Assembly: GCA_949130485.1 (NCBI GenBank)
Contig: OX422200.1
Location: 4,944,274 to 5,008,273 of the forward strand
DNA length: 64,000 nucleotides
Direction of reading: 5' to 3'
Source: Agelas oroides
Lineage: Eukaryota > Porifera > Demospongiae > Agelasida > Agelasidae
Positions 1-64,000 of this stretch are shown piece by piece; the first letter of the stretch is position 1; the number at the start of each line of letters is the position of its first letter. Made by a program: the position numbers and the translations under genes. Under the pieces are notes generated by a model, which worked only from the letters and a program-made list of their open reading frames with translations, did not search any database and had not been told where the DNA came from.

Positions 1-811
1 TGGCCTAAACACAAAGTATTGAAGAAGCAGTACTGTAAAAGAGGTGGGACTAACAATCGAAGACAGTCACCATTTGCTGCTATTATCCAAGCAGGCACAT
101 AACAAGAGAGGTATTGCACAGTCACTACATACATCTATAGGGTTACACTAATTATGACTAAGGTGAGTATATATTCTGGACGAATATCATAACTCTCAAA
201 AATGCTCCCACTTCCCCTCTTTGAGGATCTACTTACGTTAATCACCCACGGGTGTATTTTTGGGAGATTACTGTACTTTGTCACAGAACACTTCAACCTG
301 ACCTGTTCTGTGTGTAGTGATGACGTAGCATAATGTTTGGCATTACCACATACCGTAATCTCTCGAAAATACGCCCATGGGTGATGAACTTAAGTGGCTC
401 CTCAAAGAGGGGGGCGGGTGTAATTTTGAGAATTGACATTTTTCTCTCAAAAAATCACCCACCTCACATGTAGTTAGTCTAGCCTTATTTATGTACGCAT
501 GCAGTGATTCTGCAATGCCTCTTTTGTCATACACTTCCTTATGCAATAGCAGCAAATGTTGTCTGTCTTCATTTGTGAGTTCCTCCTCTCACACAGTACT
601 GCTGGTTCTTCAGTGCTTCTTGCTTAACATAACTGCATGTATTGTAGGCATAAGTAGGTGGGCGTACTTTTGAGAGAAAAGCGCTCTTTGCAACAACTTC
701 ACTCAAAAAAGGGGGGTGGGCTTATTTTTGAGGGTGGGCCTATTTTCAAGAGATTACGGTATATGGCTTATTTACTCATTTAATTTGTGTATGTGTCCTC
801 TGTGTATATAG
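1..811. other. RTK copy A intron (partial) with small MITEs
   Basis: This is intron sequence upstream of the first visible kinase exon of copy A, which starts at 812. It aligns to 32820-33632 in copy B with about seven single differences. It holds a TA-flanked MITE at 353-759. A shorter, related inverted-repeat relic lies at about 187-275, with ends resembling CTCTCAAAAATGCTCCC and its complement. No exon was seen. Confidence 0.7.
353..759. mobile_element. TA-flanked MITE in RTK intron, copy A
   Basis: The ends are inverted repeats: CCGTAATCTCTCGAAAATA on the left and its near-complement at the right edge (TATTTTCAAGAGATTACGG). A TA dinucleotide flanks each side (351-352 and 760-761), the target duplication typical of Tc1/mariner-like non-autonomous elements. 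There is no transposase coding. The same element is at 33172-33579 in the duplicated copy, so it predates the duplication. Confidence 0.75.
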
Positions 812-3512
812 GGGATCTCTGAACCATTGTTGGTAGGGATGTGCTTGGATGTTGCAATGGGCATGCAGTATTTGGCTGCACACAACTTTGTTCACAGAAA
901 CCTTGCGGCAAGGAACTGCATGTATGTTTATTCAACCCTGCATTCATGCCACTAAAAATTTAGTTGTGCCTCAAGGTATAGACTCTGGAACCCGGTGCTC
1001 GTAGGCTCCTCCCAGTTTTTTCCACCTACTGTCTGAACCTGGGATATTTTCTTATTTCTGTCACATTGCATCCATTACCTTTTCTGTTACAGTGTATAGC
1101 AGCTATTTATTACCGTATATAGCAAGCACCGTTTACTAAGCCATGTACCAGCCCTATAATCAAATGTGCAGCTACATAGTATTTTAACTTCTTCAGGGTT
1201 GACTTCCAGTTTCGAGTGAGGGTTGCAGACTTTGGCCTACCATGGGATGTGTGTAACACTGACTATTCCTGTTACACACAAAATGTGAGGCTGCCTGTAC
1301 AGTGGATGTCTCTGGAAAGTCTCTATTATAATATCTTCAATGAGAAGACAGATGTGGTAAGTATGTGATATGCCTGTCTGTAGGAACTAGGAAGCTTTAG
1401 CTCAGCACTTACTTCATAATTTCGTATGTACATGCATATGATCCCTTGCCCCCCTCATCTTGTGGTGCCTCTATTCACTAATTACATTATTATGTTCATC
1501 TCAGTGAGTAAACTTAAGGGCTCAAAACCAGAGTGGTCTAACCACATCATCCACTGGTAGCTAGCTTAGCATTACAGAACAGATATCATACATAACAGAG
1601 AAAACATCTGGCTAAGAAAAGATTTATGATAGGTTCTTAATTCAGCACATACTTTCATACCAGTATATGTAATAATGATAGGCTTCATAACTGGAAATGC
1701 CATGCTTAAAGCTATATAGGAGCCTCTATGGGCTCACAACTGGGCACATATCATACTGGTAGTATTGTAAGGCTGTGGGTATCATAAATGGTATCATACC
1801 TGGAATGTCAGGCTGAAAGCTTATAGAAGATAATTCGTTATGTGGGCTCACGTTTAGGTGGTGGTGTATCACATGTTGGTGGGTATCCAGGTCCGTAGCC
1901 CCCCTTTTGGCCTCAAAAGATTTTATTCACCGCCCAGCTATAATTTTAAATTCCCATACCGTTTGTAAGTGGTCCATTGAGAATCACCACTGTCCAACAA
2001 GTTTGGTTGCAGCTATGCACCCCGTTTGTTCATGGAGGACCAGCGGATGAATGCGACCATGCACGTAAGCGGTTTGCGCAGCTGCAATGTAAGGACGTGT
2101 GTAAATACGTGCATAAGTAAATCACTATTTCAGGTGCTCTATAGTTCACCAGTTGTCCTGAACAGCCTGGAGTCATACATTCTTTCTGAAAACGCATGGT
2201 ATATTATGGTAGTCTATAAGCATCTTGCTGTCCTATAAGCGTGAAGCTCTCCTGACATATTCTCTGCATACTATTTCAGCATCTGTCGCCCCACCTGCTG
2301 TTTGGCCAACCGTAGTATTTTCTTTCGTAGAAATTCAGGTGTCAGCTGGCTTAGCAAATGCATATATGGACAGTCAAAAATTGGAGTCAATACTCTGCAA
2401 GCCATGTAGCTACTACAGCTCTGCTTCTGTCCCAAAATGGCCTCAGAAGCAATCTCAGAGCTTATAATTTCTAAAAATTTCCTGGGTGAGCATGCTCCCA
2501 CACCTCCCTAGTCTTGCATGCATGCATACATAACTCACCAGACACCCATGTAACCCCATTTATTATATGGGGTCCCAGTCTGGGTAGTATTGAGGGTTCT
2601 TTGACTCAACATGTTAAAGCAGATTTTTAATGTGCTAGATATGATACAGTAAGAGAGACACTCAAATAGACCACTCTGGTTCCAAGCTTTTCAAATTTAA
2701 TTTATACATGTGAAATAAGACTGTCTTGCTTATCTCTTAAAGTGGTCATTTGGTGTTGTCTGCTGGGAGATATTCAGTCTTGGTGGTGAACCCTACTCTG
2801 GGGTGGAAAATACAGATATTCCAAACTATATCAGCAATGGACACCGACTGAAGAAGCCCACGATGTGTCATGATGATCTGTAAGTGCTTCATGCTGCTGG
2901 TACACAGAAACCACAATATCTCCAAGCCTGTCATATACAACTGTTGTAAAATAGCTTGGTACAATGGATGGTGATTTAGCTAGGTGAAATCATTTCATCC
3001 CATACTGCAGGTACAAATCTATACTCTTCACCTGGCAATACCACCCTGGAGATCGCCCAACTTTCGATCAACTGGTGAAAGTTCTTGCATCCCATTACCA
3101 GCAAGACATGAATACTGAGCATGAGTACTTTGTGCTGGAGGAACCAGCAACAGCAGAACCCGACTATGCTAATGCAAAAGCCTATGATTCTGGTGATGCC
3201 AAAAACAATGATGAACATGTATACATGGATCTTGATTTTGAGAGCACTCAAGATAAGCCGAAATACATGAATGCTTCCATAATTGCTCAGAGCTCACCAA
3301 TAGAACCAAGTGAAGATGCTGAGAATGTGGAGCCACTTGAATATGAAGTCCCTGTTCCTAACACTATCCCAAATAGCCCTACAAAGTTGGCAGAACAGGA
3401 GTGTACATCAACCAACATTCTCTCACGGTCTGCAACAGCCAATTACATGCCTTCAAACTCAGATGAATGTCTCTATTATAATGTTGTTGAGCCTCCTAAA
3501 GTAATGGTCTAG
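812..3512 (+). CDS. Receptor tyrosine kinase-like gene, copy A: kinase C-lobe and tail exons
   Basis: Four exons with GT-AG borders and consistent phases: 812-921, 1197-1356, 2743-2879 and 3011-3512 (stop TAG), giving 302 codons. The gene begins upstream of the window. The first exon carries the catalytic loop HRNLAARN, where the usual HRD aspartate is asparagine (codon 899-901). The second has DFG (ADFGLPW) and the substrate-side motif [10 protein letters not shown]. The third has the [12 protein letters not shown] and GEPYSG motifs, and the fourth has [10 protein letters not shown]. About 130 residues of tail follow, with many tyrosines in acidic settings (VYMDL, KYMNA, EYEVP, YYNVV) that look like SH2-docking sites. 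The reading frame is open throughout, unlike copy B. Replacement of the catalytic aspartate argues for a pseudokinase or very weak kinase. The exact RTK family is not recognised. Confidence 0.85.
1514..2694. mobile_element. Non-autonomous TIR element in RTK intron, copy A
   Basis: The ends are inverted repeats of about 26 bases. The right end carries TAGACCACTCTGG running into CCAAGCTTTTCAA, and the left end is its near-complement (CAAAACCAGAGTGGTCTA). Internal sequence has repeated TATCATAC/GTATGATA and GGGCTCAC modules that recur at 62273-63634, so this is a multi-copy family. There is no coding sequence. It fills most of the 1357-2742 intron. The corresponding copy in copy B is 34332-35512. 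Confidence 0.6.
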
Positions 3513-3632
3513 GAGAATGTTTGTTGGCCATGAATACTTTATATAGTGCATCTTATAAATTATACTGATCTTGTAGCTACAAACAAGATGCAAAGAGGAG
3601 TATTTTGTGTATTGTACTTGTATAATATTCAA

Positions 3633-3698
3633 ATTAATCATCAGGAGTGGTTATAATGTCATGATTAAGCTTAGAAGTGTCTTCTGCACCTAGTACTT
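3633..3698. other. 66-bp inverted segment relative to copy B
   Basis: This segment lies about 120 bases after the RTK stop codon. It is the reverse complement of 36462-36527 in copy B, while the sequence on both sides aligns in the same direction. The copies therefore differ by a micro-inversion in the 3' flank or 3' UTR of the RTK gene. Confidence 0.8.
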
Positions 3699-3758
3699 CG
3701 GTAACAGTACTCTCATCATCATTTCGAAAGCAGCTCATGTCCAGTTGTCCATGCAGTT

Positions 3759-4264
3759 CAGTGGCGGATTTGGAGGGGGGGTAAGGGGGGTGCAAATGCA
3801 CCCCCCTTTGGCGGCTAGTAGTGTATTTTTGCGTACATACGCATACTTAGTCTGCGCAAACGTAACTACGTACACTACGGCCCACACGTCAATCTCGCTT
3901 TTTTCATACAGTGCTCCCTCTGCATGGATGGCGAGATGCTAGAGCGCTTTCTGGTAGCTAAAATTTTTCCCGCTCCTCACGGCTGCTTAGCAGCCTCTGC
4001 GGAGCGAAGCGGAGCCACGCCTTTAAATTCTGTGAGAGTTTAATGGCTTCAAACACAATGACTAGATTTGGCAGTAGGTCGTCCAACTAGCTATTTCACC
4101 CCAAAACGGCGCCAGAAACGGTCTCAGAAGGTCTGAAATCGAAAATTTTCCTGGGGGGCATCTCCCCAGACCCCCTTAGCGGGCGCGCTTTATTACGCTT
4201 CGCAAAGTATAGCGATCAAGTGCACACTGGAACCCCCCTTTTCAAAATCCTAGATCCGCCACTG
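3759..4264. mobile_element. MITE with CAGTGGCGGAT ends, present only in copy A
   Basis: The element starts CAGTGGCGGAT and ends with the exact complement ATCCGCCACTG. Copy B has an uninterrupted site around 36571-36585 (GCATGCAGTGTACT), so this insertion postdates the duplication or was lost cleanly from B. It is 506 bp with no transposase. Its right part has the module AAAATTTTCCTGGGGGGCAT followed by CCCCAGACCCCC, shared with other elements in the window. The end sequence and short imprecise target duplication resemble hAT-type elements, which is an inference. Confidence 0.75.
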
Positions 4265-4539
4265 CAGTGTACTTTAATTTTGTGTCCAGACTACAGTGTT
4301 GTACCATTGACCTCTCCACCACATTTTTGCATTGCTACTTAGTTGACTAGCAGCAACAGTAGCATCCTGGCTCTGCTATCATTCCCCACCTAGCAACACT
4401 GCACCTTCACCAATTATGTTCTACATACTTGCAAACCAGTACTGTTGCCAAGGATTTGTACTACAGTGTATACTACTGCTGTTTTGGGCTACATCCTCTG
4501 TAATGTCACCCCTTAATGACAGTTCATGCTTATCTTTAA

Positions 4540-5552
4540 GGTGGCAGGGAACCCTGTGTTTTCAAGGTCAACAAACCTGGAATCCAAGCTGATAGAATTC
4601 TTTGTCTTTGTAAACTTTTAGCGCACAGTCCGTTTTGGGAACCTTCATCCGTTCACTGTCCGTAAAATTGAGGATTTTCCCCATTTCCTGTCGGCATTGA
4701 CATCCAATAATCAGTTTATAATTAAGTTAGTTAAGATGTGGCCTGGCGGAACCCCTCATGTGGTGGTCGGAACTTTGAAGATAAGCTTAGATCGACTTAA
4801 AAAAAAAAAAAAAAAAAAAAGAAGGAGTTTAGTAGAGTGCTGTAGTGTCAGTAGCTGTGAGTAGTGTGAAGTGCCTGCTTGTGAAAGCAAGCTTGTGTCT
4901 AGAAGCAGCAGAAAGGCCACAGTGGCCAAGACTGTACTCATTGGGCAGGCCCAGGTCTTGCGATCGTATGCCAAGCCTAGTAGGTGATCGTGGCCCGGTG
5001 CTTCGAGTGCTGGGCTGGGCTTTAACTAGAATGCGCAATATATCGTTGGTACTACGTTGCCATTGACAGGAAAGCTGAACGGTGTTTGTGTGTGGAACAG
5101 AACCGTGAGTTGTTTAGCGACATAAGGGGGAGAGGTGGGGCTAGTAATGCTTGCTTGCACTCGTGAATGAGCCCCTCCCGTAGACAAGCTGTGAATTTTT
5201 TGAAATGTGCATTCATTTTGGTGCAGTCAAAGTTGTCCATTCCAGGAGTAGTGACAAACATGAGTCTAGCTTGACTTTGGGAGTAGCTCTGAACAAAAGC
5301 TGGCACAGAATGCTGATTTGAGATACATTGGTGGTTAGGACGCTACCTACAGTGAGCATGTAGATGCATCCATCGAGTGGCAATTTTGGCTCATGAATAT
5401 ATTAATAAGCTACTAAAACCCATTTTTAAAATTAGGCAACGCAAGATTGCCCTAAACCAAACCCTAACCCTGAAACTAGGAGCAACACTGGTCCTGACTG
5501 TAACCCAGGTTTATGTTTTCGTAACCTCCGCCGAGTGACTTCCCCCGCCACG
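4540..5552. mobile_element. 1-kb insertion at a TTAA site, copy A only
   Basis: The segment is flanked by TTAA on both sides (4536-4539 and 5553-5556). It is absent from copy B, where the flanks meet near 37020 as CTTTAAAGCATTACTG. The ends are imperfect inverted repeats (GGTGGCAGGGAA versus CGTGGCGGGGGAA). TTAA duplication is characteristic of piggyBac-type elements, although these ends do not start with the usual CCY. It contains a run of about 22 A at 4799-4820 and no supported coding region. Confidence 0.6.
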
Positions 5553-6612
5553 TTAAGCATTACTGATCCAATATCAGCCACTTCCCAATCTATTCTATTA
5601 GGCATCTTTGAACCTCTTAACGCAGTGCTTTAGTTAATCCCTATAGCTATGTTGCAGTACCTCTTAGCCGGTACCTTGTCAATAAGTATAGGGCACGCAA
5701 GAAGCACACACAAATGTGAAGTAAAAGGAAAACTGCAACAAGCATTAAGAAGATATACTGCATGAACTACATTCCACCTTAGCAACATAGCTATGCATTA
5801 TTAAGACAGAAAACGTTTTGCAATTAGTAAGCAAATACACATGCATGATAGAAATCACGGATCATACTTGCAATGCTAAAGTCCAAATGTACTCTTAGAA
5901 ATCACTGTCAAAAGAATACTTGTCAAAAAATCTATGGAGTTTAACTCTTTTTTCAACATCTGAAAGTATCTCTTTGCTCCAATAAACCAAGGACATTCTA
6001 CTTCCAAAAACTGACATATTTTAAGCATAGTTCCATGTGGATTTTTGACAAAGTCAACATTATGGATTTCCAATACATTCAGTTTATTTTTATTGTTTAT
6101 ATAACAATTCTCGTACACATGTACAAAGGATGACATGAATAGCCTAAAGGCTAATACTAGCATGCATCCTGGAAAACAGTAACTACTGAGTTCCTTTTAA
6201 TCTAGCTCTAGTTCTGCCGGCAATTGGTGTCCAATTCATAGTTCCTCTTGTCCTGACTTGAAGACCTGGTTGACTATTGTGAACAGTAAACTCAACAGAT
6301 GCACTTTCAGGTATCTGAAGTGGCTTGTCTGGACCAGAAGACTCTGAATCAGAGCTAACTCTCTGCAGCTCTGCCTGGCGGTGAGGAGGGAATCGTCGTA
6401 GAACATACTCGGGCAGAGGGGTCTTCTTTTTCCTCCTACCAACTACTGGAGTCCATCCATGCTTGTTGCTGGTTGAATCACGATAGGAGACTCCATGAGT
6501 ATCTCCTTACATCAGAATGCCCATTAAATTCACTAGCAAGAACAGGAGAGGTAGCTACATCAGTTACTATATTAGTTATACTGGCCTTGGGGCACTTCCT
6601 GCGCCTTCTCTT

Positions 6613-6748
6613 TGTAATGTCTCGATTGACACAGAATAAATGGGTTCACATGGATGACTGACAAACGACAATGAACACCAGACAAGAACAGGGTACAACC
6701 ACGCATGCGCACAGCACAATGCAATTACAAGGATTACAATATACTACA
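6613..6748 (-). repeat. 3' LTR of gypsy-1
   Basis: On the plus strand it begins TGTAATGTCTCGATTGACAC and ends ATACTACA. It matches 10367-10493 at every base except one short length difference. Confidence 0.92.
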
Positions 6749-9700
6749 TTTCCCCCTTCTTAACTGGCACATACAACAATTCAGTTATAACGGTTCGGTG
6801 GGTTGCGAATACAAGTCGGATAACGAGACATTGACTCTGTTCCAGATCGGGTCTCACTCGATTCGCTCTGTGAAGATACAGTAGAGGACTGTTGCGACGA
6901 AATATCAGGTGTATGGTCCATGGACTGATCATCAGACGGAGAACCAGAGTTTGGCTGAGATGGATAATAAGTATCATCTGAGATGTCCTCAAATCAGGGT
7001 CTAGCAGGTCGGGTGGCACTCCACTACCATCATGGAGATGATCAATGTGCCTCTTCCACTTAAATCCTCCCTGCACTTCAACAAGATAGGTCAACGGTCC
7101 AAGTTGCTCCACAACAACACCAGGCTTCCACTTCGGTCCCTCTCTCATATTCAAGGCCATCACTGTCTGGCCCACAGCAAACTGTCTGACTCGGCTATGT
7201 CGATCATGATAGTTCTTCTGATCCGCTTGCTTGTTACCAACTCGAGCAGCTACATCTGGCTTCAACAAGTCCAGATGATTACGCAGAGGACGACCAAAAA
7301 ACAGGGAGCTCGGAGATACCCCTGTAGTGGCATGCGATGTTGACCGATATTGCATCAGAAAAGTAGCCAATGATGTCTCCAGCGACACTCCTTGACTCTG
7401 TCCTGACTTCAAGGCTTGTTTCACAGTCTGAACCAGCTGTTCAACGGCCCCATTTGAGGAGGGGTGATATGGAGCACAACGGAGGTGCTTCACTCCGTTG
7501 GAGGCAAGGAAATGTTGAAACTCTTCGGAGATAAACTGGGGTCCATTATCGGAGACCACCTGGCACGGAATACCATAACGAGCAAACATCTCTCTTAGCA
7601 CTGCAACTGTTCGAGCAGCTGTGGTGGAATTCATCACACAGACCTCCGGCCACTTAGAGTGAGCATCAACAGCTATAAATAGCATTCTTCCAGCAACAGG
7701 CCCAGCAAAATCCACATGTATGCGTTCCCAAGGGGCAGTTGGCCATGCCCACGGATGAAGGGGAGCCTTCGCAGGTGAGTGCTTGGCAGCCTGGCAGCTC
7801 AAACAGGCCTTTACTCGATCTTCAACCTGTCTGTCCAACTCTGGCCACCACACATGGCTGCGAGCCAAGGCCTTCATCCTCACCACTCCCGGGTGCCCTC
7901 TGTGCAGCTCTTCTAGCACTCGGTGTCTCAGTTTAGCCAGAATCACCACACGAACACCCCACAATACAGAATCTCCCTCCACAGTTAACTCGCTTCATCT
8001 CCGCCAAAAGGGGCGCAAGGTGTCCGAAATTTTCTCTGGCCATCCCTTCCTCACATATTGAAGGACCTTACTCAACTGGGGATCAGTACGAGTAGCTGCC
8101 ATCAGCTCTGAAGAACACACAGGAAGTGCATCCAGCTGAGCAATGTTGAACACCATAGCATTGTCAGGTGTACATGACTGGTCCTCTCGCACTGGGAGAC
8201 GTGACAAACCATCAGCATTTCCATGTGCCTGTGTCGGGCGAAAACGGATGTCGTAGGTGTATGCGGAGAGCAACAAAGCCCATCTCTGCATCCGGGCTGC
8301 TGACAGGGCGGGAATACCCTTCTTTGGCCCAAGAATGGTGGTCAACGGCTTATGGTCAGTGACCAGTGTGAATGTACGACCATAAAGGTATTGGTGAAAC
8401 TTGCGAATTCCAAAAATGAGAGAAAGTGCCTCCTTTTCTCCCTGAGCATAGTTGCACTCTGCCGGTGATAATGTGCGTGAGGCAAAAGCCACAGGCCGTT
8501 CGGTTCCATCTGGCATCAAGTGCGAAATCACAGCACCTACACCATATGCTGATGCATCACCCACCATGAGTATGGGAAGATGTGGATCGTAATGAACAAG
8601 CACAGGAGCAGACACAAGCTTGCTCTTGGCTTCCAGAAAAGCCCGTTTGCAGGCATGAGTCCAAACCCAACGTTGGTTGGCTCTCAGGAGGTTGTTCAGC
8701 GGGTGAAGGATGGATGACAAATTCGAAATGAATTTGGCATAGTAAGTGAGGAGCCCCAGGAATGAACGCAGTTCCTGAACATTTCGTGGTTTGGGTGCCT
8801 CAACAATGGCCTTGAGTTTCTTCTCAGAGGTATGAACCCCTTGTGCGTCAATGCGATGGCCTAGATACTCCACTGAATCTTGGAGGAACTGGCATTTTTC
8901 CTTCTTCAGGCATACTCCATGTTCCCACAGGCGTTTCAAAACCTCCTCCAAATTGTACAGGTGTTCAGCTTCAGTCTTCCCCGTAACGAGGATGTCGTCT
9001 ATATAGCATATCACTTGGGGAATGCCCTGAAGCACAGTATCCATTGTACGCTGGAACACCGCCGGTGCGGAGGCTACACCAAATGGAAGACGAGTGAATT
9101 GGAAAAGTCCCTTGTGTGTGTTAATGGTAACCAACTTCTGGGACTCTGCATCGAGTGACAGCTGTTGATATGCTGCAGAGAGGTCGAGCTTGGTGAACTT
9201 GGTACCACCAGTGAGACAGGTGAATAAATCGCTCGGTCTGGGCAGAGGATACTGGTCCACTTGCAAGGCACCATTTAGGGTGACCTTATAATCCCCACAA
9301 ATCCTGAGTGTACCATCCTTTTTAGGGACTGGCACAATTGGGGAAGCCCACTCGCTACGTTCCACACGACAGAGAGTTCCATTCTACTCTAGTCTCTCAA
9401 GCTCTCGTTCAACTGACTCCTTGAGAGCGAAGGGAACAGAATGCGGACGAAGAAAAATGGGTCTGGCTCCATCTTTCAGCTGGAGGTGAGCTTGAAACTT
9501 CTTGAAGGTACCCAGCTCTGGCTGGAACACCTCAGCATACTTCTCAGTGAGTTGGTTCAGAGTCAGCAAGCAGTTGTGTGCAGTCAGTGTCCTGATACTC
9601 GACCAATCAAGACGAATGTCACGAAGCCAATCTCGACCCAGCAGGGTCGGTCCGCTGCCTTTCACCACATACAGCTGATGAGTTCCCACATAGGTACCGT

Positions 9701-10366
9701 AACGTACTTCCACTGTCAATTGGCCCAATACAGGAATGGGTTCCAACATAAAAGTGCGAAGATTTAGGGTAGCCAAACGCCGAAGTTCAGCCACGTACAT
9801 GGCCACGGACTCTCCGGAATTCTGATTCCGACGGTGAAAATGAAATGAAGGTATTTACTTACTGGGTCTCAATACTTTCACCGCGCTTCATGCCCGATGA
9901 CGTCATGCTGACGTCTGTCGTCTGCCCTGTACATGTAGCGCTAGCTGTAGCATAGGAAGTAATAATATTGGTAGGTGCATTAGCGCGGTACACATTAGGC
10001 GGCGGTGCAGTGCAGGGATTCGTCAGCAGTGCTTCGTAGCCGAATGGTTAGGGTAAGTGGATCCCATGAGACCTTTCCGCTATCACGAGCGGCTTGGGTT
10101 CGAAGTGCGCTTTCAGCGTGTCCACAATCTCCTTGAACGACTTGTCCTTGGGACTGGCCGGCGCCAACAGGTTACGCAACAACCCGTACGTAGTACCCCC
10201 GACAACGCTGAGAAAGACGGGTACCTTTTTCTCTGCAGGTATGTCGTTTGCCGTGAAGAAAAGTTCAACTCGCTCCACGTACGCTGCGAAACTCTCAGAG
10301 TCGTGATTAAACTCCTGGATCTGCCCAATAGAGGTCCTGGCAGCCATCCCCCAGCTCGTCGCCAAA

Positions 10367-10493
10367 TGTAATGTCTCGATTGACACAGAATAAATGGGTT
10401 CACATGGATGACTGACAAACGACAATGAACACCAGACAAGAACAGGGTACAACCACGCATGCGCACAGCACAATGCAATTACAATATACTACA
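10367..10493 (-). repeat. 5' LTR of gypsy-1
   Basis: This is the partner of 6613-6748. Its outer edge at 10493 is followed by the target duplication CTCTT, and its inner edge by a primer-binding-like sequence. Confidence 0.92.
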
Positions 10494-11882
10494 CTCTTCC
10501 TTTTGGGCTTCACCTTCTCAGTCATAGCACCAGAAGGCCAATAGAGGCTGTCAGAAATGCCAGAGCTGGAAGACTTAGCAGTCCACATAGCCTCAGACAG
10601 CTTTAGATCACATGATTGAAGCTGGAGACTTAGTGAAAAGGGAAACCCCAAGTCACAGATAGCTGCAAAATCTCCTTCAAGAACAGCTACTTTAATGGCC
10701 CTGTCAACCATTTTGTGGGCGTATTTTCAGTGCCTCTGTCATGCTTTCTACAGCATTAACTTCTCGGAACACATTAATTGCACCAATCTGGAGTAATCGA
10801 GTATTGTTATACTTGTTAGTTTCAGTAGCAGTTTTAAGCCTCCTGCCAGCCCTATCTGTCACCTTATAAAGAAGATGGGTTGCAATCATGTCGTAAGGGT
10901 TCCTGACCACATGTATTGCTCGAATTGGTATCCTTATTGACTCCTTTACATGGTAAAAGCCCTCTTTAAATTGGTCTGAGAATCTGCAGTATGCCCATGA
11001 TGTAAGTGCTGCATCTTTGTCACCAATAACTTGCAATTGCTTGTATCTTCCCTGCCATGGCGAATCTGTGTGCAGGGTGTACCCTTTCACATTATTTTTA
11101 GCTGTCCTCCAGCCAGACGTAGCTTGGTACCAACTGTCTTTATACAGCTCATTAAATAAAATTCTTTATCCTGTACTTGAAAGTTTTTCCCTTCACCCAT
11201 TCACCAAAAACATTGTATTGATGTGCTATAACTATGTTTGGGTGAGCATCCATCAGGCTGGCTATAATGCTGTGACCACTTCTGGGATAGCCAATGAAGA
11301 ACACAAACTTTTCTACATCCTCTACTGTCTGCTTGGAAAGAGGAATGAAGGGATGGGTTGACAATTCATCGGTTTCCCTCGCTGCCAATGCTTTGCTTGT
11401 TTTCAGGGTTCTACTTGCACTCAGGTACTTTGTGGATGATTTAGATGCCTTTATCTCCATTCTCACAGTTGGCCTTGTCTCGAACCCATCATCAACATTT
11501 TCATTGTGGTCGTGAATGACAGATGGGGAGTTCCTAACTTTGCGGTTTGACAATTCCTTAGTATGTGGAACTTTGACACCAACACCTGATGATCTTATCT
11601 CACCTTCAATTTCATGGCTATTTGCCACCTGAATTTGAGTAACTCTGAGATGAAGAAATGCAACAGATATCAGAGCTAGTAGAGAAAGACCAGTAGCTAG
11701 CTTATCACGCATTTTGTATTATTTCTCAGCAATGCTACTCTTGCAGTAGCAACACAAGTACTGGATAGCAGTTATAGCATGCACTAACAGACCACTATGT
11801 AACATTCCTCAGTTTCCCCGTGCAGGACATGTCCACATAAGGGACATACACTACACATTCTTTGTTACTGCACTAGCTACTA

Positions 11883-12305
11883 TATATATATCACTGTAAA
11901 AACATTTGGGTTACTTCAACCATATTTTGGTCATCTCAGTTGCATGCCTGTTGTGTACGTGACACGTTACAAACTTCAAGGGATGCTTCCAATTTGCTTA
12001 AGTGTAGTTGAGACGCTTCTTGCAGAAAGCTATTTGGCTACATTCCTGGCATTTCTACCATAACCATGCAACCAAGGAACTCCTCCAGGGGCGGATGCGT
12101 AGGATCAAAGAAACACCAAACCTTACCAGAAATGCTGATTTATAGGCCTTCTGCAAGATGATCCTAATTTAACAAAAGGGAGAAGCTTCTCAACTACACT
12201 TTGATTCAAATTGTAAGCATCCCTTGATGAAGTTCATGTTTCACTTACACAACAGGCATGCAACTGAGATGACCAAAATATGGTTGAAGTAACCCAAATG
12301 TTTTT
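11883..12305. mobile_element. Foldback element with about 130-bp inverted arms, copy A only
   Basis: The left arm begins AAAAACATTTGGGTTACTTC near 11898, and the right arm ends with its complement at 12305. Arms stay similar for about 130 bases (both contain GCATGCCTGTTGTGTA). A 23-bp direct repeat, starting CTTTGTTACTGCACTAGCTA, flanks the insertion at 11860-11882 and 12306-12328. Copy B has that sequence only once, near 38873. It is therefore an insertion with an unusually long target duplication, or two rounds of rearrangement. Related sequence occurs near 54180-54310 and 62150-62280. Confidence 0.75.
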
Positions 12306-13366
12306 CTTTGTTACTGCACTAGCTACTAGGATGCAAACAAATGTGTATGCATAGTCTGAGAAACAGAATAGTAGTACAGTAATGCGTGATTAGGTTTTCC
12401 ACATTCCTGCTGCTATAAGTAGCTTCCAGGCAGGTACCAACAAATATGATGCAAGTATTTGTAGTTTACCATATAGTTTCATTGGTCAGTACATGGTAAT
12501 AATGTGTGCTGGAGGTACCAATCATATTGTGCCAGTTTATAGTAGAATGTATCAGAACCTCGACGTAATTGCAAAGCTCCCTATAGTGAGGCAGTGTAGT
12601 GAAATCACAGCCCACAGCTTTTATGGTGAAGTCAAGTCAGCTTACACATACTTTAATTGCATGATGCACTGTGGCCCAGTGGATCGTTAGACATGGGGTC
12701 AACACTCTTTGCCAAGAACAACATGATTGGGAATGAGGCACTACACAATGGGCTGGAATAGATTTTGATGGTCAGAGGATTAAACACTTTATGTGTGCAG
12801 CAGAGGCCATACATGAGTGGAGGATTGAGAGCAGAGAAGGGAGAGAGAGCCCAGGAGGGAGGAGGTTGGGAAGTGGAGAAGGGGTGGTATACACCAACAA
12901 ACCTACTCACATGTATATTTGTATATCGTGGGCAAGAATCTATGTAGTTAGACATGTCATTGGGTTTACCATTGAAGAGGACGTGTGGGAGGGTGGAAAG
13001 GGGAGAGAGGGAGAAGTATACTTGTATAGCAGCACTTGTATCACACCGTATTGCTACCAATGATGAAAGCAATCCCATTCTTGGTATAAAATCTGATGAT
13101 TATTATTGCTATTCCAGTCAGGACAACAAAAGCAGTTGCTCCTGGTATATAGCTCCTACAAGTCTCATAATATGTATACAGACATTTAGATTTGACTGGA
13201 CCACCAGCTTACAGAGACAACCTTTGACATAAAGTTCTGGCAAGGTGATGAATGAGCTAGGTCCTAATCATTCGATCTGGATCACACAAAATGTGTATTT
13301 ATGCAAAGTGTTTTAGAATTATGCTCTCAGCTATATGAATGGGTTAATAATTCAACAGCTAGATTT

Positions 13367-13372
13367 TTTATT
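13367..13372 (-). terminator. Poly(A) signal for ST2 copy A
   Basis: TTTATT on the plus strand is AATAAA on the minus strand, about 55 bases after the ST2 stop codon. The copy B gene has the same signal at 40101-40106. Confidence 0.5.
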
Positions 13373-13427
13373 CAAATAATAAATAATGATATGATTTAGA
13401 TTCTTCAACTACAGTTACTACATCACA

Positions 13428-14597
13428 TTACATCCAGTCAGTTTTATTCCACTGCAGTAGCTTTAATAGTGCTTTATTGTAGGGTTCAAAAGTATTCTGC
13501 AGCAGCTGTTTGTCTGATGTGGAGAGTTGTTGATGGACTGGAGTGTTTTCATACTTCCCTTTGTTGTACACATGAGTACCAATTATTTTATTATCTGGCA
13601 TGGGCTTAAGTCCGAGAAACTGAAATACTTGTTTCATTATAATGCTTGTGTTTTGGTACATTTCTTCACTGTTTATCAGCAAGATGTTCTCTGCTGGAAA
13701 ATTGCACAACCAGTTTGACAAGTGTATGTAGTAAAGTCCTTCAAATATCATGTTTTTTGATTGATGAAATGTACAACGCATGTGTCTCCAGTTCTGTGTC
13801 AAAGTTGCGGCACTTACTTTTGAGGTCCTATCAAAGAAGGCCTTTGACTCTTCCTGAATAACTGAAGTGATTGGAGTTGATTTTGTTATCTTGTTTCCCC
13901 TCCTCACTCGCATTAAAAAATTGGATACAAACCTATCAACTGGATTACGCAGTAGCATTACAATTCTTGCCTGTTTTCCACAAGCCCAAAATATTCTCTC
14001 AGGCACAAGGCAGTGGACCATGTATCCAACACTTGATTCACCAGTGATGACTCCTTTGGGAAAGTTTGACAAATACCATCTCCACTGTTTCATACTCTTT
14101 GGCTTGTAGTGCTTACCCATGAAAAAGAACACCTCACCTACATGTGGTCCTCTGAGTTTAGCACCTTTGAAATCCGGATGTTTGGAGACGTACTGTATCA
14201 TTGATGTTGATCCACCCTTCCTTGCACCTGCTACAAATAGTCTAGGACAGTCATTATGAACGGGCGGAGTATTTACATATTTGGGATTAGTCATAATGGA
14301 ACCAGGCGGACAGGTACGCAAATCAAAGTCTAAATCAGTGCCAAGTCGAGTCAGTGTTTTAGTTTTGTAATCTAGTGGTAGACTCGGGGGTCCCTGAGCA
14401 TTGAACTCTGTCTTCTGTGTAGAAAAACCTGATGTCTGAGTCTGGGGATGTCCATCCTTCACCAGCTCGAGCTCTCTTTTTGTGGTTTCTGGTTTGAATG
14501 CAGTCCTGTAATATGTTAGCAGTAGAATTATGACGGTAACAGTGCAAAGCATGAAAATTTTAAAAATCTTGCCATATTGTTTGAGCACGCACACCAT
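13428..14597 (-). CDS. Carbohydrate sulfotransferase-like type II membrane protein (ST2), copy A
   Basis: An intronless open frame of 389 residues. Residues about 11-30 (IFKIFMLCTVTVIILLLTYY) form a signal-anchor helix after a short basic N-terminus, so the enzyme domain should face the Golgi lumen. A Pro/Thr-rich stem runs to about residue 115. The catalytic domain starts at CPRLFVAGARKGGSTSM (5'-phosphosulfate loop, residues 124-131, with the conserved Lys in RKGG). GESSVGYM lies near 186. The 3'-phosphate motif RIVMLLRNPVDRFVS is at 211-225, and GLYYIHLSNWL near 287 resembles heparan sulfate sulfotransferases. The family uses PAPS to sulfate glycans; the exact acceptor cannot be told. Copy B (40170-41333) is 387 residues and very similar. 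The ATG at 14597 starts just before the anchor. Confidence 0.9.
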   Translation of the reverse strand: MVCVLKQYGKIFKIFMLCTVTVIILLLTYYRTAFKPETTKRELELVKDGHPQTQTSGFSTQKTEFNAQGPPSLPLDYKTKTLTRLGTDLDFDLRTCPPGSIMTNPKYVNTPPVHNDCPRLFVAGARKGGSTSMIQYVSKHPDFKGAKLRGPHVGEVFFFMGKHYKPKSMKQWRWYLSNFPKGVITGESSVGYMVHCLVPERIFWACGKQARIVMLLRNPVDRFVSNFLMRVRRGNKITKSTPITSVIQEESKAFFDRTSKVSAATLTQNWRHMRCTFHQSKNMIFEGLYYIHLSNWLCNFPAENILLINSEEMYQNTSIIMKQVFQFLGLKPMPDNKIIGTHVYNKGKYENTPVHQQLSTSDKQLLQNTFEPYNKALLKLLQWNKTDWM

Positions 14598-17500
14598 TCT
14601 AGACTTCCAGTTTCTGCATGGATTGTAAGTTGTGTAAATGAAGATTACAGTTCACAACTTTGGATTGCCTTTCATAGCTATCACATGTACAAGAAAAGTA
14701 TTGTACTTTCAAGTTTCTCAGTATTAGAAATGTATTATACATTGGTCTATGAATAGCAACTAGTTACACACAAAAAATACCTTGTTGCTCGATATTGCTA
14801 TCTTCAGCTCATGGCTTAGCTGTGTTGTGTTTGTCAACCCTAGATAGCACCAATGGAAGTAGACTGGTATGCAGGAGGCTATAGAGATACAAAACCTGGT
14901 GGCTGCGGTGTAGCATCAGAGTAGCTACTTTGAAATTTGATACATTCCAAGATAAAGCGTACCTTTTTATGGTATACATAAGTTCTCCTTTTTGTAACTA
15001 TTAAGTCTGACTGTTACTCAGTGGCTGATTAATGTTAACTTGATACAAACATTCATTATGTGGAATGATATGTGAAAATATGATATGGATATATCAAAGT
15101 AAAATGCCCTCCGATTGATTGTGTAAAAGTATGATACCAATAATGGGGGAAGGTGTCCCAACAAAGGATGTTTTATATTTTACATGCTCTGCCTCCTCCT
15201 TTGGGCTCTGAATGGAGGATGATGCTGTGAGAATTGCTGTTGTTCTTCGTCTCTAACTTTCTTTGTACCCAGGTAACCAACGTTGCAGAATGGAGGTTGA
15301 TGGATTTGCCGCCCATGATCTCATTTGTATCAAGAGTGAGGGTCATCATTTGTGTGATGGTGCTATCAATAAGATATCACTTGGTTTTGGCAGGAGTCAC
15401 CTCCATTTAGAGCCATTGAGACTAAGCAGTACACTTACCAATGCCACCAGAAAATCCAGCTGCACACTCATAAGGGATGCCACCAGCCAAGATACATTTG
15501 CAGCATCACATATTCTCCTTGCCACCAGTGAGCCAAGAGCAGCTGCATGGCTACAAAGGAAGAGGATGACCAGAATCTGACAGCAACACACCACTTTACA
15601 CTTGTTGTGTTGAGACTTCTAGAGCACTTGAACCAGATGCACTGGAACTGGTTCGAGAGATTGGGATACAAACTGTGACCCAAGATATGAAACCATGTGC
15701 AAACAGATCTCTCACAGTGCAGGAGGGAACACAGTTGCAATTCATAAGTAAATTTCAAAATTATGATTCATAATTGTGTTCCAAAAATTGTATACTCTTT
15801 ATATAAGAGCATATATATGTATGTTTCATACATCTGGTAAGGAAGACTCTTTTACTGCTTGTGCATACATTTCCATGTTGCTGTTGGTTGAATGCTTTCC
15901 CTTGGAATTGAAAGGTATAGTTATAATGAGTAGAAAGCTGGCTGGAAAGGTTAGGACTAGTACCACTGATTCTGCAGTTTGCATTATATTGCTGGGAAAT
16001 GCCACACATTTGCATTGTTGGGACTTTCCACTGCAAACTTTTGCTGACTCAACTCTAACAATGCTCATGTTAGCTAACAACATAGCCTTGGATATTCTGC
16101 TTTTTTCCCGCCATCAACCTTTACTGCCAACTCTTGCTATTTCTTACAGCCACTGCTAGCTCTAATCCATCACTGCCATCCACACTGCATACTTTCCGCT
16201 CAATTGACACTTTACATTCTTCAGTCATTCCTCCTTGGAAACCAACATTCATTCTACATCAGAGCCATCAACTAGCTTCCCTAGTCAAATTCTTCAGCCT
16301 TGCCCACAGTGTCTTCAGCTGATATCACTGATCTACTTGTAGCAGTTGGCATGTCATGAAGAACAATTGTTGAATGCCACTAGATGTTCAACAACATTTC
16401 CACGAGAGAGTACTCTAAACATTGTATCAGCAACCCACTTCCTCCAACTTCTCGAGTACTGTTTTTCTTCCTTTCTTTCTTTCATGATCCTAGGTGCATT
16501 TTTTGTTGCATGCGACATTGCAAGTCTAGAGCAGCTAGCTATGTGGGGAGGAGGACTGTAAACCACCGATGAGCGAAACGTTGGGCCTCAAAGCAGTGAA
16601 CAAAATGTTTTGCCAACCCCCTCCTACTGTCTTCATCAATAGTGCAGCGCTGCAGAGATGATGTCAGCACTTGAAACTACCCGTACCTACACCCGCACTC
16701 TGAGATACGTACTTCGGTCCAGGGAGATCTATATTGAGGAACCAATTACTTCCCTGGAAATACTGTCGGAGCCCCCCCCCCCCCCAAACGCAGGATGACA
16801 GCATCAACACCATACTGGAGACACTGAACAGCCAATTCAGGCAGTTCCTGTCATTAACGCCGTGCATGCCCCGTACAAGTAGTTTAGAATCTGTCAACTT
16901 TAGCCTCTCCATCCTACCGTTTAGCCCCACACCCACCTCAAGCCCAGCCCACTCCCTTACCCCTGACTCCCCCCAGGACCAGCCACTTCCCCCTCCACTT
17001 AACCCCACTACCAGTCTAACCTCTCCCTGTAGCAATAGCTCCCACCATGAAGAATCCTTATCCAGATCCCCCAAACTATTCAGACCCACCATCACAACCC
17101 AGGACAAATGACAATCCTCCCCTCCCCTCCCTCAACGATCCTCACGCACTGGCAGAAGGCACAAGTTACACAATTATGCCAGTCTCACCTCAACCAATGG
17201 AAGCTACAATGTGTGTATCAGTGTTGGTGCTCCCCCACCCAACACCCCAACTGCAGAGAATTCAACCACAGAGGAGCATTCATAGGAGAACCACCCACCA
17301 TATCAACTGGAAAGAGGCGATCGGTGCTTGACTACGGCAGTGAACACAGTGAACTAATATAAATGAATCCTGCTGAAAGAGCACTTCAACCATGATGGAG
17401 GGTAGATTTTTGGAGCACAACAATGAGGAAACAAGAGCACAGAAGCAACTATCACCGAATTTGTGGTGTGTAGTGTCAGTAGCTAGATCAAAACAAGATT

Positions 17501-18360
17501 GTAAATGAGAATGATCTTTCCATTCATGAACTTACATAGCTGTATACCTACTTGGATACACTAACAGAATACCTTTGAACAGCATTTAATCTGATACGGA
17601 TCTATTCCTCTACTTAACACTTCTGGATAGGGTAGCACAAACCTGTTGCTATAATTACAGTTGTTCCAAAATGAGAGCCTATTAAGTAATACTAAGGAGA
17701 TGCTGTATCATCCTTGGAGTGAGCCTGAGCAAGTAGCTGATTACATAAAAGATCCCATAGCCCATTAAGACCACTGTTTTATTATCACCATTGTTTTTGT
17801 CTGTTGTTGGATGTAGTCACAAGCAAAAATGACACAATGCCCTATTGCTGGTTGCACCAGCATGTAGACAAGGCCAGAGTCCAAATAAGTTTCCAAACTG
17901 CTGTTCCAACAAAGTAAGAGACATGGACTGACTGGGAGCTTCAATAGTTGATCTAGAATGAGAAGTAGATGCCAATCCAGACCAACTGACTAGCCAATAT
18001 GGTTTTGTAATGCATGGTAGTCTGGGATTTATGGTCAATAACCACCCTCATCTAAGGCCAAAGGTGCTTATTATAATCCCAAGCTATCTGGGTAAGTGTA
18101 AGGAGATTTTCTCTGACATTATATAGCTTATGTTCATAACCCCAAAGGGAAATGGTAAAACACAATACAAAAAAGGAAAAAAACAAACAAACAAACAAAC
18201 AAAACACAGACTATATGTTTGTGTCCATGGAGTTCAGTATGTCCTCAGTTGTGGTGACGTGGGTAGGTGCAGTCATCTCCAAAACATCTGTGGTATTGCT
18301 AACCACTGGATCTTCCTCACACACACAATCCAAGGTCATTTACAAAAGCACCCAGCCAAT
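14598..18360. other. Repeat-rich intergenic tail, copy A (first part)
   Basis: No supported gene. Most of it aligns with copy B (41334-48697), but copy B has extra insertions and a local duplication. The longest frames (for example 15263-15580 and 16734-17331) do not stay open in copy B. A C-rich, proline-coding-like patch at 16770-17110 may be a decayed gene or element. A relic at about 17718 (GAGCCTGAGCAAG) resembles an end of the composite element at 45083-47671. Confidence 0.55.
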
Positions 18361-18610
18361 ATCCACCACCATACTAACGAAAAGTGTTCCGGGTCTTCTT
18401 CCTCTCCAGAATTGCATAGTTTACACGTTGGATTACCAATGGGTCTACCGTCTCTCCTAACTCTGAACCTGACAGCATCACTCTCCAACCCATGGCAACC
18501 TAGGAGGAGCCCGGCCTCACCCTGAAGTTTGACCTGGTTGTGAGGTGAAGCAAATCAGCTGAATGGGTGATCTTCCAGTATTGGTTAGTCAGTAGGTATT
18601 TGGCACAGAT
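18361..18610 (-). pseudogene. LINE-like ORF C-terminal relic, copy A (inverted relative to copy B)
   Basis: On the minus strand this encodes remnants of LLTNQYWKITHSADLLHLTT, then CHGLES and a CxxC motif followed by EEEDPEHF. That resembles the cysteine-rich region at the C-terminus of LINE ORF2 proteins. It is the reverse complement of 49001-49245 in copy B, while the flanks are collinear. The minus-strand frame continues loosely into 18623-18844 (AAGRQKVDTWGGLLKDLEAL). LINE assignment is by motif resemblance only. Confidence 0.5.
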
Positions 18611-19076
18611 AACATTTCATGCCTAACAGTAGCTAAGCAGTGTTGATCTTGCTTTCCAAATGCTCCAGCCTCCAATCCTTGGATGGACATTAGAAGAAAG
18701 AGCCTCGAGATCCTTCAACAGACCCCCCCATGTGTCTACCTTCTGTCTACCTGCTGCAATCCATGTGGTCAGATCTTCCAGGCCTGCCCCTCTCTGTATT
18801 TGTGTACTGCATATGATGAAAGGCTTGCCTGGGAACATGTGCACTTACCTCACAAGAGTGGTTCTTGTTCGCAACAAAATTCCACTTCTCAAAGAATTCA
18901 AGTATGAACAGTAAGCAAGCAGCCAGCCTTTCTAGAAATGTGTGAACAACTTCACATCACAGCTAGTGCATGCACCTTTTCCATGCAGCTGCTACTTTGC
19001 CAATTCTTAACTCACACTTGGTGCAATTTTGTAACTTAGACTCAGTGTCCAGTAATTCAGCAAGCATCTTGCTTTC

Positions 19077-19182
19077 TGGGTCCCTGGTCCTTGGGTCCTA
19101 AGGTCCTTGGGTTTCCAGTCCTTGGGTCCCCAGTCCTTAGGTTCTTGGGTCCCTGGTCCTTGGTTCCTCAGTCCCTGGGTCC
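19077..19182. repeat. Degenerate minisatellite (CCTTGGGTCC-type), copy A
   Basis: About seven imperfect units of 12-16 bases built on GTCCTTGGGTCC and variants. The same array is at about 50042-50150 in copy B, almost unchanged. Confidence 0.8.
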
Positions 19183-19387
19183 AGTGTTTATGGTATCCCG
19201 ATTGTTACATGCTTCACACTAGCTTCTCCTATGGTGTAAGCTAATAATAACGAAATCATGTGACTTCGAATTACAGTTCAGAGGATTGGTGTTACTCACT
19301 GTAGGCGACAGTAAGTACTCATGTATAATGATATTGTTCCAAGAGAGTGAGAAATATATTTCAATCAATAAAAATATTTCTGGAATC

Positions 19388-19466
19388 CAGCTGGAATTTG
19401 AACCCAAGACCTTCTGCACGCTAGTCAGATGCTGTTAGCTACTACTGAGCCACTCAGACCAGAAGA
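19388..19466 (-). repeat. tRNA-like SINE head, copy A
   Basis: On the minus strand, TGGCTCAGTAGTAGC resembles a tRNA A box, and GGGTTCAAATTCC about 50 bases later resembles a B box. The spacing fits a tRNA-derived SINE promoter. A weaker second copy in the same orientation is at about 19700-19772 (GTGGCTTAGTAGTGAAAG then GGTTTCAAATTT). The element lies in the duplicated tail and is also present at 50358-50436. A functional tRNA is unlikely because the arms do not pair well. Confidence 0.55.
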
Positions 19467-20017
19467 CAAGCTATATAAGACAGCATTGCCTAGAGTCTTC
19501 AGCCCAATTCCTACTGAGTCACTCTCTCAAAGCTGGAGTATGCTGATTGGCTGAAATAAGCAAGCAGTTGTGACACACTTTGATGGCCTGGTAGTAGCCG
19601 TAACCATGGCTGCTGGTGAACCTTTGGACGGTTGATATTTCCAGATATTAGGCACTCATAATGAAGTGGTTTCGAGAAAGTGAGAATTGAATCCACTTAA
19701 AAACATCCAACTTAAATTTGAAACCAAAATCTTTTGAATACCAGTCAGCTACTTTCACTACTAAGCCACTTGGGCAGCTGATGGTAAAAGATGGAAAGGA
19801 AGTGGTTTTGTTTACCAAGGAGGTTGAAGTCCATGTTATTGAGGACCAGATTAGCAGTTGCTGGTGGATAGTTATTATATGATGCTGTGACTGACTTGCT
19901 GTTTACAGATGTGTCTTTGCTGCTTGGACTGCATAAGGTTAGTAACACTGTGCACTACCCTTGAGACTTTGAGAAGGTAATCTTGTGAATCACTCCTGTG
20001 GAGGAGATGGCTCCCCT

Positions 20018-20019
20018 GC
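20018..20019. other. Junction of the tandem duplication (copy A end / copy B start)
   Basis: Copies A and B align up to GATGGCTCCCCTG, ending at 20018 in A and 51007 in B, then diverge completely. The sequence after 20018 leads within 350 bases into the RTK ectodomain exons, so the duplication breakpoint lies in or just upstream of the 5' part of the RTK gene. Confidence 0.85.
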
Positions 20020-20368
20020 CCACAGGCAAGCGTGCTTCATTGTGCTTCATTGTTACAGTTCAATGTAAGAACATTTTTATTGGTAAGTGATTGCACACAG
20101 GCAAGCATATACATCATGTGTGCTCACACTCACCTAGTATTGTGCAAGTATAGTTACAAACTTTGGCTTGTAGTCACATTGACTGTACCAATACTTCATT
20201 ATGTTAAGTATTGTTTAGTGATGCTATGATTAGGTTCATACATTTTTAGGAAAGTTACTAGTCTGTGAAGTACTGATTTCTCAGGAGAATGCTTCTGTCA
20301 GCTAGGTAATATAGATGCTGCTTCTCTATTTTATTTGTTGTTCTCCTTTCCATTACATCTATACACAG

Positions 20369-23300
20369 CATCTACTTGTGCACGTAGCTATTCAGAAAGC
20401 GATGGTGAAGTGAGGTTGTGCACAACTTTGGCTTCTACCTTCATTGGTTCAGAAGTTGCTGTCAGTTCGGTTGACACTTCAGCTACTGGTAAGTAGAGCA
20501 TGCTGCTGGTACCAAATGTAAGTGTAACTCGACTCCAATTTGTAATCTAGGTCATTTCTTGGCTTACTTTGCTCATACTGTATGCACATGTTGACATCAA
20601 ATGTTCCCTTAGCTGTTTTGGTTAACACTACAGTTGAACACACTTTCTGCTATTATTCTTTGTATTGCCTTCAGCTGGGGAAGATTATTTGCTGCTTGAT
20701 AGAGAAGTCAAGTCACAAATAGATACAAACCGGGGTGGGATGTCAGTCTGTACACAACTGCAAATCATCAATGATGAACAGCCAGAGCCTTCAGAGTATT
20801 TCAGTGTTGAGTTCAGAGCGCTATCTTCAGGGATACTTGCGGCATCTTGCACAGTGGAAATCATAGATGGTACAATTCATGTGTTTGTATTTGTCCATTA
20901 CTGTATCTGGTTCACAGTAGCTGTAGAACATCTCTTATTGAGGCATAATAGCCAGAGGGTAACAATGCATCACCTAGGCAATATATAAGAATGTTGCTCA
21001 TATCTGTCTTCTACAGTGGTGTTTCCTAGGTAGTGGTTGTACCGTCATTATTTTAATAGAAAATTAAATAATTTCAAATCTGGTTTTTACTAGATTAGTG
21101 AAAACTTCTTCCGCTAGATTAGCTCCCTCGTTGTAATGGAAACACATTTTCCTTCTGCCCCTCACCATGCATGGAAAGGTAGGGATAATCACACTACATA
21201 CCCCAGTATAGAACTTTCACTCATATGCAGTACAGGTGTGAGAAGACCTGTAAAGGTGTACAGATTAGTTTCATGGTATCACTCTGAATCAATCAGTTTC
21301 AGGTTCCCCATTCTTAAAGTGCCAAGAGAGCCAGTTCATGCATGGTGGAGGAAGGTGGTGTTGCACAGGTGTGCTTTGTACTCAAGAATGCAAAGAGACT
21401 ATCTAGCCAGGTTACCATCACTGCTAATGTCTTTCCACAAAATGCAGGCACAGCAAATGGTGAGTAAAATAGATCTTACCGTGTATGACCATGCCTTACG
21501 ATTATTTTTCTCTCTCCTTCCAGCCAGTATAGACTATAATGTGTTTAGCACAGTGGTTGAGTTTCACCCTGGTGTAGCCGAAATTGCTTGTGTGAATGTA
21601 AGTATCCTGCAAGATGAAGCACTGGAAAGAGTGGAATACTTCTATGTGGCTGCAGTACCTAATGGAATGGTTGGTACTCCTGTTGGTGGTGACTCGTGTG
21701 AAGTGGCTATCATTGATGTCAATGGTATGCTTATTTCTAACAGACTGTAGCCCAATTTGTGTAGTAGGAAATATGTACATAAATATTGGTACAAATCATG
21801 AATATGGACTTTAGCTGGATTTAAGCCCAAGTGAGGGTTAACCAAGGGAGGAGAATGACTCAGCTTTAGCTACTTTTACACTTCTGCTTTTTCTACGAGT
21901 AAGCAGAGACTCATAATGTGTAGGAACCGGGGAGAGGGGCGAACATTTCAGCTGTGCACCACACTCATGTTGCATGTGGAATATGTGTGGTACTAACTAC
22001 CCAGCTTAGTTGATGAACATGGGCCTCTGCCATTCCAGGAAACAATGCTTACCTTGGATGTAACACCACACTCATTTGTTGACACCATCCACAAACCACC
22101 ATTGTTTTCATGGTATATTCAATCATGTGTTCAATAGAGTGACTTACTGCCCGCTGGCTATGACATGTACACACAGTTATGTGGAATCGTTGATTAATAG
22201 CACTAGATCTATTTCCATGTGAATGTGTAACCTTGCTTGCTAAAAAGCAAGTGACCTCTATGAATCCAATTAAAACTTTTAATGAGGGTTAATGTCCAAC
22301 TTCTGCATGTGCCAAGTTATGTGGAGTCTGTCATCAGTGAAAGTGCAGCCAATTATGCCAGACTGTAACTACAAGTATGACTGAAGGAAAGGTATCCTGA
22401 AACCAATACAGCCTCAGAAGTGATACCCCTGAGCTTCTTATGGATGCAATTTTCCTGTGGAAGGGTGCATGCCTCTGGGCCTCCCCAGCATCAGCATGCT
22501 TACACATGTACCCCGGGCTACAGCAGCCCTGCCCCCCCCCCGTCCCTAAATAAATAAATAATAAATCTTTCTACACTTATGAGAATTTTAGAAGAGGTTG
22601 GAAGCTAGTATTTTGTAGTATAGTTCATGAATTGAATAATGTAATCATTCAGACTGTGATAATGCGCTTCTTTACTTCATTTGAATCCCACGCTTGTTGC
22701 CTGGTGTGTCATAAATTGAAAGCAATAGTTAATTGTTCACAAAGCATTTGAATGGTTTACTTGCATCAAATTTTCAGATCATCAAAAGTGCTATCTGTTA
22801 CACAACAGTACGCAATGAGTTTGTTTTGCCTACAACAAACAAGGGTATTGCAAGTATAGATTGCATGATCGACTACCTGTTGATTGGGCTGTGGTCAAGC
22901 AGCCACCTTGAACTACAAATGTGCTACCTCTTTATGCAATTATGTACCACTAGCATGTAATTAGTAAGGTGTATTCAAAAGAGTGATGTGTGTGCAATGT
23001 GTAGTGTCTGTCAGCTGTGTGTATCGAAGATGGAGTTCTTGCCTTATATAGCACTACTTGGAAATTAAATTGCTAAGGGCACCATGACACACATCAATAT
23101 GTTCATATTATTGTTTAACACTCATTCAGGTCCACACGTGGAGTGTCCCAACCAACCCAACGGCACTACCATTGATTACTATGTGGAACCAGGTGTCGAA
23201 AGACAGTTTTTGCAAAATCCTTATGGGGATGAGTAAGTACAAAACATAGAGAGCAAATTCACTGTGTCTTGCCTATTACGTTCTCTGAACAAACAGCTTA

Positions 23301-25522
23301 CTTCATGAATTCGAAATTGTTGTTGGTTTTAATTAGGAGTATATGTTTAATATACAGATTTGTACTAAGCCAACGTGAGCATGAACCTCTTTTTCACCAT
23401 GAGAAATTACACTACTTAGTAGGTGCCTAGAGGCTAATTAGTCTATGTACATTGAGTGCCAACTTGGGTGAAAGTTCCATGCAGTGTGACAAGCATGTTG
23501 AATTAAAATTAATGAAAGTAAATGTGCACATTTCCTATTCAAAGCAGAATTTGACCACCGTCTTCTTCTTGCTGTCTCCTCAGTTTCTGCTTTGATCCAG
23601 CAAATGATCTCTACATTCCAGAAGAGTTATGTGCTGGGGTGTTCGTCAGTGACTGTACACAATGGAATTCAGGCAGCTTTCGTGAAACTCTGCAGAGCCA
23701 GTCTTTTAGCAACTATGTTCCACTTCTTGCTGAGGCCAAAACAAACAGTACCTGCTTGGTACAAGTGACTTCACAAGTGATGCAACTTTATGATAGTGGA
23801 GGAATAAGAGTTGCTGACGTTCGTGATCACTGCATAACTAATTGTGTGATGTCTGTAGTTTGTAATGACTGTCATGGTGTAGTGTACTTGCTGGAAGGGG
23901 TGTACTTGCAATCAGTGGCTGAAGTCAGTGCTAATTTCCCACTGGACAGCAATAACTGTTATATGAACCTGGCCTGCTGTGAAACAAAAGTTCCAATGGA
24001 TTGTACAGTTGGAGGTTAGTTTTGATATACTCAAGAGTATTGTGACTGGGAGGTACCTCACAGACCATGCTATAGATATACAGCATTGGCTGCAGTTGTA
24101 TGTTAAAAGCAAGGCAATGCATATTGGTTTTAAGTATGTATATACAATGTGAGGTCTAGGAGGAATAGCATAATGTATGTAATCATGGTGCATTCTGTTT
24201 ACTAGCTAACATTTTCTGCTGTACAGTATCTGATCATGATCACAGTAATGTGAAATCTGTTTCTCTATCTGTTGTGTCAGCCACAAGGTCTGCAGCGACC
24301 GTTTCTCCCTTTAACTCATCCAGTGAAGACAGTGGAGACCTTTCAATAACAGCTAGTGCATCAGTAGGTGTGACTATAGGTGCAACACTTGGTGGGGCGT
24401 TGATTGTGACCCTGGTTATCTTGGGTTTGGTGGTTCTACTATGCTACTGTAGCACTAAGCGAAGAAGAAGCTGCAAATCCCAGTAAGCAGAACTTGATCA
24501 GTTAGTGGGCTAGAATCCACCTATAAATTGGTATGTGCTTATAAATTGGTATGCATTAGTAATTCAAAGTTGTAACAGGGTGCTGCTTATAATGTCTGTC
24601 AATTTTTAAAGGCTAAAAGCTTGTGTTAATTTGTGGTGGAGAGTATAGGACCCCCAACAAATGTCATGCTCCTGAATACCTTGTTTTTTCAAACAGAACA
24701 GTAGATGGGGAACAAGAACAGTATGAAGAGGTCACACTGCATATAGGTAAGCTACCATTATGTATCACAATATTCAAGTCTCAGCTACTGCATGTAATGT
24801 ACAGTGATTTACAAGATGTCATGTACATAGTTTAAGTTGACAGGGAAGTATGAACAAAATGTTTCACCTCCTCTTGCAGCAAAATCTGATCAGTATGGAA
24901 AATGGAAAGAGGTGTTTGCTGGAAAAACAATTGATTCATCACATCTGGACCTGGGTGATTCTCTTGGAGAAGGTATACCTACATGTAGTTTTCTGACTAC
25001 AAAAGCATATTCTGTGATGATCTGCTGCTTTATCTAGGTACGTTTGGAAAGGTGTATAAGGGGAAGCTAAAGTTTGACCTTACGTTATCGAGACAAGTTG
25101 CTGTTAGAACACTGAAAAGTGAGTTAATCCAACAATACATATGTAAACTTAGCATTAGAAGTTGGTCTCAAACAACTACTTCTTTGACATTATGAGGGTG
25201 CATACAACATCATGTGCATTTGATCATGACAACAAGATTTGTAAGAAAGTGAGAAATGATGAAGTATATCCACTTTGTTACCATATTTAAATTGCAATGT
25301 AATGCTTCCACAGAGGTTTCATCACACGAAGAAATCGAGGAGTTTGTCACTAAGTCTGCACTGACACTGAACTTTGACCACCCCAATGTGCTGGGACTAC
25401 TAGGCATCTGCTTTGCTCAGGATATTGTCCCTTTGATTGTGTTGCCATATATGGAAAATGGAGATCTTCAATCATTTCTCAGGTCAACTGATAAGCCATC
25501 AACAAGTGAAGCTTTTCCAGAG
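20369..25522 (+). CDS. RTK-like gene, copy B: Calx-beta ectodomain, TM and kinase N-lobe exons
   Basis: Eleven exons join with matching phases: 20369-20488, 20675-20869, 21331-21459, 21524-21724, 23130-23232, 23584-24014, 24227-24482, 24697-24746, 24880-24972, 25038-25118 and 25314-25522, about 622 residues. Exons 1-2 form one Calx-beta fold (SATAGEDYLLL, then IINDEQPEPSEYFSV) and exons 3-4 a second (MVEEGGVAQVC, then VSILQDEALERVEYFYV). A cysteine-rich region of unknown type follows. Exon 7 encodes a Ser/Thr-rich stalk, a membrane helix (GGALIVTLVILGLVVLL) and a basic stop-transfer CSTKRRR. The N-lobe has a normal glycine loop (GEGTFGKVYKG), but the VAIK lysine is Arg (VAVRTLK, codon 25106-25108) and the C-helix Glu is Lys (25352-25354). 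No signal peptide is seen, so 5' exons may have been lost at the duplication junction at 20018. Calx-beta domains typically mediate adhesion or calcium binding. Confidence 0.85.
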
Positions 25523-26986
25523 GTACATTTTATTGTGTCTTACTACTTCAGCTGCTAGCCTAACTTAGACAACAAGCTGATCTAAGCAGATGGTAATAAA
25601 TTAAAGGTAGTGTGCTGGTTTACAGAATAATAGGCAGCAGAGAGCCAGTATGAAGGGAAGCAACAGAATCCTGTTGAAATATGATGACAAGAATGCATTG
25701 GGCAATTTGTGTGTGCACTGAGAGCTGAGTAACATGCATGCTAAGACAGTAACCATAATCTCCTTATTATATGCCCACCTAATGCTTTCCTTTTGAAAGT
25801 ATGCCCATGCAGTAGTCTATATGCAGTTATGTTGAGTAAAATTTCCGGTTTCTTGGGATTCTCAACCATGTGGGCGTGTGTTTACTTCTTATTATACATG
25901 ATGAATATCATTAAACACCTTGAGTGGCGATCATTCTATTGTTTGGCTGTTCTTCAATAAATGGTGCTAGTTATTTGCCATAGGAATGTAGTACATCCGT
26001 ATATGTGGTTACCTGGCATAACATCTCAAACTCTCACTGATTCTTGCAGCTCGAATAGTTGGCGATCGAACCCCCACACACCAGTGTATATGCCTATTTT
26101 TCTCTGCAGATAGTATGTTGAGGGGCTTTGGCATCTTCTTTCTTGTCGATCATAACTGGAGATAAGTACTGAAAAACGTAGACATTACCTCTGAATCACA
26201 CCCCAAGTGGAAAGAAAAAAGTATATAGTATAGTATAGTATAGTAGCCTCGTTCCCAGGCTCTCCCCTCGCCCCGACGAAAAATAAAAACGTTTTTTATT
26301 TTTCATCGGGGCGAGGGGAGAGCCTGGGAACGAGGCTAATAGTATAGTATAGTAATGTTGAGAAAAGCCACAAAAGTGCATGTGTATGCCCAATGTTTTA
26401 TCCTGTCTTTCCAAGCCTGAGACGAGTTATTGAAGTTTGACACCACAGCTGGATAAATTTATCATTGAAGTATCTTCAGTTAAAGCACTAAGCCTGAGAG
26501 GTAATCCACAGTGGAGACCACGCACACTTCATTCTGACTTGCAGCTCTGGAGCCTGGTATAAAACTATGGTAGGTACATTCTTAACAAGCTAGATCTATT
26601 AGCTACAACTTTCTGGTAGCAGACCACCGATACACCACAACCACACTGAGCTACAAGTCATGATCACTTGGACACTTCAGTGAAGTGCACACTTAGCTAC
26701 TGGCTTGCTGCACTACAGCACATCCCATGCCTCCACAGCGCTTTTGATGGCAACAGTGCTTCTTTACAACACTGAGCCCCTCAATAGGCTTTGTGCAGTG
26801 TTTTTAGCTCCTACACAACTCAGATATAGATGCATACAATAATAGCATGGCCATCTTCTTCCCAGCAAGTTGGCTGCCTTTGTATCATCTCGCCTCTACA
26901 TGGCTTCAATTACCACCAATTAGCACCCATCATAGGTCATAGACATCCAGTGTTCATGCAATAGCAAGTAAGCTTCACTTCACTCG
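25523..26986. other. First part of the 8.1-kb RTK intron, copy B
   Basis: No exon was found between the exon ending at 25522 and the Ty3 fossil. The region contains the palindromic element at 26244-26339 set in a TATAG microsatellite, and a relic near 25757-25815 resembling the TA-flanked MITE of 353-759. A stretch at 26892-26935 (CTCTACATGGCTTCAATTA) recurs at 47414-47455. Confidence 0.6.
26244..26339. mobile_element. 96-bp near-perfect palindromic element (TAGCCTCGTTCC family)
   Basis: Arms of about 45 bases pair almost completely: TAGCCTCGTTCCCAGGCTCT on the left and its complement ending at 26339, with an A/T-rich centre. It sits inside a TATAG repeat that continues on both sides, consistent with insertion into that repeat. 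The same terminal sequence bounds 63178-63569 and appears as a single end near 59806-59836. Confidence 0.8.
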
Positions 26987-27302
26987 TGCTCGCACAACAA
27001 TGCTTGGGCATGAGGCAGATCACATGATACACGCATTACATAATATTACATAATCACAAAGATAAGAACATTACACCTCTTCCTTCCTCGGAAATTAAAA
27101 CAGATAAATAATCAAACACATACACACACAAACAAAAAATAGTTCATGAAATGTTCAACAACTAGTTCATATCATTCGGTTAATGACACTCACTGTTCAT
27201 AAACATTCTGTCCATATCATCTGGTTGGTCTCCGGTCGCGTCTGGGATATCGGTGTGGATCAGGTGACTCATTTCGTGGAACAGTTTCAGCATTATCCTC
27301 AG

Positions 27303-27898
27303 CAGTGGCGTAGCTACACCCGGGCCCATACGGGCCCAGGCCCTGGTGAATTTCTGAGTGCCCTGGTAAATCATGTGAGGTCAACTTACCTGAACCGCAA
27401 CAGCATTGCTGTATATAGAATTATGTCATGTAGCTGCCAATGCCGCTTAGGCCAGGCAAATTAGATTTGTTGTTTCGCATCAGCCACTTGCTTGATTTGC
27501 GTGCGGGCGGGCAGTTATTCATTATTTGTTACTATCAAACGCTATACACGCTTCGGCAAATCCACCACGCTACGGCCATTAAAAGTGGGCGTGTCATTGC
27601 CGGGAAGGCGATAATGACAGTTGAGGCGGCAGGTCTCGAAGGAAGCGGGCGCTGATGCGAAACAATAAATCCAGTTTGCCTGGCCTTATCTACGATTTTC
27701 GCTTACCTTCTTTACCCGTCAACTTCAGCAGCAAATATAAGCACCGAGTGCGAGCTACGCTGTCTCAGAAGGCCACCTCAGAGCACCTAAAATTTGAAAA
27801 TAATTTTCTGGGGGGCATGCCCCCAGACCCCCCTACAGTGTGGTGGCCTTACGCCCACCAAGTGCCCAGGTAATTGCTGAACTCTGGCTACGCCACTG
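27303..27898. mobile_element. hAT-type MITE inserted in gypsy-2
   Basis: The ends are CAGTGGCGTAGC and its complement (GCTACGCCACTG). A perfect 8-bp target duplication, ATCCTCAG, lies at 27295-27302 and 27899-27906, as expected for hAT elements. It contains the GGGGGGCATGCCCCCAGACC module shared with 3759-4264 and others. There is no transposase. Confidence 0.88.
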
Positions 27899-28006
27899 AT
27901 CCTCAGGCAATATGTCCGTGTCATCAGCATCTTCGGAATCATCAGATTGCGGACTAGGGTATGGAGAATTAATCTTCTTGAAATAGGAGACATTACGAGA
28001 AATATA

Positions 28007-28545
28007 CTGTATAGTTGGTAATTTTCGTGGGTACAAATGTTCGCGAAACAGGCCAAAATTCGGGTTTTAGAAATTTTCACGGTTTTAATTTTCGCGGTCG
28101 GTGAATCTGGGACCCGCGGGTTAGCTAGCGGTACAGCTAAAAGCGGAGCGAATGTTTAGAATTGTTTACAGAGAGAGATGGCAATGTCAGCTGTTTGTTC
28201 CAGTGTGGCGAGAAAAGTAGCTTCATACCCAGGATGTTCGTAGAAATGATTGCTTCCGCTCCCGGCCTCCCGGCCTTGCTCCGCCGTCCAGTTCGTGTGT
28301 CTGTGCCTACGTAGCACTTCGATTTCCTGGATGGCTTGAGCGATAACCGTCAAAGGAACACTCTATGACAGGCTTTTGTTGGAGTTAGAACCGCTAGATA
28401 GTTTGAAGTATAGGCCGGATTGAAATGTGGTTCGCTCGCTCTGCACGTGGCCAACATGAATTTCGCGGTTTTAATTTTCGCGAATGGCTCCTGACTCGCG
28501 AAAAACGCGAAAATAAATCCCTCGCGAATATTACCAACTATACGG
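28007..28545. mobile_element. TA-flanked MITE inserted in gypsy-2
   Basis: The left end CTGTATAGTTGGTAAT and the right end ATTACCAACTATACGG are inverted repeats with TA on each side (28005-28006, 28546-28547). The interior is rich in TTTTCGCG/CGCGAAAA motifs. It interrupts the 3' part of the Ty3 fossil, so it inserted later. Confidence 0.85.
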
Positions 28546-31500
28546 TACTTTCCGTTTCGGGATGCCGTTATCATTGTTCCCTTACGTCTTACCACAATAA
28601 ACGGGAATGGATCAAACTTAGTTGACCACTTGTTTTGCTTTCTTTGACGGATCAACACTGTGTCTCCAACTCGAATATTAGAGACTGTTGCTCTGGATCT
28701 CTTATCTGCATATTTCTTCATTCTCTCCTTGGCTCTTTCATCATTCTTTTGGACAGTCCGATCAATGTCAGAATTTCTCTTCATCGAGATCTGGGGAAGT
28801 TTCGTCTTGATCTTGCGATTGAACAACAGTTCAGATGGAGCAAAACCAGTTGTACTGTGAGGGGTAGCTCGATAGTTTAACAAAAATTGATAGAGATCCT
28901 TTCGCCAATCTCTACCGTCAGCATGTGCTGCTCGGATCGCTTTAGTGACTGGCTTCATGAAGTTCTCTGCTTTGGAATTCGCCTGGGGCCATAGAGAAGT
29001 AATTCGTGAGTGCTTTATTCCTTTCTCCTCCATGTACATCTTGATTTCTTCACTTGCGAACGGTGGACCGTTGTCGCTTTTCGCAACTCTCGGAATTCCA
29101 TGTGTGGCAAAGATTCGATCCATCTTTGGTATCGTTGAGCGGGCTGCTGTGGAGTGTACAATTTCAACTTCAGGATATCGAGAATACAAACAAATATTCT
29201 CCTGTCGGGAATGGACCACAAAAGTCCATGTGGACAGTGTGCCATGGTTCTGGAGGTAGGGGAGACATCTGAAGAGGGTCTGGATGATTTTCAGGACCAC
29301 TTGCTTGACACAAGACACACTGATTTATCATCTCCTTCACGTCATGATCAATTCTTGGGAACCATATTTTCTCACGCAACAACTTCTTGGTCTTTACGAG
29401 GCCTTGATGACCTTCGTGGGCTATGGATATGGCTCTCTGACGAAGTGAGTTTGGCATCACTATGCGATTACCACGGAGAATGACATCTGCATCTTGGCTC
29501 ACCGTCAATTCGTCTCTGATTCTGCCAAATAACTGCAACCCTGTTAGATCGACTCCTTCAGCATTTGTTTCCCACTGCATGGATTGTATTGATCATCTCT
29601 ATGAGATGTTGTAATGTTTTGTCATATTTGGTTGCTTGTTGAATCTCTGATAGAGACATGGCTTTGGGTACAGCATGGGTGATGAGGAAGTTGACGTAAT
29701 CCTCTGTCATTTTCTCATGTGTCTCAACTTCATTCCGATTGGCATGTCGAGAGAGGAAATCAGAGGGGTTTTGAATACCTTTTGTGTGTATTACTGAGAA
29801 ATCGTACCCTTGAAGTCGTAGATTCCACCGTTCAATACGTGCTGGTGGTTTCGACTTTGCATTGTCAAAGATCAACTGAACTGCGCGGCAATCTGTGAAG
29901 AGGGTGAAGTGTCCGCCGTACAGGTATATGTGTAGCCTTTCTATGGCCCAGACTATCGCCAAGGCTTCTCTTTCAGTTTGTGAGTACCGGCATTCAACTG
30001 GAGACAGCGATCTGCTTGCATATGCAACAACTCTTCGATCCTCTTATCCGGGAGTTTTCTGAGTTAGGATCGCTGATAGACCCCAAAGTGATGCATCAGT
30101 GACCAATTCCGTTTCCTTGGTTTGGTCGAAGTAAGCCACAACTGTGTCACTGGTCAGCAATTGCTTAATTCTTTTGAAAGACATCTCGTGCTCCTCTGTC
30201 CACTGAAATGGAGTGTCTTCTCTCGTTAGCTCGCGAAGGGGCTGAGAGACATCACTAAATTTCGGAATAAACTTAGCACAATATGTTGCCATTCCCAGAA
30301 ACTTCTGACACCACTGGTGGAGGTTGGTGGACTGGCATTGTGGATTGCTTGGACCTTCTTTGGGTCGGGAGAGATTCCTTCAGCTGAAAACACAAATCCG
30401 AAGAATGTTAGTGAGTGCTTATTGAACTCACACTTTGACTTGTTCAGCATCAGGCTGACATCTGAAAGCTTCTGGAACACTGCTTGCAGGGCTTTGTCAT
30501 GGGCATCTTGGGTTTTTGCGAACACGATGACATCATCGCTGATGTTCAATATTCCTTGAATATCACGAATTTGCTCATTGATGGTGTTCTGAAATATCTC
30601 ACTTGCCGAATTGGTGCCAAAATTCAGTCTGGTGTACCTTCTCAGGCCTTTGTGGGTGGCGAATGTGGTTATGTATCTGCTCTCTGGTGCCAGGGACAAT
30701 TGGTGATATCCTGAGCATAAGTCCAGTTTCGAGAATACCGTGGCTCCATTGAGGGTGTGAATCAGGTCATCGACTGTAGGACTCGGGTGTCGTTCTCGAT
30801 TGATTGCCTTATTTGCCATTCTCATATCGACACAAACTCGAACATCTCTGTTCTTCTTGGGGATTATGACCAGGGGAGATATCCATGGGGTAGGTCCATC
30901 TACTTTCTCAATTATCCCTTGTCTTTCTAGACTGTCGAGTTCAGCTGCTACGCACTTTCTCATGTGAAAGGGGATACGACGAGCAGGTTGAGCAACCAGA
31001 GAGATGGTCCGGTCTATGTGCAGTTTGACTTCGACATTCTTCAGCTTTCCAATTCCTTTGAACAGATTCGGGTATTGCTGAACTAGTTGCTTATAGGCTA
31101 GTGGAGTGTGATCAACCTGCTTGATCCTGACATCAATCACGCGGAGGTCAGACGCTGTTTTGTAGCTGAGGAGTGATCCATGGTTACCTTGTAGGACATG
31201 GATGGTTGAAGTAGTGCAGTTGTTTTCGAACTCTACGGCTACATCGAACTTTCCGAGAACTGTGAGCTGTGACTGGGAACCGTAGGCAAAGATGCGTTTC
31301 GTGGGTGGTTGTAGTTCGATGGTTTGGCACTGGTTGATTTTGGTGAATGAGTCTTCATCCAGGATGTCAGTCAAAGCACCAGTATCTACAATCATTTCGA
31401 TGGGGACACCGTTTACTTCGACGTTCACCAGGGGTGTTTTCGAATTCGTCATTGAGTCTTGATCCAGTGTGTACAAGTATTCATCATCGCTGCGGGGACT

Positions 31501-33171
31501 TGATTGATCTTGAGAGATCTGACGAACTGATGATTTGGCAGTTGGATGTGGCTGATGAGCTCGTGTCTGTCTAGGGTTTTGTCTCTTGTTCTGGGGAGTA
31601 AAACAGACTTTAGCAAAATGATTTGGCTTGCCACACTTTCGGCGCGTCCGGCCTTTGGTTGGGCAAAGTCCATCCTTATGAGGCCAGGCAGAACCACAGT
31701 TGCGACACTTGTTTGGGCTGTATGTTTTCGGACGGGGCTTCGGTTTTGGAGGAGTTCGTCCTTGATCTTGATGAAGCCGGTTAACATTTTCAGGGAGAAG
31801 TGACTTTTCGATACCACTGGCTTGTGTTTCACTTGCTTCTAGAGCTCTGGCTTTTGTCAACAGTCCATCCAACGTGAGGGCTTCTTCTCGAAGGGCAAAC
31901 CTTCGCAGACATTTTGAGTGGCAGTTCTGGATGATGGCTGACTTCAACTCTCTCTCCAGGTTGGAAAATTCACAGTGAGCTGCTAGTTTTCTCAATCGAG
32001 TAGCAAACTGGTCGACTGTTTCACTGACTTTCTGAACAGCCTGTCGGAATTGAAAAACTTCATAATCTACATTCTTCTTCGGTGAGAAGTATCCATCCAG
32101 CTTTGTCATCGCCGTTGCAAAGTCCTCTCCAGTCTCCGGGAGTGTGTCAAAGATTTCTTATGTGGCTTGTCCAGCCTGGTAGAGTAATAGGGCTCTCTTC
32201 TACTTATCCTCTGTTATATTCAGAGCGACCAAGTACGTCTCGAACCGACGTTTCCACGACTTCCAACGCTGGCTTATTGAACTAGGCTCTGTTAGTGGAT
32301 CGAACGGAGGAAGCGGTGTCAAATCGATTTTTGTTGCCATAATTGCAAAATACGGGTCTCCTTTTATCCTCGTCGCCAGTTATAAAGTTCATAGGTGCCA
32401 TTGAGAGGCTAGATTCACTTGGATAGCGACGACCGTGCTCGCACAACAATGCTTGGGCATGAGGCAGATCACCGCATTACATAATCACAAAGGTAAGAAC
32501 ATTACACATGCAATGGGTCTTATTGTTAGAAGCTGGATTGTGCACCTAACTCCGATTTCCTGTTCCCTGTTCCACTTTTGCCCTAATCTAGCCAGGCTTC
32601 CACACTATGTGTAGCTAGTGGGTTAGCTTAATGACATATTTATGGAGGAGAAGTTGATTTGTCCACCTGCATTCAAGCCACCTGCATTGAAGTCACCGTT
32701 TTCTTTTCACTTGGGGTGCGGTTAGGCTCGAAATAATATATACACAGATATATATATATATATGTATATAACTGCAAACAAAAACTAGATGCAGACAAGT
32801 CTGAGAAACCTAATTACCATGGCCTAAACACAAAGTATTGAAGAAGCAGTACTGTAAAAGAGGTGGGACTAACAATCGAAGACAGTCACCATTTGCTGCT
32901 ATTATCCAAGCAGGCACATAACAAGAGAGGTATTGCACAATCACTACATACATCTATAGGGTTACACTAATTATGACTAAGGTGAGTATATATTCTGGAC
33001 GAATATCATAACTCTCAAAAATACTCCCACTTCCCCTCTTTGAGGATCTACTTACGTTAATCACCCACTGGTGTATTTTTGGGAGATTACTGTACTTTGT
33101 CACAGAACACTTCAACCTGACCTGTTCTGTGTGTAGTGATGACGTAGCATAATGTTTGGCATTACCACATA

Positions 33172-33579
33172 CCGTAATCTCTCGAAAATATGCCCATGGG
33201 TGATGAACTTAAGTGGCTCCTCAAAGAGGGGGGGCGGGTGTAATTTTGAGAATTGACATTTTTCTCTCAAAAAATCACCCACCTCACATGTAGTTAGTCT
33301 AGCCTTATTTATGTACGCATGCAGTGATTCTGCAATGCCTCTTTTGTCATACACTTCCTTATGCAATAGCAGCAAATGTTGTCTGTCTTCATTTGTGAGT
33401 TCCTCCTCTCACACAGTACTGCTGGTTCTTCAGTGCTTCTTGCTTAACATAACTGCATGTATTGTAGGCATAAGTAGGTGGGCGCACTTTTGAGAGAAAA
33501 GCGCTCTTTGCAACAACTTCACTCAAAAAAGGGGGGTGGGCTTATTTTTGAGGGTGGGCCTATTTTCAAGAGATTACGG
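33172..33579. mobile_element. TA-flanked MITE in RTK intron, copy B
   Basis: Duplicate of 353-759, with the same inverted ends and TA flanks and only a few base differences. It immediately precedes the exon at 33633. Confidence 0.75.
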
Positions 33580-33632
33580 TATATGGGCTTATTTACTCAT
33601 TTAATTTGTGTATGTGTCCTCTGTGTATATAG

Positions 33633-36335
33633 GGGATCTCTGAACCATTGTTGGTAGGGATGTGCTTGGATGTTGCAATGGGCATGCAGTATTTGGCTGC
33701 ACACAACTTTGTTCACAGAAACCTTGCGGCAAGGAACTGCATGTATGTTTATTCAACCCTGCATTCATGCCACTAAAAATTTAGTTGTGCCTCAAGGTAT
33801 AGACTCTGGAACCCGGTGCTCGTAGGCTCCTCCCAGTTTTTTCCACCTACTGTCTGAACCTGGGATATTTTCTTATTTCTGTCACATTGCATCCATTACC
33901 TTCTGTTACAGTGTATAGCAGCTATTTATTACCGTATATAGCAAGCACCGTTTACTAAGCCATGTACCAGCCCTATAATCAAATGTGCAGCTACATAGTA
34001 TTTTAACTTCTTCAGGGTTGACTTCCAGTTTTGAGTGAGGGTTGCAGACTTTGGCCTACCATGGGATGTGTGTAACACTGACTATTACTGTTACACACAA
34101 AATGTGAGGCTGCCTGTACAGTGGATGTCTCTGGAAAGTCTCTATTATAATATCTTCAATGAGAAGACAGATGTGGTAAGTATGTGATATGCCTGTCTGT
34201 AGGAACTAGGAAGCTTTAGCTCAGCACTTACTTCATAATTTCGTATGCACATGCATATGATCCCTTGCCCCCTCATCTTGTGGTGCCTCTATTCACTAAT
34301 TACATTATTATGTTCATCTCAGTGAGTAAACTTAAGGGCTCAAAACCAGAGTGGTCTAACCACATCATCCACTGGTAGCTAGCTTAGCATTACAGAACAG
34401 ATATCATACATAACAGAGAAAACATCTGGCTAAGAAAAGATTTATGATAGGTTCTTAATTCAGCACATACTTTCATACCAGTATATGTAATAATGATAGG
34501 CTTCATAACTGGAAATGCCATGCTTAAAGCTATATAGGAGCCTCTATGGGCTCACAACTGGGCACATATCATACTGGTAGTATTGTAAGGCTGTGGGTAT
34601 CATAAATGGTATCATACCTGGAATGTCAGGCTGAAAGCTTATAGAAGATAATTCGTTATGTGGGCTCATGTTTAGGTGGTGGTGTATCACATGTTGGTGG
34701 GTATCCAGGTCCGTAGCCCCCCTTTTGGCCTCAAAAGATTTTATTCACCGCCCAGCTATAATTTTAAATTCCCATACCGTTTGTAAGTGGTCCATTGAGA
34801 ATCACCACTGTCCAACAAGTTTGGTTGCAGCTATGCACCCCGTTTGTTCATGGAGGACCAGCGGATGAATGCGGACTATGTGCGTAAGCGGTTTGCGCAG
34901 CTGCGATGTAAGGACGCGTGTAAATACGTGCATAAGTAAATCACTATTTCAGGTGCTCTAGAGTTCACCAGTTGTCCTGAACAGCCTGGAGTCATACATT
35001 CTTTCTGAAAATGCATGGTATATTATGGTAGTCCATAAGCATCTTGCTGTCCTATAAGCGTGAAGTTCTCCTGACATATTCTCTGCATACTATTTCAGCA
35101 TCTGTCGCCCCACCTGCTGTTTGGCCAACCGTAGTATTTCTTTCGTAGAAACTCAGGTGTCAGCTGGCTTATCAAATGCATATATGGACAGTCAAAAATT
35201 GGAGTCAATACTCTGCAAGCCATGTAGCTACTACAGCGTCCCAAAATGGCCTCAGAAGCAATCTCAGAGCATATAATTTCTAAACATTTCCTGGGTGAGC
35301 ATGCCCCCACACCTCCCTAGTCTTGCATGCATGCATACATACTCACCAGACACCCATGTAACCCCATTTATTATATGGGGTCCCAGTCTGGGTAGTATTG
35401 AGGGTTCTTTGACTCAACATGTTACAGCAGATTTTTGAGAGATTTTTAATGTGCTAGATATGATACAGTAAGAGAGACACTCAAATAGACCACTCTGGTT
35501 CCAAGCTTTTCATTAATTTATGCATATACACATGTGAAATAAGACTGTCTTGCTTATCTCTTAAAGTGGTCATTTGGTGTTGTCTGCTGGGAGATCTTCA
35601 GTCTTGGTGATGAACCCTACTCTGGGGTGGAAAATACAGATATTCCAAACTATATCAGCAATGGACACAGACTGAAGAAGCCCACGTTGTGTCATGATGA
35701 TCTGTAAGTGCTTCATGCTGCTGGTACACAGAAACCACAAACTGCTCCAAGCCTGTCATATACAACTATTGTAAAATAGCTTGGTACAATGGACGGTGAT
35801 TTAGCTAGGTGAAATCATTTCATCCCATACTGCAGGTACAAATCTATACTCTTCACCTGGCAATACCACCCAGGAGATCGCCCAACTTTTGACCAATTGG
35901 TGAAAGTTCTTGAATCCCATTACCAGCAAGACATGAACACTGAGCATGAGTACTTTGTGCTGGAGGAACCAGCAACAGCAGAACCCGACTATGCTAATGC
36001 AAAAGCCTATGATTCTGGTGATGCCATAAACAATGATGAACATGTATACATGGATCTTGAGTTTGAGAGTACTCAAGATAAGCCGAAATACATGAATGCT
36101 TCCATAATTGCTCAGAGCTCACCAATAGAAGCAAGTGAAGATGCTGAGAATGTGGAACCACTTGAATATGAAGTCCCTGTTCCTAACACTATCCCAAATA
36201 GCCCTCACCAGTTGGCAGAACAAGATTCTACATCAACCAACATTCTCTCAGTCTGCAACAGCCAATTACATGCCTTCAAACTCAGATGAACGTCTCTATT
36301 ATAATGTTGTTGAGCATCCTAAAGTAATGGTCTAG
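33633..36335 (+). pseudogene. RTK-like gene, copy B: kinase C-lobe and tail exons with stop and frameshift
   Basis: The exons correspond to copy A: 33633-33742, 34016-34175, 35567-35703 and 35836-36335. The catalytic loop again reads HRNLAARN (Asn codon 33720-33722). In the second exon the Arg codon CGA of copy A is TGA (34032-34034), which would stop the protein just before the DFG segment. In the last exon a 2-base deletion near 36250 shifts the frame, so the tail ends at 36289 as [11 protein letters not shown], without the last YYNVV tyrosines. Exon borders are otherwise intact. Copy B therefore cannot make a complete receptor. A protein with ectodomain, membrane segment and a partial kinase remains possible. 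A sequence error or polymorphism at 34032 cannot be excluded. Confidence 0.85.
34332..35512. mobile_element. Non-autonomous TIR element in RTK intron, copy B
   Basis: Duplicate of 1514-2694, bounded by the same CAGAGTGGTCTA / TAGACCACTCTG inverted ends. Small indels separate the copies, and no coding was seen. Confidence 0.6.
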
Positions 36336-36920
36336 GAGAATGTTTGTTGGCCATGAATACTTTATATAGTGCATCTTATAAATATTTTTTATACTGTATC
36401 TTGTAGCTACAAACAAGATGCAAAGAGGAGTATTTTGTGTACTGTACTTGTATAATATTCAAAGTACTAGGTGCAGAAGACACCTCTAAGCTTAATCATG
36501 ACATTATAACCACTCCTGATGATTAATAGTAGTCTCATGATCATTTCATAAGCAGCTCATGTCTAGTTGTGCATGCAGTGTACTGTGTGTCCTTGCAGAC
36601 TACAATGTTTGTACCATTGACCTCTCCACCACTTTTCTGCATTGCTGCTTAATTAGACTATGGTTGACTAGCAGCAACAGCTATCACTCCCCACCTAGCA
36701 ACACTGCATCTTCACCAATCATGTTTTACATATTTGCAAACCAGTGCTATTGCCAAGGATGTGTACTACAGAGTATATACTAATGCTGTTATTGGGGGAG
36801 CTCCTAGCCGGCTATGATCTTTTGGCGAGAGTCGGCAGGCTTCCTCCCTGATACAGCCTGAGGAGGGGAGAGGAGGGAGGAGTTGCTCCACACTAGCATA
36901 CTGGAGGATGAGGGGCAAGA

Positions 36921-36972
36921 GGGGAGGAGGAGGAGGAGGAGGAGGAGGAGGAGGAGGAGGAGGAGGAGGAGG
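36921..36972. repeat. (GGA)n microsatellite, copy B only
   Basis: About seventeen uninterrupted AGG units. They lie in a 200-bp stretch (36790-36985) that has no counterpart in copy A. Confidence 0.9.
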
Positions 36973-37371
36973 CTACCTCATCTGTATTGTCACCCCTTTA
37001 TGACTGTTCATGCTTATCTTTAAAGCATTACTGATCCAATATGAGCCACTTCCCAAACTATTAGGAATCTTTGAACCTCTTAACTCAGCGGTTCAGTTTA
37101 TCCCTATAGCTATGCTGCAGTACCTCTCAGCCAGACTGTTGTTTTGTCAAAAAGTATAGGGCATGCAAGAAGCACATACAAATTGAAAATTAATGTGAAG
37201 TAAAAGGAAAACTGCAGCAAGCATTAAGAAGGATATACTACATGTACTATATTCCACCTTAGCAACATAGCTATGCATTATCAAGAGAGAAAAGTTATTT
37301 TGCAAATAGTAAGCAAATGCATGATGGAAAATCACAGATCATGCTTGCAATGCTAAAGTCCAAATGTACTT

Positions 37372-38724
37372 TTAGAAATCGCTGTCAAAAGAATACCTGT
37401 CAAAAAATCTATGGAGTTTAACTCTTCTTTCAACATCTGAAAGTAGCTCTTTGCTCCAATAAACCAAGTTTCTTGTTATCGATACTTTATCAAAAGCCTT
37501 CTCCTCGCACATTTGAAGATAATCTTCAGGACAATCTATTTCCAAAAACTGACATATTTTAAGCATAGTTCCACGTGGCTTTTTGACAAAGTCAACATTA
37601 TGGATTTCCAATACATTCAGTTTCAGTGTCTCTGTCATGCTTTCTACAGCATTAACTTCTCGGAACACATTAATTGCACCAATCTGGAGTAATCGAGTAT
37701 TATTATACTTGTTAGTTTCAGTAGCAGTTTTAAGCCTCCTGCCAGCCCTATCTGTCACCTTATAAAGAAGATGGGTTGCAATCATGTCGTAAGGGTTCCT
37801 GACCACATGTATTGCTCGAATTGGTATCCTTATTGACTCCTTTACATGGTAAAAGCCCTCTTTAAATTGGTCTGGGAATCTGTAGTATGCCCATGATGTA
37901 AGTGCTGCATCTTTGTCACCAATAACTTGCAATTGCTTGTATCTTCCCTGCCATGGCGAATCTGTGTGCAGGGTGTACCCTTTCACATTATTTTTAGCTG
38001 TCCTCCAGCCAGACGTAGCTTGGTACCAACTGTCTTTATACAGCTCATTAAATAAAAATTCTTTATCCTGTAATTTGAAATTTTTTGACATATTTCCCTT
38101 CACCCATTCACCAAAAACATTGTATTGATGTGCTATAACTATGTTTGGGTGAGCATCCATCAGGCTGGCTATAATGCTGTGACCACTTCTGGGATAGCCA
38201 ATGAAGAACACAAACTTTTCTACATCCTCTACTGTCTGCTTGGAAAGAGGAATGAAGGGATGGGTTGACAATTCATCAGTTTCCGTCGCTACCAATGCTT
38301 TGCTTGTTTTCAGGGTTCTACTTGCACTCAGATACTTTGTGGATGATTTAGATGCCTTTATCTCCATTCTCACAGTTGGCCTTGTCTCTGACTCTTCATC
38401 AACATTTTCATTGTGGTCGTGAATGACAGATGGGGAGTTCCTAACTTTGCGGTTTGTCAATTCCTTAGTATGTGGAACATTGAGATCAAAATCTGGTACA
38501 TCATCAACATTTTCATGAACTTTATTGCGGACAGCTTGGGGGTTTCTAACATTGCGGTTTGACAATTCTTTAGCATGTGGAACATTGAGATCAACATCTG
38601 ATGATCTTATCTCACCTTCAATTTCATGGCTATTCGCCACTTGAATTCGAGTAACTCTGAGATGAAGAAATGCAACAGATATCAGAGCTAGTAGAGAAAG
38701 ACCAGTAGCTAGCTTATCACGCAT
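37372..38724 (-). CDS. Sulfotransferase-like type II membrane protein (ST1), copy B
   Basis: An intact intronless frame of 450 residues. The N-terminus MRDKLATGLSLLALISVAFL is a signal anchor after two charged residues, so the enzyme is probably Golgi-lumenal. A stem of about 140 residues contains two copies of a 35-residue unit, seen as VPHAKELSNRNVRN (48-61) and VPHTKELTNRKVRN (83-96). The catalytic domain begins near 168. FIGYPRSGHSIIASLMDAHP (174-193) is the 5'-phosphosulfate loop, and RAIHVVRNPYDMIATHLLYK (303-322) is the 3'-phosphate motif with conserved Arg and a helix. The C-terminus has the usual LNVLEIHNVDFV and LKICQFLEI segments. The family transfers sulfate from PAPS; the acceptor is unknown. 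It lies on the opposite strand to the RTK, 1.0 kb beyond that gene's end, and ST2 follows upstream in the same orientation. The copy A version is disrupted. Confidence 0.9.
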   Translation of the reverse strand: MRDKLATGLSLLALISVAFLHLRVTRIQVANSHEIEGEIRSSDVDLNVPHAKELSNRNVRNPQAVRNKVHENVDDVPDFDLNVPHTKELTNRKVRNSPSVIHDHNENVDEESETRPTVRMEIKASKSSTKYLSASRTLKTSKALVATETDELSTHPFIPLSKQTVEDVEKFVFFIGYPRSGHSIIASLMDAHPNIVIAHQYNVFGEWVKGNMSKNFKLQDKEFLFNELYKDSWYQATSGWRTAKNNVKGYTLHTDSPWQGRYKQLQVIGDKDAALTSWAYYRFPDQFKEGFYHVKESIRIPIRAIHVVRNPYDMIATHLLYKVTDRAGRRLKTATETNKYNNTRLLQIGAINVFREVNAVESMTETLKLNVLEIHNVDFVKKPRGTMLKICQFLEIDCPEDYLQMCEEKAFDKVSITRNLVYWSKELLSDVERRVKLHRFFDRYSFDSDF

Positions 38725-40169
38725 TTTGTATTATTTCTCAGCAATGCTACTCTTGCAGTAGCAACACAAGTACTGGATAGCAGTTATAGCATGCACTAAC
38801 AAACCACTATGTAACATTCCTCAGTTTCCCCGTGCAGGATATGTCCACATGAGGGACATACACTACACATTCTTTGTTACTGCACTGGCTACTAGGTATG
38901 AATACATAAATATGGAATGCAAACAAATGTGTATGCATAGTCTGAGAAACAGAATAGTAGTACAGTAATGCGTGATTAGGTTTTCCACATTCCTGCTGCT
39001 ATAAGTAGCTTCCAGGCAGGTACCAACAAATATGATGCAAGTATTTGTAGTTTACCATAGGTCAGTACATGGTAATAATGTGTGCTGGAGGTACCAATCA
39101 TATTGTGCCAGTTTATAGTAGAATGTATCAGAACCTCGATGTAATTGCCAAGCTCCCTATAGTGAGGCAGTGTAGTGAAATCACAGCCCACAACATACTT
39201 TAATTGCATGATGCACTGTGACCCAGTGGATGGTTAGACATGCAGTACCTGTGGGGTCAACACTCTAGATTTGCCAAGAACAACATGATTGGGAATGAGG
39301 CACTACACAATGTGCTGGAATAAACTTTGATGGTTAGAAGATTAAACACTGAGAAGTCACTTGGTACTTATAAACATTTGGTCCTTATGTGTGCAGCAGA
39401 GGCCATACATTAGTGAAGGATTGAGAGCAGAGAAGGGAGAGAGAGCCCAGGAGAGAGGAGGTTGGGAAGTGGAGAGAAGTAGAGAAAGGGCAGTATACAC
39501 CAACAACACACGTATAGCTAATCATCTCTTATGGCGGGCAAGAACCTATGTAGTCAGACATGTCATTGGGTTTACCATCAGGACATGTGTGGGAGGGTGG
39601 AAAGGGGAGAGAGGGAGAAGTATACTTGTATAGCAGCACTTGTATCACACCGTATTGCTACCCTTTTCTTGGTATAAAATCTGATGATTATTATTATTGC
39701 TATTCCAGTCAGGACAACAAAAGCAGTTGTTGGATGCTCTGGAATTTCAAGATCTGAGACGGAGTGTTGAGCACACATTTGTGTGAAGTTGCAATGGTCA
39801 CTTTTGTACCTGCATTCTTAGGAAATTTTATAACCCTGGTATATGGTAGAACTAACGTTCAAAAAGCTCCTACAAGTCTCATAATATGTATACAGACATT
39901 TAGACTTGACTGGACCACCAGCTTACAGAGACAGCCTTTGACATGAAGTTCTGGGAGGTGATGAATGAGCTAGGTCCTAATCATTCATGCTCAGAATCTG
40001 GATCACACAAAATGTGTATTATGTAATGTGTTGTAGCTAAAGACATATTATGCTCTCAGCTATATGAATGGGTTAATAATTCAACAGCTAGTGCCGATTG
40101 TTTATTCAAATATAATGATATGATATAGATTCTTCAACTACAGCATTTAATACATCACACAAAGTAATA
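38725..40169. other. Intergenic region between ST1 and ST2, copy B
   Basis: Corresponds to 11713-13427 without the foldback insertion; the undisturbed target is near 38873-38896. It has the same purine-rich patch at 39430-39630. No gene was seen. Confidence 0.6.
40101..40106 (-). terminator. Poly(A) signal for ST2 copy B
   Basis: AATAAA on the minus strand, about 64 bases past the ST2 stop codon, in a position conserved with copy A. Confidence 0.5.
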
Positions 40170-41333
40170 TTACACCCAGTCCGTTTTTTTCCACTGCAGT
40201 AGCTTTAATAGTGCTTTATTGTAGGGTTCAAAAGTATTCTGCAGTAGCTGCTTGTCTGATGTGGAGAGTTGTTGATGGACTGGAGTGTTTTCATACTTCC
40301 CTTTGTTGTACACATGAGTACCAATTTTATTACGCTCATTTTCTGGCATGGGCTTAAGTCCCAGAAACTGGAATACTTGTTTCATTATAATGCTTGTGTT
40401 TTGGTACATTTCTTCACTGTTTATCAGCAAGATGTTCTCTGATGGAAAATTGCACAGCCAGTTTGACAAGTGTATGTAGTAAAGTCCTTCAAATATCATG
40501 TTTTCTGATTGCTGAAATGTACAACGCATGTGTCTCCAGTTCTGTGTCAAAGTTGCGGCACTTACTTTTGAGGTCTTATTGAAGAAGGCCTTTAACTCTT
40601 CCTGAATAACTGAAGTGATTGCAGTTGATTTTGTTATCTTGTTTCCATATGCAGGCACCCTCACTCGCATTAAAAAATTGGATACAAACCTATCAACTGG
40701 ATTACGCAGTAGCATTACAATTCTTGCCTGTTTTCCACAAGCCCAAAATATTCGCTCAGGCACAAGGCAGTGGACCATGTATCCAACACTTGATTCACCA
40801 GTGATGACTCCTTTGGGAAAGTTTGACAAATACCATCTCCACTGGTTCGCACTCTCTGGCTTGTAGTGCTTACCCATGAAAAAGAACACCTCACCTACAT
40901 TTGGTCCTTTGAGTTTAGCACCTTTGAAATCTGGATGTTTGGAGATGTACTGTATCATTGATGTTGATCCACCCTTCCTTGCACCTGCTACAAATAGTCT
41001 AGGACAGTCATTATGAACGGGCGGAGTATTTACATATTTGGGATTAGTCATAATGGAACCAGGCGGACAGGTACGCAAATCAAAGTCTAAATCAGTGCCA
41101 AGTCGAGTCAGTGTTTTAGTTTTGTAACCTGGTGGTAGACTTGGGGGTCTTTGAGCATTGAACTCTGTCTTCTGTGTAGAAAAACCTGATATCTGAGTCT
41201 GGGGATGTCCATCCTTCACCAGCTTGAGCTCTCTTTTTGTGGTTTCTGGTTTGAATGTAATCCTGTCATATGTTAGCAGTAGAATTATGACGGTAACAGT
41301 GCAAAGCATGAACAATTTTGAAAATCTTGCCAT
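40170..41333 (-). CDS. Carbohydrate sulfotransferase-like type II membrane protein (ST2), copy B
   Basis: An intact intronless frame of 387 residues, the paralogue of 13428-14597. It starts MARFSKLFMLCTVTVIILLL, an anchor helix with a shorter cytoplasmic end than copy A. It retains GARKGGSTSMIQYISKHP (5'-phosphosulfate loop), GESSVGYMVHCLVPERIF, RIVMLLRNPVDRFVSNFL (3'-phosphate motif) and GLYYIHLSNWLCNFPSENIL. Differences from copy A are mostly conservative, with small in-frame indels (RVRVPAYGNKITK here versus RVRRGNKITK in A, and ENERNK versus DNKI). This pattern suggests that both copies stay under constraint. The heparan-sulfate-type sulfotransferase resemblance is from motifs only. Confidence 0.9.
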   Translation of the reverse strand: MARFSKLFMLCTVTVIILLLTYDRITFKPETTKRELKLVKDGHPQTQISGFSTQKTEFNAQRPPSLPPGYKTKTLTRLGTDLDFDLRTCPPGSIMTNPKYVNTPPVHNDCPRLFVAGARKGGSTSMIQYISKHPDFKGAKLKGPNVGEVFFFMGKHYKPESANQWRWYLSNFPKGVITGESSVGYMVHCLVPERIFWACGKQARIVMLLRNPVDRFVSNFLMRVRVPAYGNKITKSTAITSVIQEELKAFFNKTSKVSAATLTQNWRHMRCTFQQSENMIFEGLYYIHLSNWLCNFPSENILLINSEEMYQNTSIIMKQVFQFLGLKPMPENERNKIGTHVYNKGKYENTPVHQQLSTSDKQLLQNTFEPYNKALLKLLQWKKTDWV

Positions 41334-44120
41334 CTTGCTTGAGCATGCACACCATTCTAGAGTTCCAGTGTTTCTGCATGGATTGTAAGTTGTGTAAATG
41401 AAGATTACAATTCACAACTCTTTCATAGCTATCACATGTATTGTGGTTTAAACTTTCTCAGTATTATTATCTTTAGAAATGTATTATACATTGGTCTATG
41501 AATAGCAACTAGTTACACACAAAAAATACCTTGTTGCTTGATGTTGCTATCTTCAGCTCATGGCTTAGCTGTGTTGTGTTTGTCAACCACTAGATAGCAC
41601 CAATGGAAGTAGACTGGTATGCAGGAGGCCATAGAGATACATGGTAAAACCTGGTGGCTGTGTTGTAGCAACAGAGCTGTACAAAGTAGCTACTTTGAAA
41701 TTTGATACATTCCAAGATGAAGCTACCTATTTATGATGTACATAAGTTCTCCTTTTGGTGTTTTGATACTATTCCACAAGCTGCTGTAACTATTTTAAGT
41801 CTGACGGTTACTCAGTGGCTGATTAATGTTAAATTGCCAGAAACATTCATTATGTGGAATGATATGTGAAAATGATATGGATATAACAAAGTAAGCACAC
41901 ATTTGCAGCATCACATGTTCTCCTTGCCACCAGTGAGCCAAGAGCAGTTGTGTAGCTGGCTGAACAAAGGAAGAGGATATACCAGATCTGACAGCAACAC
42001 ACCACTTACACCTGTTGTGGTAAAGACTTCTAGAGCATTTGAACCAGATGCACTGGAACTGGTTCGAGAGATTAGGATACAAACTGTGACCCGAAATCAT
42101 GTGCTTACATTTCCAACAGATCTCTGTCACAGTGTAGGATGGAACACAGTTGCAATTCAGAAGTAAACTTCAAATTCAATATTATGATTCACAATTGGTT
42201 GGATGTGTTCCAAAAATTGTTGATGTTCCAATGGAAGTTGTTCCAATGTAGGTTGATGAATTTGCCACCCATGACCTCATTTGTATCAAGAGTGAGGGTC
42301 ATCATTTGTGTGATGCTGCTATCAACAGCATAATGATATCACTTGGTTTAGCAGGAGTCACCTCCATTTCGAGCCATTGGGACTAAGCATTACAATTTGT
42401 CAACACCAAGATGAATTTACCAATGCCACCAGAACATCCAGCTGCACACCATTAAGGGATGCCACCAGCCAAGACATATTTGCAGCATCACATGTTCTCC
42501 TTGCCACCAGTGAGCCAAGAGCAGTTGTGTAGCTGGCTGAACGAAAGAAGAGGATGACCAGAATCTGACAGCAACACACCACTTACACTTGTTGTGGTAG
42601 AGACTTCTAACCAGATGCACTGGAACTGGTTCGAGAGATTGGGATACAAACTGTGACCCAAGAGAAGAAACAATGTGCAAACAGATCTCTCACAATGCAG
42701 GAGGGAACACAGTTGCAATTCAGAAGTAAACTTCAAAAATTATGCATAATTGGTTGGATGTGTTCCAAAAATTGCATATGATTATACTATCAGGATATGT
42801 TCCATATATATGTACACTATGTTTCATACATCTGGTAAGGAAAACTCTTTTACTGCTTGTGCATAAATTTCCATGTTGCTGTTGGTTGAATGCTTCCCTT
42901 GAAAGGTATAGTTATAATGAGTAAAAAGCTGGCTGGAAGGTTAGGACTAATTCTGCAGTTGGTATTATATTGCTGGGAAATGCCACTTTCCACTGCAAAC
43001 TTTTGCTGACTCAACTCTAACAATGCTCATGTTAGCTAACAACATAGCCTTGGATGTTCTGCTTTTTTTCCGCCATCACCTTTACTGCTAACTCTTGCTA
43101 TTTCTTACAGCCACTGCTAGCTCTAATCCATCACTGCCGCCCACACTGCATACTTTCCGCTCAATTGACACTTTACATTCTTCAGTCATTCCTCCTTGGA
43201 AACCAACATTCATTCTACATCAGAGCCATCAACTAGCTTCCCTAGTCAAATTCTTCAGCCTTGACCACAGTGTCTTCAGCTGATATCACTGATCTATTTG
43301 TAGCAGTTAGCATGTCATGAAGAACAATTGTTGAATGCCACTAGATGTTCAACAACATTTCCATGGGAGCAACCCACTTCCTCCAACTTCTCGACTTTCT
43401 TTCATGATCTAGGTGCATATTTTGTTGCATGCGACCTTGCAAGTCTAGAGCAGCTCGATATGTGGGGAGGAGGACTGTAAGCCACCGATGAGCAAAATGT
43501 TGGGCCTCAAAGCAGTGGATAAAAAGGACAAGGAACGATTGTACTAAAGGAGTTCATGCAGGGAGCTGGAATTCTACCAGCAGACATGGGGATGAAGATA
43601 GTGGTGATAAAGGAAAACAACTGTGATGATAAGAGAGATATTACCTTGTGCACGCATGCATGTGCAAAGGGGTTGCCAAATCCCTCCGACTGTCTTCATC
43701 AATACTGCAGCGCTGCAGAGATGACGTCAGCACTTGAAACTACCCGTACCTACACACGCACCCTGAGATATGTACTTTGGTTCAGGGAGATCTATATCGA
43801 GGAACTAATTACTTCCCTGAAAATACTGTTGGAGCCACCCCAAACATAAGGATGACAGTATCAACACCTATCAGGAGATATCAAACAGCCAATTCAGGCT
43901 GTTCCTGTTGGTAACGCCGTGCATGTCAACTTTAGCCTCGTTTAGCCCCACACCCACCTCAAGCCCAGCCCATGCCCTTACCCCTGACTGCCCCCAGGAC
44001 CACTTAACCCTACTACCAGTGCAACTTCTCCCTGTAGCACTAGCTCCCAGCATGAAGAATCTTTATCCAGATCCCCACAAGTAGCACAACCCAGGACAAA
44101 TGGCCATCCCCCCTCCCCTC

Positions 44121-44166
44121 TAGTCTCGGAACCAGACCCTTGAAAAATCGTCTGGTTCCGAGACTA
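44121..44166. mobile_element. 46-bp palindromic insertion, copy B only
   Basis: TAGTCTCGGAACCAGAC and its exact complement GTCTGGTTCCGAGACTA are separated by about a dozen bases. Copy A (around 17110-17130) lacks it and reads straight through CTCCCCTCCC, and similar CTCCCCTC flanks both sides in B. This may be a minimal MITE or a deletion derivative of one. Confidence 0.65.
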
Positions 44167-44220
44167 CCTCCCCTCCCTCAACAATCCCCACGCACTAGGA
44201 AAAGGCACAAGTTACACAAC

Positions 44221-44898
44221 TAGCTAACATCCAGGGTACAAAGAATGCAGTCTTTGGGTAATTTAGTGGATTCTATGTATTTAACGAATTCCTTTGTGTC
44301 TTTTATGTAGGAGGGGAGTGACTGTTGGACCATCACAACCAGAAACTATGGGCCTAGCTGAGGGCGGGTTTTTACCCTAGCCTATGCAGGTTGCCCCCTA
44401 GTCTTGTGTTGGGTCTGGCCAGCTTGTCCCCTGTCACCACTGATGATGTAAGTTGCTTCAAAACATCTCGGCTTAGTATCAACACAGGTGCTGCTCATTT
44501 CATAACCAGTGATGTTAAATGCCATTCTTCCGAAAAGCCATGTTGATACTCGTCTTCTGTTCTTTGACTCGCATCTCCTTGTTTATTAGGCTCATGTGTC
44601 AGGAGCTTTGAGGGAGGTTGTTCTTATCACCAGGACGGTCAGTTTGGAAGTTCATGAATGCTGTCCTGGGTGATTCCTTCCAGAGAGGTGGGGTAGCAAG
44701 ACTCTAGCTTTTGCGATAAAAGCAAGTCCTCAGGCATACAATAAATCGGTGGCAGCTGAAGACAGTGAACGTAATGAAACTGAATCCCTCTCCAGCCACA
44801 ATGCAATGGAGAGCCCTTCATGTTGGTATCATCCACCTCCTGTTGGGTTAGTATTAAAATCTGTTTAGTGTAGTTAGTGTATTTTTACTTTCCTTGAC
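44221..44898. other. About 680-bp block present only in copy B
   Basis: In copy A the flanks are contiguous at about 17172 (GTTACACAATTATGCCAG). The block ends with AT-rich sequence. In its middle it has ACTGATGATGTAAGTTGCTT followed by AAAACATCTCGGC, a layout often seen near the 3' ends of LINE- and Penelope-like elements. No open reading frame is supported, and element class is uncertain. Confidence 0.45.
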
Positions 44899-45082
44899 CA
44901 TGCCAGTCTCATCTCAACCAATGAAAGCTACAATGTGTGTAGCAGTGTTGGTGCTCTCCATTCCAACACCCCAACTGCAGAGAATTCAACCACAGAGGAG
45001 CATTCATAGGAGAACCACCCACCATATCAACTAGAAAGAGGCGATTGGTGCTCGACTATGGCAGTGAACACAGTGAACTAAT

Positions 45083-47671
45083 ACTAGTGAGATGATTCAT
45101 CATCATGGGGCAAGCCTGAGCAAGCAGCAAACTGCTAATTTACTACTTTGTCATGGCACACAGCAAGATATGTCACTGTCGACTGTTTAAGCCAAATCTC
45201 ATAAACGCCAGAAATTTAGCTCACGATTTCGGTGTAAAACTTAGTCCATGCATGTGTAGCCACGTCAGCTGCCTTGGCTGGAGAAATAGCTGGCATATGT
45301 GATACTTATATTTTAATATCTGGTACTAAGGACTTAGCCTACTTGTGCGTTATGACATGCTTCACGATATCGATCTTCCTCACCAGAGATGAATTAAGTA
45401 TAATTCACATATGTCAGCCATCTCTCCAGCCAGGGCAGCTAAATTATGTGGCTACACATGCATGGACTAAGCTTTACACCGAAATTAGCATGAGTTAAAT
45501 TGCTGGGTGCCGTTTATGCATGGCCCTACCTGAAGCGATCCAGTCAACCACCGTCCGTGTTAAATTTGTACCGCCATAAACCGTAGGGTGGTTTATATTA
45601 TCTATGGTACCGCCTGTGAGCGGCCTGCCGTCGTCGGTAGAAGCACAAACCAGAATTAAGTTGCCACGCGTGCTTCAACTTCAGTCGTCTTCGCTCCCGG
45701 TCGCCGACGCTCCACTCTAGCAGTAGCCTTCCACTGCATGGCCCACATGCTTCACGATATCAATCATCGTGAAATATTTGAATGCGCTTATTTGAAATTT
45801 ACGGTAAGTGGTCGGTCCAAGCACAGATACACTGCCCAGCCGGATACTAGTGAGATGATTCATCATCATGGGGCGATCCTGAGCAAGCAGCAAACTGCTG
45901 ATTTACTAATTTTGTCATGGCACACAGCAGGACTTGTCACCAAATTTGATAAACGCGTAAGTAGCTAATGCACCTATCAAGGTGGGGATTTGACTAATTT
46001 AAATATCAATTGCCCCAATGTACGGGACATACCCTACTAGTGAGATGATTCATCATCATGGGGCGAGCCTGAGCAAGCAGCAAACTGCTGATTTACTACT
46101 TTGTCATGGCACACAGCAGGATTAGTCACTGTCGAGCCAAATTAAATGAACACATATAAGTCCTCACCAGAGATAAATATAAGTATCACATATGCCAGCC
46201 ATTTCTCCAGCCAGGGCAGCTAACGTGGCCACACATGCATGGACTAAGCTTTACACCGACATCATGAGCTAAATTTCCGGCGTTTCTGTTTTTGCATGGC
46301 CCGCTACCTGAAGCGACCCGCCCATATTAAATTTGTACCGCCTGTGAGCGGCCTGCCGTCATCGGTAGAAGCACAAACCAGTGCCACGCGTGCTTCAACT
46401 TCACACTCCGGGTCCCCGACGCTGCACTCTGACAGTAGCCCTCCACTGGCCTTCACATGCTTCACGCACGATATATCTTCGTGAAATATTTCAATGCGCT
46501 CATTTAAAATTTACGGTAAGTGGTCGGTCCAAGCACGGCCGGCCGGTCGTATACACACACGCGTGCGCAATGCAGTCACGCTAGTGTGGGGCTCGCTCAG
46601 GCTCGCCCCAATAATCAAATCCTCTTGCAGAAGGTGGGGGATTGCTGGGGATTTGACACACGCAGTGTACTGTGCAGTATACGGAGACCATTGCCGTATT
46701 CAGAGGTAATCAAATGCCCGACTATAGGGGCAGCCTCCTTCGGTCAAAGCCCCTATATTGCCCGCCATCTGCCCGTACGGGAGGTAGTGGGGCATAATAT
46801 TGATAGGCGCATAAGTCCTCACCAGAGATAAATGTAAGTATTACATATGCCAGCCATCTCTCCAGCCAGGGCAGCTAATGTGGCTACATACACATGCATG
46901 GACTAAGCTTTACACCGAAATCATGAGCTAAATTGCTGGGTGCCGTTTATGCATGGCCCTACCTGAAGCGATCCAGTCAACCACCGTCCATATTAATTAA
47001 ATTTGTACCGCCTGTGAGCGGCCTGCCGTCGTCGGTAGAAGCACAAACCAGAATCAAGTTGCCACGTGTGTTTCAACTTCAGTCGTCTTCGCTCCGTCTT
47101 CGCTCCCGGTCGCCGACGCTGCACTCTAGCAGTAGCTTTCCACTGCATGGCCTTCACATGCTTCACGATATCGATCTTCGTGAAATATTTGAATGCGCTC
47201 ATTTGAAATTTACGGTAAGTGGTCGGTCCAAGCATAGCCAGATACACACACACTTCCGCAATGCAGTCACGCTAAGTGTGGGGCTCGCTCAGGCTCGCCC
47301 CAATAACCTACGGAAAATCCGTCTGGTAACATTGCGCGCGCCTTTCTTGGACTTTTGCACACGTCAGCAGGGTTTGAACGCGGCCGGCGCTGGCCATATA
47401 TGGACGTTCTCACCTCTACATGGCTTCAATTATCACCAATTAGCATCCGCAGAAGCGCTAGTGCGCCAGTGGGCCGCCCCAGTAATTGGACATGCTACAA
47501 TTTGATTGGCACGTTCAAATAACTCCGTCGTAAGTAGAAAAGCCCCAGAATCGAGCCCATCGTTACCAGACGGACTTTCCGTAGGTATATCCGACTGGTC
47601 ACGAGACTACAGATACACACACGCATGCGCAATGCAGTCACGCTAGTGTGGGCTCGCTCATGCTCGCCCCA
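45083..47671. mobile_element. Composite array of inverted-repeat elements (GGGGCGAGCCTGAGC ends), copy B only
   Basis: A 2.6-kb block with no counterpart in copy A, where the flanks meet near 17362. It carries three left ends (about 45083, 45846, 46036; GATGATTCATCATCATGGGG then CGAGCCTGAGC) and three right ends (about 46600, 47293, 47663; GGCTCGCTCAGGCTCGCCCC). Three related internal bodies of 300-450 bp lie at about 45506-45838, 46280-46590 and 46940-47280, each containing GAGCGGCCTGCCGTCGTCGG and TTTACGGTAAGTGGTCGGTC. Arms at about 45216-45310 and 45403-45500 are inverted copies of one another. No transposase coding was recognised. The structure suggests repeated insertion of one family into itself. 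Confidence 0.65.
47307..47584. mobile_element. 278-bp MITE nested in the composite array
   Basis: The ends CCTACGGAAAATCCGTCTGG and the complement of CCAGACGGACTTTCCGTAGG form a 24-bp inverted repeat with one mismatch. The GC-rich interior shares CTCTACATGGCTTCAATTA with 26892-26935. It lies between two right ends of the composite array. Confidence 0.8.
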
Positions 47672-48440
47672 ATGAATCCTGCTGAAAGAGCACTTCAACC
47701 ACGATGGAGGGTAGAATTTTGGAGCACAACAATGAGGAAACAAGAATACAGAAGCAACTATCACCGAATTTGTGGTGTGTGGTGTCAGTAGATCAAAACA
47801 AGATTGTAAATGAGAACCATCTTTCCATTCATGAACTTACATAGCTGTATACCTACTTGGATACACTAACAGAATGCCTTTGAACAGCATTTAATCTGAT
47901 ACAGATCTATTCCTCTACTTAAGTAGCACAAACTTGCTGTTATAATTACAGTTGTTCCAAAATGAGAGCCTATTAAGTAATACTAAGGAGATGCTGTATC
48001 ATCCTTGGAGCGAGCCTGAGCGAGTAGCTGATTACATAAAAGATCCCATAGCCCATTAAGACCACTGTTTTTGTCTGCCGTTAGATGTAGTCACAAGCAA
48101 AAATGACACAATGCCCTATTGCTGGTTGCACCAGCATGTAGACAAGGCCAGAGTCCAAATAAGTTGTGCACAATTTCCTGCTGTTCCAACAAAGAGACAT
48201 GGACTGACTGGGAGCTTCAATTGATCTAGAATGAGAAGTAGATGCCAATCCAGACCAACTGACTAGCCAATATGGTTTTGTAATGCATGGTAGTCTGGGA
48301 TTTATGGTCAATAACCACCCTCATCTAAGGAAAAAGGTGCTTATTATAATTATCCCCAAAAGGGAATGGTAAAACACAATACGGAAAAACAAACAAACAA
48401 AGAAACAAACAAAACACAGACTGTAAGTTTGTGTCCGTGG

Positions 48441-48651
48441 AGTTCAGTGTATCCTCAGTTGTGGTGAAGTTGGTAGGTGCAGTCATCTCCAAAAACATCT
48501 GTGGTATTGCTAACCACTGGATCTTCCTCACACACATTTCCCTACAGTTCAGTGTATCCTCAGTTGTGGTGACGTTGGTAGGTGCAGTCATCTCCAAAAA
48601 CATCTGTGGTATTGCTAACCACTGGATCTTCCTCACACACATTTCCCTACA
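48441..48651. repeat. Tandem duplication of a 104-106-bp unit, copy B
   Basis: Two nearly identical units, each beginning AGTTCAGTGTATCCTCAGTT and ending CACACATTTCCCTAC, are joined head to tail. Copy A has a single unit at about 18230-18325, so the expansion is copy-specific. Confidence 0.85.
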
Positions 48652-48892
48652 GTCCAAGGTCATTTACAAAAGCACCCAGCCAATCCTCTCCTCAATGGTG
48701 ACTGCTGCAGGTGAGTGATCTGCAGTGGCACACTTTATCAAACACCATTCGCTTGTCTCATTAGTTGTTGTACACACCATTCTTAATGTCCTGCTTGTTT
48801 CCTTGTTTTTTGCACCCCCAAAATTTGTCAATGTAGTGATTCTGGAAGGTTTCCTCAAGCTCTCAGCATTTCTTGACTAGACATATGGATTA

Positions 48893-49245
48893 GTGTGGAG
48901 CTGGAACACTGGGCTTGGTGCAGCACCGAATCAGGGGGTCAAGGTCTCTCTTGCTCAAGCAGATATAGCTGTGATTGACAGGCAACTAGTCTGTCAACAC
49001 ATCTGTGCCAAATACCTGCTGACTAACCAATACTGGAAGATCACCCATTCAGCTGATTTGCTTCACCTCACAACCAGGTCAAACTACAGGGTGAGGCTCT
49101 TCCTAGGTTGCCATGGGTTGGAGAGTGATGCTGCCAGGTTCAGAGTTAGGAGAGACAGTAGATCCATTGGTAATCCAACGTGTAAACTCTGCAATTCTGG
49201 AGAGGAAGAAGACCTGGAAAACTTTTCGTTAGTATGGTGGTGGAT
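48893..49245 (+). pseudogene. LINE-like ORF C-terminal relic, copy B
   Basis: An open stretch reads ICAKYLLTNQYWKITHSADL, then VRLFLGCHGLESDAARFRVR, then PTCKLCNSGEEEDLENF. The CxxC followed by an acidic stretch and a Phe resembles the cysteine-rich end of LINE ORF2 proteins. No reverse transcriptase core is present nearby. The part from 49001 is inverted relative to copy A, and the flanks 48698-49000 and 49246-49590 have no counterpart there. Confidence 0.5.
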
Positions 49246-50041
49246 ATCTTTGTTAAGATGACACGACAAAATATCCATGATTTATCTCCTCTAGGGAGCA
49301 GTTCAATGTTGTGTGGAGAAGGGTAAACAGGGAATAATCTACCACCAGACATATCTCAAATACCACTATGTTAAACATGCGACCGCACTAACAAAATCAA
49401 CTTTTCTAAGATTTTGTCATGACGTCATCACAATTTCATGAGTGCAAGGTGGTGATGTAGTCTTGATATCAGGCCTGTGCTGCCTTAAGTTTCTAGTTGC
49501 TTGCAATACGCAAATACGAAGGGTAGTCATGTGCTGTGAAATCAGGTGTGCAGAGGTTAAACACAAACAGGGTAGTGTGCCCAACCATAATATTTCATGC
49601 CTAACAGTAGCTAAGCAGTGTTGATCTTGCTTTCCAAATGCTCCAGCCTCCAATCCTTGGATGGACATTAGAAGAAAGAGCCTCGAGATCCTTCAGCAGA
49701 CCCCCCCCCCCCCCATGTGTCTACCTTCTGTCTACCTGCTGCAATCCATGTGGTCAGATCTTCCAGGCCTGCCCCTCTCTGAACAAAGGCTTGCCTGGGA
49801 ACATGTGCACTTACCTCACAAGAGTGGTTCTTGTTCGCAACAAAATTCCACTTCTCAAAGAATTCAAGTATGAACAGTAAGCAAGCAGCCAGCCTTTCTA
49901 GAAATGTGTGAACAACTTCACATCATAGCTAGTGCATGCACCTTTTCCATGCAGTTGCTACTTTGCCAATTCTTAACTCACACTTGGTGCAATTTTGTAA
50001 CTTAGACTCAGTGTCCAGTAATTCAGCAAGCATCTTGCTTT

Positions 50042-50150
50042 CTGGGTCCCTGGTCCTTGGGTCCTAAGGTCCTTGGGTTTCCAGTCCTTGGGTCCCCAGT
50101 CCTTAGGTTCTTGGGTCCCTGGTCCTTGGTTCCTCAGTCCCTGGGTCCAG
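50042..50150. repeat. Degenerate minisatellite (CCTTGGGTCC-type), copy B
   Basis: Same array as 19077-19182, with essentially the same unit order. Confidence 0.8.
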
Positions 50151-50357
50151 TGTTTATGGTATCCCGATTGTTAGCTACATGCTTCACACTAGCTTCTCCT
50201 ATGGTGTAAGCTAATAATAACGAAATCATGTGACTTCGAATTACAGTTCAGAGGATTGGTGTTACTCACTGTAGGCGACAGTAAGTACTCATGTATAATG
50301 ATATTGTTCCAAGAGAGTGAGAAATATATTTCAATCAATAAAAATATTTCTGGAATC

Positions 50358-50436
50358 CAGCTGGAATTTGAACCCAAGACCTTCTGCACGCTAGTCAGAT
50401 GCTGTTAGCTACTACTGAGCCACTCGGACCAGAAGA
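50358..50436 (-). repeat. tRNA-like SINE head, copy B
   Basis: Duplicate of 19388-19466, with the same A-box-like and B-box-like motifs on the minus strand. Confidence 0.55.
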
Positions 50437-51007
50437 CAAGCTATATAAGACAGCATTGCCTAGAGTCTTCAGCCCAATTCCTACCGAGTCACTCTCTCAA
50501 AGCTGGAGTATGCTGATTGGCTGAAATAAGCAACCAGTTGTGACACACTTTGATGGCCTGGTAGTAGTCCCAATAGCCATAACCATGGCTGCTGGTGAAC
50601 GTTCGGACGGTTGATATTTCCAGATATTAGGCACTCATAATGAAGTGGTTTCGAGAAAGTGAGAATTGAATCCACTTAAAAACATCCAACTTAAATTTGA
50701 AACCAAAATCTTTTGAATACCGGTCAGTTACTTTCACTACTAAGCCACTTGGGCAGCTGATGGTAAAAGATGGAAAGGAAGTGGTTTTGTTTACCAAGTA
50801 GGTTGAAGTCCATGTTATTGAGGACCAGATTAGCAGTTGCTGGTGGATAGTTATTATATGATGCTGTGACCGACAAAGTAAACTTGCTGTTTACAGATGT
50901 GTCTTTGCTGCTTGGACTGCATAAGGTTAGTAACACTGTGCACTACCCTTGAGACTTTGAGAAGGTAATCTTGTGAATCACTCCGAGATACAAAGATGGC
51001 TCCCCTG

Positions 51008-51985
51008 AATGATAGTGTGGACTGCAAACTGCAAATGCTGAAGATTTAAGTCCCAAACAGGCCTGAAGCTCTCTGTCATGTACCAGGTGGATGTGGTCAG
51101 CAGTTGACACAAGGACGTGAAGGTTGGCAAGGCAGAACATAAGTATAACACTCTTCAATAATGATTTGGTAATTTCATTTACATGCCAGCTGTGTGCAAG
51201 GCCGGTGCTTGGGAGTGCTGAAGCACCCCCAAATTTTGGCATTTTCTATGTAAAGAATATATACCATGAAGTTGTGTGTCGAGTGGGGGAGCACCAACAC
51301 CACTGGCACATCGATGTTCAAAATTTCACGCATACATAAAGTGTGAAGTTAAAACATAAAGGGAGATGGGGATGGGGCATAAATGGATGGGGCATTTTAT
51401 GGCTTAAATGGGTGGGGCATTTATGGCTCAAATGGATGGGGCAGTTAGTTACTGTTTTTGGGAGATATGCTCAAAAAAATACTGGTCTTCAGGGGAGTAG
51501 CTACCCTTTCCGGTCCTCGCATGACCACGGGTTTCGGTCCCTTTGAACTCCCGACCCGTGGCCTACTACAGAAAGGGCGGGACCACTCCCCGCCTAAGGT
51601 TTGCTTTGAGGAGCCCAGCTTTTGGTTGGCACATAGTGGTATGGGCATTCACAGTGGTATGGGCATTCACAGTGCTATAAATATTCAAATTACTAAACAA
51701 ATTGGGGGTGGGGCTCAATGGGTGGAGTTATCATATTAACTAGGGGGATGGGCGAACGGTTAACGTACGGGATTATTGTGTCGTCTTGAGCAGCCCCAAC
51801 CCAGCCCTAGCCCTAGCTCAGCCTGATGGAACCGACTACACCCCTAGGCGTACCGTTACTATAGTAAAGCACACGCCATAACTAGCATAACAAATTGACC
51901 AGCGAAAGAATCTTCGGTAAAGGAGCGCCTACCAGCGAAGAACAAGCCTCCCAGACGTTCCACTTGTGTTATCTGCGAACAGTGT
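51008..51985. other. Start of the unduplicated right flank
   Basis: Sequence past the end of copy B. It includes a GGGGCATTTATGG-type minisatellite (51371-51445), part of a long direct repeat shared with 53210-53410. A foldback lies at 51491-51591, where ACCCTTTCCGGTCC pairs with GGACCACTCC-side arms. No gene is supported. Confidence 0.5.
51271..51445 (+). repeat. Direct repeat, left member (partner 53210-53410)
   Basis: Begins GTTGTGTGTCGAGTGGGGGA and continues through AAAACATAAAGGGAGATGGG into a GGATGGGGCATTTATGG minisatellite. The partner 1.94 kb downstream is almost identical at the start and differs in the number of minisatellite units. Confidence 0.85.
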
Positions 51986-52265
51986 GAAGCTCATTCACAT
52001 TAAAAAGTTACAAGTGTGAGGCACACTTGAGTTACTACTGTGAGGCTCACTCACAGTTACGCTACGGGTGTGAAGCTCATTCACACTTGAGTTACTGCTG
52101 TGAGGCTCACTCACCATTATGTTATGAGTGTGAAGCTCATTCACACTTGAGTTACTACTGTGAGGTTCACTCACAGTTATGTTACGAGTGTGAAGCTCAT
52201 TCACACTTGAGTTACTACTGTTACATTATGGGTGTGAAGCTCATTCGCATTTTAAATTACGAGTG
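51986..52265. repeat. 60-bp minisatellite made of 30-bp half units
   Basis: About four and a half 60-bp units alternate GTGTGAAGCTCATTCACACT with TGTGAGGCTCACTCACAG. The unit length is a multiple of three and both strands stay open. The plus frame reads CEAHSHLSYY repeats from 52027 and the minus frame reads NELHTRN/SEPHSSNSSV repeats. No promoter or conserved start supports translation. Confidence 0.85.
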
Positions 52266-52270
52266 TGAGT

Positions 52271-52543
52271 GTGTTAGGATAAGGGCTTTATACTTTATAC
52301 ACGTGTATCTATGTGGAGATGGATAAAGATGGGGTCTTTTTGACTACAGCTGTCCTTCCTCTCGCAATTATATACATTGTGGTAGCTAAGTGGAGATGGG
52401 GTTGCGGGCCTGGGTGGGTTGACTGTACAAGCACATTGCCTGAGCGGATACTCTCACTATCCACCACCTCAGCCTCCGGCTCAATTATCTCTTCACCAAG
52501 GGGGTAGGTATCCTATGGTTAACTTTGGAAAATGGGAATGGGG
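52271..52543 (+). repeat. Direct repeat, left member (partner 52718-52997)
   Basis: Begins GTGTTAGGATAAGGGCTTTA and ends at GGAAAATGGGAATGGGG. The second copy starts 447 bases later with few differences and one short insertion. A third partial start occurs at about 52675. Confidence 0.85.
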
Positions 52544-52717
52544 CTGGGGGTTGTAAAGATGTATTCGACTAAGCTGTGGAAGGCTTGCTTGTGACCTAGT
52601 TACAACAGTAAGCTCAGATACTAAACCTCTCTGTGTGCATGCTGTAGGTTTCTCTACGGGCTGGATCAGGGACTGTGTTAGGATAAGGGCTTTATACTAC
52701 GGGCCAGATCAGGGGCT

Positions 52718-52997
52718 GTGTTAGGATAAGGGCTTTATACTTTATACACATGTATCTATGTGGAGATGGATAAAGACGGGGTCTTTTTGACTACAGCTGT
52801 CCTTCCTCTCGCAATTAAATACACTGTGGTAGCTGGGTGGAGATCCCCTGCGGACGGGGTTGCGGGCCTGGGTGGGTTGACTGTACAAGCACATTGCCTG
52901 AGCGGATACTCTCACTATCCACCACCTCAGCCTCCGGCTCAATTATCTCTTCACCAAGGGGGTATCCTACGGTTACCTTTGGAAAATGGGAATGGGG
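52718..52997 (+). repeat. Direct repeat, right member (partner 52271-52543)
   Basis: Second copy of the 273-280-bp unit. Both are nested inside the larger direct repeat pair 51271-51445 / 53210-53410. Confidence 0.85.
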
Positions 52998-53209
52998 TCA
53001 GGGCAAGGAATTATTATTGGAGAGATATTCCTTCATGCACAGTGAGAAGTCTAGCCTGGTGCTTATTGTTATGCTGTTTAGGTCTAAGGCATGCCTGAGG
53101 TATCATGGTTGTTAGAACACGTGCGTCTTCGGGTGGATCCATTGAAGGATGCTGCGGGCTCCCCATTTGGAAAGGCCGACAGACTTTATCTGTACCTGCA
53201 TGTTCAGAA

Positions 53210-53410
53210 GTTGTGTGTCGAGTGGGGGAGCACCAACACCGCTGGCACATCGATGTTCAAAATTTCACACATACATAAAGTGTGAAGTTAAAACATAAAG
53301 GGAGATGGGGATGGGGCATTTATGGATGGGGCATTTTATGGCTTAAATGGGTGGGGCATTTTATGGCTTAAATGGGTGGGGCATTTATGGCTTAAATGGG
53401 TGGGGCATTT
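53210..53410 (+). repeat. Direct repeat, right member (partner 51271-51445)
   Basis: Same sequence as the left member, with additional GGTGGGGCATTTTATGGC units. The pair brackets a 1.8-kb interior of minisatellites and direct repeats without coding or primer-binding signals, so it does not look like an LTR pair. Confidence 0.8.
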
Positions 53411-53934
53411 ATTATAGTCACGAGGTGTTTTAGAAAGAAAAGAAGTGATACTGCTACCAGGTGTTGGAACCAGTCTGACCATGGCCAGATCATTTTTCAG
53501 CTGACTTGCCCGCCTTGGCGCTATCCGTGTTTGTCTTTTGTGTGTTCTCGTTTCCAGACTGAAGTGCAATTCAATTCCAGTAGATTAGCTGTTGCCTTGA
53601 TTGGTTGTAGTCATGCATTGGTTGTACGCACAGGAACCTTCAGGTTGGAGGTATAACGCATTGTAGCTACCTGTTTGAAGCTGAAGTTTGGCAAGAGCAT
53701 TTCCTGACTGCTAAAGAGTAGGTCTAAAAATTTCATAACTACAACTTTTTAGTCTGTTGCCTCAGAACAAGCTCAGAACCATCCTCAGAAGACTTACTTT
53801 TAAAATTTTCCTGGGGAAGCATGGACCCAGACCCCCTACATGGCTGTGCACATAGCACAGCTTATGATGTGTAGTGAAGGTTAGCACCTCGAAACTAAAA
53901 AACTTGTACGTCTACCCCATGGTGTGTGTGATAT

Positions 53935-54310
53935 TCAAGAAATGCTTTCAAGCAGGTCTTCTGAAGATCTTCAAAGTGAAGCTGAGAAGCTTCTTCTATT
54001 GGTTAAACTAACACTCGTCAAACATAATTTGGTAATTTCATATGTATGCCAGCTGAGTGGATACATCATAACATCCAAGAAATACTTCCAAGTAGGTCTT
54101 CTGAACATCCTCAAAGTGAAGCTGAGTAGCTTCTTCTATTGGTTAAATTAGTCTCTTCACTAAGAAGACTTTTAGCTAAATCAGCATTTCTGGTAGAGGT
54201 TTGGTGTTCTGTACATCTGACCCCAAAGGATCGCCTTGGTTGCATGGTATTGGTAGAAGTTGTCAGAAATGCATTCAAACAGGTCTTCTACAAGAATGGA
54301 CTAATTTAAT
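53935..54310. repeat. Internal direct repeats plus foldback-family relic
   Basis: A 75-80-bp unit (AGGTCTTCTGAAGATCTTCA type, ending GCTTCTTCTATTGGTTAAA) occurs at 53935-54008 and again at 54071-54149. The adjoining 54178-54310 (TCAGCATTTCTGGTAGAGGT) matches the middle of the 11883-12305 foldback in reverse orientation. This is a decayed member of that family. Confidence 0.55.
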
Positions 54311-54764
54311 TGCAAAAACTTTCAAGCCTTGAATAATGTGTCACACTGATGCAATGGTAATGATCCCCCAAAATTGATATAGTGTATCAAAGTAATCAGA
54401 AATGACACAAGTGTTACGATAAATGAGTGAAGGAGCTGGAGTATAAGGTTGGAGGAAGGGTGAGAATGTCCGTGCTGCATGGTAAGACTGATTGATTAGT
54501 AGAGAAAGCTGGCACTACTGTACTGCAATGTGGATCGGGTAACACACTGATGAGTTGCCTGACATGTCTTGTCTCGGTCCTTGTGGGAAGAAACTGAGAA
54601 ACCATTGAAGCAAAACTTCTGAGCAAAAGGCTAGTGCATGGCAACTGGGTGTAATGTTCCAAGGTCATGTGAGCTTGGGAAACAAGTGGTGTGATAACTA
54701 GGATGTAAAACCTGAACAGTACATTTCACCCGAAATAACAATGAAGCCAAATAAGTAAGTGATA

Positions 54765-55033
54765 AATAAAGGAATTTAGATGTTATGAGGTGAAAATAGA
54801 GGAAATTGAAAAAGGCCGGCAGCCACCGGGAGTCGAAACCAGGACACCTGGCTTGAGCCGCCAGTGCTCTGCCACTGAGCTACGGCAACCGGACAACCAC
54901 CAGCCCTCACAATTCTCTATATGTACTGCACAGGTGGTACTGAATGCCTCAGTCCCACACCCGGCAGCCACTCAGTATGTGCCTTTTTCACTTTCCTCTA
55001 TTTTTGCCTCATAACATCTAAATTCCTTTATTT
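54765..55033 (-). mobile_element. Inverted-repeat element carrying a tRNA-like core
   Basis: Both ends carry AAATAAAGGAATTTAGATGT and about 33 further similar bases in inverted orientation, giving a terminal inverted repeat near 53 bp. Between them, on the minus strand at about 54822-54895, lies a tRNA-like sequence. GTAGCTCAGTGGCAGAGC fits an A box and D arm, CTGGC-GGCTCAA-GCCAG fits an anticodon arm (loop centre CTC), and GGTTTCGACTCC fits a B box. A relative lies at 56030-56215, and a single arm at about 59030-59100. It is probably a tRNA-derived SINE caught in, or evolved into, a foldback element. It is not a working tRNA gene because the T arm pairs poorly. Confidence 0.7.
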
Positions 55034-56029
55034 CCAGCTTGAGGCAAGATGCTCTGAGCAAGTAATAGCGAGTCAGTGAGTGACTTTTCAGCTAGTTCCT
55101 GCACGAGTTATGTACCAACTTGTATACTGGAAACAGATGGTGATGTTTCAATGGCTTCAATCCTCATAAGTGAAGAAAATAACACCAACATTTACCATCA
55201 TTATTTTAATACTGTGTATGATCCAATCTTACGTAAGAAATCAATTTAGCATGAATCTAATTCTACATAAGCCTTTGTTTATGCTAATCCAGTTTAGCTT
55301 AAAATATGTCTGAAGCCAAAACGTTACACTCCACAGATGAATCCAAACACACCTACCTTCAGCTACGTACCAAACAGCATTATAAAGAGATAACACAATA
55401 AGAGTCTAGCATCATCCATGGAGTCCTCATAGTCAGAAGTAATGCTGTCGAAAGGTCTTCATTCGTATCTTGATTGTTTTGAAACAGCTGGCCTTATTTG
55501 AGCAATCCTCTGTGGGTGCCATCTGGATATGCAGGGCTTCTTTAACCAGTAACTACTGTTTACTGGCATGGCCCAGCATTGATATCTCCTCTACGTTGAT
55601 AGGGTGGTGGTCCTTCTACTCACTCTCTGCCACTACTGACTTGTCTGTCAACCCCCTCAAATCCTTTTTTTTTAGTGTTCCTTCAGTCTGGTCTCCATTC
55701 CCTGTTTGTTCCCCCCCATGTAAACCTGGCCACAGATACACATGGGATACAATACACCACACTGGTTTGTTTAGGGTATCATTACAGGTAGACAGTCAGA
55801 GCATGTGTGGGAGAATCACTTCGGAAAGAGACATTTTGGGAGATGAGCTACAAGTGAACCAGGATGAAGGACTGGCAGTCCCTGGTTGCTTGACTGCAGT
55901 AATGTGGAGACAGTTAGGGAGTAGACAGCCTCAACGGCATTTACAGTCATACACTATTAAGGATACATATGAGGTCAAAAGGTCGATGAAGTTTGATGAT
56001 CCTGCCACAACTGTAAATAAAATTGTATA

Positions 56030-56215
56030 TTTGATGGAATAAAGGAAAGTAAAAAATCCGGCAGCCATTGGGAATCCATCCAGGGTCCCTGGCTTAAGCT
56101 GCCAGTGTTCTACCACTGATCTATGACCACTGGACAACCACCAGTCCTCACAATTCTCTATATATACTGGTGGTACTAAATGCTTCAGTTGCAATGCCTA
56201 GCAGTCGCCCAATAT
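56030..56215 (-). repeat. Second copy of the tRNA-like element
   Basis: On the minus strand, TAGATCAGTGGTAGAACACT followed by GGCAGCTTAAGCCAGG matches the tRNA-like core of 54822-54895 with several changes. The flanking CTCACAATTCTCTATAT is also shared. The terminal inverted repeat is only partly kept. Confidence 0.65.
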
Positions 56216-56815
56216 GTGCTGTCAGAATGTTGCTAGGGATTGACCAGAAAATTTTCTCCATCAGGAAAGAAGTGACGCAAAATTTTTCCTCAAATTTTGA
56301 GTGCTTTAGAGCAATTTGACTCAGCTGTCTTTTTCTCATACCATTGAAGAAACATTTATGGCTACAAATATTGGTTTTTAATTCATACTGTCTTCACCTT
56401 CACCCTAATGATGAAGACAGTTGAAACATTGGTAATGCTTTCCAATTTGAATTTTAGTAAGGGTAGTAGTGAATGATGAAGGGTAGTAGTGAATGCTGAT
56501 GTGTAGTAGTGAATGATAAAAGCAGTGTTGCACTAGACACCACACAGGAGCAACTGATGAATGTCAGGAATATGCAACATTGAGTGGCGTGTCTAATGAA
56601 CGACTAGTTTCCACGCATGCAAGGTCCACCCTTACTTTGTAGGGGGGCCTAGGGATGTGCTGCACTGGAAAAATGTTGGAAAATTTATTGAAAATGTCAG
56701 TGGTGCAATTTCATCAATTCTAGCAGGTGTTCTATGAAGCGAAAAGGTATAATATAGTCTTGAAAGCTGCACATTTCAATGCATAGATTATGCCTCAGTG
56801 GTCTCACGCAGCACT

Positions 56816-56911
56816 CGTACAGTGGATTTAAGTTGCGTTCAAATTTTCTGTGTTCCGTATGGAATCCGACAGAACACGAAAAATTTGAACGCAACTGAAA
56901 TCCGCTGTACG
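56816..56911. repeat. 96-bp palindrome
   Basis: The left arm CGTACAGTGGATTTAAGTTG continuing to TTCAAATTTTCTGTGTT pairs with a right arm ending TCCGCTGTACG at 56911, with a few mismatches. It could be a small MITE or a hairpin formed by local inversion duplication. The surrounding DNA gives no empty site to decide. Confidence 0.75.
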
Positions 56912-57599
56912 AAATGCACACGTTTGTAGATATGCAGAGATTCCTGAATGTTGCGTGCAGCTTGGATAGGAGTACACTGTGTGCAGCTAAATTGACAGAC
57001 CTGAGTAGTTTCCAGAAACTTCAGAAACCCCACTAAAACTGCCACTAGCATTCTTTGTGCAATATGCAATTTTCATTCCAGTAATGTGCAAATATATATG
57101 TACATGTAGCTGGAAGGTTTCTGCCACAACTTTTAAGCAATGGCATATTTAATTGTAGTGGAACATTGCTAAATATTCCAAACCCTCTGCATCATTGTTA
57201 CTGCTAACTAAATTTACACCTTGAGAAATACTTGTTATTGTTCCAAATATGCTCATGTTAATAGATTGTTATATTTTGTTGTCCACTCCCTAAAAGCAGT
57301 GGTTGAGATTCTGTGTGTAATTTTGTACAATAATTGGTCTCCTGTCTGTAAGATGTAAGAAGAAAGGATTCACAGAATGAAGGAAATGCTGTTTCTGTCA
57401 ATTGACTGGAGGAAAAAACTAGTAGCTCTCATATTAGTGGAACATCTCCAGAAGTTGTATGGATATGAGGGGAAAGTGAGACAGTATGTATTTTTTGCAG
57501 TGGTTGTCACAGCTAAGTAGTTAACTGGTTGTAGGACCCATCTTATTCACTGTAACAGGGTAAGACAATTGAGACAATTGCATATTCTTGAGTGTGTGA

Positions 57600-57905
57600 G
57601 GCAGTAAGGATACGTGGCATCTGAAGCAATAAGCAGGTGTTCATTTACACTGCAATTTGCATAAGTAGGTCCTCGATGATTACTATGCATTAAATTGTCT
57701 GCAATTAGGATGACATAGTTACCATTACAAGAGACACCATGACACATGAAGCAACAAACAGGCATCCAAGTTCACTGTAACTTTACATAATTAGGTCTAC
57801 CAGTTATGTTGCTCTGCAGTTAGGATGAATCCTTATGAGATAGTTTGCCATTAGATATGAGACACCATGACACGTTAAACAATAAGCAGGCATCCAATTA
57901 TACAA
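57600..57905. repeat. About 120-bp tandem repeat (2.5 units)
   Basis: Units share ACACCATGACAC followed by GAAGCAA and AAGCAGGCATCCAA, then CATAATTAGGTCT-type sequence. A matching segment in opposite orientation is at about 58785-58815 (TTGTTGCTTCAGATGTCATG), so the repeats could be subterminal parts of a larger inverted element. Confidence 0.6.
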
Positions 57906-60900
57906 GCATGTGTAATCACTTAATTCCAGTGCACAAAAAACATTTTATACCCCCTGTTAAGATTTAGCTACCTGTCAAGTTGTATAATACACTATTATAA
58001 CCTGCAAGGATAGCCATTTGCTGCAAAGAGACATCAAAGGTACTGATTTGTGTACCTTAGTGTCGTAGTGCTACAACACATACTGTACATGCAAACCTGC
58101 TCATGCAATTAAAGATTGATGGAAGGCTTTGCAACTAGCTGTGGGTTAGGTGCAAATTCTGTCAAGTTATTTGCTTATTTTATTCTAGCACACAGCCTGG
58201 GTTACAGGGGGCAACAGTAGAAGCACTCAAAGCCACTGTGTTTTCAGAAATTATGTCTAGAGGTCAGAATGATTCTAGTGGCAATTTGCTGCAATTTGTT
58301 TAAGAAGCGACTTCAGGACATCTAACTTACTGAGTTTTTTCTGGGAAGGGCAGACCCCTCTAGGTGGTGCTTTCTTACGCATGCACTCTTTTACTACCAC
58401 TGGGTTGTTTGCTGCACTTATGTGAAACATAAATTCTTATGCCCACTCTGTGTCTTTTCCTCTTCCTACAGACATCAGCCTGGGAATGAGGCAAGGGGGA
58501 AGCCCCTACAGACATCAGCCTGGGAATAAGGCAAGGGGGAAGCCTTCTAGACCCTGCAGATTGGCAGCTTAGTTTGACACAAAATTAGGACCAAAACATA
58601 CAACTCAGCAACTAATGGAATGCAGACAAATTTAGCAACTACTGGAATGCAGACTAATTTAGTTACTGGCACCAGGTCACCTGTAATTGAATGCTTGCTT
58701 GTTACATTAGAAACCATGCTGTCTACAAGTGTTCACAACATTACTAGATTACAGATAACGCAAATTACAAAGTGAATACCAGCTTGTTGCTTCAGATGTC
58801 ATGGTGTCTCGAGTGTTTGCTGGGAGTTACCATTACAGTGCATGACTCACATAGCCCACTCTGGTTCTGAGCTTTTCAGTGTTTAGCAGTCCCTCTCGCT
58901 GCCACAATAAGACAGTTTCATGCAGACACATTAAGTTGATAGTGATCTAATACTTGGAGACCATGGGTGCTGGTCAATCTTGAGATGTCATGTCTATTAT
59001 AGCAGCAGATATATAATATCAACTCCCAGCGACTGCCGGCCTTTTTCACTTTCCTCAATTTTTGACACATACCATTTAAATTCCTATTACATAGTGGATT
59101 CTTACATAAATTTTTGGTGTGCTCCTTTACTTACCCTCATTTAGCCAGCTACCATTATGCACTCGACGATTCACAGTTCAGTTTTTGTAGTACAGGATTT
59201 CCAGCAGCAAGCCGTGCCAGAGATACTTTGGAATGTGCCTTCCTGACCATGTTCTTTAGACGAATGTGCCACCCTTCAACAGTAGTTGCCCATCAGCCAG
59301 GTTTCTTCATAGTAATAAAGGAGCTACAGTAGTTACTTAATGGCAATTGTTGCACATGGCAACAGTATTAAATTTCCTTGGCACAATGTTACAATGTAAT
59401 TTGATACAGTTGTTTTATATTACGCACACTGCCATTTGAATGGCATCATCAAGTGGTGTTAATGTCAACATGCAGAAGATTCAACAGATAGGCACCTACT
59501 GGGTGAGTGTGAATTTCATGTCAGTGATGCCCTTTTCAATTCTCAATTTTCACACAAATTGAAGGGCCACAAAATACTGTCACCATTTGTATAGGCTTTC
59601 ACTTGAATCTTCACTAAGTCTTATAGAGCTGCTGGTTCAACACAGGGTTGTGATGAGTTTGAAATAGCTACTGTAGAGTATGTATCAAGTGCCTACCTTT
59701 ATAAGTGCTGTGGATTCACTAACCTCAGGATTAATGCAAAGGTGTCGTTTCACGATATCATGTGTGAATCGGTACCAGGATCTCCCCTTTTTTTATTTTC
59801 ATAGGAGCGAAGTGGAGAGCCTGGGAACGAGGCTACGTATCAGGTGCCGACCTTTATCTAGTGCTCATCATCCATTTAGCTCTGGATTATATAACTTATT
59901 GAAATTACTAATTGAGTGCAATAATCCTGCAGGAGTGGTCTCAGTAAAAATTGATTGTGGACAGTATCTCTGGCTCTTGAAAAGCTACGTATTAACACAT
60001 AACATGGGACAAGGATTTGTAGAGAGAATAGACTTAAAGCCTAAGAACATTATTTCAGCTAGAGCAGCATGCTAATATAAGGTGCAGATACCTACATACC
60101 TCACCGTCTGCAACATGTATGTAATGCCAACACCTTGCTCCCACTACAATTGAATGTTCCCCAAAACGTGGATACATACTCTATGGTACCTGGAAGAACA
60201 TCAAGATGAGTGGTCATAACCACGGGGAATTAAAAGGGTGTGTTGGTGTGTCCTGCATCAGTGCAATAATTAACTGAGAGTACAATAACTCATACTTTAT
60301 TATTGATTGTGCTTACCACCATTCTCGCATATGTAATATTGAAGTATATTTGTGAGTAGCGATAATGAGATAAACTGTTTTCTCCTTCTCCAACATCAAT
60401 ACAGGAAACTAGTATGTAACAAGCTGTGTTGGTTAATTCAGTTTGCAAGGGCTGAGCCTTCTCTCGACTCACTAGACCTGCAACCACCTAGCAATACATG
60501 ATACAATAAGATCAGACAGATGAGACTGACATTAAGAGCAGAAAATGTGTTGATTAGCACCACTTTGGACTCCATCAGGTACATAATATTTGATTTGACG
60601 ATCACTTAATGATGAGAATGAACAGATTTGAAGTGGACAGACTGACAGATAGACAAAACCAACTGCTCAACCTTGCCTAGCATATGCGCATGTGGGGTAA
60701 TATCTGACCAATTAAAAATAGATACATACCTGAGATTCTTAGCCCATATGGTGTGACACTGGGGCTATAACTTGTGGTCACATGTGCATACTGGTTAGTG
60801 TTTGGGTTGTGCACTTTAAGGGGCTGTGTCTATTGTACAGTATTAATCTCAATATGCAGTGGTCAATTCTACCATCATTTTAATAGAACTGCAAAAGGAG

Positions 60901-62272
60901 CCCTAATAGGAAAATGGCTATGTTTCAGTAGGTATTCTAACCACTTAGATACAGTCAGGTGATTTAAATTTGCTTTGCTAGTGAAGTCTTACTGCAATAA
61001 AATACCATTCTTACGTTCTTACACCATACTCTCACCTGGACATGAAGAAGTGCAGCGTCTGTACAGGACATGCCATTTGTTGTTATCTGAAGCAGAGTGT
61101 TGGCAACACTGGAGAAGAGGGAAAAGGGGAAACAGTTTAATAACACTCTTTTGGAGCTGTATTCAATGAATGATAGATCTTGGTCTACCATGGTAGTTTT
61201 CACAGTCTTATTTGCAGTGTGTTTTGATCACACTCCTGTCATTTCTTCAGGCAAGACTACCAGATCACCACGAAAAAGATTACCAGAGTGTGGTAGAACG
61301 TTGCAAATAAGACTTTGCCAACTAACGTAATGGTCTGAGATCTATCGTTCACTGAATGTTTGGACTGTAGTAGTAATGTAATTAGTAAACCCAAACTTGA
61401 CATGTGAACCTAGGGTGTTGGGTTTCAAAAGGTAACCTGCATGGTGATGGGCTGCACTTATGAAGAACTCTACTACCGTAAACAAACTGGCAGAAAGCAA
61501 TATGGAACTGACATGAAGCCTGCACCACAAAGGTGTGTCTGCATTCCATTTAACTTAAACACAATTCAGACTGACCTTTAAGATGCAGGCTTCATGTCAG
61601 TCATGTTTACAGTAGTGTGGGAAATTCAATGCCATGGAGTCCTTCAATAGTGCGCACCACCGGCTTCACACATTCACTCTGCTACACACTACTAGCAATA
61701 GGGTCCAGAACACTACAGAACCATGGTGGAGTATGATACAAAGAACTCATCACCAAAGGCACTCTAAATATGGGTTTAGCAACAAGCTGTATATTCTCAC
61801 CTTATTAAATAAAAGGGGTGGGGGGTACCCCAAATTTTTTCATGGTGTGTGGTTGTCTGCATACCAGTATCTGCCAACTAGTCTCCTAGTCTCCTAATCT
61901 TGTTTGCAGGGTGGTTCCAAGTTTAATTTTGATTGCTTGCAGTACTCAAAACCTGGACAATGGGATGGCCTGGGAAGGAAAAAAGCTCTTTAAAGATCGA
62001 CCTGCATTGTCAAGAAATGAGCATTTCAATACACCATACAAGCCATGGATTTGCACCAGCATGTTGGCGTACTAACGTAAAGACATTCTTGATGAATCAC
62101 TCTGGTCAATGCTCTGCTGTGCTCCTAAGTAGGTGAAACAGCTATTGCTACAACTCACTGTCAAGTGTCAACCATTGGTCATCTCATCAGTTGCATATAC
62201 TGTGTGTGACACATCATGAAGTGGGATGCTTCCAAGTAGTTAAATTCCAAGCAAACTTCTCCCTTATTTAAA
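57906..62272. other. Long region without a supported gene
   Basis: Open frames are short and lack recognisable motifs; the longest, 59680-60075, runs through a repeat end (GAGCCTGGGAACGAGGCTA at 59818-59836). The region contains a 40-bp direct duplication at about 58466-58546 (CCTACAGACATCAGCCTGGG twice), a single arm of the tRNA-like element near 59030-59100, and a hairpin at 61507-61601. Confidence 0.5.
61507..61601. repeat. Inverted repeat with 18-bp perfect arms
   Basis: ACTGACATGAAGCCTGCA at 61507-61524 and its exact complement at 61584-61601 enclose a 59-base loop. It lies in non-coding DNA. The second half of the loop holds no further pairing. Confidence 0.8.
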
Positions 62273-63634
62273 TTGAAAAGCTTGGAATCAGAGTGGTCTA
62301 ATTTAGTGTATCATACCTCACTATCTAGCATATTTAAAATCCATTCAAAAATCTGCTTTAACACAAAGAGCCCACCATATGATACTACCCTCATTGTGAC
62401 CCCATATAACATAAATAGGCTCATAGAACTTTTAGCCTGACGTTTCCAGGTCAGGTTCCTGTTATCATACACACCACAAGTGGTATTATGAACCCATGTA
62501 ATAAATGGGCTGACATTTCCATGTATGATACCAGTTATGATACTTATTGCCATATGATACTACTGTGGTATGGTATGTGCCCAATTATGAGCCCCAAATA
62601 ATGAATTGGCTCTTACAGCTTTTAGCACGGGTCGGATAACTGTAATGATACTGACTGCCATATGACACTGTCGGTATGGTATGTGCTCCATTGTGAGCCC
62701 ACATAATGAATGGACTCCCATAGCCTCAAGCGATATCCATATCTGAGGTAAGAACTTTGTGTTATACTTCATCTGAGGGTTATTATATTACAAGGCAGCT
62801 TTGCGTAAACAGACATAGCTAATGTGCTGTGCACCGTGATAGTTACACCATGATCATAGTGTCATGGTGCCATTCAGAGTGTTGTGTGCTGTCAGGACTT
62901 GACTTCGATGCCGCCAGCTGCTACGTTATATCTTACTGTTTGTGTAATTGTTTGCTTTGAGGGTACTGATTCACAGTAAACATGACATGGGTGCTCTTTC
63001 GTGGTTAAATGTGGAAACACTCGAAAGAGCGCCCACCCCCCTCTTTGTCAGACTTGTAAGGTGCTCTGCCTATGGGCGCTCTTTCGCAAGACTAAGGTAT
63101 GTGCCTGACTAAGAGCCCATTTAATTAGCAAAATAATATTAAGAGTTCCTAGCCTGATAGTTTTCCTGTTATGTATGTAGCCTCGTTCCAAAGACTCCCC
63201 GTTTTTACCTTCCGTTTGCGTTCACAATAATACGGGGAAGGCCTAGGAGCATTCATCATGTGAGTGGACACGAGGTAGATGTAGGGGGGGGGGGAGGGGC
63301 CGATATTCAAATATGTACATACTAAACTTGAAAGTGAGTTTCTTACTGGTCAAGACGAGTAGTTTCCATCATGCTAATGTCTGGAGTCCAAAACTGCGAT
63401 AGAGCACTCGACAGATGATCCAGTGCGTTGTTTTGGCAGTTTGGCCCCTCCGCCCCTACGTCCACCTCGTGTCCACCTGACGTCATTCACATGATGAATG
63501 CTCCCAGGCCTTCTTTGCCGGCTGTGTATTACTGTGAACGCAAACGGGGGAGGCCTGGTAACGAGGCTATTATGTCTAAGTATTATACCTGTTCCATAAT
63601 GCTACTAGGACCACTCTAGGTCTGAGCCCTTCAA
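62273..63634. mobile_element. Non-autonomous TIR element (TTGAAAAGC ends) with a nested foldback
   Basis: The left end TTGAAAAGCTTGGAATCAGA and the right end ACTCTAGGTCTGAGCCCTTC-AA form inverted repeats of the same family as 1514-2694. Internal modules (TATCATAC, GTGAGCCCACATAATGAATG) repeat several times. The foldback 63178-63569 is inserted near its right end. No coding region. Confidence 0.65.
63178..63569. mobile_element. Foldback element (TAGCCTCGTTCC family)
   Basis: Starts TAGCCTCGTTCC and ends GGTAACGAGGCTA. The arms extend inward through GGAGCATTCATCATGTGA and its partner TCACATGATGAATGCTCC, with a G-rich centre at 63285-63298. Shares its terminus with 26244-26339. Confidence 0.75.
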
Positions 63635-64000
63635 TTAGCATCTGCTTTCAGAAAACCTATAAACCAGCATTCTTGTGGCTGTCCACAATCACTGGACTGG
63701 TTGACTGGACTGGTGGACTGACACTAAAAAAAACATTTTTACACTTTCTAATGAGACTGACTTGATGCATCATATTAACTGGCGCCGGCGCCCAAAACAG
63801 CCTTCTCCTTACACAGACTGATTTGATGCCAAGCTAATAATCATGTGAATTTTTTGATGACAGTAGCCATTGCACCACCTGGGCTTCATTTCCAAAAAAG
63901 TTGTCAAAATGTGGAAGGGGAGTGGGGGGTTAAAAGTTGCATGTTAAAGATTCGAGGGAGCAACACCCTATGTTGTTTACCTCCCAAGAAACTGAGATTG
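63635..64000. other. Window end, no feature seen
   Basis: About 370 bases with no convincing coding region. A small repeat (ACTGGTTGACTGGACTGGTG) occurs at 63693-63720. Confidence 0.5.

Follow-up and report, generated by a model that had tools for sequence, protein, structure and literature searches.

The DNA analysed here, a stretch of 64,000 nucleotides from Agelas oroides (the window), contains two related receptor sequences, one seen over 15 exons (copy A) and one represented by its 3' part at the left edge (copy B). In the reading that we favour, at a probability of about 0.55, they belong to a tandem-duplicated receptor lineage with a HER3-like degenerate kinase, in which copy A is a decaying pseudogene and copy B is the candidate pseudokinase. 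Support for this reading comes from a TGA in copy A facing a CGA in copy B in a CpG context, a 2-nt deletion, a weak exon-3 acceptor, the lack of a 5' initiating exon and a Gly to Asp change in copy A. It comes also from the loss of catalytic invariants with structural motifs intact, a C-lobe dN/dS of 0.21 and the tail tyrosines, and from the precedents of HER3 and FLOR-1. Against it, the TGA and the deletion could be errors of base calling or assembly or belong to one allele, the in-frame acceptor at 34040 could bypass the TGA, and the sharing of HRN may be due to gene conversion.

Receptor architecture and catalytic residues of copy A

Copy A consists of 15 exons on the + strand (20369-36335) that join in phase into a single receptor, exon 3 only via a poor acceptor. 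The order of domains is two Calx-beta units, a Cys-rich region, a membrane helix, a juxtamembrane segment with the glycine loop, a tyrosine kinase and a tyrosine-rich tail. The two Calx-beta units proposed in the sequence-only reading were both recovered above the Pfam cutoff in the joined exons (PF03160; 34.0 and 44.1 bits, cutoff 27). E1 (20369-20488) and E2 (20675-20869) encode the two halves of the first unit, and E3 (21331-21459, its start uncertain owing to the poor acceptor) and E4 (21524-21724) those of the second, which is weakly similar to the Calx-beta domain of NCX1 in a PDB sequence comparison. The membrane-proximal exons E5 (23130-23232, Cys-containing) and E6 (23584-24014, Cys-rich, no assigned fold) matched no Pfam family above its cutoff and no sequence in the PDB; a single-sequence fold prediction of E6 was uninformative (pLDDT 33) and was left unused. 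No other Pfam domain than Calx-beta, and specifically no Receptor L or furin-like domain of the kind that marks the ErbB/HER family, was found in the visible ectodomain, from which the 5' exons are missing. The proposed membrane helix is likewise borne out by E7 (24227-24482), which carries a strongly hydrophobic segment of 21 residues, LGGALIVTLVILGLVVLLCYC (mean hydropathy 2.67), followed by a KRRR stop-transfer signal. E8 (24697-24746) and E9 (24844-24972) run from the juxtamembrane segment through the glycine loop (24697-24972). PK_Tyr_Ser-Thr (PF07714; cutoff 23.1) spans both the N-lobe (68.5 bits) and the C-lobe (190.4 bits). The tyrosine kinase fold with LAARN and WM.LES, together with ectodomains and a single helix N-terminal to the kinase, places the gene by descent in the receptor tyrosine kinase superfamily.

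Using the MERTK alignment as the reference for the catalytic columns, we found the three substitutions that had been claimed, each at the right column. In E10 (25038-25118), which encodes GTFGKV, the VAVK of MERTK is VAVR (VAIK Lys to Arg; codon AGA, 25106-25108). In E11 (25314-25522), which encodes the C-helix, FLSEAA is FVTKSA (Glu to Lys; codon AAG, 25352-25354), and in the catalytic loop of E12 (33633-33742) HRDLAARN is HRNLAARN (Asp to Asn; codon AAC, 33720-33722). The glycine loop and the DFG motif are kept in copy A, as had been stated, and so are HR, the catalytic Asn, WM.LES, DVWSFG and RPTF. With the loss of at least one of the VAIK Lys, the HRD Asp and the DFG Asp as the definition of a pseudokinase, copy A qualifies through Lys and Asp and copy B through Asp. 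Duplicate exons restoring Lys, Glu or Asp, whose use in transcripts the sequence-only reading had named as a finding that would speak against it, were looked for within the window by a read-through Pfam scan with positive controls, and none was found, the 8.1-kb intron between E11 and E12 (25530-33630) included. All three lost invariants are catalytic, with the structural motifs that we checked intact. Random decay accounts for this pattern less well than a pseudokinase ancestor does, and the pattern agrees with selection for the fold, but not for catalysis, before copy A broke. As a separate observation by eye, the same intron contains Ty3/gypsy-type remnants antisense to the receptor (28350-32290, - strand), with reverse transcriptase-like and integrase-like frames.

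Lesions in copy A

Read from the acceptor at 34016, E13 (34016-34175) encodes NCMVDFQF-stop-VRVADFG, with an in-frame TGA at 34032-34034, the DFG of VRVADFGL at 34047-34055 and then the activation loop; copy B has CGA at the corresponding position (1213-1215). We took the acceptor at 34016 as ancestral because the length from NCM to DFG is the same in EGFR and MERTK PDB alignments as here. The difference between TGA and CGA corresponds to a CpG to TpG change, and the surrounding sequence is CpG-depleted (observed/expected 0.39). A second lesion lies in E15 (35836-36335, RPTF and the tyrosine-rich tail), where copy A is 2 nt shorter than copy B at 36250 and the resulting frameshift replaces the distal tail, including YMPS and YYNV. 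In E14 (35567-35703, DVWSFG through HDDL), a conserved Gly has become Asp in copy A only (LGDEPY vs LGGEPY in copy B). Moreover, the in-phase acceptor of E3 is 33% pyrimidine, compared with 47-100% at the other junctions, and use of the stronger site at 21303 would break the frame.

The 5' end of copy A is also incomplete. E1 begins with a phase-1 acceptor and hence is not the first exon, so that the gene requires additional 5' exons. However, no exon with a start codon or a signal peptide was found upstream of E1, the stretch from the duplication border at 20018 to E1 showed no candidate first exon ending in a consensus-like phase-1 donor, and a read-through Pfam scan of 3500-20400, whose positive controls detected single kinase exons, gave no upstream receptor exons. 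A complete open reading frame with a signal peptide is therefore lacking in copy A, given the TGA at 34032, the frameshift at 36250 and the initiating exon not found. The earlier claim of phase-consistent exons holds insofar as the 15 exons do join in phase, but it has to be qualified by the poor E3 acceptor, the TGA in E13 and the frameshifted tail. From these features we infer that copy A has become a pseudogene, still early in its decay.

Copy A might instead encode a working pseudokinase receptor, the TGA and the 2-nt deletion being sequencing or assembly errors or confined to one allele. The rest of its kinase domain is well conserved and has full-length Pfam matches, and there are just two clear lesions over about 300 codons. 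However, the same 302 codons are lesion-free in copy B, the TGA is a typical CpG transition, and the conserved Gly to Asp change, the doubtful exon-3 junction and the lack of a 5' end all point the other way, which makes a working copy A unlikely in our view.

It could also be that copy A is expressed in a form truncated after the catalytic loop, or altered by a different exon start, and that its ectodomain has a decoy or dominant-negative role. The exons for the ectodomain and the helix are open, and among five possible acceptors near the start of E13, only that at 34040 (60% pyrimidine) is both in frame and open. Its use would skip the TGA but delete the eight codons of VDFQF-stop-VR, and with them the strand lying between the catalytic loop and DFG. 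The tail frameshift would remain, no 5' exon was found, and decay of the mRNA would be expected, since premature stops usually cause mRNA decay. Of the explanations considered here we hold this one to be the least probable, and pseudogene decay remains our preferred account of copy A.

Tandem duplication and the open copy B

Window positions 1-3633 match 32820-36463 (the 3' parts of copy B and copy A, respectively), and a further block X matches between about 4.3-20.0 kb (X1) and about 36.6-51.0 kb (X2), with 83-97% identity and large indels. The order along the window is the tail of copy B, X1, copy A, X2, and on this arrangement the locus is a tandem duplication of the receptor plus X. The right border of X1 (20018-20019, matching 51007) lies about 350 bp 5' of E1 and is the probable start of the second repeat unit; copy A may have been truncated at its 5' end when it was formed. 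Copies A and B could also be two haplotypes that the assembler placed in tandem by mistake. A read-through Pfam scan with positive controls showed no receptor or kinase domain of a further copy at 51000-60900, and searches of contigs from prokaryote genomes and from viruses turned up no contaminating relatives.

Several other features were noted in these regions. Block X contains sulfotransferase-domain genes, with an open 452-aa frame in X2 (37372-38730, - strand), a second X2 match at about 40289-40997 (- strand) and an X1 match at about 13598-14243 (- strand); in X1, the region that corresponds to the 452-aa frame (about 10725-12788) has no Pfam match and may be broken. Immediately 3' of the receptor gene lies a GGA/GAG-type simple repeat (36912-36980, + strand) whose three + frames read as poly-Gly, poly-Arg and poly-Glu. 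A marginal Rfam tRNA match (54818-54889, - strand; 33.4 bits, cutoff 29), inside the repeat 54795-54953 / 56038-56189, is possibly a tRNA-derived SINE.

The divergence between the copies is uneven. Over 32820-34819 (+ strand), copy A differs from copy B at 9 of 1998 sites (0.45%), and this tract, which includes the exons with HRN and DFG, is likely a conversion tract; divergence is about 2.9% over 34820-36419, and the aligned segments of block X differ by 3-17%. E12, which carries HRN, is identical in the two copies, and its tract shows about one sixth of the divergence of the 3' exons next to it. As a side observation, the step near 34820 (0.45% to about 3%) suggests the boundary of a gene conversion tract or a haplotype switch. 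Exons appear more diverged than introns (2.9% vs 1.1%), mainly because the 3' segment, where divergence is higher, holds most of the exonic sequence. The HRN tract was thus likely homogenised recently, by recent gene conversion or through mixed haplotypes, and HRN in both copies cannot by itself date HRN. Its presence in both copies, as previously stated, was confirmed (33720-33722 in copy A, 899-901 in copy B), but the further claim that it predates the duplication is weakened by a tract only 0.45% diverged.

Copy B contributes an open C-lobe and tail of 302 aa (812-3512, + strand), encoded by B12 (812-921), B13 (1197-1356), B14 (2743-2879) and B15 (3011-3512). HRN and DFG are retained, the tail is intact and there is no lesion across the 302 codons. 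Its second activation-loop Tyr is Ser (DYSC vs DYYC in copy A), a change compatible with autophosphorylation being dispensable. The N-lobe and ectodomain of copy B lie beyond the window edge. Over the 301 shared codons we counted about 15.5 nonsynonymous and 10.5 synonymous differences (dN/dS 0.37), and in the C-lobe 5 nonsynonymous and 6 synonymous differences (dN/dS about 0.21, p = 0.014), values that average both lineages and rest on few changes. The C-lobe ratio points to purifying selection for the kinase fold in one of the lineages or both.

A catalytically active family would be another way to explain these data: the substitutions would reflect the decay of copy A, and HRN in copy B would have come from A by gene conversion or would mean that B is decaying too. 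The counterparts of E10 and E11 in copy B are outside the window, so that only the broken copy A shows the changes Lys to Arg and Glu to Lys; the exon with HRN falls within the homogenised tract, and all three changes are single-base transitions if the ancestral codons were AAA, GAG and GAC. However, random decay is not expected to strike three catalytic invariants and yet spare structural ones, and copy B is open, with a low C-lobe dN/dS between the copies. We consider an active family improbable, and about as much so as a working copy A. The degenerate lineage that we prefer leaves copy B as the only candidate in view for the proposed pseudokinase receptor function. The sequence-only reading of a signalling pseudokinase receptor finds no support in copy A, with its interruptions ahead of DFG and in the tail, but may apply to copy B, which is open where visible.

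Proposed mechanism and comparison with known receptors

According to the model we propose, the parental receptor, with at least two Calx-beta domains, would already have been a HER3-type pseudokinase before copy A broke, and copy B would be the functional member of the pair. By analogy with HER3 and FLOR-1, the partner of an intact copy in a dimer would be an active receptor kinase, which would phosphorylate tyrosines of the YxN-rich tail, and the tail would then act as a scaffold. The tail tyrosines include YANA, YMNA and YYNV; the Grb2 SH2 domain binds YxN-type tyrosines, and those of the receptor are likely SH2-docking sites. Through its Calx-beta domains, the ectodomain would depend on a ligand or on calcium, the binding of which is putative.

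A stronger proposal is that copy B, or else an intact parental gene beyond the window edge, encodes a functional pseudokinase receptor of a non-bilaterian animal that combines Calx-beta domains with an Arg/Lys/Asn kinase and signals only via an active partner, which would imply an independent early-animal origin of HER3-like receptors. This is a tentative suggestion, which we think somewhat unlikely. If an intact copy is expressed, the locus would provide a Calx-beta receptor with a HER3-like inactive kinase, and with it evidence that pseudokinase co-receptors evolved independently outside bilaterians. If none is expressed, it would illustrate clearly how a tandem duplicate with altered catalytic residues can pass for a functional pseudokinase when one CpG-derived stop is overlooked.

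The pairing of Calx-beta with a tyrosine kinase, described earlier as unusual, is supported by Pfam, and we found no description of Calx-beta with a degenerate receptor kinase in the open-access literature on sponges and close relatives, nor in the PDB. Catalytic degeneracy of receptor kinases, by itself, has precedents. Among solved structures, the best-scoring full-domain relatives are the kinases of MERTK/AXL and MET (about 235 and 221 bits), and by per-domain score the kinase here resembles those of MERTK and MET more than that of EGFR. MERTK/AXL and MET are active kinases that carry Lys, Glu and Asp, the residues replaced in copy A. The ectodomains are Ig/FN3 in MERTK/AXL and Sema/PSI/IPT in MET, and none of these domains was found in the visible ectodomain here.

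HER3/ErbB3 has HRN and has lost the C-helix Glu, and it keeps the glycine loop, the catalytic Asn and DFG (PMC13259870, Table 2), as does copy A. However, HER3 retains the VAIK Lys, which is Arg in copy A, and its ectodomain is built of leucine-rich and Cys-rich domains instead of Calx-beta. The C-terminal tail of HER3 is phosphorylated by an active partner, and the same may apply, by analogy, to the intact copy here. FLOR-1 of C. elegans is likewise an invertebrate receptor pseudokinase from a lineage-specific family (KIN-16); it works with the active receptor kinase OLD-1 and is thought to be phosphorylated downstream of its active partner (PMC10523662). FLOR-1 retains Lys and Glu and has lost the glycine loop and both the catalytic Asp and the catalytic Asn, whereas copy A shows the opposite for Asn, the glycine loop, Lys and Glu. 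Finally, EphB6 has lost the VAIK Lys, the C-helix Glu and the HRD Asp (PMC13259870), as copy A has; in addition it lacks the catalytic Asn and DFG, both kept in copy A, and it carries an Eph ectodomain.
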